A stretch of 55,902 nucleotides of DNA from assembly GCA_016928575.1 (NCBI GenBank), contig JAFGKK010000087.1, forward strand, positions 1 to 55,902. Direction: 5' to 3'. This DNA comes from Anaerolineales bacterium. GTDB lineage: Bacteria > Chloroflexota > Anaerolineae > Anaerolineales > RBG-16-64-43. How positions within the stretch are numbered: position 1 is the first letter of the stretch; every line of letters begins with the position of its first letter. This document shows, in pieces, positions 1 through 55,902 of the stretch. Position numbers and translations under genes: made by a program. The notes below the pieces were generated by a model. The model did not search any database and was not told the origin of the DNA. It was given only the letters and a program-made list of their open reading frames with translations.

Positions 1-317
1 CTGCTATGTAAAACACTAAATCTGCGAAAAGGACTCGCTGGTTTTACGGCAATTCCCGAAATTTGCTTTACTCGTGCAACAGGCTCTATTATAGTTTTTT
101 TCCGCACATTCATGCCTGATCCTTTTCCCCGGCCCGAATCTTCTCCCCTTCGCCCGGCGGAGACCGGGGGAAGCGAAGCCGGGAATGGGGTCTGGGACGG
201 AGGGGGGAGCTGGTTCGAGCAACCGCAAGGAATTTACCATCTTCGCCGGAGCGGAGGGGCGCAGGAACCGGCCCCCGGCGAACCGCCGGGGGCCGGTTCC
301 TGCTGAAGCTTCCACGC
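1..317. other. intergenic, no gene recognised
   Basis: No reading frame in this stretch looks like a protein. The first 120 bases are AT-richer than the rest and carry a TATAAT-like hexamer on the minus strand (positions 94 to 89) without a clear -35 partner, so a leftward promoter leaving the window is possible but unproven. The right part holds the long hairpin listed separately. Confidence 0.5.
261..303 (-). terminator. perfect 20-bp hairpin after the bactofilin-like gene
   Basis: Arms 261-280 and 284-303 are exact reverse complements with a 3-nt loop. The hairpin lies 14 bases beyond the stop codon of the minus-strand gene ending at 318, where a terminator is expected. No U-tract follows on the minus strand, so it is not a canonical intrinsic terminator; it may act as a 3'-end stabiliser or a U-less terminator. 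Confidence 0.6.
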
Positions 318-1727
318 TTACGCTTTCGCGCCGCGGGTCCGCCACCAGTCTCGGAAGATCATCCACAGCGCCCCAAGGCCGAAGAGGATTACGATGAAGC
401 TCACCAGGAAACCCAGCACCGGGATGGCATCGACGAAGACCATCACCAGGATGCCGAGCAGCAACGGCCAGAAGCAGCTGGCGGAGTAGTCCTTGCGGAA
501 CAGGCGCAGGATCAGGTCCCCTATCAGCAGGGCGACGACCAGTTTGCTGCCATACAACATGACCGCCAGGAAGACGGCGCCCGCCAGGCCGAGGGCCGAA
601 AAGCCGATTCCAAACACGGACGACATCAGCCCGAACAGGGTCACCACCCCGATCGCCAGCCCGAGCATCAGGATGATAATGCCGGTTATGATCCACGCGG
701 TCCATCCGCCGACCAGGACGACCCCTCCCCAGACCAGGGCGGGCAGCGGTTTGGCGCGCAGGGTTCCGACGGCCCGATTCAGGACTGAGGGGATCAGCCA
801 GACCGCCAGCGCCCCGAGCAGGACCAGGGTCAGCAGCTCGCGGATCACCCCGAAGACATAATTCATAAACATCGCGCCGAAGTCGATGACATGGATCTTC
901 GCGTTTTCTCGATCCTCGCCGGCTTTCGGGAAGTCCTCGCTCTTGCGGTAGTGGTAGACGACGCCGCCCTCGGGCGCGGCTTGGATTCCGGCCGACTGCG
1001 TGACCGCGCTGTGGTATTCCAATTTTCCGCCGATGGCGGCCTCCTCGGAAATGTGCAGGCCGGGAGGAAGGATCCGACCGGTGGATGTAAAAGGGGTGTA
1101 GATAAAGTACGCGTAATCCTCCGCGTCCTCGTCCGGCTCCCCGATGTCGACGATCACATCGCGGCCGACCTTGCCGTTCACCTCCAAGGCTCCCAGCGCC
1201 GCCTGCACGTCGCGTTTCACTTCGCCGTCCAGGATGGCCTGGTATCCGAGCAGGAAGGCGTCCCGTTCGACGATCGATCCGGCCGAGAGGGTGATGCTGA
1301 AGGCGCCCCCATAGAGGTTCCCGCCGACGGTCCCCTCCGGACCGAGGATGATGGTGTTGCCGCCGAGGAACAGGCTGTCTCTCACGCTGCCCTCGACGAT
1401 GATGTCCCCTCCCGCGGAGATGAGGTTGCCGTTCACCGCCCCGCTGATGCGGACCGTGGATCCGAAGGCCAAAACGTCGCCGTTGACGGTTCCGCGGATG
1501 AGGACGTCGGTTCCCATGGCGATCAGGTTGCCGTTGACCGTTCCGGCCATCTCCACCGATTCGTAAGCCAGGAACAGGTCGTCGTCGACCACCTCCCCCT
1601 CGCCGAAATATCCGTCGCGGTCGATCTCCAACGCCCGCGCGGGTTGCGCGTGGACGGCCGCCGCGGCCAGGACGAGCGCCGATGCGATCAGCACACGGAC
1701 CGCCGGGATGCGAGATTTGGCAATCAT
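318..1727 (-). CDS. bactofilin-like polymer-forming membrane protein with signal peptide
   Basis: 469 residues. A hydrophobic signal peptide (about 1-32, AQPARA-like cleavage site) is followed by about 180 residues of short repeats of the type 'VNGNLIAMGTDVLIRGTVNGD', the right-handed beta-helix pattern of polymer-forming bactofilin domains. After a linker, four or more hydrophobic segments (about 285-460) and a basic C-terminus place it in the membrane. Classical bactofilins are cytosolic and lack signal peptides, so this is an exported, membrane-anchored variant. The start is set by an AAGGAG-type site 8 bases before the ATG; an upstream in-frame extension overlaps the neighbour and is rejected. 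It starts 41 bases after the 1290-residue gene, so cotranscription is likely. Function unknown; a cell-envelope scaffold is an inference. Confidence 0.8.
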   Translation of the reverse strand: MIAKSRIPAVRVLIASALVLAAAAVHAQPARALEIDRDGYFGEGEVVDDDLFLAYESVEMAGTVNGNLIAMGTDVLIRGTVNGDVLAFGSTVRISGAVNGNLISAGGDIIVEGSVRDSLFLGGNTIILGPEGTVGGNLYGGAFSITLSAGSIVERDAFLLGYQAILDGEVKRDVQAALGALEVNGKVGRDVIVDIGEPDEDAEDYAYFIYTPFTSTGRILPPGLHISEEAAIGGKLEYHSAVTQSAGIQAAPEGGVVYHYRKSEDFPKAGEDRENAKIHVIDFGAMFMNYVFGVIRELLTLVLLGALAVWLIPSVLNRAVGTLRAKPLPALVWGGVVLVGGWTAWIITGIIILMLGLAIGVVTLFGLMSSVFGIGFSALGLAGAVFLAVMLYGSKLVVALLIGDLILRLFRKDYSASCFWPLLLGILVMVFVDAIPVLGFLVSFIVILFGLGALWMIFRDWWRTRGAKA

Positions 1728-1768
1728 GGTTTTCTCCTTTTCAATACCGTTTAACGAGCCCGGAATCC

Positions 1769-4700
1769 CTACCCCCGGTTTTTTTCCTCGTCCACCACCT
1801 GCCGCAGGGATTTGCTTTTCTCCACCCACATCCCCAGCAGGCCGAGTTTCCATCCATACGCTTCTCCGTAAGGCAGGTCCGGCCGCTGGACCACGGAGAA
1901 AATATCCCGCGCCGCAAGCCGCTGGAAGGCGCCGATAAGCTCCGTCCGGTCCGCCGCAACCCCGCGATGCGCGAGGCTGTCCGCCGCTTGGATCGGGGTG
2001 AGAATCGCCGCTCTTCCCGGCTGGCTCATGGCGAACAGCGCCAGCTTTTGGGCCGGAGTGGATTCCGTCCAAAGGTAGACAAAGTGGGCTTCCCCGGCGG
2101 TGAGAATTTCCTCCAGCGAGGCGTTCACGTCGGCCACGGTGAGGTAACTGCGGGTTAACCGGTTGTGCAGGTTGACCAGATTGTGGCAAACCAACTGCAG
2201 AAAGTACGGGTGTCCGGCGGTGACGCGCCAGATTTTTTCAAGCGCCAGATCGTCGTACTGCATCCCGCCGCCGGCCACGGGTTCCTGGATCAGCCGCATG
2301 GCTTCCTCGCGGCTGAGCAAGCCGATGTGGCGGTAGAGGCTGATGTTGAACAGGACGCTCCAATAATCCGACGCCAGTTCCTCCAGCCGGTGGGTGCCGC
2401 AGAAAACGACGCTTAGGTTCTCGGAATGCTGGATCAGGTGCCGCAGGAACGGGAACACCGCCGCATCCAGAGTCCCGCGCCGCACCGACGATTCCAATTC
2501 CTCGAATTCGTCCAGCAGGAGAAGCAGCGGGCGCGAGCCGAGACTCCGCCTCACCTCGGGCAGGAAATTCCGCTCAAAGAAGTACGTCGGATTCTCCGCG
2601 TACGCATCCAAACTCGGCGGAGCGACCGCCATCCCCCGGTCTTCCATCGCAAAGGCGATCTCCGAGGCGACCGAGTGGAGGAAGGCCGGCATGCCGGGAT
2701 CCAACCCGAGCGCCTGGCCATCCAGGTAGACCGGAAGAAAGCCCTCGCCCAAGCGCAGGGTGAGTTGTTTGAGCAGGGAGGATTTGCCCGTCCGGCGCTG
2801 GCCGATGAGAACCAGGTTGTTGCGGTGTGCGGCCGTCAGGTGCTCGCACAAGAAACCCATGACGTCTTCGCGGCCGAAGAACAGCGGCGATCCGGCGCGC
2901 AGCGGGGTGCCGACCACATAGGGATTCGGGATGGCGCGAAATTCGCGCGGGGTTTCCAGCAGTTGTACGGCGTCGGCGAAGCTTTCGCATTGGTCCGCTC
3001 CGCGCGGATCGGTGTAGCGGATTTCGAACAGCGCGCGGAAACGCCGCAAGCCGGAAGCGAGCCGGGGGCGGACCCGGAATTCCACCTGCGCGTCCTCTCC
3101 CGGGCCCAAATGTGCGAGCGCCGCCGCACCGTCGAGAACGGCGTATTCGCCGGAAGGCTGGAGGCGCACCTCGACCCGGACCGCCGCGCCGCGGCCGGCG
3201 TTGCGCAGGGAAAGCCCGAGGACGACCACGTCCTCCTGCCAGGTATGGCGGGTGAGCAGTTCGCAAACGATCTGCGCCCGCGAATGCAATTCGCCCATCG
3301 CCCCGGTGACCACCGCCATCCAGTGTTCGGCGATGCGGCGGATGACGGGACGGTCGGCCGCCCCGAGGGCGGAGTGGGCCGCGTGATGGAGCCTGCCCAG
3401 CCGTTCCATGGCGCCGGCAAGATAGGCGAGCTTATCCTGCGCGGTGTCGACCCGTTCGTACGCCTGGAGCGAATTCGAGGCCGCCTGCAGTTCGGCCAGC
3501 ATCGCCCGCAATCCGGTAAAGAACTCCTCCTCCGGCCCGGGTGGATCGGACGCGGCCGTCCAGCCGGCGATCTCCGAGACCGAACGCGCGGCTGCGGCGT
3601 TCAAGCAGGCGGAGTAGATTGCCAAACCCCGGACGGCGCCGGCCGGGGCGTTTCCAAGCTCTTGAAACTGGCGCAATTGGGCGGTGATTGTCCGCAGGGA
3701 GACCGGGAGCATCTCGGGGGAGTTGTGGCTTTCCAGCAAGTAGCTGAAGCCCTCCGCCAAGCGGGCGAGGCCGCCCGCCTTGGCGTTTTCCAGCGCGTTT
3801 GGAAGGTTGGCCACCAGCGCGGCGGAATCCGGGTTGTCGCGGGCCTCCTGGGTCAGCCGGTGGAACTCGGCCAGCGCTCCTTGCGGGTGGAGCAGGATTT
3901 GGTCGGCCGTCGCCTCCGCCCGGCCCAGCGGCGAATTCCAATGCTCGGCCAATTGGCGCTCAATCTCCGCCCGCTGGCGGGCTTCGGCCTGTTTCTCCTC
4001 GATCAATTGGGCGACGCGGATCGCGGTGCCGGCCTGATCGGCCAGTCCGAGCAGGAGCGACTGATCCTCGCGGGAATACTCCTCTCCGGAAAGCCGCGGC
4101 CCGAGGGCGAGGATGCCGACCAGGTCCTTGTGTCCGGTTCGCGGGGCGATCAGCGGGAGGAGCAGGGGGAAGGGCATCGCGCCGGATTTGGCGGCGATTC
4201 CTCCGCCTTCCAGCCGTTCGAGGATGTCCGGCCGCGGCGGAAGCGTGGGCGCCCCTTCCTCCGGCAATCCATGGGCGTGAGTCAGGGCGAACGATCCGCC
4301 CCCTTCGCGGAGGAACACCGCGCCGTATTGGATGTGCAGGAGCTGGGTGACGCGCAGCACCAGGGTCCGCTGCAATTCGTCGAGGTCGAACAGTGTCCGC
4401 AGTTCCCGTCCGAACTCGGTGAAGGCGAGGCGGAAATCCACCTTCTCCCGGTAGAAGCGCCGGTCGATGAAATCCTGCAGGCGGTCGCGCAGGGGGCGGA
4501 AGAGCGCGGCGATCGCCAGGGTGGACCCGACGATGACCAATTCCGAATTCTGGCCGGTGGCGGCGCGGACGATCGCCTGGAAGAAATAAATCCCAAACAG
4601 ATACAGCGCGCCGAGCAAACCGGTCAGGAGGGCGTAGACCAGCGTGCGGTTGATCAGCTGGTCCACGTCCCACAGCCGGTATCGCAGGACGGCGATCATC

Positions 4701-5641
4701 AGAAAAACCGGGACCAGAACCAAGGCGATCGAATACGCGGTTTGGCTGACGGCCTGGAAGACAAGGCGCAGACCGCCTGGCTCGCGAAGCGGGGGGGCGA
4801 AGGCCGGCAGGAGGTAATAGGCCAACGAAGCGGCCACCGCGATGGTCAGGCCGAACACCACAAGTTTGGTCTGCTGTTTTTCCTGCCGGTTGGAGGCATG
4901 CAGGTAGCGGTAGATCTGGGAGAAGGCGCCGGCGCCGAAGCCGCCGATCAGCATCGACAGAAGACCCAGAGTGCGGAATGCGGCCACCGCTTGGTCGATG
5001 AAATCGGCCGAGATGTCGGTTCCCAACAGCCAGGCGACGACCCGCAATCCGGTTTGGACCGGGGCCAGCCAGCTGACCGAACTCGCAGCGGCGGTGATCT
5101 CCGGAAGGACCAGCAGGGCGGTCAGCCAGATGCCGAGCCCGAACGCCAGCGAGCGGGTCCACGACGGAACAAACCGGCCGTCGGGAAAGAGGAAAACGGT
5201 CAGCGCCGCGGCGGCGATTCCGAAGATCTGCACCGGACGCGCCAGCCACGCGAACCCGGCGCTCGAAAGGAAGGGGAAAACGGTGGCGCCGAAGGTGATC
5301 AGCGCGAAGGATACGAGCAGGGCGGTGCCGTCGTCGCGCTTCGACCAGAAGATCACCAGCGCCGCCGTTCCGAAGGCTGACGCCACCAGGAGTTCCAAGA
5401 CCGCGAGAAAGACGCTGTAGGCGGCAGCCGGGATCCCGGCGTCGGCAAGAATTTTCAACTCCGACGCCGGAAGATCGGTCGCGATCCACCTCGAATGCGA
5501 GGCGACGGCGTACACCGCCATCGCCAAGAGGGCGGCCGCCACCAGAACCCAGGCCAGCCGGGCAACAAACAGCCGGCGGTCCGACGTCCGGGAGCCCGGG
5601 ATGATCAATTCCAGCCGCTTGCGCAAAGAAGAAATGTTCAT
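1769..5641 (-). CDS. membrane protein with GAF-like domain and C-terminal AAA/STAND-like ATPase
   Basis: 1290 residues. The N-terminal 370 residues hold about ten hydrophobic segments resembling the membrane sensor modules of some histidine kinases. A GAF-like domain follows (about 400-560), then a helical region, a beta-rich region (about 790-870) and an ATPase module beginning with the 'PNPYVVGTPL...FFGRE' entry motif, Walker A GQRRTGKSS near 949 and Walker B LLLLLDEFEE near 1042. No kinase or DNA-binding domain is seen. The ATPase resembles that of the neighbouring gene at 5892-7157. The ATG at 5641 has no good Shine-Dalgarno; a TATTCT hexamer ends 9 bases upstream, suggesting a leaderless start. 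A signal-sensing role is inference. Confidence 0.8.
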   Translation of the reverse strand: MNISSLRKRLELIIPGSRTSDRRLFVARLAWVLVAAALLAMAVYAVASHSRWIATDLPASELKILADAGIPAAAYSVFLAVLELLVASAFGTAALVIFWSKRDDGTALLVSFALITFGATVFPFLSSAGFAWLARPVQIFGIAAAALTVFLFPDGRFVPSWTRSLAFGLGIWLTALLVLPEITAAASSVSWLAPVQTGLRVVAWLLGTDISADFIDQAVAAFRTLGLLSMLIGGFGAGAFSQIYRYLHASNRQEKQQTKLVVFGLTIAVAASLAYYLLPAFAPPLREPGGLRLVFQAVSQTAYSIALVLVPVFLMIAVLRYRLWDVDQLINRTLVYALLTGLLGALYLFGIYFFQAIVRAATGQNSELVIVGSTLAIAALFRPLRDRLQDFIDRRFYREKVDFRLAFTEFGRELRTLFDLDELQRTLVLRVTQLLHIQYGAVFLREGGGSFALTHAHGLPEEGAPTLPPRPDILERLEGGGIAAKSGAMPFPLLLPLIAPRTGHKDLVGILALGPRLSGEEYSREDQSLLLGLADQAGTAIRVAQLIEEKQAEARQRAEIERQLAEHWNSPLGRAEATADQILLHPQGALAEFHRLTQEARDNPDSAALVANLPNALENAKAGGLARLAEGFSYLLESHNSPEMLPVSLRTITAQLRQFQELGNAPAGAVRGLAIYSACLNAAAARSVSEIAGWTAASDPPGPEEEFFTGLRAMLAELQAASNSLQAYERVDTAQDKLAYLAGAMERLGRLHHAAHSALGAADRPVIRRIAEHWMAVVTGAMGELHSRAQIVCELLTRHTWQEDVVVLGLSLRNAGRGAAVRVEVRLQPSGEYAVLDGAAALAHLGPGEDAQVEFRVRPRLASGLRRFRALFEIRYTDPRGADQCESFADAVQLLETPREFRAIPNPYVVGTPLRAGSPLFFGREDVMGFLCEHLTAAHRNNLVLIGQRRTGKSSLLKQLTLRLGEGFLPVYLDGQALGLDPGMPAFLHSVASEIAFAMEDRGMAVAPPSLDAYAENPTYFFERNFLPEVRRSLGSRPLLLLLDEFEELESSVRRGTLDAAVFPFLRHLIQHSENLSVVFCGTHRLEELASDYWSVLFNISLYRHIGLLSREEAMRLIQEPVAGGGMQYDDLALEKIWRVTAGHPYFLQLVCHNLVNLHNRLTRSYLTVADVNASLEEILTAGEAHFVYLWTESTPAQKLALFAMSQPGRAAILTPIQAADSLAHRGVAADRTELIGAFQRLAARDIFSVVQRPDLPYGEAYGWKLGLLGMWVEKSKSLRQVVDEEKNRG

Positions 5642-5891
5642 CTCGGTTAAAGAATATCCGGGGATCGGTTTCTCCGGTAGGTGGAGGGCGGGGGCGTTGT
5701 GTGCCGATTTCGGGTCAGTTGCGGGACGGGCGCGGGAGGTGACCGGAATGCCCCGGCGGGACGGAAAAGGGAACGACGATCCAAAAAGCCGTCAAGCCGC
5801 CGTGGTTTCGGCCGGCGTCCAGAAACCGGTCGGGCGCTTTCCGTGCCGAAGCCCTCGGTGTGCGCTCCAACCCATCGCGAGGGACGGGAAG

Positions 5892-7157
5892 TCAATCCAA
5901 TGCCAGCAAGTAGCCTTGACCGCGCCGATTGACCAACAATTCCCCGGCGCTTCCCAGGGCGTTGCGCAGCTTCTTGACGACGCCGCGGGCCCGTTCAGGG
6001 TCCAACGTCTTCTCCCCGGGCCACAGGGCGGCTTCGATGTCCTGCGGAGCCAGCACGCGGCCGGGTTTCTCGAGAAAAACCTTCAGCAAGGAAAACTCGG
6101 TCGGCGTGAGATGGACCGCCTTTCCGGAGACGGTCGCCAGACTCCGCCGCAGGTCGATCAGGAAGGGGCCGCCTTGCAGCAGGCCGGGAACCGCCTGGCG
6201 GCGGACGAATTGTTCGAGCACCGTGCCGACGTACTTCCCGCCGCAGACCAAACCGGCCTCCGCCAATCCGGGACTTTCCCCGCCGGTCATCGGCAAAGCC
6301 GCCAGCGCATACCGGTCCTCCTCCCCCAGCTCGCTCCAGTAATATTGCAGGTGGGGTTCCAAATCGGCGAGCATCTGCTGGCGGATTGCGGGAATCGCTT
6401 CCGGAGGAACCTCGCCGGAAGAGTCCGCGGATTCGAACGCGCGGTAGCCCGCCACTTGAAGGAACAGCGGGTGAGTCCCCGCGAGCGAGAGGATCGGATC
6501 GAGGGAGCGGTCCGCGTACGGTTTGCCGGCTTTGGCGGAAAGGGTTTGAAGCATTTCGCGCGCTTCCCTCTCCTCCATCAAGCCGAGGCTCATGGGCGCG
6601 AAAAAATTAAAGAACGGGGACGAAAGCGTTTCCGGATTGACCCGTCCCAGTCTCCACAAAGGGTTTTTTGAGGCGGTGACGAAACGGACCGGATACTGGG
6701 CCGCCAGACCCCGCAAACGGTTGAACAGTGCGGTGCCGAACCGCGGATTCGACGCGACCAATTCGAATTCATCCAGCAGGATAACCAGGCTGCGGCGGCC
6801 GCCGGAGAATTCGCGCCGGATGCTTTCCAGAAAATCCGCGTACGGAACGCCGCCGGATCCTCCGTCGAGGGAGCGGCGGACGGCGCCGTAAAAATCCGCT
6901 TCTCCCAAACCGTCGAGGGTTCCGCCGTCAAGGAGCAGGAATTCCATGCGCTCCGGCGGGCATTCGTGCGCGGCGGCGACCGCCGGATTCGAGGCGTGCA
7001 TCAGCAGCGACGTTTTGCCGATCCGCCGCGGTCCGGAAATCGAAACGCTTTGCCCTTTGCGCAGAAGGTCGAAAAGGTAGGCCAGCTCCCGTTTGCGGCC
7101 GAAGAAGAATTCCGGACGGGATACCGGACCGCGGTGGTAGAAGGGGTTGTCGGCCAT
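5892..7157 (-). CDS. ATPase fused to C-terminal OmpR-type winged-helix DNA-binding domain
   Basis: 421 residues. The N-terminus has the 'NPFYHRGPV...FFGRKREL' entry motif of ATPases related to AAA_16/STAND proteins, Walker A GPRRIGKTS near residue 45 and Walker B LVILLDEFE near 125. The last 95 residues fit an OmpR/PhoB-type winged helix (TPTEFSLLKVFLEKPGRVL, then VVKKLRNAL and a GQGYLL wing). There is no receiver domain, so activation would depend on nucleotide or partner binding. The chosen ATG lies 9 bases after an extended -10 (TGCTACAAT) and lacks a Shine-Dalgarno, suggesting a leaderless mRNA; ten extra upstream codons are possible. It precedes the membrane GAF-ATPase by 250 bases on the same strand; a sensor/regulator pair is inferred. 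Confidence 0.78.
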   Translation of the reverse strand: MADNPFYHRGPVSRPEFFFGRKRELAYLFDLLRKGQSVSISGPRRIGKTSLLMHASNPAVAAAHECPPERMEFLLLDGGTLDGLGEADFYGAVRRSLDGGSGGVPYADFLESIRREFSGGRRSLVILLDEFELVASNPRFGTALFNRLRGLAAQYPVRFVTASKNPLWRLGRVNPETLSSPFFNFFAPMSLGLMEEREAREMLQTLSAKAGKPYADRSLDPILSLAGTHPLFLQVAGYRAFESADSSGEVPPEAIPAIRQQMLADLEPHLQYYWSELGEEDRYALAALPMTGGESPGLAEAGLVCGGKYVGTVLEQFVRRQAVPGLLQGGPFLIDLRRSLATVSGKAVHLTPTEFSLLKVFLEKPGRVLAPQDIEAALWPGEKTLDPERARGVVKKLRNALGSAGELLVNRRGQGYLLALD

Positions 7158-7553
7158 CTCGGGGATATTGTAGCACGGGCGGACCACGGGCGATTCCCGC
7201 CCACGCTCCCCCGCCGGAATGCCCGCCGCCGGCGTTTAACCCGCGGCCATTAGGTTCGAGATGCACGGCGAAGAGCGATGAAGGAGGAACGATCCCGTTT
7301 CGCTTTTGCGGGAAGTTGGGCGGGCGGCCGACGGTAATTATTCTCCGGCGTGAATTCGATCGGTGGAGGAAGCATTCCCCCGGTCGGTAGTCCTTTTTGC
7401 CAAGCGGGGTTAAAATTGCGCCGCGATCGCCAAGCAGAGGGTTGAAAATGCGATGGAAGATGGTCGGCCCGATCTAAGCCGGGGCGGGGCTCGGCCGGCT
7501 TGTTCCACGGCCTGCGGCAAGCAATGCTTATTATAGGAAGCGCGGGAGGGCTT
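7158..7553. promoter_or_regulatory. divergent intergenic region, extended -10 at 7167-7175
   Basis: This 396-base region separates a minus-strand regulator from a plus-strand lipoprotein gene. On the minus strand TGC-TACAAT ends 9 bases before the regulator ATG, an extended -10 promoter without a clear -35. On the plus strand TATTAT at 7529-7534 and GGGAGGG at 7544-7550 precede the lipoprotein ATG, but no convincing -35 is seen. Nothing else is recognised here. Confidence 0.5.
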
Positions 7554-8870
7554 ATGCGGGTTTTCCGGCGGGGACGTCTGGCCGGCATCGGGGCGGTTTT
7601 GGCGGTCATCCTGGCGGCATGCGGACAAAGCGCCGGCGACGGCGGGGCTGTCACGCCGATGGAATCCCCCACGCAATGGCAGCTGCCGCCGGCCTTCACG
7701 CCGACCCTCAGCGCAACGGCGACCCTCGAACCGCAGGCGGAGCCCTCGGCAACCCTAACCGCGCCGCCCGCCCCGGCGATGACGTTCCGGCCCCTCGCGG
7801 CCGGGTGGAACCATACCTGCGCCGTCACCGCCGAGGGGGGAGTGATGTGCTGGGGAAGAAACGATAACGGCCAGTTGGGAGACGGCTCCCGGACCAATCG
7901 AAACCGGCCGGTCGGCGTGAAGGGCCCAACGGTCCTTGCCGTGGCGGTCACCGCCGGATGGGGCCACACATGCGTCCTAACCGAGGACGGCGGCGTCCTG
8001 TGCTGGGGCCGCAACAAGTACGGCCAACTTGGCGATGGGACGAACCAGCGCAGCAGCGAGCCGGTGGCCGTATCCGGGTTGGATTCCGGCGTCGTCGCGA
8101 TTGCGGCCGGAGATGACCACACCTGCGCGCTGACCGCTTCGGGCGGCGTGCAATGCTGGGGGTTGAACGAATCTGGCCAACTCGGCGACGGCACGACCGA
8201 ATCGCGGAATACCCCCGTCGACGTTCCGGCGCTCAAGGATGGCGCGGCGTTCATTGCGGCCGGGACGGCCCACACCTGCGCCGGGACTCTCCGCGGGGAG
8301 GTGATGTGCTGGGGGAACAACGAACTGGGGCAGTTGGGCGACCGCTCGGAAAGAACCGCCTGGTACGCTCCGGCGCCCGTTGTCAACCTCTCCGGAGGCG
8401 TCGCCGCGCTGGCCGCCAAAGGCGGACACGCGTGCGTCCTGACCGAAGCGGGCGGTATTCTGTGCTGGGGGCAGAATGCGTACGGGCAACTCGGCGATGG
8501 AACCAAGCAAAACCAATCCGCCCCGGTGAACGTCGCCGGCTTCGACGGTGCGGCGGCGGGCCTCGCGGCCGGATGGAGCCAGACCTGCGCGTTTTCCGCG
8601 GACGGCGTCCTGAGGTGTTGGGGGTGGAATTTCTACGGCCAGTTGGGCGATGACTCCGTCGTCAGCCGGCTTCAACCGGTGGAGGTGAAGGGCATCACCG
8701 GCAAGGTCGCCGCAGTCGACGGCGGCGGAGGGCACACCTGCGCGCTGACGGACGACGGCGCCGTGCATTGCTGGGGATTCAACGAAAGCGGTCAGCTGGG
8801 CGATAAAACCAACCAGGATCGCCTGCTTCCGGCAATCGTAAGCGGAATCACCGCCGAAGTGAAATCCTGA
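7554..8870 (+). CDS. RCC1-repeat (BNR-like) beta-propeller lipoprotein
   Basis: 438 residues. The N-terminus has an RRGR n-region, a hydrophobic core and lipobox LAAC, so the mature protein is probably lipid-anchored outside the membrane. A Thr/Pro/Ala-rich spacer leads into seven repeats of about 50 residues with the signature 'HTCAVT..GGVMCWGRNDNGQLGDG', typical of bacterial RCC1 repeats that fold as a seven-bladed propeller. Each repeat carries a Cys in 'HTC' and another in 'CWG', so within-blade disulfides are likely in the extracytoplasmic protein. The start is set by GGGAGGG three bases before the ATG; an earlier in-frame ATG at 7500 would spoil the signal peptide. Binding partner unknown. 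Confidence 0.85.
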   Translation: MRVFRRGRLAGIGAVLAVILAACGQSAGDGGAVTPMESPTQWQLPPAFTPTLSATATLEPQAEPSATLTAPPAPAMTFRPLAAGWNHTCAVTAEGGVMCWGRNDNGQLGDGSRTNRNRPVGVKGPTVLAVAVTAGWGHTCVLTEDGGVLCWGRNKYGQLGDGTNQRSSEPVAVSGLDSGVVAIAAGDDHTCALTASGGVQCWGLNESGQLGDGTTESRNTPVDVPALKDGAAFIAAGTAHTCAGTLRGEVMCWGNNELGQLGDRSERTAWYAPAPVVNLSGGVAALAAKGGHACVLTEAGGILCWGQNAYGQLGDGTKQNQSAPVNVAGFDGAAAGLAAGWSQTCAFSADGVLRCWGWNFYGQLGDDSVVSRLQPVEVKGITGKVAAVDGGGGHTCALTDDGAVHCWGFNESGQLGDKTNQDRLLPAIVSGITAEVKS

Positions 8871-10593
8871 CGTGCACATCTCGACCTCGCCGAACGGGGT
8901 CTCCGATGGACGGCCGCGGATCGGCACAGGCTGAATGGCAAGCCCCGACGCGTCCCGCAAGACGGATTTTTCATTGCGATCCGCTTTTCCGGTTTGGTCT
9001 TCCCCGGGAGGAAGAGCCGGCGAATACCCTGCGTTCTTCCCCTTGTCGTTTTTTCCGCATCGTCGGCGGATGACGCAAGCGCCGGCGCCGAACCGCCGGC
9101 GCCGTTTCCCGGCTTGGTCTTTACGACCCCAAGCCATAAAGCGCTCGGATCGGCATCCCGCCGCGGTGGCGGTCCGGAGGTCGTCCCGCCGCGGGGAACC
9201 CGCCGGCGATATTCCGACCTGCAGGCAGGATCGGGAAAGAGGCGAGGGATCGGGTTGATGTCGGTCTGTCCGGGATTATTTTCTATGCGCGGGATCGGCG
9301 GGAAAAAACCAATTGTCTGCCCACCCCGATGCGGGAAAAACACAACCCGCCGGAAAGGCTTTTTTTTTCCCCCCCCATCCGATCCTCCCGTCACCGTCAC
9401 ACGCTCCGCTCGTGACGGGCGTTCCGGGATTCATTTTTCCAGCCCGGATCTCATGATCGACGGCTTCGGGAAAGTGCACTCCTTTTTCCGAGGTTGTGGA
9501 GCCGGGAACCGATCCCGGCGCAATTCCGGGAAAGGTGATCGAACCTGTCCCGAGCGATTGTCAAGAACGGGGCGAGGGAAAGCAAGGGGGCGCGAGGGGA
9601 AGGCGGAGGAACGGGTAGCTGATCCTGAGGTTGAGGAGATATAAAACCAGCAAAGGAAAGCGTTTGTTCTTTGTAGAAAACCGTTTTGATTTATGAAAAA
9701 TTTGCTCAGCTACATTGACTAGCCTATGCAAGGATGCTATGATTTTTCCTTGTACGCTTCCGCATCCTTGAGACGATTTGATCGTCTTTCGCAATCCAAA
9801 GAAAACGGATTTCCGTTGCCTCTTTTTCGGACCAGTATCTGTTTGGAAGAAGACGGAAACCGCGGCGGTTATCATGCGCGGGCTGGGGGGAGAAGCCGAA
9901 TTCATTTTCCGGTAACGTTTTCATGATTACTCATTCGACTCATGCCCGACGGGTACCGCCGACGGTCGGACAACTAATGTGCGATACCGGTTGTCGCTTC
10001 CCGTCGGTTTCTGCCGATACCGGGGCTATGCAGACGCCGTTTAATCCGGCAACTCCCGGAACGATTATTCGATTTTTCCATAAAAAAAGCCCAGGGTGGT
10101 TTCCCCGTTCAAACCAAACGGCGATCTGTCAATCTCGCAAAAACCGAAGGCGTTGCCTGCCTGGGCAAGCTTCGGATCCCTTGGCCGGGTATATCCGGGC
10201 TGGGGGAACGCTGCGGTTGGCCAATACCTGTAATGAATTCGGCGAACGGAAATCCCCAGGACGACAGGCAGCGGAAAACCTGAACTGTTCTGGGATCTAC
10301 GATGTCTCCCGGCGTGATCCGGCTGAGCCGCTTTGCGGCCGCCGGATGGACGAGGTCAAATTCGGAAATCCGGACTGCCGCGGCAACCCATCCCGCCGGG
10401 CGGGGAGGAATTTCAACCGCGGTGGCAAACCGGCAATCCAAAGGGCGGGAGTGATGCCGGCCGAAAAAAAACAACCTCGTCCTGGTCGTCCTTTTTCCGC
10501 CGCCCGCTTGACGATCGCGGGCTTTTCCGAAAACCGTCGGTCGGCATCTCCGGCGGCACTCCGACCGGCGCATTCCGATTCCGGAAGGGCGCG
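8871..10593. other. 1.7-kb region without a convincing gene
   Basis: All open frames here have low-complexity Arg/Gly/Pro/Ser-rich translations without recognisable domains, so I do not call genes. The stretch 9640-9870 is clearly AT-richer and holds a strong promoter (listed separately) followed by small hairpins. Part of 9597-9655 resembles sequence near 42270-42350. The remainder may be an unusually long leader of the transporter operon, relics of genes, or spacer DNA. Confidence 0.55.
9715..9743 (+). promoter_or_regulatory. sigma70-type promoter in the gene-free region
   Basis: TTGACT at 9715-9720, a 17-base spacer and TATGAT at 9738-9743 give five of six matches in each hexamer. Transcription would begin near 9750. 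The first good plus-strand start codon is at 10594, so this promoter makes either an 840-base leader for the transporter operon or a separate short RNA. A 7-bp hairpin (arms 9771-9777 and 9781-9787) follows early in the transcript. Confidence 0.65.
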
Positions 10594-11652
10594 ATGAGAT
10601 CCGAACCGAAGGCGGCCTTCCCGTACTTGCTCGAGGTGAGAAACCTCAAAAAGCATTTCCCGATTCAAAAAGGCTTTTTTTTCACCAAGGTCATCGGACA
10701 CGTAAAGGCCGTCGACGACGTCAGCTTTTTCATCCGGCCCGGCGAAACGCTGGGGCTGGTGGGGGAAAGCGGATGCGGAAAAACCACCACCGGGCGGCTG
10801 ATCATGCGCGCCTACGATCCGACCAGCGGCGAAGTGTGGTTTGACGACTGCAAACTCGGACGGGTGAACGTCGCCGAATTGGATTCCAAACAGCTTCGCC
10901 AAATTCGCATGAACATGCAGATGATCTTCCAGGACCCATACTCCTCCCTGAACCCGCGCATGAACCTGCTGCAGATCGTCGGGGAGCCGCTGTTGGTCAA
11001 CGGAGTCGCCAAGGGAAGGGAATTGCGGGAGCGGGTCGCCGAATTGCTGCGCGTGGTCGGCCTTCGTCCGGAATATATGATCCGATACCCGCACGCTTTT
11101 TCGGGGGGCCAACGCCAGCGGATCGGCGTGGCCCGCGCCCTGGCGCTCAATCCGCAATTGGTGGTTTGCGACGAGCCCGTCAGCGCGCTCGACGTTTCGG
11201 TCCAGGCCCAAACCCTGAACCTTTTGCAGGACCTGCAGAAGGATTTCAACCTGACGTACCTGTTCATCTCCCACGATCTCAGCGTGGTGGAGCACATCAG
11301 CGACCGGGTGGTGGTGATGTACGTCGGCAAACTGGTGGAGCACGCGCGCACCGAGGAGCTGTTTTACAACCCGAAGCATCCCTACACCGAAGCCCTGCTT
11401 TCGGCGGTGCCCAAGCCCGATCCGCGCCGTCGGACGACACCCATCATCCTGCAGGGGGATGTGGCCGACCCGGCCCACCCGCCCGGCGGATGTTATTTCC
11501 ACCCGCGGTGCCGCTTCTGCATCGAGCGGTGCAGGACGGAGGAGCCGCAGTTGCGCGAGATTGCGCCCGAGCATTACGTCAGCTGCCATCGGGCAGACGA
11601 GTTGGCTTTGGCCGGGGTGTCGGAAATCGCCGGAAAGGAGTCGGCGAATTAA
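10594..11652 (+). CDS. oppF: Opp/Dpp-type ABC transporter ATP-binding protein (OppF-like)
   Basis: 352 residues, cytosolic ATPase of a peptide/oligosaccharide-type ABC importer. It shows Walker [11 protein letters not shown]-loop region [11 protein letters not shown], signature [15 protein letters not shown], Walker B LVVCDEP and the switch His in FISHDLS. The C-terminus has the oligopeptide-transporter extension with the Cys cluster [14 protein letters not shown]. The ATG at 10594 has GGAAGGG about 6 bases upstream; an 87-codon in-frame extension has no family similarity and is rejected. It is the first gene of the order ATPase, binding protein, permease, permease, ATPase. The gene name reflects family only; the substrate is probably not a peptide given the neighbouring GH115 gene. 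Confidence 0.88.
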
Positions 11653-11784
11653 CCCGGCCTGCGGAGAACGCTTTGAGCGAGAAGAAGAGATTTGCGCAGG
11701 AAGAAAGGAGGAACCCCGGCGACCATTGATGGCAACGACGATCCCGTCGAATCAAGACTGGAATCCATCCAAGGAGGAAACCCT

Positions 11785-13794
11785 ATGAGCAAGCGCAAGA
11801 TCACCAGACGCGAATTCTTGCAGGTTACCGCGATGACCGTGGGCGGCACCACCCTGGCGGCCTGCGGCACCGCCACCCCCACGCCGGCCCCGACCACCGC
11901 GCCCAAGCCCACGGCCGCCCCCACCGTGGAGACCGGCGCCGCTTATAAAGAACCGGCCATGCTGGAATCCTTGGTCGCCGACGGCACACTGCCGCCGGTT
12001 GCCGAGCGTTTGCCGGAAAATCCGTGGGTCGCCCCCGTCCTGGACAGCAACGGCGTCTCCGGCGGGATTATCCATCGCGGCTACACCGGCCCGGGCGACA
12101 AATGGGGCATGTCCAAACTCTGCGACCGCGGCATGGTCTGGTTCGACCTGGACCTGGTTATGCAGCCGCGTCAGTGCGAATCCTGGGAGGTCAACGAGGA
12201 CGGATCGCAGTACACCTTCCATATCCGCAAGGGCATGAAGTGGTCCGACGGCGTGGAATTTAAATCGAGCGACGTCCGCTTTTGGTACGAGCAGGTCAAG
12301 CTGAACAAGACCCTCTACCCCGCGACGGACGGCAAGTGGTGGACCGGCAGCAGCGACGCCAAGCGCTATATGACGGTCGAAACGCCGGACGACTACACCT
12401 TCATCTTCAAGTACCAGGACCCCAAACCGCTGTTGATCTACATCATCGGCCGCGAAGGGATCGGAACGCCCGAGCACTACATGAAGGAATGGATCATGGA
12501 CACGGCGACCGACAAGGACGCCTTGCAGGCCAAGGTCACCGCGGCGGGCTTCGAATCCTGGGACAAGTACTGGATCGACAACCGGCAGTTCTACATGTGG
12601 AACACCGAACTGCCGCACCTCGGCCCCTGGACCGCTAAGAACGATCTCAACTCGGAAAAGTGGATCATCGAACGCAACCCCTACTTCTTCGGGGTCGATT
12701 CCGACGGCATGCAGCTCCCGTACCTCGATGCGGTGCACAGCCGGAAATTCGCCGACACCCAGACCTTCAACCTCTGGATCGCCAACGGCGAGATCGACTT
12801 CCAGGCGCGCCGGGTGCAGGTCGGCGATTACACCTACTTCAAGGAAAACGAATCCTCCGGCGATTACCAGGTCGTGGTCTGCCCGTCGGCCCGGCACATG
12901 GTGGTGGTGCTCAACCAGGCCAGCAAGAACGAGCAGCTGCGCGCGTTCTTCATGAACCGCGACGTGCGGATCGCCCTCTCGCTGGCGATCAACCGGCCCG
13001 GAATCAACGAGTTGAACTACCTCGGCCTGGGCACCCCGCGCCAGTACAGCCCGTTGACCCTCTCGCCGCAGTACTACGAAAAACTCTCGAACGCCTACAT
13101 CGAGTACTATCCGGCCAAGGCCAATCAGATGCTCGACGACGCCGGATACGCCGCCAGGGACGCGGAAGGCTTCCGCAAGTATTCGGACGCCGAAGACGCG
13201 GAGACGATCTTCTTCGTCCTGGAAGGCCAGTTCGGCGCCGGAACGCCCGACGAGGACGCCGGCCAGCAGGTGGTCAAGATGTTCAAGGCCGTCGGCGTGA
13301 AGTGCGAGTACAAGTTCGTGGAGCAGACGCTCTACAACCAGCACTACACCTCCAACGACATGGACGCCGCCTGGTGGTTCGCCGACCGGACGGTCGTCCC
13401 GCTCGCGGCCGAAGCCCTCATCTTCCGCGGCGTGGCAAGCGACCGGCCCTTCGTCGACGCCTACAACAAGTTCTTCGACGATCCCGAAAACCCGATCGCC
13501 ATCGAACCGCCGGCGGACCACTACGTCCGCAAGCTCCACGACCTCTGGGACCAGATCCTCAAGACCGGCGATCCGGCCGCGCAGAACGACCTCTTCCGCC
13601 AGATGCTCGACATCTGGGCCGAGGAACTGCCCATGATCGGCGTGGTCGGCGAACTGCCCGCGCTGACCATCGTCAAGAACGGGCTCAAGAACTTCGCCTC
13701 CAGCCCGAACGACGACACCACCTGCGACGAGTACGTCCGCAATCCCGAAACGCTCTTCTGGGAGGATCCGTCGCAGCACATGGACGACGCGTAA
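11785..13794 (+). CDS. extracellular solute-binding lipoprotein, Opp/Dpp family (SBP_bac_5)
   Basis: 669 residues. It starts KRKITRREFLQ, a twin-arginine-like motif, followed by a hydrophobic stretch and lipobox LAACG, then a Thr/Pro/Ala linker. The body has family-5 landmarks such as 'WEVNEDGSQYTFHIRKGMKWSDGVEFKSSDV' spread over the early region and a C-terminal domain with NRDVRIALSLAINR. The size is above that of typical peptide-binding proteins (about 540), as often seen in oligosaccharide-binding members. The start has AAGGAGG 8 bases upstream. It captures the ligand for the two permeases that follow. A xylan or glucuronate oligosaccharide ligand is inferred from the GH115 gene downstream. 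Confidence 0.88.
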   Translation: MSKRKITRREFLQVTAMTVGGTTLAACGTATPTPAPTTAPKPTAAPTVETGAAYKEPAMLESLVADGTLPPVAERLPENPWVAPVLDSNGVSGGIIHRGYTGPGDKWGMSKLCDRGMVWFDLDLVMQPRQCESWEVNEDGSQYTFHIRKGMKWSDGVEFKSSDVRFWYEQVKLNKTLYPATDGKWWTGSSDAKRYMTVETPDDYTFIFKYQDPKPLLIYIIGREGIGTPEHYMKEWIMDTATDKDALQAKVTAAGFESWDKYWIDNRQFYMWNTELPHLGPWTAKNDLNSEKWIIERNPYFFGVDSDGMQLPYLDAVHSRKFADTQTFNLWIANGEIDFQARRVQVGDYTYFKENESSGDYQVVVCPSARHMVVVLNQASKNEQLRAFFMNRDVRIALSLAINRPGINELNYLGLGTPRQYSPLTLSPQYYEKLSNAYIEYYPAKANQMLDDAGYAARDAEGFRKYSDAEDAETIFFVLEGQFGAGTPDEDAGQQVVKMFKAVGVKCEYKFVEQTLYNQHYTSNDMDAAWWFADRTVVPLAAEALIFRGVASDRPFVDAYNKFFDDPENPIAIEPPADHYVRKLHDLWDQILKTGDPAAQNDLFRQMLDIWAEELPMIGVVGELPALTIVKNGLKNFASSPNDDTTCDEYVRNPETLFWEDPSQHMDDA

Positions 13795-13812
13795 CAAATC
13801 CCAGATCGCCGA

Positions 13813-13850
13813 CGGCGTTCCCCCTTCCCGCAAGGGAGGGGGGAACGCCG
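13813..13850 (+). terminator. 17-bp hairpin between binding-protein and permease genes
   Basis: Arms 13813-13829 and 13834-13850 pair over 17 bp with one G-U and a GCAA tetraloop. No U-tract follows. It lies 19 bases after the binding-protein stop. Such hairpins in ABC operons commonly protect the upstream mRNA or attenuate read-through so that the binding protein outnumbers the permeases; that role is inferred here. Confidence 0.7.
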
Positions 13851-13928
13851 TTCCCGGGCGGAGAATCCTCCTCCCCGGGAAAAACCGCGAATCGGGATGA
13901 GACGGCAATCCCCCGCCGGAGGTAACGC

Positions 13929-14915
13929 ATGCTCGGATACATCCTGCGCCGGATCGCGATCATGATCCCGACGCTGATCGTCATCTCCATCATCACCTTC
14001 ATCATCATCCAGCTGCCGCCGGGGGATTTCCTGACCTCGTACGCCGCCAGCCTGCGGTCCCAGGGCGAAGTCGTCGACGAGGCCGAATTGGAAGTGATGC
14101 GCGAACGCTATGGGCTGAACCAGCCCGTCTACGTGCAATACGCAAAGTGGATCTGGGGGATCGTATCCCGCAACGACTGGGGGCAGTCGATGTCGTTGCA
14201 GGTGCCGGTCAAGGACCTGATCTGGCAGCGGATGGCGCTTTCGATGGTCCTGTCGGTGGTCTCGCTGATCGTCGGCTGGTTCATCGCCATCCCGCTCGGG
14301 GTGTATTCCGCCACGCACCAATATTCCATCGTCGATTACGTCGTAACCTTCATCAGCTTTATGGGGATCGGCACGCCCAGCTTTTTGCTGGGGCTGGTCG
14401 TGATGTACGTTGCCATGAACTCCCTCGGGCTTTCCGTGGGAGGACTGTTTTCCGACAAATATCTGCTGGCGCCCTGGTCGTGGGAGAAGGTCGTCGACCT
14501 GGCCAAGCACATCTGGATTCCGATTTCGATCCTGGCGTTCAACGGGACGGCCGGCGGGCTGCGCACCACCCGCGCCAATTTGCTGGACGAGCTCAACAAA
14601 CCGTACGTCGAGACGGCGCGCTCCAAAGGGCTGAAGGAAGGGCGTGTCATCTGGAAGTACCCGGTCCGCGTGGCGCTCAACCCCTTCTTCAGCACCGTGG
14701 GCTGGGAACTGGCCAACCTGATCGGCGGAGCCACCTTGCTGTCGATCGTCCTCAACCTGGAGACCGAAGGCCCGATGCTGCTCAACGCGCTGACCGCCCA
14801 AGATATGTACCTGGCGGGCAGTTTCCTGTTCCTGCTCAGCATCATGACGGTGATCGGAACCCTGGTGTCCGACATTCTCCTGGCGTGGGTCGACCCGCGC
14901 ATCCGCATGACGTGA
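13929..14915 (+). CDS. oppB: ABC transporter permease, OppB/DppB family
   Basis: 328 residues, integral membrane subunit. The start LGYILRRIAIMIPTLIVISIITFIIIQLPPGDF is the classic N-terminal segment and loop of DppB/OppB proteins. The cytoplasmic coupling (EAA) motif is visible as ETARSKGLKEGRVIWKYPVR. About six membrane segments fit the family length. A GGAGG site precedes the ATG by 5 bases. It forms the translocation pore with the next gene's product. Confidence 0.9.
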   Translation: MLGYILRRIAIMIPTLIVISIITFIIIQLPPGDFLTSYAASLRSQGEVVDEAELEVMRERYGLNQPVYVQYAKWIWGIVSRNDWGQSMSLQVPVKDLIWQRMALSMVLSVVSLIVGWFIAIPLGVYSATHQYSIVDYVVTFISFMGIGTPSFLLGLVVMYVAMNSLGLSVGGLFSDKYLLAPWSWEKVVDLAKHIWIPISILAFNGTAGGLRTTRANLLDELNKPYVETARSKGLKEGRVIWKYPVRVALNPFFSTVGWELANLIGGATLLSIVLNLETEGPMLLNALTAQDMYLAGSFLFLLSIMTVIGTLVSDILLAWVDPRIRMT

Positions 14916-14953
14916 ACCGGAGGGCCGCGCCTTCCGTGCCGCCGCGAGGGAAT

Positions 14954-16093
14954 ATGCCGAAGCCGCCCAAGGTTGTCTTGGAAAAGGAAGCCCAGATAGA
15001 GGAGAAGATCGCCGTCGCTTCGCCGCTGACGATGATGTGGTGGAAGTTCCGCAAGCACAAGATGGCGGTGGCGAGCAGCGTGTTCCTGGTTTTCATGTAC
15101 CTGTTGGCGGTCTTCTGCGAGTTCGCTTCGCCCTATCTGCCGGATGAAACCCTCGCCCGCTACAAATCGGCGCCGCCGTCGGTCATCCGCCTCGTCGACG
15201 CCTCGGGCAGGCTGCACCTCCCGTTCGTGTATCAAAGCGAGGTCTCGCGGGATCCGGAAACCCTGCGCACCATCTACACCGAAAACCCCGAAATCCGGCA
15301 TCCGATCAAGCTCTTTGTCAAAGGCCCGCCCTACAAATTTTGGGGGCTGTGGGAAACCGACATCCACCTGTTCGGGTTGGACGCGTCGACCGAGGAGGAG
15401 CGCCTGATGCTCTTCGGCGCCGACCGGATCGGGCGCGATGTGTTCACCATGACGATTTACGGCGGGCGCATTTCGCTCTCGATCGGCCTGATCGGCGTAG
15501 CCATCAGCCTGAGCGCGGGGATCATCATCGGCGGAATTTCGGGCTACTACGGCGGCGGCGTCGACAACGTCATCCAGCGGATCATCGAATTCATCCGATC
15601 CATTCCGCACATCCCGCTGTGGATGGCGCTCTCGGCCGCGCTGCCCCTGGAGTGGTCGGTCCTTAAGGTGTATTTCGCCATTTCGATCATCCTTTCGCTG
15701 GTCGGCTGGACGAGCATGGCCCGCACGGTGCGCGGCCGCTTCCTAGCGATGCGCGAGGAGGATTTCATCCTATCGGCCCGGCTGACGGGCTCGAGCGAGG
15801 GGCGCATCATCCTGGTGCATATGGTGCCCTCTTTCCTGAGCTACATCATCGCCATCCTCACCCTGGCCGTTCCGTACATGATCCTGAGCGAGACGAGTTT
15901 AAGCTTCATCGGCTTGGGCCTGCGCGCGCCGGCCGTCAGCTGGGGCGTGCTGCTGGCCGAGGCGCAAAACGTCCGCTCGATCGCGCTGACGCCGTGGGTC
16001 TTTTGGCCGGCGGTGGCGGTCATCTCGACCGTGCTGGCGTTCAACTTCCTGGGCGACGGAATGCGCGACGCCGCCGATCCCTACGCGCGGTAG
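14954..16093 (+). CDS. oppC: ABC transporter permease, OppC/DppC family, with long extracytoplasmic insert
   Basis: 379 residues. One N-terminal membrane segment (about 38-58) is followed by roughly 100 residues without hydrophobic stretches (SPYLPDETLARY to FGLDASTEEERL), then LFGADRIGRDVFT, the usual entry into the permease domain, and five further segments. The coupling motif is SARLTGSSEGRIILVHMVP. Ordinary OppC proteins have a shorter loop after the first segment; the insert would face the binding protein and resembles permeases I associate with oligosaccharide importers. The start ATG has GAGGG a few bases upstream; a much longer in-frame extension overlaps the previous permease and is rejected. 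Confidence 0.88.
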   Translation: MPKPPKVVLEKEAQIEEKIAVASPLTMMWWKFRKHKMAVASSVFLVFMYLLAVFCEFASPYLPDETLARYKSAPPSVIRLVDASGRLHLPFVYQSEVSRDPETLRTIYTENPEIRHPIKLFVKGPPYKFWGLWETDIHLFGLDASTEEERLMLFGADRIGRDVFTMTIYGGRISLSIGLIGVAISLSAGIIIGGISGYYGGGVDNVIQRIIEFIRSIPHIPLWMALSAALPLEWSVLKVYFAISIILSLVGWTSMARTVRGRFLAMREEDFILSARLTGSSEGRIILVHMVPSFLSYIIAILTLAVPYMILSETSLSFIGLGLRAPAVSWGVLLAEAQNVRSIALTPWVFWPAVAVISTVLAFNFLGDGMRDAADPYAR

Positions 16094-16102
16094 GAGTCAG
16101 CC

Positions 16103-17155
16103 TTGGACCAAAACAACCTGCTCCTGAAAATGACGGACCTGAAAACCTATTTCTTCCTCGACGAGGGGACGGTCAAGGCCGTCGACGGCGCCGACATGGA
16201 GATCCGCAAGTGCAGTACCCTTGGGGTGGTGGGCGAGAGCGGCTGCGGAAAAAGCGTCGCCGCGCGGTCGATCATGCAGATCGTCGCCAAGGGTGGACGG
16301 GTGGTCGACGGCAAAATCCTGTTCCATCACCAGTTGTGCGAGCCCGGCGCGGACCGGCGCGGGAGTCCGTCGGCGGAAATCATCGACCTGGCCAAGCTCG
16401 ATCCGCAGGGGGAGGCCATCCGCGCGATCCGCGGCGCCGAGATTTCGATGGTGTTTCAGGAGCCGATGACATCCCTCAGCCCGGTCCACACCATCGGCAA
16501 CCAGATCGGGGAAGTGATTTCCCTGCACCAAAAATTGTCGCCGAAATTGGCGCGCGAGCGGGCCATCGAAATGCTCGACCATGTCGGCATGCCCCTCCCC
16601 GGGCGCACCGTCGACCGCTACCCGCACGAGCTTTCCGGCGGCATGCGCCAGCGGGCGATGATCGCCATGGCGCTTTCGTGCCATCCCAGCCTGCTGATCG
16701 CCGACGAACCCACCACCGCGCTCGACGTGACCACCGAAGCCCAGATCCTTGCCCTGATGCGCCGCCTGCAGGAGGAGCTCGGGATGTCGATCCTGTTCAT
16801 CACCCACAACCTGGGGGTGATCGCGCAGATGGCGGACCGGGTGGCGGTGATGTACCTGGGGAAGGTGGTGGAAGACGCCGCGGTGGACGAGCTGTTCTAT
16901 AACCCCCTGCATCCCTACACCCAGGCGCTGCTGCAATCCATCCCGCGCCTGGGGTTTAAGCAGGGGCGCGCAGAGCGGCTGGCGTCCATCAGCGGTTCGG
17001 TGCCGGATCCGTACAACCTTCCCAAAGGCTGCCCGTTTCATCCGCGCTGCGCCCGGCGCGTTCCGGGCGTGTGCGAGAAGGAAGAACCGCCCCGCGTGAT
17101 CGTCGAGCCGGGGCACGAAGTGCGCTGCGTTCTCTACAAGCCGCCGTCGGGATAG
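16103..17155 (+). CDS. oppD: Opp/Dpp-type ABC transporter ATP-binding protein (OppD-like), TTG start
   Basis: 350 residues, second ATPase of the importer. Walker [10 protein letters not shown]-loop [12 protein letters not shown], signature [15 protein letters not shown], Walker B LLIADEP and switch FITHNLG are all present, with the C-terminal Cys-containing oligopeptide extension [11 protein letters not shown]...C. The TTG start at 16103 is supported by TAGGAG overlapping the stop of the permease gene 9 bases earlier. It ends the transporter cluster, 125 bases before the GH115 gene. Confidence 0.9.
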
Positions 17156-17280
17156 AATACAATACGTCCGCTTGCCGACCGCACCGGGAAAGGCCAAGAT
17201 AGCCGGAGGAGGAATCTCGGCCTTTTTCTTCGGCGCGGATGGAGGACGGGCGTGCGGATCCCCGTCCAGGAGGTGACGCT

Positions 17281-20121
17281 ATGGTCGAAGCTACGCTCGA
17301 TCCTTTTGCCGCGAGGGCTCCTTCCTATATCTCCTTCGAGGAACGGGAAGGGGCCTTTCCGTTGTCGACTACGCGGCGATCCGCGCCTTTGTGCGTCTCC
17401 CCGGAGGATCATCCGGGAGTGGTCCGGATCGCCCGGCTGCTGCAGGAGGATCTCCGCCGGGTGACGGACGCGGAGCCCGACCTGCTCCAGGACTCGGTTC
17501 CGTGCGCGAAGGCGGCGGTTCTGATCGGGACGCTCGGCCGCAGTCCGCTCCTCGACCGGCTGGGGAAAGCCGGGACGTTCGACGCGGTGGGCTTGGCCGG
17601 AAAGCGGGAGGCGTTCGTTCTGCAAACGGTCCGCCATCCGCTTCCCGGCCTGGAAAGCGCGCTGGTGATCGCCGGCAGCGACAAGCGCGGAACGCTGTAT
17701 GGAATGCTCGACCTTTCCCTGCGGATCGGCGTCTCACCCTGGTATTGGTGGGCGGACGTGCCGGTGCCGAAGCGGCGCGGGCTGTTCGTCCTGCCGGGGC
17801 GCCACACCCTGGGCGAGCCGGCCGTGGTCTACCGCGGCATTTTCATCAACGACGAATCGCCCTCGCTCGACAAGTGGGCGCACGAAACCTTCGGCGGGTT
17901 CAACCATGCCTTTTACGAAAAGGTCTTCGAGCTGATCCTGCGTTTGAAGGGCAACCTGCTCTGGCCGGCGATGTGGGGGCGCGCCTTTTACGACGACGAC
18001 CGCCTGAATCCGGAGTCGGCCGACCTGTTTGGGATCGTGATCGGGACTTCGCACCACGAGCCGATGATGCGGGCGCATCAGGAATGGTCGCGCTACGGAA
18101 CCGGATCCTGGAACTACCAAGCCAACGAGCAGGTCCTGAGGGAATTCTGGGAGGCCGGCATCCGCAGCATGGGCCAGAAGGAAACCATCGTCACCCTGGG
18201 CATGCGCGGCGACGGCGATATGCCGATGACCACAGAGACGAACCTCGAACTTCTGCAGCGGATCATCCGGGATCAGCGTGGGATCCTCGCCCGCCTCACC
18301 GGGAAGGATCCGGCCGAAATTCCGCAGCAATGGGCGCTCTACAAAGAGGTGCAGGAATACTACGACCAGGGCATGCAGGTGCCCGACGACGTCACCCTGC
18401 TCTTTTCCGACGACAACTGGGGCAATATCCGCCGCTTGCCTGAGCCCGGCGCGCCGCCCCGGAGCGGCGGATACGGCGTCTACTACCATTTCGATTACGT
18501 GGGCGATCCGCGCAATTACAAGTGGCTGAACACCAGCCCGATTGCGCGGACCTGGGAGCAGATGCATCTGGCGTACCGCCACGGCGTGCGGCGGATATGG
18601 ATCGTCAACGTCGGCGACATCAAGCCGATGGAGTTTCCGGCGTCCTTCTTCCTGGACTACGCCTGGAAGCCCGAAACCTGGCCGGCGGAACGCCTGCCCG
18701 AATACACCCGACTTTGGGCCGAACAACAGTTCGGCCCCGGGCACGCGGAAGCCGTCGCCCGGATTCTCGCCCAGTACACGCAGTTCAACAGCCGCCGCAA
18801 GCCCGAACTGCTCAGCCCGGAAACGTACAGTCAGGTGAACTACCGCGAAGCCGAAACTGTTGCCGGCGAATACCACCGGTTGGCCGAGGAAGCCGAGCGG
18901 CTTCAAAACGCCCTGCCGGAGGAATATCGAGATGCCTACCACCAGCTGGTGCTCCACCCGGTGAAGGCTTGCGCCAACCTGAACGCGCTTTACGTCGCGG
19001 CCGGCCGCAACCGCCTGTACGCCGGCCAGGGCCGGGCCGCGACCAACGACTTGGCCGAAGAGGTCCGGAGGCTGTTTGCCAGGGACGCGGAGTATTCCCG
19101 CTATTACAACGAAACGATGGCGGCGGGCAAATGGAACCACATGATGGACCAGACGCACATCGGATACACGACCTGGCAGCAGCCGAAGGAAAACGTCATG
19201 CCCGAGCTGCGGGAGATCGAGCTCCCCGACGCGGCGGACATGGGCGTGGCGATGGAGGGCAGCGGCGCTTGGTGGCCGCATGCTGCGGCCGAGGCGGTTC
19301 TGCCGGAATTCGATTGCTACCGGCGGCCGGCGCGCATCCTGGAAGTGTTCAATCGCGGCCGCCGGCCTTTCGACTTCGAGGTCCGGACCGAACAGCCTTG
19401 GCTGTCCGTCTCCCCGGCCCGGGGCACGGTGGAAAAGGAGCGCCGGCTGGAGGTGCGGGTGGATTGGGACAGGGCGCCGCGGGGCGCAAGCCGTGCGGCG
19501 CTGACGGTCATCGGCCCGCGCGGCGCGCGGGTTGTGGTGCAGGCGCCCGTGCATAATCCGTCGGCGCCCAAAGCGGAGCAGGTGTGCGGGTTCGTCGAGG
19601 GCGGCGGCTGTGTTTCGATGGAAGCGGAGCACTACAGCCGGGCGGTGGAGACGGCGTCGGTCCGCTGGCTGCGGATCCCGGATTTCGGCCGGACCCTTTC
19701 GGGCATGACCCCGATGCCGGTCACGGCTCCGAGCCAAACCCCCGGCGGCGAAACTCCCCGCTTGGAATACCGGATGCATCTCTTCCGCGGCGGCAAGGTG
19801 CGCGTGCTGGCGTATCTGGCTCCGACCCTCGACTTCCGGAATGCCCAAGGCCTGCGCTACGGCGTTTCCTTCGACGACGAGCCTCCGCGGACCGTACGTT
19901 TCCTGGTGACGAATCCCCATCCGGATTGGATGAAGGCGGTCAGCGACAACATCATCCTCGCCGATTCCGAACACGACCTCGGAGCGCCGGGAGAGCATGT
20001 CTTAAAATTCTGGATGGTGGATCCGGGCGTGGTCCTCGAGAAGCTTGTCGTCGACACCGGCGGCGTGAAGCCGAGTTATTTGGGGCCGCCGGAGAGTTAC
20101 CGCCGGCTCGATCCCGCATGA
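17281..20121 (+). CDS. glycoside hydrolase family 115 alpha-glucuronidase
   Basis: 946 residues. Family GH115 enzymes release glucuronic or 4-O-methyl-glucuronic acid from xylan or xylo-oligosaccharides. Motifs consistent with the family include the central INDESPSLDKWA, FYEKVFELILRLKGNLLWPAMW, GTSHHEPMMRAHQEW, GMRGDGD, DVTLLFSDDNWGN and the C-terminal beta-rich domains. No signal peptide is seen, so the enzyme should be cytosolic and act on imported oligosaccharides, matching the transporter just upstream. The ATG at 17281 has AGGAGG 7 bases upstream; 14 earlier in-frame codons are possible but lack such a site. The stop overlaps the next ATG (ATGA). I infer the family from motifs; activity is untested. 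Confidence 0.87.
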   Translation: MVEATLDPFAARAPSYISFEEREGAFPLSTTRRSAPLCVSPEDHPGVVRIARLLQEDLRRVTDAEPDLLQDSVPCAKAAVLIGTLGRSPLLDRLGKAGTFDAVGLAGKREAFVLQTVRHPLPGLESALVIAGSDKRGTLYGMLDLSLRIGVSPWYWWADVPVPKRRGLFVLPGRHTLGEPAVVYRGIFINDESPSLDKWAHETFGGFNHAFYEKVFELILRLKGNLLWPAMWGRAFYDDDRLNPESADLFGIVIGTSHHEPMMRAHQEWSRYGTGSWNYQANEQVLREFWEAGIRSMGQKETIVTLGMRGDGDMPMTTETNLELLQRIIRDQRGILARLTGKDPAEIPQQWALYKEVQEYYDQGMQVPDDVTLLFSDDNWGNIRRLPEPGAPPRSGGYGVYYHFDYVGDPRNYKWLNTSPIARTWEQMHLAYRHGVRRIWIVNVGDIKPMEFPASFFLDYAWKPETWPAERLPEYTRLWAEQQFGPGHAEAVARILAQYTQFNSRRKPELLSPETYSQVNYREAETVAGEYHRLAEEAERLQNALPEEYRDAYHQLVLHPVKACANLNALYVAAGRNRLYAGQGRAATNDLAEEVRRLFARDAEYSRYYNETMAAGKWNHMMDQTHIGYTTWQQPKENVMPELREIELPDAADMGVAMEGSGAWWPHAAAEAVLPEFDCYRRPARILEVFNRGRRPFDFEVRTEQPWLSVSPARGTVEKERRLEVRVDWDRAPRGASRAALTVIGPRGARVVVQAPVHNPSAPKAEQVCGFVEGGGCVSMEAEHYSRAVETASVRWLRIPDFGRTLSGMTPMPVTAPSQTPGGETPRLEYRMHLFRGGKVRVLAYLAPTLDFRNAQGLRYGVSFDDEPPRTVRFLVTNPHPDWMKAVSDNIILADSEHDLGAPGEHVLKFWMVDPGVVLEKLVVDTGGVKPSYLGPPESYRRLDPA

Positions 20122-20666
20122 TGAACGAATCCCGGCGGCCGCCCAACGGATCGGCGGGAATCCCGTGCGCGCGCGGTTGTTCGAGGTTCCGGATCCTGTT
20201 GGACTGGACGGCCGGATTTCTGCTGGCGATGGTCATTGCCTCCCTGGGGCACGAATTGTGGCTGGTGTTCGTCGTCCGGACACTGCACGGCGACCAGTAC
20301 GTCGTTCCTTTGGCGCACATTGCCTATTGCATGATCGCCGGGCTGATCTGGTTGGTTTTTTTCCTCGTCAGCCTGGAACACTTGAAACGGTCGGCAGGCC
20401 GGGGGACGTTTTGGGGAAGCGTCCTTCGGATTCTCGGTGAGCTGTTGCTGGTCCTTGCTCTGGGGGAGGCCTGCCTCATGGCCTACGGGTTCCATCCCGC
20501 CGACCGGGTCAGCTTTCTGCTGACGGCGCTGGAAGGTGCGGCGGGTGCGGGGATGTTGGCGCTTTCCGGCCGCTTCGCCGGGCGCTTCCCGGCGGACGCC
20601 GCAGCCGACCAAGGACATTTACCGCGCGGCCGATTCCCTGCAGATCGTTGCGAAAGGACGCCTTAA
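20118..20666 (+). CDS. small four-helix membrane protein, unrecognised
   Basis: 182 residues with four hydrophobic segments (about 30-55, 67-93, 100-125, 135-150) and an Arg-rich N-terminus and C-terminus. It starts inside the GH115 stop codon with an ATGA overlap, so translation is probably coupled; a second ATG follows immediately. I recognise no family. Codon bias looks like the neighbours up to about residue 160; the last 20 residues are Arg/Pro-rich and could be out of natural frame. Role unknown; membership of the uronate locus rests on position only. Confidence 0.55.
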   Translation: MMNESRRPPNGSAGIPCARGCSRFRILLDWTAGFLLAMVIASLGHELWLVFVVRTLHGDQYVVPLAHIAYCMIAGLIWLVFFLVSLEHLKRSAGRGTFWGSVLRILGELLLVLALGEACLMAYGFHPADRVSFLLTALEGAAGAGMLALSGRFAGRFPADAAADQGHLPRGRFPADRCERTP

Positions 20667-20714
20667 TTTCAGGATGGCGGTTGCCGTTTCCCTCCGCTGG
20701 ACCGGGAGAAAAGC

Positions 20715-23270
20715 ATGACGATGGAAACCCTGGGATACCCCTTGGCCGACGGCTACATTCACCATTGGCTGGTGGCCGGACCGCAGGCCGTTCCGGTGGA
20801 GATCGAGCAATCCCCCGCCGGGGCGGAAGAGAAGCGGCGGATCGCAAGGCGTTTTCATCAAGCGGACATCGGTGTCGAGGGCGATCCGGTGGAGTACGGG
20901 GAGTATCACATCGGTGAAATTAAAGATCGGTGGCGGTACGTGCGGACCCGGCATGACCATTTGGTGGATCTTTCCGCCGACTACCCCTCCGTCCGCTATC
21001 TTCGCGCCTGGGCCTATGCCGAACTCTGGAGTACGACGGACCGGGATGTGACCGTCCGCCTCACAACCCATGGTCCGGCGGATTTGTGGATCAACGGACG
21101 GCATATCCACCGCCGGGAGCACTTTCAGGAACCGCTGCCGGCCACGGCCGCTTTCCCGGCCCGGATCAGCGAGGGTGTCAACCGATTGGTGGTGCGGTTC
21201 GAATCCGTCGCCGTGCGCGCAGGCCCGCTGGCCATGGCCCTGCGGTTGACCGGTCTGCCGGAGAAGAAAGGACCCGACGAAAAAGCGGTCCGCATTCCGA
21301 CCTGCGCTCCGGCGGCGCGCTACCGGCTGAAGCTGGAAGAGTTGTTTGAAGCCTGTCATACCCGGCAGGATGTTTTCACCCGCAACGAGAAGATCATGGT
21401 CTATTTGCCGGAAGGGAAACGTACGGCCGAGGTTCCTTTCGTGATCCGCCTGCAGTCGCCCGAAGCCAGAATATACGCCGAGGCCAAGCGGGACGGCACG
21501 CGGTCCGAAGCCCAACAGCCGATGGGGTATCCCTACCAATCCCCGGAGGGCGACTACCGGTTGCGGTTTTTGCCGATCCCCGAGGAATTCTACGAGAAGA
21601 ACGTCCGGATCACCCGCTACCGGGATCTGTCCACGGTGACGAACGAGTTTTCCCTCCGGCCATACGGAACCTATCCGGAACGGAAACGCGAGTGCCTGCA
21701 GGATGCCGCCCGCCGCCGAAGCGGCTTGTTCTCCGAGATCGCGAAAATGGAGGGGGGCTGGTGGAAGGATCTGGATCCTTCGGCTGTCCGGCAGGCTGCG
21801 GAGGAGGTGAACGCGCATGCCGCCGATTCGGTGCTTTCGCTGTGCGGCTTGCTGGGGGCGGAGTTCCGCTATTCCAAGGCAGAACGGTTTCCAGCGGACC
21901 TGCTTCCGCCGCTCGAAACATGCATTCTCGGCTATCGGTATTGGGACGACGAGCCGGGCGGCGACGCCATGGATTTCCGCGGCGAAAGCCGCGCCATCCT
22001 CTTCCACGCCTGCGAGATCCTGGCGGGACAGCTGCATCCGGATGGGGTCTTTGTCCACTCCGGAATGACCGGACGGCGGCACCGGGAGAAGGGGGAACGG
22101 CTGGCCGCGGAGTGGCTGGAGAAGCGGCTGCGCCGCGGTTTTGCGGAATGGGATTCCAGCCTCGGATTCGCGGAGATCGTCCTTGCCCTCTCCACCCTCA
22201 CCAGCCTCGCCGAAGACGACCGGATGGTGGAGCTGGCGGCGCTCGTGCTGGACAAGCTGTTTTTCACCATCGCCGTCAATTCCTTCCGCGGAGTATTCGG
22301 TTCCACCCAGGGGCGCGCGCAGACTTCCCAAATCCTGACCGGATACCGCGAAGCCGCCTCCGGAATCACCCGCCTGTTGTGGGGCATGGGAATTTTTAAC
22401 GCGCGGAACGCCGCGCCGGTGAGCTTGGCGTGCTCGACGTACGAGCTCCCCCCCTTAATCGCGGCGATCGCCGCCGATTCGCCCGCGGAAATCTGGAGCC
22501 GCGAACGGCACGCGGCGGGGGAGCCGGGCGGAGCCGTTGTGGACAAAGTGACGTACAAAACCCCAGACGGAATGTTGTGCTCCGCTCAGGATTGGAGAGC
22601 CGGCGAAATGGGTTCGCGGGAGCACATCTGGCAGGCCACCCTGAGCCCGGCGGTGACGGTGTTCGCCTCCCACCCGGCTTGTGCCTCGGAAGAAGACGCC
22701 CGCCGCCCGAATTTCTGGCTTGGAAACGTCCGCCTGCCCCGCGTCGCCCAGTGGAAGGATCTGCTCGTCGCAATCTACCGGCCGGAGGACGACGATTGGA
22801 TGGGATATACCCACGCCTATTTTCCGGTGCACGGGATGGACGGATACGAGATCCGGGAGGGATGGGCTTTTGGCCGGGTCGGGGACGGCTATATCGCCCT
22901 GACGGCCGCCCGGGGGCTGGAGTTCATGAAAACAGGCGACAGCGCTTTTCGTGAGTTGCGCTCGACCGGAACGCCCAACGTGTGGGTGTGCCAGATGGGG
23001 CGGGCCGCCCTGGACGGGGATTTTGAATCCTTCAAGAGCAGGGTGCTGGAGATGCCTTTGAAAGTCGACGGCGACCGGGTGGAGGTCACCGGCCTGCGCG
23101 GCGGGCAGTGTCGTTTCGGGTGGGAATCCCCGTTTCTACTCGACGGAAAGGAACAACCGCTCGGGAATTTCAAACACTACGAGAACCCATATTGCACGTG
23201 TGAAATGGACGCGCCGCAAATGGAGATCCGTTTTGGGGCGGATATCCTCCGGCTGCATTTTGAGGACTAG
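20715..23270 (+). CDS. 851-residue protein of unrecognised family, possibly carbohydrate-active
   Basis: 851 residues, no signal peptide. The N-terminal 190 residues look like a beta-sandwich module (LRAWAYAELWSTTDRDVTVRLTTHG split over strands, then GPADLWINGRHIHR, a motif seen in sugar-binding domains of glycosidases). Residues about 330-560 are strongly helical (AAEWLEKRLRRGF, LGFAEIVLALSTLTSLA), like an alpha/alpha toroid, and the rest is beta-rich with Trp, Tyr and His (YTHAYFPVHGMDGYE). This order recalls heparinase-type lyases and toroid glycosidases, but I cannot assign a family. GGGAGAAAAGC precedes the ATG. Placed 48 bases after the membrane gene in the GH115 locus, it is a candidate novel enzyme for uronic-acid oligosaccharides. 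Confidence 0.75.
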   Translation: MTMETLGYPLADGYIHHWLVAGPQAVPVEIEQSPAGAEEKRRIARRFHQADIGVEGDPVEYGEYHIGEIKDRWRYVRTRHDHLVDLSADYPSVRYLRAWAYAELWSTTDRDVTVRLTTHGPADLWINGRHIHRREHFQEPLPATAAFPARISEGVNRLVVRFESVAVRAGPLAMALRLTGLPEKKGPDEKAVRIPTCAPAARYRLKLEELFEACHTRQDVFTRNEKIMVYLPEGKRTAEVPFVIRLQSPEARIYAEAKRDGTRSEAQQPMGYPYQSPEGDYRLRFLPIPEEFYEKNVRITRYRDLSTVTNEFSLRPYGTYPERKRECLQDAARRRSGLFSEIAKMEGGWWKDLDPSAVRQAAEEVNAHAADSVLSLCGLLGAEFRYSKAERFPADLLPPLETCILGYRYWDDEPGGDAMDFRGESRAILFHACEILAGQLHPDGVFVHSGMTGRRHREKGERLAAEWLEKRLRRGFAEWDSSLGFAEIVLALSTLTSLAEDDRMVELAALVLDKLFFTIAVNSFRGVFGSTQGRAQTSQILTGYREAASGITRLLWGMGIFNARNAAPVSLACSTYELPPLIAAIAADSPAEIWSRERHAAGEPGGAVVDKVTYKTPDGMLCSAQDWRAGEMGSREHIWQATLSPAVTVFASHPACASEEDARRPNFWLGNVRLPRVAQWKDLLVAIYRPEDDDWMGYTHAYFPVHGMDGYEIREGWAFGRVGDGYIALTAARGLEFMKTGDSAFRELRSTGTPNVWVCQMGRAALDGDFESFKSRVLEMPLKVDGDRVEVTGLRGGQCRFGWESPFLLDGKEQPLGNFKHYENPYCTCEMDAPQMEIRFGADILRLHFED

Positions 23271-23817
23271 GCGGGTCCCTGAAAGGGAATGGAAATCTCT
23301 CCAAGGGATAAAAACTCTAAGGAAGTACACCCCCGGGTTCTCCTCAGCCTATCCTTCATCCGCATCTCGGGTACCTTTTCCGGAATTGCACCGGGACCGG
23401 CTTCCCAGCCCCACAACAGCGGAAAATGCAATTAATCGAATCCGTCAGTCTTAAGAGATGGGCTGGGAGAATGTATCCCGGAACGCCTGTCCCGCGCGGA
23501 GTGCAGAACAGTGACGGGAGGATGGAATGAGGGGGGAAAGATGAAAAAAAAGGTAGGTTGGGAAAGAGGAACTGGTTCTTTCCACGATTACTCTTCCGGC
23601 TTTCCATTGCCGAGGCTGCCGAAAGCGGGAAATCCAGATGGAAAAACAGCCTTTCGTAATCGGACCGTGCTTGCCTATTACCGTTATTCGGCCGGCGGAG
23701 TATTTTCCCTATGCGGTCGTGTTTTTTTTAAGCGCCGGCCGTGTGGGGAGCGGCGGTGAAGCATTGTTAAAGCGCCGGGTCGTAGGACCGGTCCTGCGGG
23801 CCGTGCCGGGGCGGAGA
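23271..23817. other. intergenic between convergent genes, nothing recognised
   Basis: This 547-base stretch separates two convergent genes. Short frames on both strands have no coding character. There is a run of eight T at about 23723-23730 on the plus strand without a stable stem before it. I see no promoter, RNA gene or repeat that I can support. Confidence 0.5.
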
Positions 23818-24795
23818 TCACTCGAATTCCTCGGATTCGTCGTCGGTGTAAAAAAGCCCGAGGTCGTCACGGGTCGGGTTCTCCTCGGCGGCGAGCAATT
23901 GCCGTTCCTGCTGTTCCCGCGCCCGGGCGGCCGCTTCCTCCATCGACCGTAGCCGCTCGACGACCCCGCACTCGCGAAGCAGCTGCTTCCCTTGCGCAAA
24001 AAGTTCCGGACTGCCGCAGATCCGCACGGATTCGTCGAATATTTTGCATGCCAACATCCGTTCGAAGGTATCGAAAGCGGATTGCTCCCGCAATTTTTGG
24101 AACCGCTTGACGACGTAATCGATTTCCTCGCGGAAGGCGGGGTGCTTGAGGTATTGATACTTTTTCCGGTACACGGCTTCGTCCAGCCGGGCGACCAGGT
24201 CATCGGGCGCCTCGTCCCCGACGACCACCACGATGTCCAAATCCGACCCGCAAACCATGCTGCCCGTACTGCGTTCCGGCCTGTCCACGGCATGGGCCAT
24301 TTCATAGACGATATCGCCGGCCAAGACCGCACAAAAAGGTTGCTGGCCTTCGCCCCCGGCGGCGAAAGGTTCGGCGATCTCGGTCAGAATCTGCGTTGCA
24401 AGCTCCCGTTTCTTGCGGCTGATTTCTTGGATCGTCGAATGGAGTTCCCGCGCACGCCTGTCCAGCGCGGCGGGATCCTTCGCCAAGCCCACCGCCGTGT
24501 AGGTGAGGAACTCCCGCAAAATCGAAGGGGACAGGCGCAGGTATCCGGCCACCCGCCGGTCAAGGCGCAAATATCGCCGGCCGATCCTGCGGACCGCGAG
24601 TGCGGGCGACAGTAGGCAGGCCTTCCACAGCGGAAACGCCTCGCCGCCCAAGGCTTGATGGAGTCCGGCTCCGGTTTGGGGACCGGATTGCTTCAACAAA
24701 CCGATGATCGATTCCCGCATGGGCTTCGGCTCCGGAATCTTTTCCAAGGATCGAGCGCGGCGTGCCGCCGGATCCGACTTTCCCCTGCGGGTCAT
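23818..24795 (-). CDS. HTH-like plus nucleotidyltransferase-like domain protein
   Basis: 325 residues. After a basic N-terminus, residues about 26-95 (IIGLLKQSG...YLRLDRRV.GYLRLSPSILREFLTY) look like a winged-helix module. A helical linker leads to a region with TGSMVCGSDLDIVVVV (about 182-197), matching the GS...DxD core of the polymerase-beta nucleotidyltransferase superfamily. The C-terminus is helical, Glu/Arg-rich and ends in an acidic tail. The ATG overlaps the stop of the NagB-like gene (ATGA), so the two are translationally coupled and probably work together. Nucleotide and acceptor are unknown; the transferase assignment is by motif only. Confidence 0.65.
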   Translation of the reverse strand: MTRRGKSDPAARRARSLEKIPEPKPMRESIIGLLKQSGPQTGAGLHQALGGEAFPLWKACLLSPALAVRRIGRRYLRLDRRVAGYLRLSPSILREFLTYTAVGLAKDPAALDRRARELHSTIQEISRKKRELATQILTEIAEPFAAGGEGQQPFCAVLAGDIVYEMAHAVDRPERSTGSMVCGSDLDIVVVVGDEAPDDLVARLDEAVYRKKYQYLKHPAFREEIDYVVKRFQKLREQSAFDTFERMLACKIFDESVRICGSPELFAQGKQLLRECGVVERLRSMEEAAARAREQQERQLLAAEENPTRDDLGLFYTDDESEEFE

Positions 24796-25751
24796 CCGCG
24801 GGCGTCGACCATTTCATACCCGCGCGCCTCGACCTCGGGCCGGCGGGCCAACAGCTGGGCGCCGGCCGTTTCGTCCAGGACAAACACCATCCGCCCGCCC
24901 CGCTTTGCGAATGCCTGGCCGTAGGATGCCGGGACTGCGCAGGTCACCGGCCCCAGGACCGCCTCGCATACCGGGCTGGTTTTCCGGGCGCCGTTGGCGA
25001 GCAGAACGACCGTCTTGGCCTGAAAGATCAGCTCCACGCCCATCGAGACCGCGTAGCGCGGGCTGGTGTCAACCGAGGCGAAGTGCCCATCTGCGACGGC
25101 GTTCTCCACCGTGCTGTCGTCCAAGCGGACAAGCAGCATGGGATTGCCCTCGAAAGGGATCCCGGTTTCGTGGAATCCGACATGGCCCCGTCCGCCGATC
25201 CCGACCACGTGAAGGTCGATTCCGCCGCAACCGGCGATTTTCCGCACATAGGCGTCGAGAATCCGTTCTTGCACCTCGCGCAGAAAGCCGCAGGCGCCGG
25301 ACCGGATGACGACGGCTTTTCCCTGATCGGCGCCTTGCAACTCGTAGCAATCCGGATGCCGCTCCAGCGCATCGATTAATTCGTTCTGGTCGATCAACGT
25401 TCCCCAAGGCACGTTGGTTTCCCGGAATTTGCGGTTCAGCCGGGAGAACAAGACCGAGATCATGAAAAAACAGTAGGATTCTGAATGCAGTCCGCGCTGC
25501 TGCGCGTTCTCCCCGGGCAGGCCCACGTATTCGTCGAGGTTGAAGGATCGGATCCGACCCGGATCGATCCGCCCGGAGTTGAAAGCTTCCGCGAGATTTT
25601 GGTACAGCCCGGTGGGGGAACTGCCCGTGGCGAGGCCGAGTACGTACTCCTCGGCCGCCGCTTGCCGCTTGCGGATGTCCTCCTCGACGATGGCGGCCGC
25701 CGCCTTGCTCATCTGGTCGAAATCGCGGGTAATGACGATGGTCAATGGCAT
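24792..25751 (-). CDS. glucosamine-6-phosphate deaminase (NagB) family protein, divergent
   Basis: 319 residues, longer than E. coli NagB (266). Family motifs are clear: LATGSSPTGLY (phosphate loop), FNLDEYVGL (Asp-Glu of the active site) and GIGGRGHVGFHE. In E. coli the last motif reads GVGNDGHIAFNE and contains the catalytic Asp-His-Glu; here the His and Glu stay but the Asp aligns with Arg and FNE is FHE. There is also an insertion around residues 130-165. The enzyme may be a deaminase or isomerase for a different amino sugar phosphate, or inactive. The start chosen is the ATG (MPLTIV); a TTG five codons earlier is possible. Coupled to the nucleotidyltransferase-like gene. Confidence 0.75.
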   Translation of the reverse strand: MPLTIVITRDFDQMSKAAAAIVEEDIRKRQAAAEEYVLGLATGSSPTGLYQNLAEAFNSGRIDPGRIRSFNLDEYVGLPGENAQQRGLHSESYCFFMISVLFSRLNRKFRETNVPWGTLIDQNELIDALERHPDCYELQGADQGKAVVIRSGACGFLREVQERILDAYVRKIAGCGGIDLHVVGIGGRGHVGFHETGIPFEGNPMLLVRLDDSTVENAVADGHFASVDTSPRYAVSMGVELIFQAKTVVLLANGARKTSPVCEAVLGPVTCAVPASYGQAFAKRGGRMVFVLDETAGAQLLARRPEVEARGYEMVDARG

Positions 25752-25813
25752 GTTGTCCCGTCTCAAGGGAAGCGATTGGTTGAGTTGACAGGCGGGGGAT
25801 CGAAGGGGAGCCG

Positions 25814-25893
25814 CGCGGTTCGGGACGAACCGCGTCGCATCCTGTCAGCAGTCCGGACGCTTTGCCTCCCCCGCCTGCCGGAGGCAAAGCGTC
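25814..25893 (-). terminator. two hairpins between M48 protease and NagB-like genes
   Basis: Arms 25856-25869 and 25880-25893 form a perfect 14-bp stem with a 10-nt loop, and arms 25814-25822 and 25826-25834 form a 9-bp stem. They follow the stop of the minus-strand protease gene (25922) and precede the NagB-like gene. Neither is followed by a U-tract on the minus strand. They may separate the two transcription units. Confidence 0.5.
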
Positions 25894-25921
25894 ACCGGCG
25901 GCGCCGCAACGGCGCGGGCCG

Positions 25922-27514
25922 TTATGCCAGAATCGTCATCAGGATTCCGGCGTCCAATCCCGCGTAGACCAAGGATTGAGTCAGGGGGTAGACGTAGCTG
26001 GTGACCTTTTCTCCGGTTTCCAGGGTCAATGTGCGCAGTTCGAAGTAGGGCCGGGGGGCCCGGCGGTACCACCCGGTTGCGCTGCCTTGCAGGCCGATCA
26101 GCTTTTCGGCTTTCCGCCAACCTAAGAGGAATTCGACTATCCGCAACGGCTGGCGGTAATCCAGGACAAGAAACCCGGAGTCATCCTGCAGCACAAAGTC
26201 CTCCGAATAGAAGAGGCCCGGCACCCCGCGGCCGATGATTTTTCCCGCGATCGTGCAGGGGATGGAACGGACAGCGGACACTTTCACTTCGCCGATCAGG
26301 GATTTCACGTTGCGCGCTTCGTCGAAAGCGTGGCGGTAGGAGAACCTTCGCTGCAGCCACCATCCACCGAAGGTGCAGAGCAGGGCGATCCCCAGCAATT
26401 TCCAACTCGCGCCGAGCGCGATTCCCAGCGCCAGGGAGGCGGCGGTCCCGCCGAGCAATCCGAGGAGCGGGAGGCATTGCACCAAGCCGTCCACCAGGAA
26501 CTCGTCCCAATAGCTTTCCGGACGCTCGGCTTGGAAGCGAAACCGCGAGGTTGGCCGATACTCCCGGGTTTGTTGTTCCAACGCCCGAATTCGCTTGGCC
26601 GGCAGGGGATGCGAGGAATTCAACTCGAAAAGGCCGGCCCAAGGATTCCAGAGATCCCATTTCATCGCGTCTTCTATCGCGGCGGCGGAAACCGCGCCGG
26701 TTCCGGCGCCGATCAACGCGAGGGTTTGGGCCACTTTGGGGTCGAAGATGCCGAAAGCCCTTCCCGCAACCATGCGGGAGTCGTCTTTTTTGCCTGCTTC
26801 CTTCGGCGCACGGGCCAGCCCGTAGGCGATTTTCACCAGCGCCGAGGACAGCGCATCGGGGTTGCGGGTTTGTTCCCCCGAGAATTGGTCGGCGTAATAT
26901 TCCCGGATCCGCGAGAGCATAAGAACGATGTATTGGCTGATGATGTACGCCGCATACGACAGCAAGCCGATCAGAGCTGCGTACCCTCCGCTGCGGTACT
27001 TTTGCCGTCCGCTTCCGCGAATGGTGATGTAGAGGACGTACAGCACCAGCGGGATGGCGGCGGCCATGGTCATCACTACGAAATCCCAGTGGGCGATGTG
27101 ACCCAGCTCGTGCGCGACGACGGCCTGGCGTTCCTCCGGATCGAGGCGGTCCATCAGCCCCGAGATCACCACCAGGCGCGCGTCGCCCGGGTAGTGGCCG
27201 AAGGTGAAGGCGTTCGGGTTGCCGTCGCGGATCACGCCGAAGCGCGGCGCGGGAATCCCATGCTCGGCGCAGACCTTCTCCATGAACGCCGCGAGCTGCG
27301 GATCAAGGCTGTTGGCCTCCCGCCATTCGATTTTGTAAATCAGTTCCAAGACGAACGGCCCGAGGACGTATTGGAGCAGGAGGGCTCCCAGGGCGAAGGC
27401 CACCGCGACGACGGACGGGAGGTCGAAGTAAATCACCACCCCCATCCCGACCGCGAACAGCAGGCCGAACAAAAGGGCCAAAACCAGCGCAGACCGAAAG
27501 AAAAGGTTGATCAT
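25922..27514 (-). CDS. M48 family membrane metalloprotease (HtpX-like), C-terminally extended
   Basis: 530 residues. Two N-terminal membrane segments (about 7-30 and 35-58) precede a zincin domain with VVAHELGHIAHWDF (HExxH zinc ligands) and the downstream EYYADQFS motif providing the third ligand, with two more hydrophobic segments between. The substrate-pocket region SSHPLPAKRIRALE is also present. HtpX itself has about 290 residues; here about 200 more follow, with two further membrane segments and a beta-rich tail. Such proteases degrade damaged membrane proteins. GGGAGGAAGG lies just before the ATG. A near-consensus promoter sits 150 bases upstream. Confidence 0.88.
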   Translation of the reverse strand: MINLFFRSALVLALLFGLLFAVGMGVVIYFDLPSVVAVAFALGALLLQYVLGPFVLELIYKIEWREANSLDPQLAAFMEKVCAEHGIPAPRFGVIRDGNPNAFTFGHYPGDARLVVISGLMDRLDPEERQAVVAHELGHIAHWDFVVMTMAAAIPLVLYVLYITIRGSGRQKYRSGGYAALIGLLSYAAYIISQYIVLMLSRIREYYADQFSGEQTRNPDALSSALVKIAYGLARAPKEAGKKDDSRMVAGRAFGIFDPKVAQTLALIGAGTGAVSAAAIEDAMKWDLWNPWAGLFELNSSHPLPAKRIRALEQQTREYRPTSRFRFQAERPESYWDEFLVDGLVQCLPLLGLLGGTAASLALGIALGASWKLLGIALLCTFGGWWLQRRFSYRHAFDEARNVKSLIGEVKVSAVRSIPCTIAGKIIGRGVPGLFYSEDFVLQDDSGFLVLDYRQPLRIVEFLLGWRKAEKLIGLQGSATGWYRRAPRPYFELRTLTLETGEKVTSYVYPLTQSLVYAGLDAGILMTILA

Positions 27515-27863
27515 ATCCTTCCTCCCGTAATCGCGGGATTCATCCGGCGGATTGATTTTTCCCCAAGGCCGGAACCGCGCCCTGTGCTTGAGATGGCGCC
27601 TTGAAGCACTGAAGGTTGACGCTGTAGGATGGGGATGGACCGGTTTCTACGGATTTTTCCCCATGATACATTTGCGGCCATAATATGTCAAAAAGGGCGG
27701 CGGGAACCCTGCCGGCGTTCCCGGGAACCGGGCCGTCGCTCCTCGCGTACCTGCGGGGTCGGATTGCGGCGGTGTTTACCAGGCGGGGAGCAATCCTCAG
27801 CGCCGCTTGGAAAGAGGAAAGCGGCCTCCGCGGTCGGACACTAAGGTTGGGTCGAGGTCGGGC
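27515..27863. other. divergent intergenic region
   Basis: It separates the protease gene (minus) from the aromatic operon leader (plus). It contains the protease promoter and about 140 bases of its 5' leader. I see no gene: small plus-strand frames starting at 27629 and 27685 are Arg-rich and have no ribosome site. Confidence 0.5.
27663..27691 (-). promoter_or_regulatory. near-consensus promoter of the M48 protease gene
   Basis: On the minus strand TTGACA (27691-27686), a 17-base spacer and TATCAT (27668-27663) match the sigma70-type consensus in eleven of twelve positions. Transcription would start near 27656, giving a leader of about 140 bases to the ATG at 27514. Confidence 0.75.
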
Positions 27864-27892
27864 TTGACGGAATCGGCCGAGCATGTTAATAT
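27864..27892 (+). promoter_or_regulatory. promoter of the aromatic amino acid operon
   Basis: TTGACG at 27864-27869, spacer of exactly 17 bases, TAATAT at 27887-27892. The expected transcription start (about 27899-27903) falls at or just before the ATG of the leader peptide, so the leader is probably translated as a leaderless or nearly leaderless message; no Shine-Dalgarno is present. Confidence 0.82.
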
Positions 27893-27902
27893 GCCGCCCA
27901 CG

Positions 27903-27977
27903 ATGCAACCGAACCGGGCTTTCTTCTTTTACGCGTATTTTTACGGCTACCGCCAAGCAGCCGTCGCTTCGCGTTAA
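27903..27977 (+). CDS. Phe/Tyr-rich attenuator leader peptide
   Basis: 24 codons ending in TAA. Codons 7 to 16 read FFFYAYFYGY, that is four Phe and four Tyr in ten codons, directly upstream of a gene set for Phe and Tyr synthesis. The peptide itself is a sensor of charged tRNA: a ribosome waiting at these codons stops before about 27965. It starts without a Shine-Dalgarno right behind the operon promoter. It is too short for routine gene finding. The composition, promoter in front and terminator behind make it convincing, although translation has not been shown. Confidence 0.88.
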   Translation: MQPNRAFFFYAYFYGYRQAAVASR

Positions 27978-28020
27978 GAAGGTCCGGAACCAGCAACCTT
28001 CCCAAAACATACCGCGAGGC
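27966..28020 (+). promoter_or_regulatory. antiterminator pairing of the Phe/Tyr attenuator
   Basis: GCTTCGCG at 27966-27973 can pair with CGCGAGGC at 28013-28020 over 8 bp with one G-U, using the same bases as the left arm of the terminator. A ribosome stalled on the Phe/Tyr codons leaves 27966-27973 free, whereas one that reaches the TAA at 27975 covers it. A smaller hairpin GAAGGT/ACCTTC lies between the two arms and would bring them together. The switch logic is inferred from these pairings. Confidence 0.75.
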
Positions 28021-28043
28021 CAGACGGCCTCGCGGTTTTTTTT
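28012..28043 (+). terminator. intrinsic terminator of the Phe/Tyr attenuator
   Basis: Arms 28012-28021 and 28026-28035 form a perfect 10-bp GC-rich stem with an AGAC loop, followed at once by eight T (28036-28043). It stands between the leader peptide and the first structural gene, so it must be bypassed for the operon to be expressed. Confidence 0.93.
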
Positions 28044-28098
28044 ATCCCCCCCGCGGATCCGGCTGGCGGCCGGACCGGCGGGGCATTCGGAGGCCAGC

Positions 28099-29328
28099 AT
28101 GCCCGTTCGGGGAATTCGAGGGGCGACCACCTCGCCCGGCAACCATTCCGAGGATCTGCTCGGGCGTACGAAGGAATTGCTGACGGAAATCCAAAAGCGC
28201 AACGGCTTCCAGCCGGAGGAGTTGGCGTCGATCGTCTTCACCACCACGCCGGATTTAAACGCTGCCTTCCCGGCGACGGCCGCCCGCGAGATCGGCTGGA
28301 ACGATACGGCCATGCTCTGCACCCACGAGATCGACGTGGCCGGCAGCATCCCGCGCTGCATCCGCGTGCTGATCCTCTGGAACACCGCGCGGTCACCGGA
28401 GGAGATCCGCCACGTGTACCTTCACGAGGCGGAATCGTTGAGGCCGGATTTGGCGGCGGCGCCGGCGGAAAAACCGGCCCCGGCTCCTTTCCGCGCGCCG
28501 GTCTCGATCGCCTTCCAGGGGGAGCACGGCGCCTTCTCGGAAGAGGCCATCCTGCTTGGATTGGGCGCGGAGACCTCGCGGATCCCCTGCCGCACGTTCC
28601 AGGAAATCTGCCTGGCGGTGACCAGCAGCCGCGCGGAGGCCGGCTTGCTGCCGGTCGAGAATTCGACCACCGGGTCGATCCACACCTCCTACGATCTGTT
28701 GCTTGAAAACGACCTGCACATCATCGGCGAATACATCCTTCCGGTCCGGGAGTGCGCGATGCTGGCCCCCGGCGTGGAAGTCGAAACGGTCCGCCAGGTG
28801 ATCAGCCATCCCCAGGCGCTGGAACAGTGCGCGCGCTGGATCGCCTCCCAGCATTGGGAAGCGGTGCCGGTCTACGACACCGCCGGCGCGGCCCGGATCC
28901 TCGCCCAGGAAAAGCGACCGGACCGGGCGGCGATCGCCAGCGAAACCGCGGCACGCCTGTACGGCTTGAACGTCATCGCCCGTTCGATCCAGGACATCCA
29001 GGTGAACTACACGCGGTTTCTCCTGTTGGCCAAGGAGAACCGCCCGGTGGCGAAGCCGGCCAAGACTTCGCTGATTTTCGCCACCCGGCACAAACCCGGC
29101 GCGCTTCACGCCTGCCTGAACGTGCTTGCCCGGCGCGGAATCAACCTCTGCAAGATCGAATCCCGCCCGGACCGCAAGAAGCCCTGGCACTACCTGTTCT
29201 ATCTGGATTTTGAAGGCGATGCATCCGATCCGAAGGTGATCGACGTGTTGGCGGAACTGAGCACGCATACGGAGTTTGTGCGCCAATTGGGCTCCTACCC
29301 GACCCGGACCCTGGGGGAAACCAAATGA
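28099..29328 (+). CDS. pheA: AroH-type chorismate mutase fused to prephenate dehydratase with ACT domain
   Basis: 409 residues. Residues 1-120 match the trimeric AroH (B. subtilis type) chorismate mutase: start [10 protein letters not shown] with the conserved Arg, [17 protein letters not shown], the Glu in HEIDV, the Arg in CIRV and [15 protein letters not shown]. After a Pro/Ala linker, residues about 142-325 form prephenate dehydratase ([24 protein letters not shown], and YTRF). The C-terminus is an ACT domain with the GAL and ESRP motifs that bind Phe for feedback inhibition. It converts chorismate to phenylpyruvate. Usual P-proteins carry AroQ-type mutase, so the AroH fusion is notable. 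GGAGG precedes the ATG; an in-frame upstream extension runs through the attenuator and is rejected. Confidence 0.92.
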
Positions 29329-29377
29329 GCGCGCAGGCGGACGGGCGGCCGGAATTTTCAAGAAACGGAGAGGGATT

Positions 29378-30388
29378 ATGGTGATTGTCATGCAAAACCA
29401 TGCCAAGAGCGAGGATATCGAGGAGACCGTGCGTCACATCCGGCAAATGGGATACGGCGCGAACGTCTCCCGCGGCGAGGAGCGCACGGTGATCGGCGTG
29501 CTCGGGGACGAGCGGCCGATCGACTGGGAGCAGATGGAGATCCTGCCGGGGGTGGAGCGGGTGGTCCGGATCCTCAAGCCGTACAAGCTGGCGTCGCGCG
29601 ACGCGCGTCCGGAAAACACGGTCGTGCGCGTGGGATCGGCCGTCATCGGCGGCGAAGCGGTGGTGTTCATCGCCGGGCCGTGCGCCGTGGAAAGCCGCGA
29701 GCAGATCCTGGAAACCGCGCAGGCCGTCAAGGCGGCCGGGGCGCACATGCTCCGCGGCGGGGCGTACAAGCCGCGGTCCTCGCCGTATTCCTTCCAAGGC
29801 ATGGCCGAGGAAGGATTAAAGCTGCTGGCCGAAGCCCGCGACGCCACCGGCCTGCCGGTGGTGACGGAGGTGATGGCTCCCGATCAGGTCGGGACGGTCG
29901 TGAAGTACGCCGACATGCTTCAGATCGGCGCGCGCAACATGCAAAACTTCCCCCTCCTGCTGGAAGTGGGGAAAAGCGGGCACCCGGTCCTGCTCAAGCG
30001 CGGGATCAGCGCCACGGTCGAAGAGTGGCTGATGGCCGCCGAATACCTCCTTTCCAGCGGGAATACGCGGGTCGTCCTGTGCGAGCGCGGAATCCGCACC
30101 TTCGAGACCGCCACCCGCAACACCACCGACATCAACGCCATTCCGGTCGTCAAGCGGCTCTCGCATCTGCCGGTGATCGTGGATCCGAGCCACTCCACCG
30201 GAAAGGGCGAATACATCGAGCCGGTCTCCCGTGCGGCGATCGCCGCCGGGGCGGACGGCTTGATCATCGAAGTCCATCCGCATCCGGAAGAAGCGCTTTC
30301 CGACGGCGCGCAAAGCCTGCGGCCGGAATCGTTCGCCGAGATGGTTATGCGGGTAAAGCGAATCGCCGCCGCCGTAGGGCGGAGTTAG
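29378..30388 (+). CDS. aroF: 3-deoxy-7-phosphoheptulonate (DAHP) synthase, type I-beta
   Basis: 336 residues. DAHP synthase condenses phosphoenolpyruvate and erythrose 4-phosphate, the first step of the shikimate pathway. The first 70 residues form the ferredoxin-like regulatory domain seen in T. maritima-type enzymes ([15 protein letters not shown]...), where Phe or Tyr bind. Catalytic-barrel motifs follow: [57 protein letters not shown] and [17 protein letters not shown] precedes the ATG. It lies 49 bases after pheA in the attenuated operon, so both allosteric and transcriptional control by Phe/Tyr are likely. Confidence 0.93.
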
Positions 30389-30630
30389 GCGGATCCGCGG
30401 CGGCGTTGCCCCGAATGGCGTAGAATCGCGGACGCCGCGCATCGGCGCCGCCCGGCTCGACGGCTGCCGGCGGTTGCGATCTGCCCGGTGGTCGCCCGGG
30501 CAAGGCATTCCCATATCCGGGGGTCGGAAAACGTCCCGGGCGGACCGGCGGCCCGGACTTCGCCCGACCGGCAGGACAGCTTCCCGCAGCTCCATGATTT
30601 CCGATTTGAGGAATAGAAGATCCTTTTGCC

Positions 30631-31533
30631 ATGCCCCCCGAAAACGCAGAGTCGCATAGGATCCAAGATTTTGTCGTCGGCATCGTCGGACTGGGACTGA
30701 TGGGCGGTTCGCTGGCGCTCGGATTATCTGGAAAATGCCGCCGGCGGATCGGATTGGATTCGGATCCCGTCGCGGACCAGGCGGCGCTGGAGCGGGGGGC
30801 GGTCGACGAGCTGGCGCTCCACCTGCCGGACTTGGTTGCCAAATCCGATTTGATTGTTCTGGCGGCGCCGGTCCGCACGATCCTGGCGCTTCTGCGGGAG
30901 CTTTCGGAGATCCGTCCGCCGCGCGGGGAACGCCGGATCGTCATCGACATCGGCTCCACCAAAAGCGAAATCGTCAAGGCGATGGAGGCGCTCGGCGAGG
31001 GCTACTCCCCGGTCGGCGGACATCCGATTTGCGGGCGCGAAGTCCAGGGGATCCGCCATGCGGATCCCGGGCTGTACCGCGGCGCACCATTCGTACTCAC
31101 CCCCATTGACGGATCGGAGCCGTACGCGGCGGATGCCGGCCGGCAGTTGGCCGCGGTCCTCGGCGCCCTCCCGCTGGAGCTCGGCGCCGCCGAACACGAT
31201 ACGCTGGTGGCGAGCACCAGCCATCTGCCGCACTTGGTGGCGGTGGCGCTGGCACAAACCGCCCGGCGCCTGCCTTCCGCTTCCGCGCTCGTCGGGCCGG
31301 GCTTTCGCGATACGTCGCGGCTGGCGGCTTCCAACCTCGAGATGATGACCGATATCCTTCTGACCAACCGCGAGCATGTCCTGCAGGCCCTCGAAGAATA
31401 CATCCACCGGCTGGAGGCGCTGGGGTTGCGCGTCCGCGAAGGGGATGAGGCCCGATTGAAGGTCCTGCTGGCCGAGGGACGGCGCGCCCGGCAGGAACTG
31501 CTCGAGCCTTCCGACCCCCAGGGGACGGCATGA
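30631..31533 (+). CDS. tyrA: prephenate dehydrogenase
   Basis: 300 residues. It oxidises prephenate to 4-hydroxyphenylpyruvate on the way to tyrosine. The N-terminal Rossmann motif is VGIVGLGLMGGSLAL (GxGxxG), followed by DIGSTKSEIV, GHPICGREVQG and a helical C-terminal domain with STSHLPHLVA and GFRDTSRLA. There is no ACT domain. The gap of 242 bases after aroF holds no recognised gene or terminator. The stop overlaps the aroA start (ATGA). No strong Shine-Dalgarno precedes the ATG, so the start is less certain than for its neighbours. Confidence 0.9.
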   Translation: MPPENAESHRIQDFVVGIVGLGLMGGSLALGLSGKCRRRIGLDSDPVADQAALERGAVDELALHLPDLVAKSDLIVLAAPVRTILALLRELSEIRPPRGERRIVIDIGSTKSEIVKAMEALGEGYSPVGGHPICGREVQGIRHADPGLYRGAPFVLTPIDGSEPYAADAGRQLAAVLGALPLELGAAEHDTLVASTSHLPHLVAVALAQTARRLPSASALVGPGFRDTSRLAASNLEMMTDILLTNREHVLQALEEYIHRLEALGLRVREGDEARLKVLLAEGRRARQELLEPSDPQGTA

Positions 31534-32867
31534 GACTTCGCTCGCGGCGGTCGCCGGCGTTGCGCGGAGAAGTTCGTCTTCCGGGCGATAAATCCATCTC
31601 CCACCGCGCCGCCTTGTTGGCCGCCGCGGCGGAAGGGAAGAGCCGGATCGAAGGGATGCTGAACGCCGGCGTCACCCGCGTAATGCTGGATTCGCTCGCC
31701 TGCCTGGGCGCCGGTTTTTCCTGGGAGGACGGTGCCTTGTGCGTTACGGGAACGGGAGGTTGCGGATTCCAGCCATCGGGCGGGGGAGGAACAAAGGCTC
31801 AGCCTTTGTATTGCGGGAATTCCGCGACGACCATGCGGCTGTTGACCGGGATGCTGGCTGGAATTCCGGCGTGGGAATCCACAACCGGTGGACGGGAATT
31901 CCTCTTCGACGGATCCGAGCAATTACGAAAAAGGCCGATGAAGCGCCTTTTTGCACCCCTATGCGAAATGGGCGCCCGAATCTCGCCGACAAATGAGCCT
32001 GGACGCGCCCCATTCCGGCTTATAAGCAGTCGCCTGAATGGGATTGAACACCGGATGCCGGTTGCTTCTGCCCAAGTTAAGACCGCCCTTCTGCTGGCAG
32101 GTTTGGCGGCGGAAGGGTCCACCTTGGTCGAAGAACCTTCTCCTTCCCGCGACCACACCGAGCGGCTGTTGCGTTGGTTGGGAATCCGATTGACCGCCGA
32201 ACCCGGATGGGCGCGGGTGTTTCCGCTTGAAAAGCCCCTGCCTTCGTTCGATCTCCGCATCCCGGGTGATTTTTCCTCCGCCGCTTTCCTGATCGTCGCG
32301 GCGGCGATTGTGCCCGGATCGGACGTTCTTTTCAAGGACGTCGGGCTTAACCCGCGCCGTACGGGATTGTTGGCCGTCCTGCGGCGGATGGGAGCCCGGA
32401 TCGAAGAACGGACACATGCCGAATTGTCCGGTGAACCGGTCGGCGATTTGCGGGTCCGAGCCGGGGAGCTGGCGGGTACCGTGATCGAGGGCAGCGAGGT
32501 GGTGGACATGATCGACGAGTTTCCGGCGCTGGCCGTCGCCGCGGCGTGCGTCGGTGGAACGACGGAAGTCCGGAATGCCGCGGAGCTGCGGTTAAAAGAA
32601 TCAGACCGGATTTCCGCCCTGGCCGGCGAATTGAGGGCGGTCGGAATTCCCGTGGAGGAAAGCCCCGACGGCTTCGCCATCCGCGGCCCGGCCTCGATCC
32701 GCGGCGGCTTGGCGGACGCCCGCGGCGACCACCGGCTGGCGATGGCGCTGGCGGTGGCGGGCATGGTTTCCGCAGACGGGGTCGAGATCGACGGCGCGGA
32801 GAGCATCGGCGAATCCTTTCCGGATTTCCCGGCGCTGGCCGGCGCCCTTGGAGCGAGGCTGGCATGA
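31530..32867 (+). CDS. aroA: 3-phosphoshikimate 1-carboxyvinyltransferase (EPSP synthase), class II-like
   Basis: 445 residues. It joins shikimate 3-phosphate and phosphoenolpyruvate. Motifs: LPGDKSISHRA, GNSATTMRL, RPMKRL, SAQVKTALLLAGL, DHTERLL, PGDFSSAAF, DMIDEFPA, KESDRI and DHRLAMAL. In GNSATTMRL an Ala stands where glyphosate-sensitive enzymes have the Gly equivalent to E. coli G96, and RPMxR plus SAQVK are class II features, so low glyphosate sensitivity is predicted. The start overlaps tyrA and the stop overlaps aroE (both ATGA), showing tight translational coupling. A short stretch near 31740-32060 is less GC-rich but in frame. Confidence 0.93.
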   Translation: MRLRSRRSPALRGEVRLPGDKSISHRAALLAAAAEGKSRIEGMLNAGVTRVMLDSLACLGAGFSWEDGALCVTGTGGCGFQPSGGGGTKAQPLYCGNSATTMRLLTGMLAGIPAWESTTGGREFLFDGSEQLRKRPMKRLFAPLCEMGARISPTNEPGRAPFRLISSRLNGIEHRMPVASAQVKTALLLAGLAAEGSTLVEEPSPSRDHTERLLRWLGIRLTAEPGWARVFPLEKPLPSFDLRIPGDFSSAAFLIVAAAIVPGSDVLFKDVGLNPRRTGLLAVLRRMGARIEERTHAELSGEPVGDLRVRAGELAGTVIEGSEVVDMIDEFPALAVAAACVGGTTEVRNAAELRLKESDRISALAGELRAVGIPVEESPDGFAIRGPASIRGGLADARGDHRLAMALAVAGMVSADGVEIDGAESIGESFPDFPALAGALGARLA

Positions 32868-33709
32868 AGGCTGTGCTGATCGGGTGGCCGATCCGCCACT
32901 CCGTTTCGCCGGCGATGCACGACGCCGCTCTGCGGGCCCTCGGTTTATCGGGCGGATACTCCCTGCTTCCGGTCGAACGGGAGGCGGAGCTTGAGCAGGT
33001 GCTGGCCAAGTTGAAATCGGATCCGGATTGGAGCGGCGCGAACGTCACCGTGCCCTATAAGGAGAAGATCCTGCCGCATCTTGATCGGCTGGAAGGCGCT
33101 GCGGCGGAGTTGCGGGCGGCCAACACCGTCGTCCGCCGCGGAGCGGAATTGATCGGGCACAATACCGATCTGCCCGGCTTTCTCGCCGACCTGGAGCGGA
33201 ACGGGATGGATTCCCGGGGCAAGCCCGCGCTGGTGATCGGATCGGGCGGTGCGGCCCGGGCGGTCGTGCTTGGGCTGGTGCAGAGCGGTTGCCCGGTCAC
33301 AATCGTGGCGGTGATCCGGGATCAGGCGCGGACGCTCGCCGCCGAACTCGGCGGGGGAAGGGTGGACGTCCTGGGATGGGAGGATCCGGAATTGATCGAA
33401 AGGGCTCGCGGGGCGGGATTGATCGTCAACGCCTCGCCGGCGGGGATGTGGCCCGCGGTGCAAGCGACGCCCTGGCCTTCCGCTCTCCCGCTTCCGGAAT
33501 CGGCCTGCGTCTACGATCTTGTCTATAATCCGATCGAGACCCGATTTCTGCGGGAGGCGAAGCTGAGGGGCAATCGGACGGCCTCCGGACTGGGGATGCT
33601 TGTCGAGCAGGGAGCGTTGTCGTTCGAACTGTGGACCGGAGTCCGCGCGCCCCGCGAGGCGATGATGTCGGCCGCGCGGGCGGCGATGGAAGCGGAGGAA
33701 AGGCAATGA
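32864..33709 (+). CDS. aroE: shikimate dehydrogenase (NADP+)
   Basis: 281 residues, typical length. It reduces 3-dehydroshikimate to shikimate. Motifs: GWPIRHSVSPAMHDAAL (substrate binding), NVTVPYKEKIL with the catalytic Lys, NTDLPGFL, VIGSGGAARAVVLGL (nucleotide binding), VNASPAGMWP, VYDLVYNPIETRFL and GLGMLVEQG. The start sits in the aroA stop (ATGA) and the stop sits in the aroC start (ATGA). Confidence 0.93.
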   Translation: MKAVLIGWPIRHSVSPAMHDAALRALGLSGGYSLLPVEREAELEQVLAKLKSDPDWSGANVTVPYKEKILPHLDRLEGAAAELRAANTVVRRGAELIGHNTDLPGFLADLERNGMDSRGKPALVIGSGGAARAVVLGLVQSGCPVTIVAVIRDQARTLAAELGGGRVDVLGWEDPELIERARGAGLIVNASPAGMWPAVQATPWPSALPLPESACVYDLVYNPIETRFLREAKLRGNRTASGLGMLVEQGALSFELWTGVRAPREAMMSAARAAMEAEERQ

Positions 33710-34890
33710 TCCGTCTGATGACCGCCGGAGAATCGCACGGCCCCGCCCTGACCGCCATCCTCGAAGGGATCCCGGCAGGTTTGCCCCTCCAGCCGGAGGA
33801 CCTTCAGCCGGATTTGATCCGCAGGCGGAACGGCTGGCTGGGCGGTCCGCCCTACCGGGGCGCCAGCCCGCGAATGACGATCGAGCGCGACTCGGCGCAG
33901 ATTTTGGCCGGCGTGATGGGCGGAAAAACCACCGGCGCGCCGATCGCGATCCTGATCGAAAACGCCGATCACGCAAAGTGGAAGGGGCGCCCCGTCGATG
34001 CGATGACCGTTCCGCGTCCGGGCCACGCCGATCTCACCGCGGCCTTGAAGTACGGTTATGACGATCTGCGCCCGGGATTGGAGCGGGCCAGCGCGCGGGA
34101 GACCGCCGCCCGCATGGCGGCTTGTTCGGTATGCCGGAGGATGCTTGCAAGCCTGGGGATATCCGTCGGCAGCTGCGTAGTCCAAATCGGGGCGGTGACT
34201 GCCGGCCTCGCGGCGGACCCGCCCGAAGAGCGGCTGAAGCGGGCCGAGGAGAACCCGTTGCGCTGCCCCGATCCGGCGGTATTGGAAAAAATGCAGGCCG
34301 AGATCGACCGGGCGATGGCGGACGGAGAAACGGTCGGCGGCGTCTTCGAGATCGCGGCGCTCGGCGTGCCTCCGGGATTGGGCAGTTGCGCGGCCTGGGA
34401 GCAGCGTCTGAGTGCGCGTTTGGGCGCCGCGCTGTTCGGCATTCCGGCGGTGAAGGGCGTCGAGATCGGCGGCGGATTCGCGCTGGCGGGGATGGCCGGA
34501 ACGCAGGCCCAAGACGCAATCCGGATCGCGGGCGGCGCGCTGGTCCGCATTTCCAATCACGCCGGAGGCGTCGAAGGCGGGATCACCAACGGCCAACCGG
34601 TCGTCGTCCGCGCGGCGATGAAGCCGATTGCGACCACGCTTTCCCCGCAGCCGTCGGTGGATCTGGCCGCCGGCCGGAACGCCGAGACGCGCTACGAACG
34701 CTCCGACTTCTGCACCGTGCCGCGCGCGGCGGTCGTCGGCGAAGGAATGGTCTGCCTGGTCCTGGCCGGCGCGGTCTTGGAAAAGTGCGGAGGCGATTCG
34801 ATGGCGGAGCTGCAAGCCCGCTTCGGCGGCCTGGCGCGGGGCGCGGCGGGAGACATCCGCCTCGATCCGAAGCCGAAGATCTTCTGGTGA
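33706..34890 (+). CDS. aroC: chorismate synthase
   Basis: 394 residues. This flavin-dependent enzyme forms chorismate from EPSP. Signature motifs are GESHGPALTAILEGIPAGL, RDSAQILAGVMGGKTTGAP, RPGHADLTAALKYGYDDLR, ERASARETAAR, GALVRISNHAGGVEGGITNG and the C-terminal region with DFCTVPRAAVVGE. Length fits the longer Firmicute/actinobacterial type. It starts within the aroE stop. After its stop the cluster is broken by a 176-bp repeat element before aroKB. Confidence 0.94.
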   Translation: MIRLMTAGESHGPALTAILEGIPAGLPLQPEDLQPDLIRRRNGWLGGPPYRGASPRMTIERDSAQILAGVMGGKTTGAPIAILIENADHAKWKGRPVDAMTVPRPGHADLTAALKYGYDDLRPGLERASARETAARMAACSVCRRMLASLGISVGSCVVQIGAVTAGLAADPPEERLKRAEENPLRCPDPAVLEKMQAEIDRAMADGETVGGVFEIAALGVPPGLGSCAAWEQRLSARLGAALFGIPAVKGVEIGGGFALAGMAGTQAQDAIRIAGGALVRISNHAGGVEGGITNGQPVVVRAAMKPIATTLSPQPSVDLAAGRNAETRYERSDFCTVPRAAVVGEGMVCLVLAGAVLEKCGGDSMAELQARFGGLARGAAGDIRLDPKPKIFW

Positions 34891-35619
34891 TTTTCCATCG
34901 GGTTGATTCTAGCAGGGTGTTGAAAAAGCCTAGCGATGTCATTGCGAGGAGCGAAGCGACCCCGGCCCACCCCGCGCCGGGGCGGGCGAAGCAATCTCCT
35001 CCTATTTCCAGCGAAGGAGATCGCTTCGCTCCCTGCGGTCCTTCGGAATGACACCCTTTACGGGCTTTATCAACAACCTGCTAGTGTTGTGCCCTAAAAA
35101 TCCCTCTCAAAATTTTAGGGTTCAAAGGGCTGTCTGGAAAATGGGTAAACGGTTTTTCCGTTGAAACATCGCCTTCTGGCGGTGTCGTCATTCTCGCGCC
35201 GGCCCTCTGCGTGTTCTTCGCCGGGGGTGTCTTTCGCGGGGATCCAGGGATTGGGAGTTGTGGATGTCTGCGAAATACAATCCGCTTCCCTCGCTTTGCG
35301 AGGGCGGGCGCGGGGAAGCTATGCCGGGGCGAAGGACAAAACCTATAGCACCGGTGATGTTATGCTGAGATTATTCTGTCGAAATAAGATGTATGAGTAT
35401 TTTCGAATCCGTGAGATAAATTACTAGTTGCCCATCCAGGGCGAACACGGAGATACGCGGATTTTTCCGAACCGCTCCGCGTCCCTCGTGGAACACGGCC
35501 TTCCCCGGTTCTTTTTTTTTGCGATACAATCGGCCGCACAATGCGAGCGGTTTTGCCCGGGTCCGCTGTGGAGGGCGGACGGACCGCGGGAAGGGAAGAA
35601 TCTGCCGTCGAGGTTGGAG
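34891..35619. other. 729-base gap inside the aro cluster
   Basis: It contains the inverted-repeat element at 34909-35084 and a hairpin with arms CCCTAAAA (35092-35099) and TTTTAGGG (35113-35120). A possible -10 TACAAT lies at 35525-35530 without a good -35. An 88-codon frame at 35161-35427 has no coding character. Nothing else is recognised. Confidence 0.55.
34909..35084. repeat. MITE-like inverted-repeat element, 176 bp
   Basis: Both ends read CTAGCAGG(G/T)TGTTGA inwards, a 15-bp terminal inverted repeat with one mismatch. Subterminal sequences are also related: TGTCATTGCGAGGAGCGAAG at about 34937 and the inverted TCGCTTCGCTCC...GGAATGACA at 35021-35053. Nested hairpins (34988-35000 with 35015-35027) fill the centre. 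The 'GTCATTGCGAGGAGCGAAGCGA' type sequence is one I know as a dispersed repeat in diverse bacterial genomes. There is no coding capacity; it would be a non-autonomous element or a folded RNA repeat. No clear target duplication is seen beyond the CTAG ends. Confidence 0.82.
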
Positions 35620-37185
35620 ATGAACTTCTACATTTACGGACCCCCGGGATGCGGAAAAACCACCGTCGGGATGCTGCTTGCCGAACGGATGGGCTGGCAT
35701 TTCCTCGACACCGATAAAATCATCGAACACGAAGCCGGGATGCCGATCACCGAGATCTTCCTGCAGAAAGGCGAAGCCGAATTCCGCAGCCGCGAAAAGG
35801 AGCTGTTGAAGAAGCTATCCAAATCCACCCGCACCGTCGTGGCGCTGGGCGGGGGAACCCTGGTGGATCCGGAAAACCGCGACCAGGTGGAGCAAGACGG
35901 CCCGGTGGTGTGTTTGATGTGCGAACCGGAAGTCATCCTCAAGCGCATGGGCGACGAATTAAACGCACGTCCGTTGCTCGCTGGACCGGGCCCTCTCGAA
36001 CGGTTGAAATCGCTCCTCGCCAAGCGGGCGGCTTTGTACGCATCGTTCCCGATGACGCTCGATACAACCACCCTGGCCCTGGAGGATGTGGTCCGCAAGA
36101 TCCAACTGGTGGCGGGCATTTTCCATGTCAACGCGATGGGGGCGGGTTACGACGTCCTGATCGGACGGGGGATACTCCCGCGGCTGGGGATGGAGTTGGA
36201 GGAGCGCAAACTGTCGCCGCCGTTTGTGGCGGTGAGCGATTCGAACGTTGCGCCGCTGTATCTGGATACGGTGTGCCGGGCGCTGGCGCCCGAGTCGGTC
36301 GAATTGATCGTCCTGCCGGCGGGTGAATCCACCAAGTCCCTCCCCACGCTGGAATCCGTTTACGCGGACCTGCATCGCTTGCGGATGGAGCGCCGGGGGA
36401 CGGTGCTGGCCCTCGGCGGCGGCGTGGTCACCGACTTGGCCGGTTTCGCGGCCGCGACGTTCCTGCGCGGCGTTTCGTGGGTGGCGCTGTCCACCAGCCT
36501 GCTGGGGATGGTTGACGCAGCGATCGGCGGAAAAACCGCCGTGGACATGCCGCAGGGGAAGAACCTGATCGGCGCCTTCTACCCCCCGGCGATGGTAATC
36601 GAGGATCTGGACGTGCTCGCCACGCTTCCGCCGCAGGAACTGCGGGTGGGAATGGCCGAGGCGATCAAAACCGCCGTGGTCGGCGATTCCAAACTGTTGG
36701 GCAAGATCGAATCGCTCTCGGGCCGGATCACCCCCGACGGGCTGGATTGGATCGTCCGCAGGGCGGCGCGGGTGAAAATCCGCGTGGTGGAGGAGGATCC
36801 GTTCGAGCGCCGCGGCCCGCGCGAGGCGCTTAACTTCGGCCACACGCTGGGCCACGGGATCGAAGCCAACTCGGATTACCGGATCCCGCACGGCGAAGCG
36901 GTCGCGCTGGGCATGGTTGCGGAATCCCACTTGGCGGAAAAGATCGGTTTGGCCGAGACCGACTTGGGCGAGAGGCTGACGGTTCTGTTGACAACCTTCG
37001 GCCTGCCGGTAAAGCACGATGCGCCGGTGGATAAAATCCTTGAGTATGTCCGGGCCGATAAAAAACGGCGCGGCGGAAGGGTGAAATGGGCCCTGCCCAT
37101 TGCGGCCGGAAAGGTCCGTGTGGGCCTCGATGTCGCCGAAGAGGATGTGAGGACGGCGCTGATATCCATCGGATGCCGGGGCTGA
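35620..37185 (+). CDS. aroKB: shikimate kinase fused to 3-dehydroquinate synthase
   Basis: 521 residues. Residues 1-165 are shikimate kinase: P-loop GPPGCGKTTVG, DTDKIIE, the EFRSREKELL region, VALGGGTL and an RPLLAG lid. Residues about 170-521 are 3-dehydroquinate synthase: LPAGESTKSLPTLE, LGGGVVTDLAGF, STSLLGMVDAAIGGKTAV, GKNLIGAFYPP, the MAEAIK motif and zinc-ligand His residues in NFGHTLGHGIE and PHGEAV. It therefore supplies steps two and five of the pathway. AroKB fusions are known, for example in Thermotoga. GAGGTTGGAG precedes the ATG closely. The repeat element upstream may mean a second promoter is needed. Confidence 0.93.
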   Translation: MNFYIYGPPGCGKTTVGMLLAERMGWHFLDTDKIIEHEAGMPITEIFLQKGEAEFRSREKELLKKLSKSTRTVVALGGGTLVDPENRDQVEQDGPVVCLMCEPEVILKRMGDELNARPLLAGPGPLERLKSLLAKRAALYASFPMTLDTTTLALEDVVRKIQLVAGIFHVNAMGAGYDVLIGRGILPRLGMELEERKLSPPFVAVSDSNVAPLYLDTVCRALAPESVELIVLPAGESTKSLPTLESVYADLHRLRMERRGTVLALGGGVVTDLAGFAAATFLRGVSWVALSTSLLGMVDAAIGGKTAVDMPQGKNLIGAFYPPAMVIEDLDVLATLPPQELRVGMAEAIKTAVVGDSKLLGKIESLSGRITPDGLDWIVRRAARVKIRVVEEDPFERRGPREALNFGHTLGHGIEANSDYRIPHGEAVALGMVAESHLAEKIGLAETDLGERLTVLLTTFGLPVKHDAPVDKILEYVRADKKRRGGRVKWALPIAAGKVRVGLDVAEEDVRTALISIGCRG

Positions 37186-37186
37186 G

Positions 37187-37235
37187 CCGTTGCCGCGCCG
37201 CCCGCGGAGGAACCCGCGGCGCGGGGCGGCAACGG
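37187..37235 (+). terminator. GC-rich hairpin between aroKB and aroQ
   Basis: CCGTTGCCGC at 37187-37196 pairs with GCGGCAACGG at 37226-37235, and inner GC-rich segments pair further. It begins just after the aroKB stop and has no U-tract. It may attenuate or stabilise rather than end the transcript, since aroQ follows 20 bases later. Confidence 0.5.
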
Positions 37236-37254
37236 AGGCGCGGAGAGGGAGCGT

Positions 37255-37704
37255 ATGGCGAAAATCCTGCTGATCCACGGACCGAATCTGAACCTGCTGG
37301 GGGAGCGGGAGCCGGAAATCTATGGCCGGGTGACTCTGGCCGAAATCAACCGCAGCCTGGAGGCCCTGGCGAAGGAACGCGGCGCCGAACTGCGGATTCT
37401 GCAATCCAACAGCGAAGGGGATATCGTCGACGCCATCCAGGAGGCGCGCGCGTGGGCCGACGGCCTGATGATCAATCCGGGCGCCTTGACCCACTATTCC
37501 CTGGCGATCCGCGACGCCCTGAGCGCCGTTCGGCTTCCGGTTGTCGAGATCCACATCTCGAACGTGTTCGCCCGCGAGGAAATCCGCCATCGCTCGGTTA
37601 TCGCCCCGGTCTGCATCGGATCCCTTTGCGGATTTGGCTGGCGCGGCTACGAACTCGGTCTGCTCGGTCTCCTCGGATACCTCGATTCCCTCAAAGGCAA
37701 ATAA
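37255..37704 (+). CDS. aroQ: type II 3-dehydroquinate dehydratase
   Basis: 149 residues, typical for the small dodecameric type II enzyme. Motifs: [19 protein letters not shown] with the catalytic Tyr, [38 protein letters not shown] and SVIAPVC. It dehydrates 3-dehydroquinate to 3-dehydroshikimate. GAGAGGGAG precedes the ATG. With it the window encodes every shikimate step from DAHP synthase to chorismate. Confidence 0.95.
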
Positions 37705-37738
37705 TCCCGGCGGAAGTGGATGCGGGCTCCCCCGGATG

Positions 37739-37767
37739 TCGAAAAATGTTTGGAACGGCGGTATAAT
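37739..37767 (+). promoter_or_regulatory. probable promoter of the DUF1015 gene
   Basis: TATAAT at 37762-37767 with TCGAAA at 37739-37744, spacing 17. The -10 is perfect and the -35 matches four of six. It lies 35 bases after the aroQ stop and about 120 bases before the DUF1015 ATG, marking a new transcription unit. Confidence 0.6.
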
Positions 37768-37889
37768 CCCGCGAATCCCGTTTGCCGAAAAAGAGAAAAC
37801 CGGTGCGCGGCGGAAATCCGATCCGGCGGACGGCCGGCGCGGAGGAGGGTCCGGCGCATTCCGGCGCGGGCGCGTTTGGAGGACAGGGA

Positions 37890-39254
37890 ATGACGGAACC
37901 GATCAACGAGGTCAGGCCGTTTCGGGCGGAGCATTACAATCCGGAACGGATTGAGAACATCGGCCTGTGCCTCTCCCGTCCCTACGACGTGATCAGCCCG
38001 TCCGAGCAGGAGGAGTATTACCGCCGGCATCCCTACAACGTCGTCCGGCTGATCCTGAATAAAATCGAGCCCGGCGACGACGAGGGCAACAACCGCTATA
38101 TCCGCAGCCGGGACCTGCTGGCGCAGTGGCGCGCGGAGCGGTCGATCGTTTCCTACCGGCGGCCTTCCTTTTGGGTGTATGAGCAGGATTTTCAGGTCGA
38201 AGGGCTTCCGCCGCGGCACGTCTCCGGCTTCATCGGATTGGTCCGCCTGCAGGATTACGAAAGCGGGAAAATCCTGCCCCACGAGAACATCATCCGCGAA
38301 CCGCTGGAAGACCGCATCCGCCTCACCCGGACCACCCACACCCAATTCGAATACATCTGGAGCATGTATCCGGACCCGCACCACACCGTGGATCGGATCC
38401 TCGCCACCTGCGACCGCGACATCCAGGTGATCGACCACACCGAACTCTCGAACCAGTTCCGTCACCGGCTGTGGCGGCTGGTGAATCCGGAGCAGTGCGC
38501 GGCGGTGGCGGAGGCGGTCTCGGGCCGCCGGATCTACATCGCCGACGGCCATCATCGCTACCAGACGATGTTGACCATCCGCGACGAGATGCGCAAACTG
38601 CGCCCCGATGCCGGGCCGGATGCGCCCTGGGAGTTCATCATGATGTACCTGGTTTCGGCCAACCAGGAGGGGTTGACGACGATCGGAACCCACCGCATGC
38701 TCACCGGCTTGCCGGCCGTCCGCGAGCAGACCATCCGCGAGGCGGTCAAGCTGGGGTTCGTGGTCCGAACCTATTCCTTCTCGGAGGGCGATGAGCTCGA
38801 AGCCCGCGAAATGTGGCTGCGCGAGCTCCGCAACGCCGATCCGCGGGACCATAAATTCGGCGTGGCGCTCAAGGATGTCAACGCCTACTACCTGCTGGAA
38901 ATCGACGAGAAGCGTGCCACCCGACTGGTGGAGGGGGAGAGCGGGTCCCTGAGCTTGCGCCTGCTCGACGTCTCGCTTCTGAAGTCCGTTGTCTACAAGA
39001 TGCTCCTCGGGTTGGCCGAAGACCAGATCAAACCTCAGACCACCGTCCACTACACGCCTAAGGTCCAAACGGCGATCGACAAGGTCCGCTCCGGCGAGAT
39101 GCAGTCGGCGTGGATTCTCAACCACACCGCTCTGGACGAAATCATGACGGTGGCCGACAACCGCGAAAAAATGCCCCAGAAATCGACCCATTTCTACCCC
39201 AAGCCGCTCTCCGGCCTGGTGTTTTTTAATATGAATAATTCGGCGAAGGGGTGA
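37890..39254 (+). CDS. DUF1015 family protein
   Basis: 454 residues. Family hallmarks are SRPYDVISPSEQEEYYRRHPYNVVRLIL near the N-terminus (with one break for this citation), FIGLVRLQDYESGKILPHE, the RTTHTQFEYIW segment and YIADGHHRYQT in the centre. No signal peptide or membrane segment. The biochemical role of this widespread bacterial and archaeal family is not settled to my knowledge, so none is assigned. AGGACAGGG precedes the ATG at 37890; 36 earlier in-frame codons are Arg/Gly-rich and rejected. Confidence 0.85.
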   Translation: MTEPINEVRPFRAEHYNPERIENIGLCLSRPYDVISPSEQEEYYRRHPYNVVRLILNKIEPGDDEGNNRYIRSRDLLAQWRAERSIVSYRRPSFWVYEQDFQVEGLPPRHVSGFIGLVRLQDYESGKILPHENIIREPLEDRIRLTRTTHTQFEYIWSMYPDPHHTVDRILATCDRDIQVIDHTELSNQFRHRLWRLVNPEQCAAVAEAVSGRRIYIADGHHRYQTMLTIRDEMRKLRPDAGPDAPWEFIMMYLVSANQEGLTTIGTHRMLTGLPAVREQTIREAVKLGFVVRTYSFSEGDELEAREMWLRELRNADPRDHKFGVALKDVNAYYLLEIDEKRATRLVEGESGSLSLRLLDVSLLKSVVYKMLLGLAEDQIKPQTTVHYTPKVQTAIDKVRSGEMQSAWILNHTALDEIMTVADNREKMPQKSTHFYPKPLSGLVFFNMNNSAKG

Positions 39255-39298
39255 AGCCCCTCATCCGGCCCCTTTCTTCCGGCAGACAAAGGAGAGGA

Positions 39299-40258
39299 AT
39301 GTCCCTCGAAAACGAATCGTCTCCGCCGGCGGAATCTCCGGTCCCGCGGACTCTTCCCTACCAGCGCCTGATTCTCCTTTTCCAAATCGGGGTCGTGTTG
39401 GTGGTTTCGGGCTTGATGATCGGCCAAGGGAGATTCCCGGGTTTGGATCTGGTCACCCTGCTTCTCTTCAGCCTGCTGCTTTGGCGCGCCCGGGACCGAA
39501 TTTTTTTGCTGAACTTTGCCCCCTTCCTGCTCCTGCTGATAACCTACCAAAGCATGCGCAACATGGCGGACACCCTGGGCTTTTCGGATGTCCACATCAC
39601 CGATCTCATCGCCTGGGAGCGCGCCCTGACCGGCGGGCGGATCCCGGCCTATGAATTGCAGCAGACTCTCGGGGCGCAATCCTATGCCTGGTTGGTGGAC
39701 ATCTTCGCGAATGCCTTCTACATGTCGCATTTTATTGTTCCGGTTGTGCTCGCCCTCCTGCTTTGGCACTATCGGCGCGCCCAGTACTGGCCGTATCTGC
39801 TTGGCCTGACGATGCTCTCCTATGCCGCATTTCTTACCTATGTTTTCTTTCCCGCCGCGCCGCCGTGGTGGGCGTCGCACTACGGCTACCTGCCGGGCAT
39901 GCCGATTGCCCTATCGCACAGCGCGATTTCGCCGGAGGCGATCATCTCCTCCGGCAATCCCGTAGCGGCCATGCCGTCCCTCCATGCCGCCTATCCCCTG
40001 TATTCGTCGCTGTTCTGTTTGCTCGTCTGGGGCAGGAAGGGAATTCCGACGCTGATCCTTCCCTTGGGGGTGGCTTTCTTCTCCATGTACCTCGGCCATC
40101 ATTACCTGATCGACATTTTCGCCGGTTGGGCTTACGCCGGAATCGCATTCGCCGGATCGATTATTTTAAGTCAGAAGCTGAGAATTCCAACCCGGCTGGT
40201 GAACGCCTACCAAAATGTGATGGCCAAGTTCAGCGGGGAAAGGATCGAAAAAGCATAG
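39299..40258 (+). CDS. PAP2-superfamily membrane protein, inositol-phosphotransferase (Aur1/Ipt)-like
   Basis: 319 residues with about six membrane segments. The last segments hold AAMPSLHAAYPL and SMYLGHHYLIDIFAGW, the PSLH and H...D motifs of PAP2-type lipid phosphatases, in the arrangement used by inositol phosphorylceramide synthase-like enzymes. The FPAAPPWWAS motif before the active site also fits that branch. The active site would face outward. It probably transfers or removes a phospho-head group on a membrane lipid. GGAGAGGA directly precedes the ATG. It lies 44 bases after the DUF1015 gene. Confidence 0.82.
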   Translation: MSLENESSPPAESPVPRTLPYQRLILLFQIGVVLVVSGLMIGQGRFPGLDLVTLLLFSLLLWRARDRIFLLNFAPFLLLLITYQSMRNMADTLGFSDVHITDLIAWERALTGGRIPAYELQQTLGAQSYAWLVDIFANAFYMSHFIVPVVLALLLWHYRRAQYWPYLLGLTMLSYAAFLTYVFFPAAPPWWASHYGYLPGMPIALSHSAISPEAIISSGNPVAAMPSLHAAYPLYSSLFCLLVWGRKGIPTLILPLGVAFFSMYLGHHYLIDIFAGWAYAGIAFAGSIILSQKLRIPTRLVNAYQNVMAKFSGERIEKA

Positions 40259-40303
40259 CTGCACAATCCGCCGATGTGCTGCAGGGTGCGCGTCCGCGGC
40301 GCT

Positions 40304-40330
40304 TTGAGGCGGCGATGAGAATAGTATAAT
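40304..40330 (+). promoter_or_regulatory. probable promoter of the GT39-like gene
   Basis: A perfect TATAAT at 40325-40330 has TTGAGG at 40304-40309 upstream with a short 15-base spacer. Transcription would start near 40337, about 40 bases before the ATG. Confidence 0.55.
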
Positions 40331-40378
40331 CCCCCCGTCTTTTTATTTTGAGTGTCCCGCACGGGAGGTCGGTTGGGC

Positions 40379-41965
40379 ATGATGGACCGGGTGAACGGCG
40401 ATTTCTTTTCGAAGGGCAAACGGTTTTCCCCCGCGGCAACCGCCTTCGGTTTGTTCGTCCTGACCGCAATCGTCAGAATTCCGTTTCGCAGCCAGGTTCT
40501 CTTCAATTGGGATTCGGTGAACTACGCTTTGGGGATCGGCGGTTTCAGCATTCACCAGCATCGCCCGCATCCGCCGGGATATATCCTCTATATCGGGATC
40601 GGGAGAATCCTCACGCTGCTCACCCAGGATCCGAACGCCAGCCTGGTGTGGATCAGCGTGTTTTCCGGCGCGGTAAGCGTGGCGATGACTTATTGGTTTG
40701 CCAGAAAGTTGTTTTCCGAACGGGACGCCGTCTTTTCCGCCGTTCTATTGCTCACCAGCCCTCTGGTGTGGCTGTACGACGAAACCGCCTTGAACTACTC
40801 GGTGGAAATGATGATGTTCCTCCTGATCGGATACGCGTGTTTCCGGATGCTGGAAGGGGAGAGCCGATGGGCCTACGGCGCGGCCCTGCTGCTCGGGATA
40901 TGCGGCGGAATCCGGCAAACGACGATGGTCGTTCTGCTGCCCCTGTTCCTGCGTTCCCTGGTTTCTTTTCGCAAACGGGTGATCGTTTTTGCCGTGGCCT
41001 TGTTGTCCGGCATCTGCCTTGCCTGGTTCGTTCCCCTGATGGCAAACTCCGGAGGCGTCGTTGGATTTTTCCAATCTCTCGCGGTTTTGTCTTCCACGCT
41101 GATCAAATACAACGGGTTTGATTTTTCCTATGCCATGTTCTACGGCGGAGGGATCAGCCTGTTGCTCTTCCTCGCCGGATGGATCGGCGGGGTAACCGTC
41201 CCGCGGGGGCATCGGCCGGCCTGGGAGAAGCAGTTCCTGTATTTTTGGCTGATTCCCAACCTGCTGGTTATCGGCTTGGTTCACATGGGCCAGACGGGAT
41301 ACATCCTCTTTCTCCTCCCGCCGTTGTTCATCCATACCCCGCCGAGATTGCGCGAGTTCATCCTCCGTTTTTTTTCCGCGGGCGGAGCGGACGGAGAAAG
41401 CCGCGGAGCATCCGTGGAATCCAAAATGATTCTCAGCCTCCTCGTCTTCGGCATTGCGGGGATTTCGGTTTTCCTGACCGGCGCCTATCCGTTGATCCGC
41501 TACCAAAATTCCACCTGGCAGGATGCGCGGCGCTTGGTGGAAACCTATTCTCCGGAAAGCACCATCATCCTGGCCGATGATTCCCGATCCCGCGGCTTCC
41601 GGCAGATCAGCTACTATCTTCCCGACTACCGGACCTTCATGGTGGCCGAGGCCTATCCTTCCGGCGCCTACAAACCCAAATCCGGAATTTTGCCCATGGG
41701 ATGGGTTTTTCAAAGCGAGAACGGCGAAGATAATTATTATCTGGACCCGGATGGAAACATGGTTTACGATGCGCTGGCGCTGGAAGACGGGGTAACCGGC
41801 ATTCTCTTGTCCAGTGAAAGCATCCGGGACGCCATGCAGGAAGGGATGGCGATCGCGGGGCAGGAGGCGGAGTTCGAAGCTGTCGACGGAGATTTCTATT
41901 ACGTTTCCGTTCCGGAAGGGATGCACACCCTGATCTTTCGGAACGGATTGCTGTATTTCCAATAG
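40379..41965 (+). CDS. polytopic membrane glycosyltransferase-like protein (GT39/ArnT type)
   Basis: 528 residues with around ten membrane segments. The first external loop has NWDSVNYALGI and HPPGYILYI, resembling the acidic and HxPG-type motifs of GT39/ArnT-like enzymes that use polyprenyl-phosphate sugars. After the membrane part comes an outward C-terminal domain (about 380-528) that is Tyr/Asp-rich. GGGAGG precedes the tandem ATG-ATG; an earlier GTG at 40352 is possible. Acceptor and sugar unknown; a role in glycosylating surface proteins or lipids is inferred. Confidence 0.72.
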   Translation: MMDRVNGDFFSKGKRFSPAATAFGLFVLTAIVRIPFRSQVLFNWDSVNYALGIGGFSIHQHRPHPPGYILYIGIGRILTLLTQDPNASLVWISVFSGAVSVAMTYWFARKLFSERDAVFSAVLLLTSPLVWLYDETALNYSVEMMMFLLIGYACFRMLEGESRWAYGAALLLGICGGIRQTTMVVLLPLFLRSLVSFRKRVIVFAVALLSGICLAWFVPLMANSGGVVGFFQSLAVLSSTLIKYNGFDFSYAMFYGGGISLLLFLAGWIGGVTVPRGHRPAWEKQFLYFWLIPNLLVIGLVHMGQTGYILFLLPPLFIHTPPRLREFILRFFSAGGADGESRGASVESKMILSLLVFGIAGISVFLTGAYPLIRYQNSTWQDARRLVETYSPESTIILADDSRSRGFRQISYYLPDYRTFMVAEAYPSGAYKPKSGILPMGWVFQSENGEDNYYLDPDGNMVYDALALEDGVTGILLSSESIRDAMQEGMAIAGQEAEFEAVDGDFYYVSVPEGMHTLIFRNGLLYFQ

Positions 41966-42382
41966 CAAAGCGGAGGAGCCGGCGGAAATCGGGGCGAGGA
42001 CAAGCCGTGAATCGGTCCCGTCAGCCCTGGAGAAAGAGGCCAGGGATGCGCCTTGAAAAAACTCCGGAGCGGACTCAAACGTATTTCCTTCCCTGATCCT
42101 CGGCCTGCTCCTCGGAAAAGCCGGATTAAAGGTGTGTTCTTAACCCGAAGCAAAAATTTTATAAACGTCCGTATCTGCTCAGCCTCAGAATGATTAAAAA
42201 GAACTATTCCCTGGCCCTCCCTTCACTCCCGCTCAAGGACAGGCTTTCCCCCTCTCCTGACTTATCTCGGGTGAGGGGGAAGGGGTTGTGGGGGTTGGGG
42301 TGAGGAACGGGCAGGAACGAGGAGCTGAGGAGATACAACAAAAGAAGGGTGGGGGATTTAAGAACGGTGCGGAGGAAGGGGA
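41966..42382. other. intergenic between convergent genes
   Basis: No gene is recognised. The right half holds a G/C-strand-biased segment with the 11-bp hairpin listed separately and a tail (42300-42350) resembling 9603-9650. The middle part around 42140-42200 is AT-rich without a clear promoter. Confidence 0.5.
42244..42283. repeat. pyrimidine/purine-rich imperfect palindrome
   Basis: CTTTCCCCCTC at 42244-42254 pairs with GAGGGGGAAGG at 42273-42283 (11 bp, one G-T). Such CCCTCTCC/GGAGAGGG palindromes are frequent dispersed intergenic repeats in bacterial genomes. It lies in the 3' region shared by two convergent genes and has no U-tract, so a terminator role is uncertain. Confidence 0.5.
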
Positions 42383-43549
42383 TCATCCCCCGCAGGCGTT
42401 CGCCAGGTGCTGGATGTAGGTTTCCGCGAAGTTGTGGCGGCCGGATCCGTCGCAGGCGGCGCGGTAATAATAAAAGCCCGACGGCACCGGCTGCGCGATT
42501 GCGTCCAATGCCGCCATGCTCGGACTGCAAATCGGCCCCGGCGGCAAGCCGCTGAAAACATACGTGTTGTATGGTGAATCCAGCCCCAGATCGGCGTCCC
42601 GCAACGGGCTGGCCCACCATCCCCCGCGGTCGGTTTGGAAACCCAAGGCGTATTGCACGGTCGGGTCGACCTGCAGGCGCATGTCGATCGCCAGACGGTT
42701 GTACAGCACCGAGGCGATCAACGCCATCTCCTCCTCCAACATCGCCTCGCGCTCGATGATCGACGCCATCGTTACCGCCTGGTACACGCTCAACCCGCGG
42801 GACCGCACGGCCTCGATCCATCCGGGGGAGAGCGACTGCCAGAAGTTCACCGCCATCCGTTCCACCAGCCTCTCCGCCGCGTCGCCGGGAACCAGGCGGT
42901 ATTGGCCCGGCAACAGAAAACCCTCGAGGTTCGCCCAGGACGGGATTTCCGCGTACAGCGCGGTCAGGCTGCCGCTGCTGTTGGGGCGCCCGGAGGCCGC
43001 CGCCAGAAACTCGGCCGGCAGCATGGGGATGCCCGATTGCGGCAGCGCCTCGGCGGTTTCTTCGAGGCGCCACCCGGCGAACAGCGTGAACAGGCGGATC
43101 TTGCTTTCGGCGCTGGCCAGCGAATCGGCGATCTGCTGCGGGCTTTGGCCCGCGCGGATGAGGAAGGAACCCGAGCCGATCCGCCTGTCGCCCCCGGTGT
43201 AGCGGAGGTAGTTGCAGACCAGGTCGGCGCTGTGAACCCAGGCCTGCTGTTCCAGCCGGACGCAGATCTCCGCCGCCGTCTCGCCCTCGACGACGTCAAA
43301 CACCCCGTCCGCCGGCGCCGACGGCGAACGCAGGTCGTCGTAGTGCAGGCGCAGGTAAGCCCGCAGGTAAAGCAGGTCGAGCGTGGAAAGATCGTCCGCC
43401 GGCTTCGGCAGCGGCGTTCCGGAATCCTCGCTCAGTAGCAGGACGGCGCAGGAGGCGATCAGCGAGAGGATGATCCCGGACAGAAAAATCCCGAGGAACG
43501 GTTTCCACGCGTTGAGCTCCGGTTTAGGGTTGGGATTCCGCCTGGGCAT
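42383..43549 (-). CDS. mltG: endolytic peptidoglycan transglycosylase MltG (YceG-like)
   Basis: 388 residues. One N-terminal membrane segment (about 18-40) anchors an external domain. A LysM-like region (VEGETAAEICVRL) precedes the YceG domain: GWRLEETAEAL, LEGFLLPGQYRL, TMASIIEREA with the catalytic Glu, IASVLYNRL, LQVDPTVQYALG, DSPYNTYVFSGLPPGPI. MltG cleaves nascent glycan strands and releases or terminates them. AGGAG precedes the ATG, which lies inside the end of ruvX (26-base overlap). Confidence 0.92.
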   Translation of the reverse strand: MPRRNPNPKPELNAWKPFLGIFLSGIILSLIASCAVLLLSEDSGTPLPKPADDLSTLDLLYLRAYLRLHYDDLRSPSAPADGVFDVVEGETAAEICVRLEQQAWVHSADLVCNYLRYTGGDRRIGSGSFLIRAGQSPQQIADSLASAESKIRLFTLFAGWRLEETAEALPQSGIPMLPAEFLAAASGRPNSSGSLTALYAEIPSWANLEGFLLPGQYRLVPGDAAERLVERMAVNFWQSLSPGWIEAVRSRGLSVYQAVTMASIIEREAMLEEEMALIASVLYNRLAIDMRLQVDPTVQYALGFQTDRGGWWASPLRDADLGLDSPYNTYVFSGLPPGPICSPSMAALDAIAQPVPSGFYYYRAACDGSGRHNFAETYIQHLANACGG

Positions 43550-43946
43550 CCAGATACTCCTGTAGGAAGGCCGCCGCCGCGAGCGAATCGTCCTCCGCGC
43601 GGCGGGCCTTGCGTCTCTCGCCGCGGATCAGGCGGATCTCCCGGGCGCGCGCCGTGGAAAAGGATTCGTCGTACAGATCGACCGGGACGGACGCCGCCGC
43701 GCGCAAGTCGGCGAGCAGCCGGTGGGTGAAGCGGGTTAGGTCGTCCGGGACGGAATCCGGCCCGCCGGATCGGCCGATCAGGATCCGTCCCGCTTGTTCG
43801 CGCCGGACGGCCTCCAGGATCTTCTCACACGCCTGCCGCAGGGATCCGGGCCGGAATACCTCCAACGCGCGCGCCGCCGTCCCGGTAGGATCGCTCACCG
43901 CCAATCCGATTTTGCGCAGGCCGGGGTCCACCGCGAGGATTTTCAA
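43524..43946 (-). CDS. ruvX: putative pre-16S rRNA nuclease / Holliday junction resolvase-like YqgF (RuvX), TTG start
   Basis: 140 residues, usual family length. The RNase H-like fold is shown by LAVDPGLRKIGLAVSD at the start, ILIGRSGG, LYDESFSTARA and a C-terminal DDSLAAAAFLQEYL. The TTG start at 43946 is supported by GGAGGCGGA just before it and by overlap with the stop of the upstream gene (TTGA). It takes part in 16S rRNA maturation in E. coli. Conserved neighbourhood: alaS, ruvX, mltG as in Firmicutes. Confidence 0.9.
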   Translation of the reverse strand: MKILAVDPGLRKIGLAVSDPTGTAARALEVFRPGSLRQACEKILEAVRREQAGRILIGRSGGPDSVPDDLTRFTHRLLADLRAAASVPVDLYDESFSTARAREIRLIRGERRKARRAEDDSLAAAAFLQEYLDAQAESQP

Positions 43947-45367
43947 TCCGCCTCCGCCAGAATCTCGATCTGGAAGGGGAACAGCGGCAGACAGGGAAGC
44001 CAATCCGGATACACCTCGACGCCGCGGACCTCCATGGCGCCGAACCGGCCACGGAGGATCGAAGCCGCCTGATCGGGGGATCGGCCCTGCAGCGCCGCGG
44101 CCATTTCCATTCGGTTGGGAAGGGCCACCGCCGAACCGGAGGCGGCGATCATGATTGCCCCCGCCGAGTTTTCCATAAGACGGATGGAAACGTCATCTGC
44201 AAACAGGGTTTCCCCCGGCCGCAGAGCCGCCGCCAGCTTCGTTCGGGCGCGGGTGCGGACGACCTCGGCCGGGCAGACCGACAGGGATGCGGAACCGTGC
44301 AGGGTCAACCCGACGCTGTCGGCGGCGGAATGTACGGGGAGGTCCGGCGCGTCCTGCGGGTCGAAGGTCACGCGCAGGGAGCCCTCCACCGCCATGCGTT
44401 CCGCGCCGGCGAGATTCTCAAATCCGGACTTGGCTTCCGCCATCATCCGTTCGGCCAGCTCCGTTTGCAGGGCGGCCAGGTCGGAAGCGGTGACGGAGTT
44501 CCGCCAATCCTGGGCGCCCCCGGACATGGGTTGGAAATTCTCCGCCTTTAAGGAAAGCCCCAACGGACCCATGACGCGGTTCACCATCCCGGCCGCCAGA
44601 TTGGCTTGGGGCCCCGGCTTGGCCGCCCGTACGGATACGGATTGCGATCTTGCGGGCAGCAGCTGGATCCCTTCGAGGGTTTCAAAAAGGATGCCCCCGT
44701 CCGAGGACAGGAGCAAGCCCGGGGCGAGGTTAAGCACCCCCACGGAAATATTGGTGAGCGTGACTTCTCCGGCCGCGTAGGCGGTCGGGACGAGAAGTCG
44801 GCCTCCGGTGACGCGGCGCCCGCTGAGTGTCAACTGCAGGGTTAGGCGGCGGCAGTAGGACGGATCGAGGGATTCGGATCCCGCGACCGTCCGCGTTGGG
44901 AAAACCGCATGCACCTTCGCGGAGGGAAGCAGCAGGAACAGAACGCCGGCGATGGAAAGCGCGGCCGCCGCGAACCACCCGATCCGCACGAGCGCGGGAG
45001 GCGCGGGCCGCCCCGACGGGCGCGGAGGCGCGGTCGGCCGAGTTCTGGGTTTGGGACGCGCGCGCCGCTTCTCCGCGCGGGAGCGGGTGGACAGACCGGC
45101 CAGGGCGGATGCGGTAAGGGTCGGATAGCAGGCGATGCCGGCGGCGCGCGCCAGTCGGAGGACTTGCCCGTCGGTGCTGACCACCGCCAGCTCCGAGCCG
45201 GCCGCCGCCGCCCAGCGGGCCATCAACGCCAGGTCCAGGCGGCGGGTGAGGGGCTCCTCCAGCACGTTCCAAAGCAGAATCAGGCGGCCGGCCTGGGTGC
45301 GGGCGATTTTGTCGCGCATGGAATGCAGATCGTCGGTTCGTTCCAGGGTGAGGATTTGCTCTTTCAT
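43943..45367 (-). CDS. single-pass membrane protein with baseplate-J-like external domain
   Basis: 474 residues. Residues 1-80 are cytosolic and resemble a small alpha/beta domain (TLERTDDLHSMRDKIARTQ, ILLWN), then comes an Arg/Pro-rich stretch, one membrane segment (about 132-152) and a large external beta-rich domain. The part with RSQSVSVRAAKPGPQANLAAG and MVNRVMGPLGLSLKAEN resembles the gp47/baseplate-J core also seen in non-phage membrane proteins. The ATG at 45367 has GGAG five bases upstream; two earlier ATGs are possible. Its stop overlaps the ruvX start. It fills the alaS-ruvX gap that in Bacilli holds the small yrzL gene. Function unknown. Confidence 0.7.
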   Translation of the reverse strand: MKEQILTLERTDDLHSMRDKIARTQAGRLILLWNVLEEPLTRRLDLALMARWAAAAGSELAVVSTDGQVLRLARAAGIACYPTLTASALAGLSTRSRAEKRRARPKPRTRPTAPPRPSGRPAPPALVRIGWFAAAALSIAGVLFLLLPSAKVHAVFPTRTVAGSESLDPSYCRRLTLQLTLSGRRVTGGRLLVPTAYAAGEVTLTNISVGVLNLAPGLLLSSDGGILFETLEGIQLLPARSQSVSVRAAKPGPQANLAAGMVNRVMGPLGLSLKAENFQPMSGGAQDWRNSVTASDLAALQTELAERMMAEAKSGFENLAGAERMAVEGSLRVTFDPQDAPDLPVHSAADSVGLTLHGSASLSVCPAEVVRTRARTKLAAALRPGETLFADDVSIRLMENSAGAIMIAASGSAVALPNRMEMAAALQGRSPDQAASILRGRFGAMEVRGVEVYPDWLPCLPLFPFQIEILAEAD

Positions 45368-45494
45368 GGGCTCCGGTTGGGCCATGGATCGCGGACGATG
45401 GACCATGGCCGGTCAGCCGATTGATTTCTATGATCCGGCTGGAGACGAAGACTCCCGGCGAATCACCGGCGAGGTTCCGGTCTATAGCCGGGCT

Positions 45495-48293
45495 TCATCC
45501 GAGCTTTTCTTTGACCGCCGATCGGATGGTTTGCAGGGCGTCCTCCAACCGCTGCGGATCCGTGCCGCCGGCCTGGGCCATGGCTGGCCGGCCGCCGCCC
45601 CCGCCGCCAATCAGCTTGGCGGCGGCTTTGGCGAGCTCGTCCGCGCGCAGCCCGCGGGCGGTCAGGTCGTCGCTGACGGTGACGATCAGGAGCGGCTTGT
45701 CGTCGACGACGGAGCCGATCGCCGCGATTCCGCTGGCATGCTTTCGGCGGAATACGTCGGCGAGGGTCCGCAGCGTATCAGCCCCGGCCTGCGCCACCCG
45801 GACGGTCAGCACCGGAACGCCGGCGATGGCTTCGATCCGCTCCAGCGAGGCCTCGAATTCCGCGCCGGCCATCTCCTGCCGCAGGCGCTGGTTCTCCTTG
45901 CGCAGCCGGTCCAATTCGTCCATCTGTTCGAGCACTTTGCGGTCCACTTCCTCGGCGCCCACGCCGAGATAGGCGCCGGCCTGCTGCAGCACCCGGTTGC
46001 GTTCCTGGACCAACGCGACGGCGGTGTGGCCGGTTACGGCCTCGATCCGGCGCACGCCGGAAGCGACGCTGCTCTCCGCGATGATCAGGAACAGCCCGAT
46101 GTCGCCGGTTTGGGTTACGTGAGTCCCCCCGCACAATTCGTAGGAAAAGGGTTTTTCATCGTCGCCGATGGCGATGGTGCGCACCGTCTCGCCGTATTTT
46201 TCGCCGAACAGCGCCATGGCCCCCTTGCCGACGGCCTCCTCGCGCGCTTCCTCGGTCGGCGAGACCGGATAATTGGCGAGGATCGCCTCGTTGACGTAGC
46301 GTTCGACCTTTTCCAGGTCCGGCTGGCTGACCATGCTGTGGTGGGTGAAATCGAACCTCAGCCGGTCCGGGGCGACGAGCGACCCGGCCTGGCGCACGTG
46401 GTTTCCCAGCACGTAGCGCAGTTCCGCGTGCAGGAGGTGGGTGGCGGTGTGGTTGCGCATGACGCTCCAGCGCCGCTCTTCGTCCACCTCCATCCGCGCC
46501 AAGTCCCCCTGCGCCGGACGCCCGGAGTTGACCTTTCCGCGCAGTACGATCAATCCGCCGACCGGGCGGTGGGCTTCCGCAACGACGATGTCCCAAGCCG
46601 TATCGTTGCCGCCTTCGGCACCGGGCATCCACAGCAAGCCGCTGTCCGCCACCTGGCCGCCGGATTCAATGTAGAGGCACGCCCGCGGGAGGATCACTTC
46701 GACCTCGTCGCCCTCCTGGGCGGTTTTCACCCGCTGTCCGCCGTGCAGGATCGCCAGGATCGGTTCGTCCATTTGGAACGTGGAATACGGATCATATTCC
46801 ACGCCGTTTTCCGGCAGACCTCCCTCTTGTTTGAGCTCTTCCAGCAGTTTCCGGTAGCGCTCGGCCTCCCGGCCGGTCATCTCGCCCGCCGTCTGAGCCG
46901 CCCCCGAGACTTCGCGGTGCTCTTCCATCGCCTGCCGAAAACCCTCCGCGTCCACTTCCATCCCGCTTTCGCGGAGGACGTCGCGGGTGATCTCGAGCGG
47001 CAAGCCGTAGGTGGCGTACAGGTCGAAGGCGCGGCGGCCGGGAAGTTTTTTTTCGCCCTTTTGGCGCAGATCGATCAGCACTCCCTGCAAGTAGTCCATC
47101 CCCAAGTCGACGGTTGCCCGGAAGCGGCGCTCCTCGAGGGTCAGCGCCGAGGCGACCGCCTCGCGGTGCCGGACCAATTCCGGGTAAGCCTCGCCGTAGG
47201 TGGCCACGACCGCTTCGGCCACCTGGGCGAGGAATGGCTCGGTCAGCCCGATTTTTCCGCCGAACAGCGCCGCCCGGCGGATAATCATCCGGCAGATGTA
47301 GTTGCGCCCGACGTTCCCGGGAACCACCCCGTCGGCGATCAGGAACGCGGCGGCGCGGGCGTGGTCGGCGATCACGCGGTAGGCGGTGAAATTCTCCTCG
47401 CGCTGTTTGTCCGAATGGCCGGTAAGCTTTTGGGCGGCCTGGATCAGCGGCCACAGCAGGTCGGTGCGGTAGTTGGAATTCACGTCCTGGAGGACCGCGA
47501 CGAGGCGGTCGAAGCCCATCCCCGTGTCGACATGTTTCGCGGGCAGGGGCTCAAGCGTGTCCGGTCCGGTCCGGTTGTACTGGATGAAGACCAGGTTCCA
47601 CAGTTCGGTGAAGCGGCGGCAGTCGCCGTTGACCCGGCAGACGTGTCCGGGAACGGCCCGCTTGTCGCAGGCGTCTTCGCCGCGGTCGAGGTGAATTTCG
47701 CTGCACGGCCCGCAGGGTCCGGTATCCGCCATTTCCCAGAAATTCTCTTTGCGTCCGAACGGCAGGACGTGCGCCCGGTCCATCCCCGGCTGGTGTTTCC
47801 ATTCGTTTGCGGCTTCCTCGTCGGCGGCGATATCGCCCTGGTCGTCGAGAAAATAGGTCGCATAGAGTTTGTCGGCCGGAAGCCCCCAGACTCCGGTGAG
47901 GAGTTCCCAGGCCCAGGCGATGGCTTCCTTTTTATAATAGTCGCCGAAGGACCAGTTCCCGAGCATCTCGAAAAACGTGTGATGGGTGTCGTCGCGTCCG
48001 ACCTCGTCGAGATCGTTGTGCTTGCCGGCGACGCGCATGCACTTCTGGCAATCGACGGCCCGCACGTAGGGGCGCTTGTCGGTCCCGAGGAACACGTCCT
48101 TGAACTGCACCATTCCGGCGTTGGTGAACAGCAGGGTGGGATCGTTGCCGGGAACGAGCGAAGCCGAGGGGACGACGGTGTGGCCGCGGGCGGCGAAGAA
48201 ATCGAGAAATTCTTTTCGGATTTGGGCGCCGGTTTTGCGCGCCCCTTTGCGCGCCTTGGCGGGCTCGGCGCGGGAAGATTTGCTTTTCGGCAT
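45495..48293 (-). CDS. alaS: alanyl-tRNA synthetase
   Basis: 932 residues. Class II motifs include the N-terminal RKEFLDFFAARGHTVVPSASLVPGNDPTLLFTNAGM region (cited in part), FLGTDKRPYVRAVDCQKCMR and GMGFDRLVAVLQ. The editing domain has NHTATHLLHAELR (HxxxH) and ELCGGTHV, giving the zinc ligands, and the C-terminal domain contains the Gly-rich IGGGGGGRPAMAQAG. The start ATG has GGAGG four bases before. A clear promoter lies 25 bases upstream. The first gene of the minus-strand alaS, 474-residue gene, ruvX, mltG unit. Confidence 0.96.
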   Translation of the reverse strand: MPKSKSSRAEPAKARKGARKTGAQIRKEFLDFFAARGHTVVPSASLVPGNDPTLLFTNAGMVQFKDVFLGTDKRPYVRAVDCQKCMRVAGKHNDLDEVGRDDTHHTFFEMLGNWSFGDYYKKEAIAWAWELLTGVWGLPADKLYATYFLDDQGDIAADEEAANEWKHQPGMDRAHVLPFGRKENFWEMADTGPCGPCSEIHLDRGEDACDKRAVPGHVCRVNGDCRRFTELWNLVFIQYNRTGPDTLEPLPAKHVDTGMGFDRLVAVLQDVNSNYRTDLLWPLIQAAQKLTGHSDKQREENFTAYRVIADHARAAAFLIADGVVPGNVGRNYICRMIIRRAALFGGKIGLTEPFLAQVAEAVVATYGEAYPELVRHREAVASALTLEERRFRATVDLGMDYLQGVLIDLRQKGEKKLPGRRAFDLYATYGLPLEITRDVLRESGMEVDAEGFRQAMEEHREVSGAAQTAGEMTGREAERYRKLLEELKQEGGLPENGVEYDPYSTFQMDEPILAILHGGQRVKTAQEGDEVEVILPRACLYIESGGQVADSGLLWMPGAEGGNDTAWDIVVAEAHRPVGGLIVLRGKVNSGRPAQGDLARMEVDEERRWSVMRNHTATHLLHAELRYVLGNHVRQAGSLVAPDRLRFDFTHHSMVSQPDLEKVERYVNEAILANYPVSPTEEAREEAVGKGAMALFGEKYGETVRTIAIGDDEKPFSYELCGGTHVTQTGDIGLFLIIAESSVASGVRRIEAVTGHTAVALVQERNRVLQQAGAYLGVGAEEVDRKVLEQMDELDRLRKENQRLRQEMAGAEFEASLERIEAIAGVPVLTVRVAQAGADTLRTLADVFRRKHASGIAAIGSVVDDKPLLIVTVSDDLTARGLRADELAKAAAKLIGGGGGGRPAMAQAGGTDPQRLEDALQTIRSAVKEKLG

Positions 48294-48317
48294 CCGACCT
48301 CCAGAAAGGGTGAAACG

Positions 48318-48347
48318 ATTATAGTCGAGAGGGGTTGGGAATGGCAA
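48318..48347 (-). promoter_or_regulatory. promoter of alaS
   Basis: On the minus strand TTGCCA (48347-48342), an 18-base spacer and TATAAT (48323-48318) precede alaS, giving a short leader of about 18 bases with GGAGG. Eleven of twelve consensus positions match. No T-box-like leader would fit in this space. Confidence 0.78.
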
Positions 48348-48629
48348 TCCGGCGATGAAGCGCACCGGCCCCGCGGATGGGCGGCTTCGGAACCCGTTGG
48401 CCGCAACATTCGCCGATCCCGCAAAGGATTCTGTTTTTTTCATCCTATGGGAACGCCCGTCCACGGGCGGCGCTTTGGGTGGGAGAAAAAGGCGGAAGTT
48501 TTTTTACACCCCGTCCGCCCTTTTCGGCATACCGGGTTTGACGGGTTTGCCGAATCGGCTGACGGATCCCGCTTTGGTGTAGAATCCTTCGACAGACAGC
48601 TCGTCACGCGGTACGGCCTGGAGGAAAAG

Positions 48630-49478
48630 ATGATCCGGATAATCGCCGATACGACTTGCGCTCTGCCCCGTGAAACCACCCGCAAGCTGAACATCCCCAT
48701 GCTTCCGCAAATCATCATCTTCGGCGAGGAGACCTACCGGGATGACTCGGAGCTCGACACGGCCGGCTTCCTGACGAAATTACGGGCGTCGCCGGTCCTT
48801 CCAAAGACCGCCGCGCCCCCGCCGGCGCTGTACGCTCCGGTCTTCAAAGAGCTTCTCGACCAGGGGGATACGATCCTCGCCGTCTGTCCGTCGGCGGAGG
48901 TCAGCGGGACCCTGCGGTCGGTCCAGGTGGCCGCGCAGGATTTTCCCGGCGCGCCGATTCACATCGTCGACATGCGGACGATCGCCGGAATGCTGGGCGC
49001 CGCGGTGCTTCTGGCGGACCGCTGGGCCAAGCAGGGCCTGGGGATCGAGGAGATCCTCGCCAAATTGGAAACCCTGAAAAACCGGCAACGCACGTATTTC
49101 GTCGTCGACACCCTCGAATACCTGCACAAGGGCGGGCGGATCGGCGGCGCCAGCCGCCTGGTGGGGGAGGTGCTGCAGGTGAAACCGATTCTTCACATCC
49201 TGGACGGCCGCGTGGAAGCGTTTGAAAAACAGCGGACCCGCAAACGGGCGTTGGCCCGGCTGGCGGAGCTGGTGGCCGAGGAATGCCCCAAAGGCAACGA
49301 CTCGTTCCTATGCGTCATGCAGGCGGATGCGCAGGGGGCCGCCGAGGAGCTGGCCGGAGGATTGCGGCGGCAAACGGGCGCGCAGGAGATTCCGATCTAC
49401 GAGCTTCCGCCGGCGATCGTCACCCACGGAGGACCCGGGACGCTGGCGGTTGGGTTCTACGTTCAACCGGTTACCTGA
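48630..49478 (+). CDS. DegV family fatty-acid-binding protein
   Basis: 282 residues, typical length. DegV (FakB-type) proteins hold a fatty acid between two domains and can present it to a kinase. Motifs: IIADTTCALPRE at the start, the TSPV-like block appears as RASPVLPKTAAPPP, then SAEVSGTLRS and VDTLEYLHKGGRIG near the middle and THGGPGTLAVGFY at the end. GGAGGAAAAG precedes the ATG. No FakA kinase gene is in the window. It is divergent from alaS. Confidence 0.9.
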   Translation: MIRIIADTTCALPRETTRKLNIPMLPQIIIFGEETYRDDSELDTAGFLTKLRASPVLPKTAAPPPALYAPVFKELLDQGDTILAVCPSAEVSGTLRSVQVAAQDFPGAPIHIVDMRTIAGMLGAAVLLADRWAKQGLGIEEILAKLETLKNRQRTYFVVDTLEYLHKGGRIGGASRLVGEVLQVKPILHILDGRVEAFEKQRTRKRALARLAELVAEECPKGNDSFLCVMQADAQGAAEELAGGLRRQTGAQEIPIYELPPAIVTHGGPGTLAVGFYVQPVT

Positions 49479-49553
49479 TTGCTTTGTGGGGGGCGCCGAA
49501 GGGGGGCCAGCCCCGGACCGCGGCGCCCGCGGGCGGCGGATCGCGTTACGGGA

Positions 49554-50546
49554 TCAGGTGAACAGCGCCGTCCGCTTGTGCTTGCGGAACCATTCCACCG
49601 TGTCGGCGAAGGTATCCATCAGGCTGCGGGGGTGGTACCCCAATTCCGCCGTCGCTTTGGCGTGGCTGATGGCGGAATTGCTGCGCAGCGTCTCCAGCGA
49701 ATAGGATGTGAACCGCGGTTTGATTTTGCGGTGGAGATAAAGCAGGGGGGAGAAGCGGGCGGCGAAGCGGGCGAGCGAGAAGGGGATGTAGATCCGGGAG
49801 AACCGCCTTCCGGTCAAATCCCACAAGACGTCGATGATCCGTTGGACGCTGATCTGTTCGCCCGAAAGGATGTAGGTTTCGCCGTTGCGCCCCTCGTCGG
49901 CGGCCCGGATCACGCCGTCGGCCACGTCGCGGACATCGACGAAATCGTAGGCCCCGTCGACGTAGAATTGCGCCTTGTGGTTCACGCAGTCCAGGATCAA
50001 CTGTCCCAGCTCCGAGCAGCGAAAATCGTGCGGCCCGATCACCCCGGTGGGGCAGAGGATCACCGAATCTAATCCGTCGCGGACGGCTTGCAGGACCGCC
50101 AAGGAGGCTTCGGCTTTGGAGCGGTCGTATTCGCCGGCGGCGTTTTCCGGATCGAAAGGAAGCCGTTCGTCGATGCAGACGCCGTGGGGGGCGCGTCGGA
50201 TGGCGTGGATCGAGCTGGTGTAAATCAGCCGCCGCACGCCCGCCCGGCGGGCTTCGGCGATGACGTTTTTCGTCCCATCGAGGTTGACGCGGCGCACGAA
50301 GGGATTCCGCCCCGGGAGGATGGAGATGATCCCGGCCAGGTGGAATACCCGGGTCACGCCCCGCATCGCTTGGCGAAGCGAAACGGGGTCGAGCACGTCG
50401 CCGGTGACCATTTCCACTAGCATGTCCTTGAGCGGGAGGGTATCCTCGCCCGGAAAGATCAAGACTCGCACGGCTTCGCCAGCGGCGATCAGTTTCCGAA
50501 CCAGCACGTTCCCGATGTGTCCGGTGGCCCCGGTCACCAGATTCAT
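49554..50546 (-). CDS. NAD-dependent epimerase/dehydratase, extended SDR family
   Basis: 330 residues. The Rossmann motif VTGATGHIGNVLV starts the protein, followed by HLAGIIS, the catalytic-type YDRSKAEAS (YxxxK), and ILCPTGVIGPHDF. This pattern fits extended SDRs of the dihydroflavonol-reductase/3-beta-HSD-like group rather than UDP-sugar epimerases. Substrate unknown. AGGAGG precedes the ATG. Its start overlaps the stop of the TetR gene (ATGA), so both share the TetR-controlled promoter. Confidence 0.85.
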   Translation of the reverse strand: MNLVTGATGHIGNVLVRKLIAAGEAVRVLIFPGEDTLPLKDMLVEMVTGDVLDPVSLRQAMRGVTRVFHLAGIISILPGRNPFVRRVNLDGTKNVIAEARRAGVRRLIYTSSIHAIRRAPHGVCIDERLPFDPENAAGEYDRSKAEASLAVLQAVRDGLDSVILCPTGVIGPHDFRCSELGQLILDCVNHKAQFYVDGAYDFVDVRDVADGVIRAADEGRNGETYILSGEQISVQRIIDVLWDLTGRRFSRIYIPFSLARFAARFSPLLYLHRKIKPRFTSYSLETLRSNSAISHAKATAELGYHPRSLMDTFADTVEWFRKHKRTALFT

Positions 50547-51139
50547 ACCGACCTCCTTGTCATTCCGTCCATCAACATCCGCAGGCTCTCCCGGCCGACC
50601 TTTCCCCAATCCGCCGCCTGCGGATCCACCACGCCTTGCAGCAGCACGCCGACCGCCAGTGAGATCACGGCCATTGCCGCGGTTTCGCCCTCCGGCGATT
50701 CCGTGGGAAGCGCCGGGTTCATTTCCGCGATGATTCCTTTAAAATAATCCCGGTATTTCGCGTAAGGGGCGGTCGCCGCCTTCCACAACTCCGGATCGCG
50801 CGCAGCGTGAGCCCAAAATTCCAGGAAGATCGGCAGCCGGCCTTCGGCCTTGGTTATCACCTCCGGAAGGATGTCCGCCATCCGGACGACGGCCTCCGGC
50901 GTATACGGCGAATTGCCGCGCAGGGCTTCCAAGCCGGCATCGAGTTCCTTCAACCAATCCGCCAGCAATTCCATGAAGACGGATTGCTTGGATTCAAAAT
51001 GATGGTAAAAAGCGCCCTTGCTGATGCCGGCCGCGCTGCAGATCTCGGCCACGGATGCGGATTCATAGCCGGATTTGGAGAATAATTCCTGGGCGGCGAA
51101 GATGATTTTTTCTCGGGTTTCAATGCTTCGGGTTTGCAC
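50543..51139 (-). CDS. TetR family transcriptional repressor, GTG start
   Basis: 198 residues. The N-terminal HTH is complete: TREKIIFAAQELFSKSGYES, then SVAEICSAAGISKGAFYHHFESKQ. The C-terminal helical domain would bind a ligand. I choose GTG at 51139, because the upstream in-frame ATG at 51169 lies within the promoter -10 and its codons form the operator. It is translationally coupled to the SDR gene, whose substrate or product may be the inducer. Autoregulation is strongly suggested by the operator at its transcription start. Confidence 0.88.
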   Translation of the reverse strand: MQTRSIETREKIIFAAQELFSKSGYESASVAEICSAAGISKGAFYHHFESKQSVFMELLADWLKELDAGLEALRGNSPYTPEAVVRMADILPEVITKAEGRLPIFLEFWAHAARDPELWKAATAPYAKYRDYFKGIIAEMNPALPTESPEGETAAMAVISLAVGVLLQGVVDPQAADWGKVGRESLRMLMDGMTRRSV

Positions 51140-51148
51140 GGAAAAGAT

Positions 51149-51162
51149 ACCGACCGGTCGGT
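51149..51162. promoter_or_regulatory. TetR operator, perfect 14-bp palindrome
   Basis: ACCGACCGGTCGGT is a perfect palindrome and has the form of many TetR-family operators. It covers the expected transcription start of the tetR-SDR unit, so a bound repressor would block it. It is about 58 bases from the divergent -35 and need not affect the plus-strand gene. Confidence 0.85.
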
Positions 51163-51168
51163 TTATCA

Positions 51169-51197
51169 AATTTACCCTTATTTTTCAGGGAAGTCAA
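51169..51197 (-). promoter_or_regulatory. promoter of the tetR-SDR operon
   Basis: On the minus strand TTGACT (51197-51192), a 17-base spacer and TAAATT (51174-51169) place the transcription start near 51162, at the edge of the operator palindrome. Confidence 0.68.
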
Positions 51198-51219
51198 CGT
51201 TCGATTGTCTTGCAAAATA

Positions 51220-51248
51220 TTGACTCTCTTTCCCCTCTCGGGTACCAT
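51220..51248 (+). promoter_or_regulatory. promoter of the 3D-domain gene
   Basis: TTGACT at 51220-51225, a 17-base spacer and TACCAT at 51243-51248. The start of transcription would be near 51256, upstream of both candidate start codons (51300 and 51369). It is divergent from the tetR promoter. Confidence 0.62.
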
Positions 51249-51368
51249 CCATCTGCCCGGCCGGACCGATGCGGCGGAATATGCCTAACTCTTGCGGATA
51301 TGCGGAGAAGCACCGGTGAGGCGGTTCTTGCGAGCGCCATCGGGAAGCTTGGTTGGGAAATCGCCAAG

Positions 51369-52769
51369 ATGAAAATAAACCGCGGTGTATTCGCCCCTCT
51401 GCTTGCCATCCTCGGTTTGTTGTCCGTTTATTTCATCACTCTGAAACCAGTCTTTCTCTATCGGGAAGGACAGCTCCTCCGGGTGCTGACGCATGCCTCT
51501 TCTGTGGCGGTCGTCCTTCGCGAAGCCGGGATGACGTGGCAAAGCGGAGCCCAGCCCGTCCCCGGCCTGGAGGCTCCCGTAGGCTGGGGAATGACGATAG
51601 AAATCCCCGCCGAAGGCGCGATACCCGTTTTCGCCCGCGGCGGGGTTTCCCATGTTTCGTTTCCGGCGGACGAGTCCGTGTTCCTGCGCACGCTCCTCAG
51701 CCGCGCGGGGATCGAATTGACCGAAGAGGAATGGGTTTTCTGCGACGGCGTTGCGCTGCCCCCCGATAGTCTTTTGGACACCGCCCCGGAAACGATCGAA
51801 GTCCGCACGGCGGTGGAATTCGTCGTGTCGGAGGATGGGCGTGCCGAAACCTACCGCGCTCCCGGCCCGACGGTCGGGGAAGCCCTCTGGCAGGCGGGAT
51901 TCACGGTGTTCGCGGCTGATCAGGTCGTCCCGCCGGCTTCGACCCGGTTGGACGCCGTCGGGCAAAGCCCGATCGTCATTGAGCTGATCCGCTCGCGGCC
52001 GATCACCGTCCGCGTCGACGGCAAAACCGTGGACACCCGGGCGGCCGGAAAGACCGTTGGTGAGGCCTTAGCCCGCGCGGGTTTCGCCCTGACCGGGCTG
52101 GATTACAGCATCCCCGCCGAGGGGGTTCCGCTGCCACCGGACGGCGAGATCCGGATTGTCCGAGTCCGTGAGGAGATTCTGCGCGAGCAGACGCAGATCC
52201 CGTTCGAGTTGGAAACCCGGCCGGATGAAACCCTGGAGTTGGACCGCACGCGGATCATTCAGGCGGGCGCCCATGGAATCTTGGAATCGACCGTCCGGGT
52301 CCGGTTCGAAGACGGAGTCGAAGTCAGCCGGATTCCGGAAGGACAACACGTCCTGCTTGCGCCGCAATCCCGGATCGTCGGATACGGAACCCAGGTGGTG
52401 GTGCGCACCGCCGAGACGGCCGACGGAACCATCGAGTATTACCGGGCGATCACGGTTTACGCCACCTCCTATTCCCCTTGCCGCCTCGGCGTGGATCCGC
52501 CCCGCTGCAACAACATCACCCATTCCGGAAAAATCCTCCAGAAGGGGATGATCGCCATGGTCTACCGCTGGTATGTCCTCTTTCAAGGCCATCCGGTGTA
52601 CGTTGAAGGATACGGTCCGGCGACCGTGGAAGATTCCGGCGTGGGCCCCAACGCCCCGTATTGGATCGACCTCGCCTACCTCGACGACGAATATGTCGCC
52701 TGGCACCGCTATACCACGCTTTACTTCTTAACCCCGGTCCCGGCGAACGTGCCATGGATTCTTCCCTGA
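51369..52769 (+). CDS. DUF348 / G5 / 3D-domain cell-wall protein (YabE/Rpf-like)
   Basis: 466 residues. One membrane or signal segment (about 7-25) precedes repeated DUF348 modules (for example VGEALWQAGFTVFAADQVVP and VGEALARAGFALTGLDYSIP), a G5-like region (about 265-345) and a C-terminal 3D domain with VYATSYSPC, THSGKILQKGMIAM and the Asp-containing ATVEDSGVG...WIDLAY. Related proteins (B. subtilis YabE, resuscitation factors) act on peptidoglycan, the 3D domain being a lytic transglycosylase-type fold. Start choice is uncertain: ATG 51300 is also in frame, and neither has a strong Shine-Dalgarno. Its end overlaps rsmA by 16 bases; YabE also lies near ksgA in Bacillus. Confidence 0.83.
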   Translation: MKINRGVFAPLLAILGLLSVYFITLKPVFLYREGQLLRVLTHASSVAVVLREAGMTWQSGAQPVPGLEAPVGWGMTIEIPAEGAIPVFARGGVSHVSFPADESVFLRTLLSRAGIELTEEEWVFCDGVALPPDSLLDTAPETIEVRTAVEFVVSEDGRAETYRAPGPTVGEALWQAGFTVFAADQVVPPASTRLDAVGQSPIVIELIRSRPITVRVDGKTVDTRAAGKTVGEALARAGFALTGLDYSIPAEGVPLPPDGEIRIVRVREEILREQTQIPFELETRPDETLELDRTRIIQAGAHGILESTVRVRFEDGVEVSRIPEGQHVLLAPQSRIVGYGTQVVVRTAETADGTIEYYRAITVYATSYSPCRLGVDPPRCNNITHSGKILQKGMIAMVYRWYVLFQGHPVYVEGYGPATVEDSGVGPNAPYWIDLAYLDDEYVAWHRYTTLYFLTPVPANVPWILP

Positions 52770-53632
52770 GCGAGTCGTCCTCCGGCGCCGTTCCGCCGCT
52801 GGACGTGCGCCGCTTGCTGCGCGGCGCCGGATTGCACCCGCGGAAATCCCTCGGGCAAAATTTTCTCGTGCAGGAGGCAGCCCTCGCGCGGGTGGCGTCG
52901 GCGGCCGAAATCTCCCCGGACGACACCGTGCTGGAGATCGGCGCCGGAGTCGGCAGCCTGACCCGCCATTTTGCGGCCGCCGCCCGGCGGGTGGTGGCGG
53001 TGGAGATCGATCCCGCCCTGGTCGTCATTCTAAAAAGCGTGCTGGCCCCGTTCCGGAACGTTGCGATCGTTGCCGGGGATATTCTGGCGCAGCCGTTGGA
53101 ACGGATCGTGGGCCGGGTGGAAGGCGGGGAGTTTAAGGTCGCGGCCAATATCCCGTATTACATCACCTCGGCCGTGATCCGGCGCCTGGTGGAATCCCCC
53201 TTCCGGCCGGAACGGATCGTCCTCACCGTCCAGCAGGAGGTGGCCGAGCGGATTTGCGCCGCCCCCGGCAAGATGAGCCTGTTGGCGCTCAGCGTTCAAT
53301 ACTACGGCAAGCCTTCCATCCGGGGAAGAATCCACGCCGACATGTTCTACCCGGTCCCGGACGTGGATTCTGCGATTCTGCGGATCGACATCGACGGCGC
53401 CCGCCGGCGGTCGATTGAGGACGCGGACCGTCTGTTCCGCGTCGCGCGGGCGGGTTTTTCTCAGAAGCGCAAAATGCTGCGCAATACGCTGTCCGCCGGG
53501 TTGGGAATCCCTCTGAAGGAGATCGAATGGGGATTGACGGAGGCGGGCGTGGATTCAAAGCGCCGGGCGGAAACCCTCGCCGTCGAGGAGTGGATCAGAG
53601 TCGCCGGGGCCGTGTCCACGGACCGGGCGTGA
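52754..53632 (+). CDS. rsmA: 16S rRNA (adenine1518/1519-N6) dimethyltransferase
   Basis: 292 residues. It dimethylates two adenines near the 3' end of 16S rRNA. Motifs: RKSLGQNFLVQ, LEIGAGVGSLTRHFA for S-adenosylmethionine binding, VEIDPAL, the catalytic NIPYYITSAVI, and PVPDVDSAILRI. Also known as ksgA. The start overlaps the end of the 3D-domain gene by 16 bases and no better start fits. Confidence 0.95.
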   Translation: MDSSLSESSSGAVPPLDVRRLLRGAGLHPRKSLGQNFLVQEAALARVASAAEISPDDTVLEIGAGVGSLTRHFAAAARRVVAVEIDPALVVILKSVLAPFRNVAIVAGDILAQPLERIVGRVEGGEFKVAANIPYYITSAVIRRLVESPFRPERIVLTVQQEVAERICAAPGKMSLLALSVQYYGKPSIRGRIHADMFYPVPDVDSAILRIDIDGARRRSIEDADRLFRVARAGFSQKRKMLRNTLSAGLGIPLKEIEWGLTEAGVDSKRRAETLAVEEWIRVAGAVSTDRA

Positions 53633-53696
53633 TGCGCGCTATCGGGCGAGGCAACTGCTTCCAAGCCCGCACTTCGGAAGTATTTCTCGGCTTGGC

Positions 53697-53724
53697 TTGA
53701 CGCGGGCAACCATCCGACCATAAT
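53697..53724 (+). promoter_or_regulatory. promoter of the last membrane-protein gene
   Basis: TTGACG at 53697-53702 and CATAAT at 53719-53724, spacing 16, lie 30 bases before the ATG at 53755. Ten of twelve consensus positions match. Confidence 0.7.
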
Positions 53725-53754
53725 GGGTATGGCCTCCGACGGGAGAGCTCCCGC

Positions 53755-55821
53755 ATGACGATGACAATCCGAAGCACGCCCACCTTTCTCCGTCCGCGGA
53801 CCGTATGGCTCGCGGCGGCGTTCGGGATTCTGATCCTATGGCGGCAGCTGCTTTCGGAGCGAAGCCTGGAGGCGGCCGGTCCGGGCGCGCTGATCGACGG
53901 CCTGTTTTCCTTGATCTTTTGCGCGGCGGCCGCAGCCCTCTGCCTGGGATTGGGATTCTTCATGCTGCGATGGTTCCCTCCGGCGGAACTCACTTGCGGG
54001 GAACGATGGGTTTTCGCAGCAGCCGGAGGCGGCGGCGTGGCGGGGACGGTCTTGGCAACGGTCGGGATGCTGGCGGGAGCAACCCCCGGATGGGTCCAAG
54101 CCGTACTGATCGCCCTCAGCATCCCGGCGGGGTTTGGGTGGGAGGACGAATGGAGGGATGGGGGGAATCCGGCCGTGCATCTGCGGAAGATCCTCCGTTC
54201 GCTGCCTTCCGCCGACGCGGCGGTCGCGGGATTGGCGGGCTTGGTTCTGCTGACGTGCCTCATCCGGGCTTCCGCCCCGCCGTGGGATCCGGATGGATTG
54301 ATCTACCATCTGGAGGCGCCGCGCCGATTCCTGGAGGCCGGCCGGGTGATTCCCTTGGCGGAGAATGCGCCCGCCAACTATCCGCTGTTGGTGGAAATGC
54401 TGTACATGGCCGGCATGGCGTTCGGGTCCGATACGGCGGCGCGGATCATGCATGTCGGCGCGTTTTTCATGTTGCTGGCCGGGACCGGCCTGTTCGCCCG
54501 CCGGTTGTTCGGAGTCCGGGTGGCGAGAATCGCGGTCGTGATCCTGCTCGGCATCCCGATCCTGCCTTTCTGGGCTACTCTGGCCCATACCGATATGGCC
54601 TGGGCGGCGTTTGAATTGCTTTCCATCTACGCCGCGTATCTGTTTCTGAACGAGGGCGGACGTCCGGCGGCGATCTTCTGGGCTGGCGCGTTGGCCGGGT
54701 TCGCCATGGCCTCAAAACTATTGGCCGTGGGGACGGCGGTATGGCTGGCGATCTGGATCCTGGCCGGGATGCGCCGGGAGCCTCGGAATTGCTTTGCCGC
54801 GTTGGCCGTGTATGGCATCAGCGCCGCCGCGCCCCTGCTGCCATGGCTGGCCAAGAACTGGATCGGATTTGAAAATCCGTTCCACCCGCTGGCGTTCGGG
54901 ACTTTTCCGGCCGGCGCGGAACAGACCGTCTGGATGAATTATATGCAGAACGGTTTCGGAGTCGGCAGGGCTTTTTCGGATTACCTGCTGCTGCCGATCA
55001 ATCTGTATTTGCGGCATGCGGATTTTTCCACGGTGGGCGGGACGATCGAACTACCCTCGTTGGTGTTCCCGCTGGCGGTTTTGCTTCCTTTTGTTCGGCC
55101 GGATGCGGCCGGCCGTAACCTTGCCGCCTTTGTCTTGTTCCGCGCGGCTTTTTGGGCCGCGGGAGCCCAGCAGATCCGGATGCTGCTGCCGCTGTTTCCC
55201 GTGCTCTCGATCCTCGCCGCCCTCGTCGTGCGCCGGATCGCCGAGCGGCTGCGCGAGGGCTTCGTTTACCGCGTGGTTTCGCGTTCTCTGCTTGGGGGAT
55301 TGGCGGCGGCGACCCTGATCTACCAGGGACTGGATCTATTGCAGACCCAACCTTGGCTGCCGGCATTCGGCGCCCAAAGCAAGTCGGCTTGGCTGGCGGA
55401 GCAGGTCGGCGATTTCCGCGCCGTGCGGTTCATCGCCGAATCCTTGCCGGCGGAAGCCAGGGTCATGATGCTGTGGGACGGTCGCGGATATTATTGTGAT
55501 CAGCGGTGCGTCCCGGATACGCTGCATGCCCAATGGACGGTCCGGGTTGCGGGAGGCGGCGATCCGGCGGCGGTGGCGGCGGGATTGCGTGCGGAAGGGT
55601 TCACGCACCTCCTCCTCAGCGGAAGCGACGCCGCGTTCCTGTTAAGCCATGATCCGGATGGATCCCAGCGGGCGGCTTGGGATTATCTTATCCGGGAATT
55701 CCTTCCCTCCTGCGGCAGGAGGGTTTACACCGACGGTCATGCCGCCGTGTATGAGATTGCCTGCGCGGGCGGGGAGGGGAGCTCGGGCGGAGGGAAGCCC
55801 GGTTCGCCCCGAAAGGGTTAG
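53755..55821 (+). CDS. large polytopic membrane glycosyltransferase-like protein (GT39/ArnT type)
   Basis: 688 residues with about twelve membrane segments. The first large loop has PPWDPDGLIYHLEAPRRFLE and NYPLLVEMLYM, the Asp-containing motif and NYP/HPP-like region of GT39-type enzymes. A further external Asp-containing motif is LAHTDMAW. The C-terminal 150 residues form a soluble external domain. GGGAGAGC precedes the ATG. It resembles the gene at 40379-41965 in organisation but not closely in sequence. The last 15 residues are Gly/Ser-rich. Sugar and acceptor unknown. Confidence 0.75.
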   Translation: MTMTIRSTPTFLRPRTVWLAAAFGILILWRQLLSERSLEAAGPGALIDGLFSLIFCAAAAALCLGLGFFMLRWFPPAELTCGERWVFAAAGGGGVAGTVLATVGMLAGATPGWVQAVLIALSIPAGFGWEDEWRDGGNPAVHLRKILRSLPSADAAVAGLAGLVLLTCLIRASAPPWDPDGLIYHLEAPRRFLEAGRVIPLAENAPANYPLLVEMLYMAGMAFGSDTAARIMHVGAFFMLLAGTGLFARRLFGVRVARIAVVILLGIPILPFWATLAHTDMAWAAFELLSIYAAYLFLNEGGRPAAIFWAGALAGFAMASKLLAVGTAVWLAIWILAGMRREPRNCFAALAVYGISAAAPLLPWLAKNWIGFENPFHPLAFGTFPAGAEQTVWMNYMQNGFGVGRAFSDYLLLPINLYLRHADFSTVGGTIELPSLVFPLAVLLPFVRPDAAGRNLAAFVLFRAAFWAAGAQQIRMLLPLFPVLSILAALVVRRIAERLREGFVYRVVSRSLLGGLAAATLIYQGLDLLQTQPWLPAFGAQSKSAWLAEQVGDFRAVRFIAESLPAEARVMMLWDGRGYYCDQRCVPDTLHAQWTVRVAGGGDPAAVAAGLRAEGFTHLLLSGSDAAFLLSHDPDGSQRAAWDYLIREFLPSCGRRVYTDGHAAVYEIACAGGEGSSGGGKPGSPRKG

Positions 55822-55902
55822 TGTAACCTTCTTTCTGTAAAAACACTCAGATACAAAAATGGTAGGTCTGGTGTATTCTTTCGGGTGACGAAACCAACGA
55901 AA
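55822..55902. other. window end, no feature seen
   Basis: The last 81 bases are AT-rich and hold no gene or hairpin that I can support. Confidence 0.4.

Follow-up and report, generated by a model that had tools for sequence, protein, structure and literature searches.

A predicted toroid-lyase-fold family with a conserved subfamily that lacks the expected catalytic residues, represented beside a GH115 gene in Anaerolineales

What does an 851-residue protein of no recognisable family do beside a GH115 alpha-glucuronidase gene in an Anaerolineales genome? The protein, here called P0001, is encoded in contig JAFGKK010000087.1 of assembly GCA_016928575.1, of which positions 1 to 55,902 make up the stretch considered here (the window). 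The initial annotation had proposed it as a candidate for a new carbohydrate-active family. Our analysis indicates a family with a predicted polysaccharide lyase (PL) fold, in which P0001 belongs to a conserved subfamily without the residues expected for catalysis. The reading frame of P0001 runs from ATG to stop through 851 open codons and is a real, intact gene, since relatives in several independent genomes align over nearly the full length (the nearest at 58-64% identity) and dN/dS is about 0.2 against the homologs at loci L010 and L018 (dS about 1.4, near saturation). The features of the locus are listed in Table 1.

Table 1. Genes around P0001 and the domains and residues discussed in the text (window coordinates).
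Feature	Positions	Strand	Basis
Opp/Dpp-type solute-binding protein, start uncertain	11692..13794	+	Pfam SBP_bac_5 E 2.3e-53
ABC permease, DppB-like	13929..14915	+	Pfam BPD_transp_1 E 4e-31
ABC permease, DppC-like	14147..16093	+	Pfam BPD_transp_1 E 4.8e-25; OppC_N residues 292-344
ABC ATPase, oligopeptide-transporter C-terminus	16103..17155	+	Pfam ABC_tran E 1.2e-22, oligo_HPY E 9.5e-19
GH115 alpha-glucuronidase	17239..20121	+	Pfam PF15979 Glyco_hydro_115 E 2.1e-151, GH115_C E 3.7e-61
Small membrane-like protein, start uncertain	20124..20666	+	between GH115 and P0001
P0001, predicted toroid-lyase-fold protein without Asn-His-Tyr, 851 residues	20715..23270	+	ORF, model, structure matches
Residues 1-190, N-terminal beta-sandwich resembling the GH2 sugar-binding domain or PA14	20715..21284	+	VIA
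Residues 191-306, second beta domain	21285..21632	+	model DSSP, alignment A1
Residues 313-587, helical toroid	21651..22475	+	model DSSP; toroid lyase matches
Ser425-Arg426 in place of Asn-His	21987..21992	+	alignment of 68 cores
Gly484 in place of Tyr	22164..22166	+	alignment of 68 cores
Residues 593-851, antiparallel beta-sheet domain	22491..23267	+	model DSSP; toroid lyase matches
Glu636-His637	22620..22625	+	residue counts in 66 rows
His700	22812..22814	+	63/66 rows examined; 7/7 L090-L096

The genes for an Opp-type binding protein, two permeases, an ATPase, GH115 and a small membrane-like protein all lie 5' of P0001 on the same strand. The DppC-like frame is overlong at its 5' end, and its true start is probably near 15020. 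The GH115 assignment made earlier for the neighbouring gene is confirmed by its Pfam matches; P0001 itself does not match the Glyco_hydro_115 profile, though its neighbour does. The membrane-like frame matches no Pfam family, but it aligns with L010:7490-7951 (42% identity over 142 residues, E 3e-31), and in L010 and L018, too, it lies next to the P0001 homolog. No signal peptide was seen by sequence inspection at the start of P0001 or GH115, which would place both proteins in the cytoplasm. No sensor gene stands beside P0001 in the window, which counts against the binding role favoured below. The genome of P0001 carries a GH88-type gene on another contig, and therefore it cannot be argued that this organism lacks a pathway for unsaturated uronates. 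The nearest named relatives of the locus are found in metagenome-assembled genomes of Anaerolineales and Anaerolineae.

Elsewhere in the window we observed an AroK-AroB-type fusion (35428-37185, + strand; shikimate kinase at residues 73-225, 3-dehydroquinate synthase at 294-546), an RCC1-repeat protein with six to seven repeats (7500-8870, + strand; WD40_RLD E 1.9e-112), and, on the strand opposite to P0001, a protein of 1290 residues that matches GAF and STAND/AAA ATPase models (1769-5641). Also on that strand, 3' of P0001, is a partial match to glucosamine-6-phosphate isomerase/6-phosphogluconolactonase (24792-25766, E 5.8e-10).

The full-length model of P0001 (mean pLDDT 94.0, pTM 0.93) bears out the layout that had been read from the sequence, a beta-sandwich, a helical toroid and a beta-rich C-terminus: DSSP assigns beta domains to residues 4-307, helices to 320-587 and a beta-rich region to 593-848. 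A helical toroid followed by an antiparallel beta-sheet is the plan of the toroid PL superfold, and by prediction P0001 has this plan. Foldseek searches with the whole protein were swamped by GH2 and other sandwich domains, and the core (residues 308-851) was therefore folded alone (pLDDT 95.0, pTM 0.94). The 50 VIA matches listed for the core consist without exception of toroid lyases and dermatan sulfate epimerase, in agreement with the suggested likeness to polysaccharide lyases [best match heparinase III 5jmf, Z 12.2, rmsd 7.3, 398 aligned; further matches 4fnv, Z 11.8, 4mmi, Z 11.6, and PL17 Alg17c, Z about 10]. At E <= 0.001, five of the six Foldseek matches of the core are toroid lyases or the epimerase and the sixth, 8h3a, is unrelated [E 2.4e-5 for 6hzn, 5.8e-5 for 3a0o, 1.4e-4 for 4fnv and 4.3e-4 for 9o3q], with low TM-scores of at most 0.37 among the matches listed. 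VIA Z-scores of about 12 with rmsd values of 5-9 Å, and the Foldseek values, could by themselves be explained by a common helical arrangement; we accept the lyase fold because the list of matches is uniform and both domains are covered.

The predicted resemblance to PL12 heparinase III, PL15, PL17, PL21, PL35 and PL39 extends over residues 317-820 of P0001. The core is also matched by 1cb8 (Z 11.7, rmsd 5.5, 413 aligned) from PL8, the family of chondroitinase AC, hyaluronate lyase and xanthan lyase. Dermatan sulfate epimerase 1 (6hzn), the top Foldseek match of the core (VIA Z 9.9), is an animal enzyme without detectable sequence kinship to P0001. Different from the toroid PLs, the long forms of the family carry two additional N-terminal beta domains, and P0001 has no visible secretion signal. 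The first of these domains matches 3cmg (VIA Z 9.9, rmsd 2.8, 121 residues) and 6m8m (Z 9.7, rmsd 3.7, 145 residues); a GH2 enzyme was considered and rejected, as the match is confined to this sandwich. The second (residues 191-306) is missing from the short-form relatives L003-L005 in alignment A1.

The view that P0001 shows no recognisable family motif held in every profile search. The best Pfam match of P0001 has E 0.24, NCBIfam gives none, and phmmer and profile searches of PDB sequences with the P0001 family recognised no lyase and no other chain. None of the 68 family cores matches the Pfam lyase models (Alginate_lyase, heparinase II/III) at E <= 0.1, and the five single matches to Pfam (E 0.056-0.098) are at chance level. 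In hhalign, the members with the Asn-His-Tyr set described below and heparinase/alginate-lyase-like (PF05426-matching) proteins from related genomes gave a probability of 0.4%, that is, no homology. Thus no clear profile match to a characterised family was found, and the fold is not foreign to carbohydrate enzymes. Within titles and opening abstracts of the literature we recognised no description of the family, which does not prove that none exists.

The family is represented by one match in the genome of P0001, which is one of 5 positive genomes among 61 (E <= 0.001), in 66 of the 396 genomes sampled from the class to which the window belongs (E <= 1e-60), and in 185 confirmed loci of GTDB genomes, of which the best 80 were kept. 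Among 72,556 plasmid records, 199 contain it as well, 123 of them from Rhizobium, 40 from Pseudosulfitobacter, 12 from Sinorhizobium, 3 from Haladaptatus and the rest from other hosts. Rhizobia, roseobacters and a haloarchaeon are thus represented, and the annotated copies are called 'hypothetical protein'. Members occur in two lengths, a long form of about 850 residues and a short form of about 670 that lacks the N-terminal beta domains and has an extra stretch after residue 598. Alignments A2 and A3 hold 68 cores, namely 64 of the 80 loci, P0001 and L003-L005. The other 16 loci are near-copies, truncated or frame-broken (L027, L031, L037, L038, L039, L049-L052, L057, L058, L060, L062, L063, L070 and L079); L110-L138, L140 and L141 stand outside the analysis.

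Two classes are apparent in these alignments. In 46 of the 68 cores there is an Asn-His pair at positions 425-426, within the motif Glu-Asn-His, and all 46 have Tyr484; we call this the NHY class. The Asn and the Tyr are 59 residues apart in 44 of the 46, and the distance from the Asn to His637 is 219-220 residues in 25 of them and longer in the short forms, because of their insert. Asp370 and Asp373 are present in 46 of 46 and His532 in 44 of 46. The remaining 22 cores have no Asn425-His426 and none of them has Tyr484. P0001 is in this NHY-less class, with Ser425, Arg426, Gly484, Ala370, Val373 and Gln532 in place of the N, H, Y, D, D and H of the NHY class, and so the toroid Asn/His neutraliser-base and the Tyr acid expected of the toroid PL superfold are absent from it. 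The plasmid-borne members L090-L096 (hosts Rhizobium, Shinella, Thioclava, Pseudosulfitobacter, Subdoligranulum and Haladaptatus) have Glu-Asn-His, Tyr and His700 in seven of seven, and His at the 637 column in four of seven. Nine loci have second copies, typed in a quick alignment; the one in L024, truncated where the contig stops, keeps Asn-His and shows Thr where the Tyr is expected. In L013, L014, L043, L054 and L063, which hold two copies each, one copy continues after His637 with Ala-Gln-Val/Ile/Leu and the other with Trp-Gln-Ala, and a GH4 gene lies between both copies in L013, L014 and L054; such pairs may reflect a division of labour.

Does the residue set of the NHY class resemble that of known lyases? 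Table 4 of PMC12088678 lists as catalytic residues Asn336, His337, Tyr390 and His555 for an exo-heparinase, Asn192, Tyr246 and His401 for the PL35 enzyme GAGase II, Asn240, Tyr294 and His424 for PL12 heparinase III, and Asn201, Tyr258 and His413 for a PL17 enzyme. The NHY class shows the same order and roughly the same spacing of Asn-His, Tyr (about 59 residues on) and beta-sheet His, and we infer from fold, order and spacing that these residues are equivalent. Among 12 heparinase/alginate-lyase-like proteins from related genomes, nine have Asn-Asn-His and, 53 residues beyond its His, a Tyr, and the pattern was not found in three. PL8 differs, as its His and Tyr are near each other in the toroid (His233 and Tyr242 in 1RWA; PMC12088678), whereas in the NHY class the His adjoins the Asn and the Tyr is 58 residues further on. 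The family as a whole has no detectable profile relation to toroid PLs. If the equivalence holds, Asn425 and His426 at the toroid cleft would neutralise and deprotonate the uronate in the parent family, Tyr484 would serve as the acid and the beta-sheet His637 as a second base, and uronic-acid oligosaccharides would be cut in the cytoplasm by beta-elimination.

The neighbours of NHY members agree with such a chemistry. Eight plasmid loci were examined, of which three have GH88, KduI and KduD and three more have GH88 and GH28. GH88, GH28 and an importer adjoin the gene in R. anhuiense, R. lentis and R. johnstonii; GH88, KduI and KduD do so in Pseudosulfitobacter and Shinella, and in Thioclava together with a rhamnose mutarotase. 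The Haladaptatus locus differs, with oxidoreductases and isomerases nearby. In L091, on the unannotated plasmid OY725877.1 of Subdoligranulum variabile (Clostridia), two GH88-type genes, one of them Pfam-confirmed, and an MGH1-like glycosidase adjoin the gene. Near Chloroflexota NHY copies we find GH4, PL22 oligogalacturonate lyase and a PcRGLX-type protein, which we take to be PL26-like; these pectin lyases are separate families that have only the pectin context in common with the NHY members. Since GH88, KduI and KduD act on unsaturated uronates, a lyase would naturally fill the missing step in the NHY loci. It is quite likely that acidic oligosaccharides are imported, cleaved in the cytoplasm by the NHY protein through beta-elimination and passed on to GH88, KduI and KduD.

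To relate the two classes to descent, we built a tree by a quick method without columns 370, 373, 425, 426 and 484. Twenty of the 22 NHY-less rows fall into one group of 21 (SH-aLRT 94, not starred), the remaining member being a long-branched NHY row, and L028 and L074 are placed elsewhere. The class label requires 4 changes on the tree versus a mean near 19 when shuffled. P0001 groups with L010, L011 and L018 in a clade of full support; judging by their record titles, these three loci come from the same sampling project. By the Nei-Gojobori method, 11 NHY-less pairs have dN/dS values of 0.13-0.26 and four NHY pairs values of 0.085-0.156, several dS values being near saturation; for the four NHY-less pairs whose dS is below 0.8, the range is 0.13-0.15. 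The NHY-less class is under purifying selection. The proposal of a new carbohydrate-active family is partly supported: the family, with a predicted lyase-like fold and no matching profile, is a good candidate for a new lyase family, but the idea of P0001 as an ordinary, straightforward enzyme of this kind finds no support, its lineage being without the Asn-His-Tyr common to 46 of 68 cores.

The neighbourhoods of the two classes differ as well. We compared 64 classified loci (43 NHY and 21 NHY-less, the window excluded), and the resulting values are to be read as indications, given unequal flanks, a simple gene caller, uncorrected Fisher p-values and disregard of common ancestry [pectin enzymes GH4/PcRGLX/PL22, 10/43 NHY vs 0/21 NHY-less, p 0.023; receiver-domain or hybrid-sensor gene, 0/43 vs 8/21, p 4.6e-5; GH115, 0/43 vs 3/21, p 0.032; small membrane-type protein, 1/43 vs 7/21, p 0.0012; Opp binding protein, 11/43 vs 15/21, p 0.0009]. 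Throughout the window clade (window, L010, L011 and L018) GH115 adjoins the gene, although in the sample of 396 genomes of the class only 3 contain it (E <= 1e-30). An NHY-less copy lies near a hybrid protein in L042, L044, L045, L046, L065 and L068; the one in L044 joins a LacI-type sensor to histidine kinase, receiver and AraC-type DNA-binding domains. The gene for a B12-binding radical SAM protein occurs at 10 of the 43 NHY loci and at one of the 21 NHY-less loci (L013-L017, L019, L035, L043, L061, L064 and L067).

How, then, is P0001 to be explained? The reading that we prefer, and to which we give an even chance, is that the parent family is a lyase and P0001 a conserved pseudo-lyase that binds imported acidic oligosaccharides. 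In its subfamily Asn, His and Tyr are absent together, and purifying selection has retained the gene beside oligosaccharide importers; P0001 would bind the imported compounds, here probably ones processed by the adjoining GH115, and this binding would make it a sensor, partner or buffer, elimination having been lost. For the Chloroflexota subfamily at large, which would be long-lived, we suggest with less than even confidence that catalysis was exchanged for the recognition of imported oligouronides by cytoplasmic receptors, in association with the membrane protein, the Opp importer and elsewhere a hybrid sensor/receiver, or else was re-tooled around Glu636-His637 into a chemistry so far not known from this fold.

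The second of these options can be taken for P0001 itself: catalysis would have moved to the beta-sheet side, where Glu636-His637, perhaps with Arg635 and His700, would hydrolyse, epimerise or otherwise convert glucuronate-containing oligosaccharides in series with GH115. An altered working site of this kind is consistent with the near-invariance of H637 (65 of the 66 rows examined), W639, Q640, R676, Q679 and H700 (each in at least 63 of 66, NHY-less class included), with the purifying selection and GH115 adjacency described above, and with Glu at position 636 in 20 of 20 main NHY-less rows (L028 and L074 are excluded from these counts) versus Gln in 41 of 46 NHY rows. However, Glu636 is also present in 5 of 46 NHY members and is not diagnostic of a new chemistry, and the toroid cleft side (370, 373, 426, 484, 488 and 532) is variable in the NHY-less class with no new fixation; besides Glu636, no new invariant appears in that class at an 80% threshold. 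We consider this re-tooling rather unlikely, yet it is the chief competitor of the pseudo-lyase reading, and the fixation of Glu636 speaks for it.

It is improbable, too, that P0001 is still a uronate lyase with reduced or other residues, for instance with Arg426 or Arg635 as neutraliser and the beta-sheet His as base. Neutralisers do vary among known lyases, with Arg314 in a PL15 alginate lyase and Glu205 in heparinase II according to PMC12088678, and the H226A variant of the PL15 enzyme VBAly15A is reported in PMC11921355 to retain 18% activity. The beta-domain His is retained in P0001 at a spacing that fits known lyases, its placement being read from sequence position. But the Y280A variant of VBAly15A is inactive (PMC11921355), and the corresponding position is Gly in P0001, with no Tyr there in any of the 22 NHY-less rows; this absence of the Tyr speaks for a loss of elimination. 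Position 426, moreover, is R, G, Y and H across the four window-clade members, and thus no neutraliser is fixed there.

We regard it as very improbable that the entire family consists of toroid glycoside hydrolases, or is related to lyases in structure alone, with misleading neighbours. Toroid-plus-sheet folds include hydrolases, and no profile ties the family to any PL family searched; against this stand the uniform list of structural matches to lyases or the epimerase, the fitting order and spacing of N-H, Y and H, and the adjoining KduI, KduD and GH88 genes. That P0001 is a decaying, functionless pseudogene is hardly credible and was rejected on its dN/dS of about 0.2, since, despite the three missing catalytic residues, the frame is intact in four clade genomes and 20 NHY-less rows group together.

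Judged from predicted fold, residue pattern and neighbouring genes, the NHY branch probably represents a new and uncharacterised family of uronate-cleaving polysaccharide lyases, which would bridge the import of oligouronides and the KduI/KduD steps, and several plasmid copies now annotated as hypothetical stand in pectin/uronate operons. The NHY-less branch would exemplify a lyase fold that selection has retained after the loss of its catalytic residues, perhaps a glycan enzyme converted to a sensor or partner.

Follow-up and report, generated by a model that had tools for sequence, protein, structure and literature searches.

Does the 584-nt intergenic region in front of the aromatic amino acid genes described here hold a ribosome-read transcription attenuator, as the original prediction had proposed? 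The window, i.e., the whole 55,902-nt stretch of DNA that was analyzed, corresponds to contig C87 from a genome of 3.84 Mb. Its closest relatives with a name are MAGs of Anaerolineales/Anaerolineae (protein identities of 85% and 78%), in keeping with the Chloroflexota-like genome that had been supposed. An M48 peptidase gene (25922-27514) lies on the minus strand, divergent from the aro genes, and the region between it and the gene at 28099 holds a promoter, a leader ORF and a terminator, all on the plus strand. The first structural gene (28099-29328, plus strand, as are those that follow) encodes a fusion of a type I (AroH-type, CM_1) chorismate mutase, prephenate dehydratase and ACT. Downstream are genes for DAHP synthase (aroF; 29378-30388), prephenate dehydrogenase (TyrA; 30631-31533), EPSP synthase (AroA; 31530-32867), shikimate dehydrogenase (AroE; 32855-33709), chorismate synthase (AroC; 33706-34890), a shikimate kinase-dehydroquinate synthase fusion (AroKB; 35617-37185) and a type II dehydroquinase (AroQ; 37255-37704). 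The genes fused at 28099-29328 are separate in many other members of the order. Judged by its anatomy, its conservation and the matched co-variation of its pairings, the region is very probably a classical ribosome-mediated transcription attenuator of this operon.

The leader ORF (27903-27977) extends for 24 codons from an ATG at 27903 to a TAA and would encode the peptide MQPNRAFFFYAYFYGYRQAAVASR. Its sensor codons (27921-27950) read Phe-Phe-Phe-Tyr-Ala-Tyr-Phe-Tyr-Gly-Tyr, and both the earlier coordinates and the count of four Phe and four Tyr codons within ten were correct. When the 584-nt intergenic region was shuffled 3000 times with dinucleotides preserved, no ORF with eight Phe/Tyr codons in ten arose, nor did one with six in ten and a terminator downstream; within the window, no other short ORF with six Phe/Tyr codons in ten was found. 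The RNA fold of 27900-28046 gave a z-score of -5.4.

Directly 5′ of aroH, a Phe/Tyr-rich ORF and then a terminator were present in 23 genomes from 12 families, out of the 26 genomes of the order that have an AroH-type chorismate mutase. In the remaining three, aroH abuts an ORF on its 5′ side, with no space for a leader. Scans of loci on both strands yielded 54 Phe/Tyr leaders across the class, mostly before aroH-pheA fusions or aroH. The leader is not universal in the class; 17 of 28 whole-genome class loci were positive, and seven of the loci without a leader come from a single genus-level group. Relatives keep the Phe/Tyr codon run while the leader RNA sequence changes. Such a comparison of relatives had been proposed at the outset, and the Phe/Tyr codons, both pairings and the promoter-to-ATG spacing were all found to be retained.

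Three mutually exclusive pairings (1:2, 2:3, and 3:4) are present in the leader RNA. Arms 3 and 4 form an intrinsic terminator (28011-28043) in which 28011-28021 pairs with 28026-28036 around the loop AGAC, followed by a U-tract; the eight T residues that had been noted are there (28036-28043), and the stem is 11 bp long, not 10. Arm 2 (27959-27988) includes the antiterminator arm (27960-27973), and arm 3 (28011-28028) comprises the 5′ arm of the terminator, its loop and the beginning of its 3′ arm. The 8-bp antiterminator helix described earlier (27966-27973 with 28013-28020) exists but is not the full length, since 6 bp more (27960-27965 with 28023-28028) bring it to 14 bp. The computed stability of the antiterminator is approximately -25.5 kcal/mol vs. 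-23.6 kcal/mol for the terminator. Arm 1 (27914-27949) overlaps the sensor codons and is predicted to act as a protector by block pairing with arm 2, all of which would pair with it when no ribosome is on the leader. The original prediction, besides missing about half of the antiterminator, overlooked this 1:2 protector helix, which is present in the MFE fold and reaches approximately -33.5 kcal/mol as a duplex, exceeding 2:3. As a separate observation, the leaders of four loci from one family outside the order (L132, L135, L136, and L137) end in a common GGGTCGAATCGTCACGCC-like motif that pairs with arm 1 and also with the terminator arm and loop.

Matched changes in the arms were assessed by swapping arms between genomes, and the resulting figures are not strict probabilities because related genomes are not independent: for 2:3 pairing at 54 loci, swaps matched the native combination in 0 of 5000 permutations, and for 1:2 pairing the native value lay above every swap (0/5000) in both subsets. 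Within the order clade by itself, a short form of 2:3, restricted to the 5′ arm and loop of the terminator, was only weakly better in its native combination than in swaps (101/5000), and the extended 14-bp form was therefore tried; with the extended arm, 0 of 10000 swaps reached the native value, and one genome per family gave ~0.013. Ribosome-masked folding of the 54 loci showed the terminator arm paired upstream with a mean probability of 0.73 for a ribosome stalled mid-run vs. 0.27 for one at the stop codon, a part of this contrast being due to extra free RNA, because shuffled leaders gave 0.59 in the stalled case vs. the native 0.73. In 47 of the 54 loci, pairing was higher with the stalled ribosome than with the one at the stop codon by a margin above 0.2. 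Folding thus bore out the geometry that had been proposed, in which stalling frees arm 2 and a ribosome at the stop codon masks it.

The near-consensus promoter was also borne out. It is of the σ70 type (27864-27892), with TTGACG and TAATAT separated by 17 nt and a TG preceding the -10, and its layout is repeated in relatives of differing sequence. The leader ATG lies 10 nt downstream of the -10 hexamer, a spacing that points to a transcription start zone at 27899-27903 and a 5′ UTR of ~0-4 nt; a search before this ATG found no Shine-Dalgarno (SD) sequence, as had been noted. At a promoter criterion of at least 7 of 12 matches, 20 of the 23 order loci, whose sequences differ between genomes, had their ATG 6-10 nt past the -10, and no SD was found at starts so spaced in those loci scored for SD. 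The same spacing was shared outside the order by L132, L136, and L137. In the shuffle control, 1.5% of ATGs reached a promoter score of 8 at such spacing and 0.3% a score of 9 or more. Predicted leaderless genes were estimated at 4.0-5.7% in four Chloroflexi genomes (PMC3160421). We infer that ribosomes probably load on the leader ORF as on a leaderless or near-leaderless mRNA. An attenuating leader ORF might instead be started in another way, on a longer 5′ UTR made from another promoter, or at a start farther upstream, for example the in-frame ATG 27891. In several distant class orthologues the leader ORF is indeed longer and is accompanied by an SD-like sequence (AGGAG in L041, L113, and L118; GAGG in L043, L112, and L130), and among the order loci that depart from the 6-10-nt spacing (L024, L140, and L150), L150 is SD-led, with a 22-nt gap containing GAGGAG. 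Against this stand the spacing itself, both in the order and in the three loci outside it, and, for the upstream start, the position of ATG 27891 on the -10 box and its absence from L004. We therefore regard a non-leaderless start in the window as unlikely.

Two further explanations would deny the leader ORF its role, and both appear highly improbable. If a T-box or other riboswitch governed the terminator, the short ORF would be incidental, and T-box-type leaders do occur in this genome, before pheS (63.5 bits against the T-box model of Rfam, below gathering) and before trpE (by sequence signature). The window, however, contains no T-box or other riboswitch match at gathering or at E ≤ 10, and conservation of the Phe/Tyr codon run although the leader RNA changes argues against an incidental ORF. 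The terminator could also be constitutive, ending a stand-alone small RNA or insulating the operon, as the very stable stem (-23.6 kcal/mol) might suggest; yet the alternative pairings co-vary, and there is no upstream gene in need of termination because the M48 peptidase gene points away.

The reading as a ribosome-mediated attenuator fits the arrangement found here: an ORF rich in codons for the pathway's products lies between promoter and operon, a terminator lies between that ORF and the first gene, and the mutually exclusive pairings are retained through matched changes. The transcription start, translation of the leader, stalling and the amino acid response are parts that we infer from these features. 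RNA polymerase would initiate a few nucleotides 5′ of the leader ATG, giving a leaderless or near-leaderless leader mRNA. With Phe- and Tyr-tRNA charged, the ribosome would reach the stop codon and cover arm 2 (27960-27973), and the terminator at 28011-28043 would form. With Phe-tRNA (possibly also Tyr-tRNA) in short supply, it would stall within 27921-27950 and remove arm 1, leaving arm 2 free to form the 14-bp helix with arm 3 and its loop ahead of terminator closure, so that the shikimate genes would be transcribed. Where no ribosome is loaded, arm 1 would hold arm 2, and termination would be the default.

A His-rich leader in the window's own genome was recognized by eye, and other operons were sampled through family searches. 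For the own-genome hisG leader (L156, on C115, reverse strand) the sequence is MITRLYHNHAHTTDQPRSLS, and the leader ATG lies 9 nt past a TATATT. A scan of the order found a His-rich leader ORF and a terminator before hisG in 22 of 25 loci (L160-L182), and 19 of the hisG leader loci had a promoter score ≥ 8 at 6-11 nt from a start codon. No ilvB leader was found in the scan, ilvB being preceded by other coding sequence. We slightly favor a wider reading in which leaderless ribosome-mediated attenuation occurs order-wide in Anaerolineales-like Chloroflexota, in at least the aromatic and histidine pathways, and orthologues have changed from one mode of initiation to the other, leaderless or SD-led; given such changes, the way in which translation starts may itself tune the attenuator.

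Other leaders were also seen. Those of pheS (L159) and trpE (L155) in the own genome carry the T-box-type sequence AGGGTGGCACCGCGGGAA or nearly so, and the genome appears to mix T-boxes and attenuators by pathway because pheS matches the Rfam T-box, below gathering as given above. On a Holophagae (Acidobacteriota) contig, a Phe/Tyr-rich ORF (GFYFYF) and a terminator precede a DAHP synthase-like ORF (L084:1669-1805), possibly an independent case in another phylum. On a contig labeled Clostridiales, an ORF ending in HLFFYFFYYFRR and then a GC-rich inverted repeat lie 5′ of a pheA-like gene (L100:2536-2640).

Taken as a whole, these results would bring amino acid-sensing attenuation into a Chloroflexota class that is large and for the most part uncultured, and would provide a regulatory handle on its aromatic amino acid synthesis. 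The series of orthologues with leaderless and SD-led starts could serve as a natural test of the route of initiation against translation-transcription coupling. The leader also constitutes a well-supported RNA family not recognized by Rfam, as no Rfam family matched at the attenuator site. Identity with the Rfam Phe_leader was rejected, there being no covariance-model match, as was identity with the T-box, whose models had no match in the window.

That pheA is attenuated by way of the translating ribosome is textbook knowledge. As in pheL-pheA and pheST of E. coli (Rfam Phe_leader), a leader peptide with Phe codons is combined here with alternative helices and a terminator and, as in pheL-pheA, it precedes a chorismate mutase-prephenate dehydratase gene. 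The mutase of the E. coli enzyme is of the AroQ type; here, in contrast, it is type I (AroH-type, CM_1), the predicted sensor is Phe/Tyr, and the leader has neither an SD nor an Rfam match. No report of attenuators in Chloroflexota was found in the open-access library that was searched; the work of Lopatovskaya et al. 2010, reportedly a comparative study of attenuators, possibly mentions them. We consider the Phe/Tyr attenuator, class-distributed and leaderless-looking, to be a genuine instance, at the level of sequence, of a known mechanism in what is, as far as found, a new phylum.

Corynebacterium glutamicum offers the nearest likeness. As described in PMC11802643, its aroR, a Phe-Tyr-Phe leader, lies before aroF, and stalling enhances transcription (Neshat et al. 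2014); aroR-aroF is reported there to respond to Phe, not Tyr, a caution not to take the sensing of both for granted here. Both systems place a mixed Phe/Tyr leader peptide 5′ of an aro operon, but the actinobacterial one is, on that account, a three-codon sensor before aroF, whereas eight Phe/Tyr codons here precede a chorismate mutase-prephenate dehydratase and most of the shikimate pathway. A ribosome-binding site is lacking from the leader peptides described for C. glutamicum ilvBNC (Morbach 2000, cited in PMC4046766), for mycobacterial poly-Cys ORFs (Canestrari 2020, cited in PMC13236596) and for trpL of Sinorhizobium meliloti (PMC7298713). The novelty originally claimed for a mixed Phe/Tyr sensor with a leaderless peptide was overstated, because Corynebacterium is known to have both leader peptides that lack a ribosome-binding site and an aro leader of the mixed Phe/Tyr type. 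The ilvBNC, poly-Cys and trpL leaders resemble the present locus in that a biosynthetic operon is controlled by a leader peptide that has no ribosome-binding site or sits at the 5′ end of the RNA; they differ in amino acid and phylum, whereas the arrangement here is kept across an order and some of its distant orthologues appear to be SD-led.
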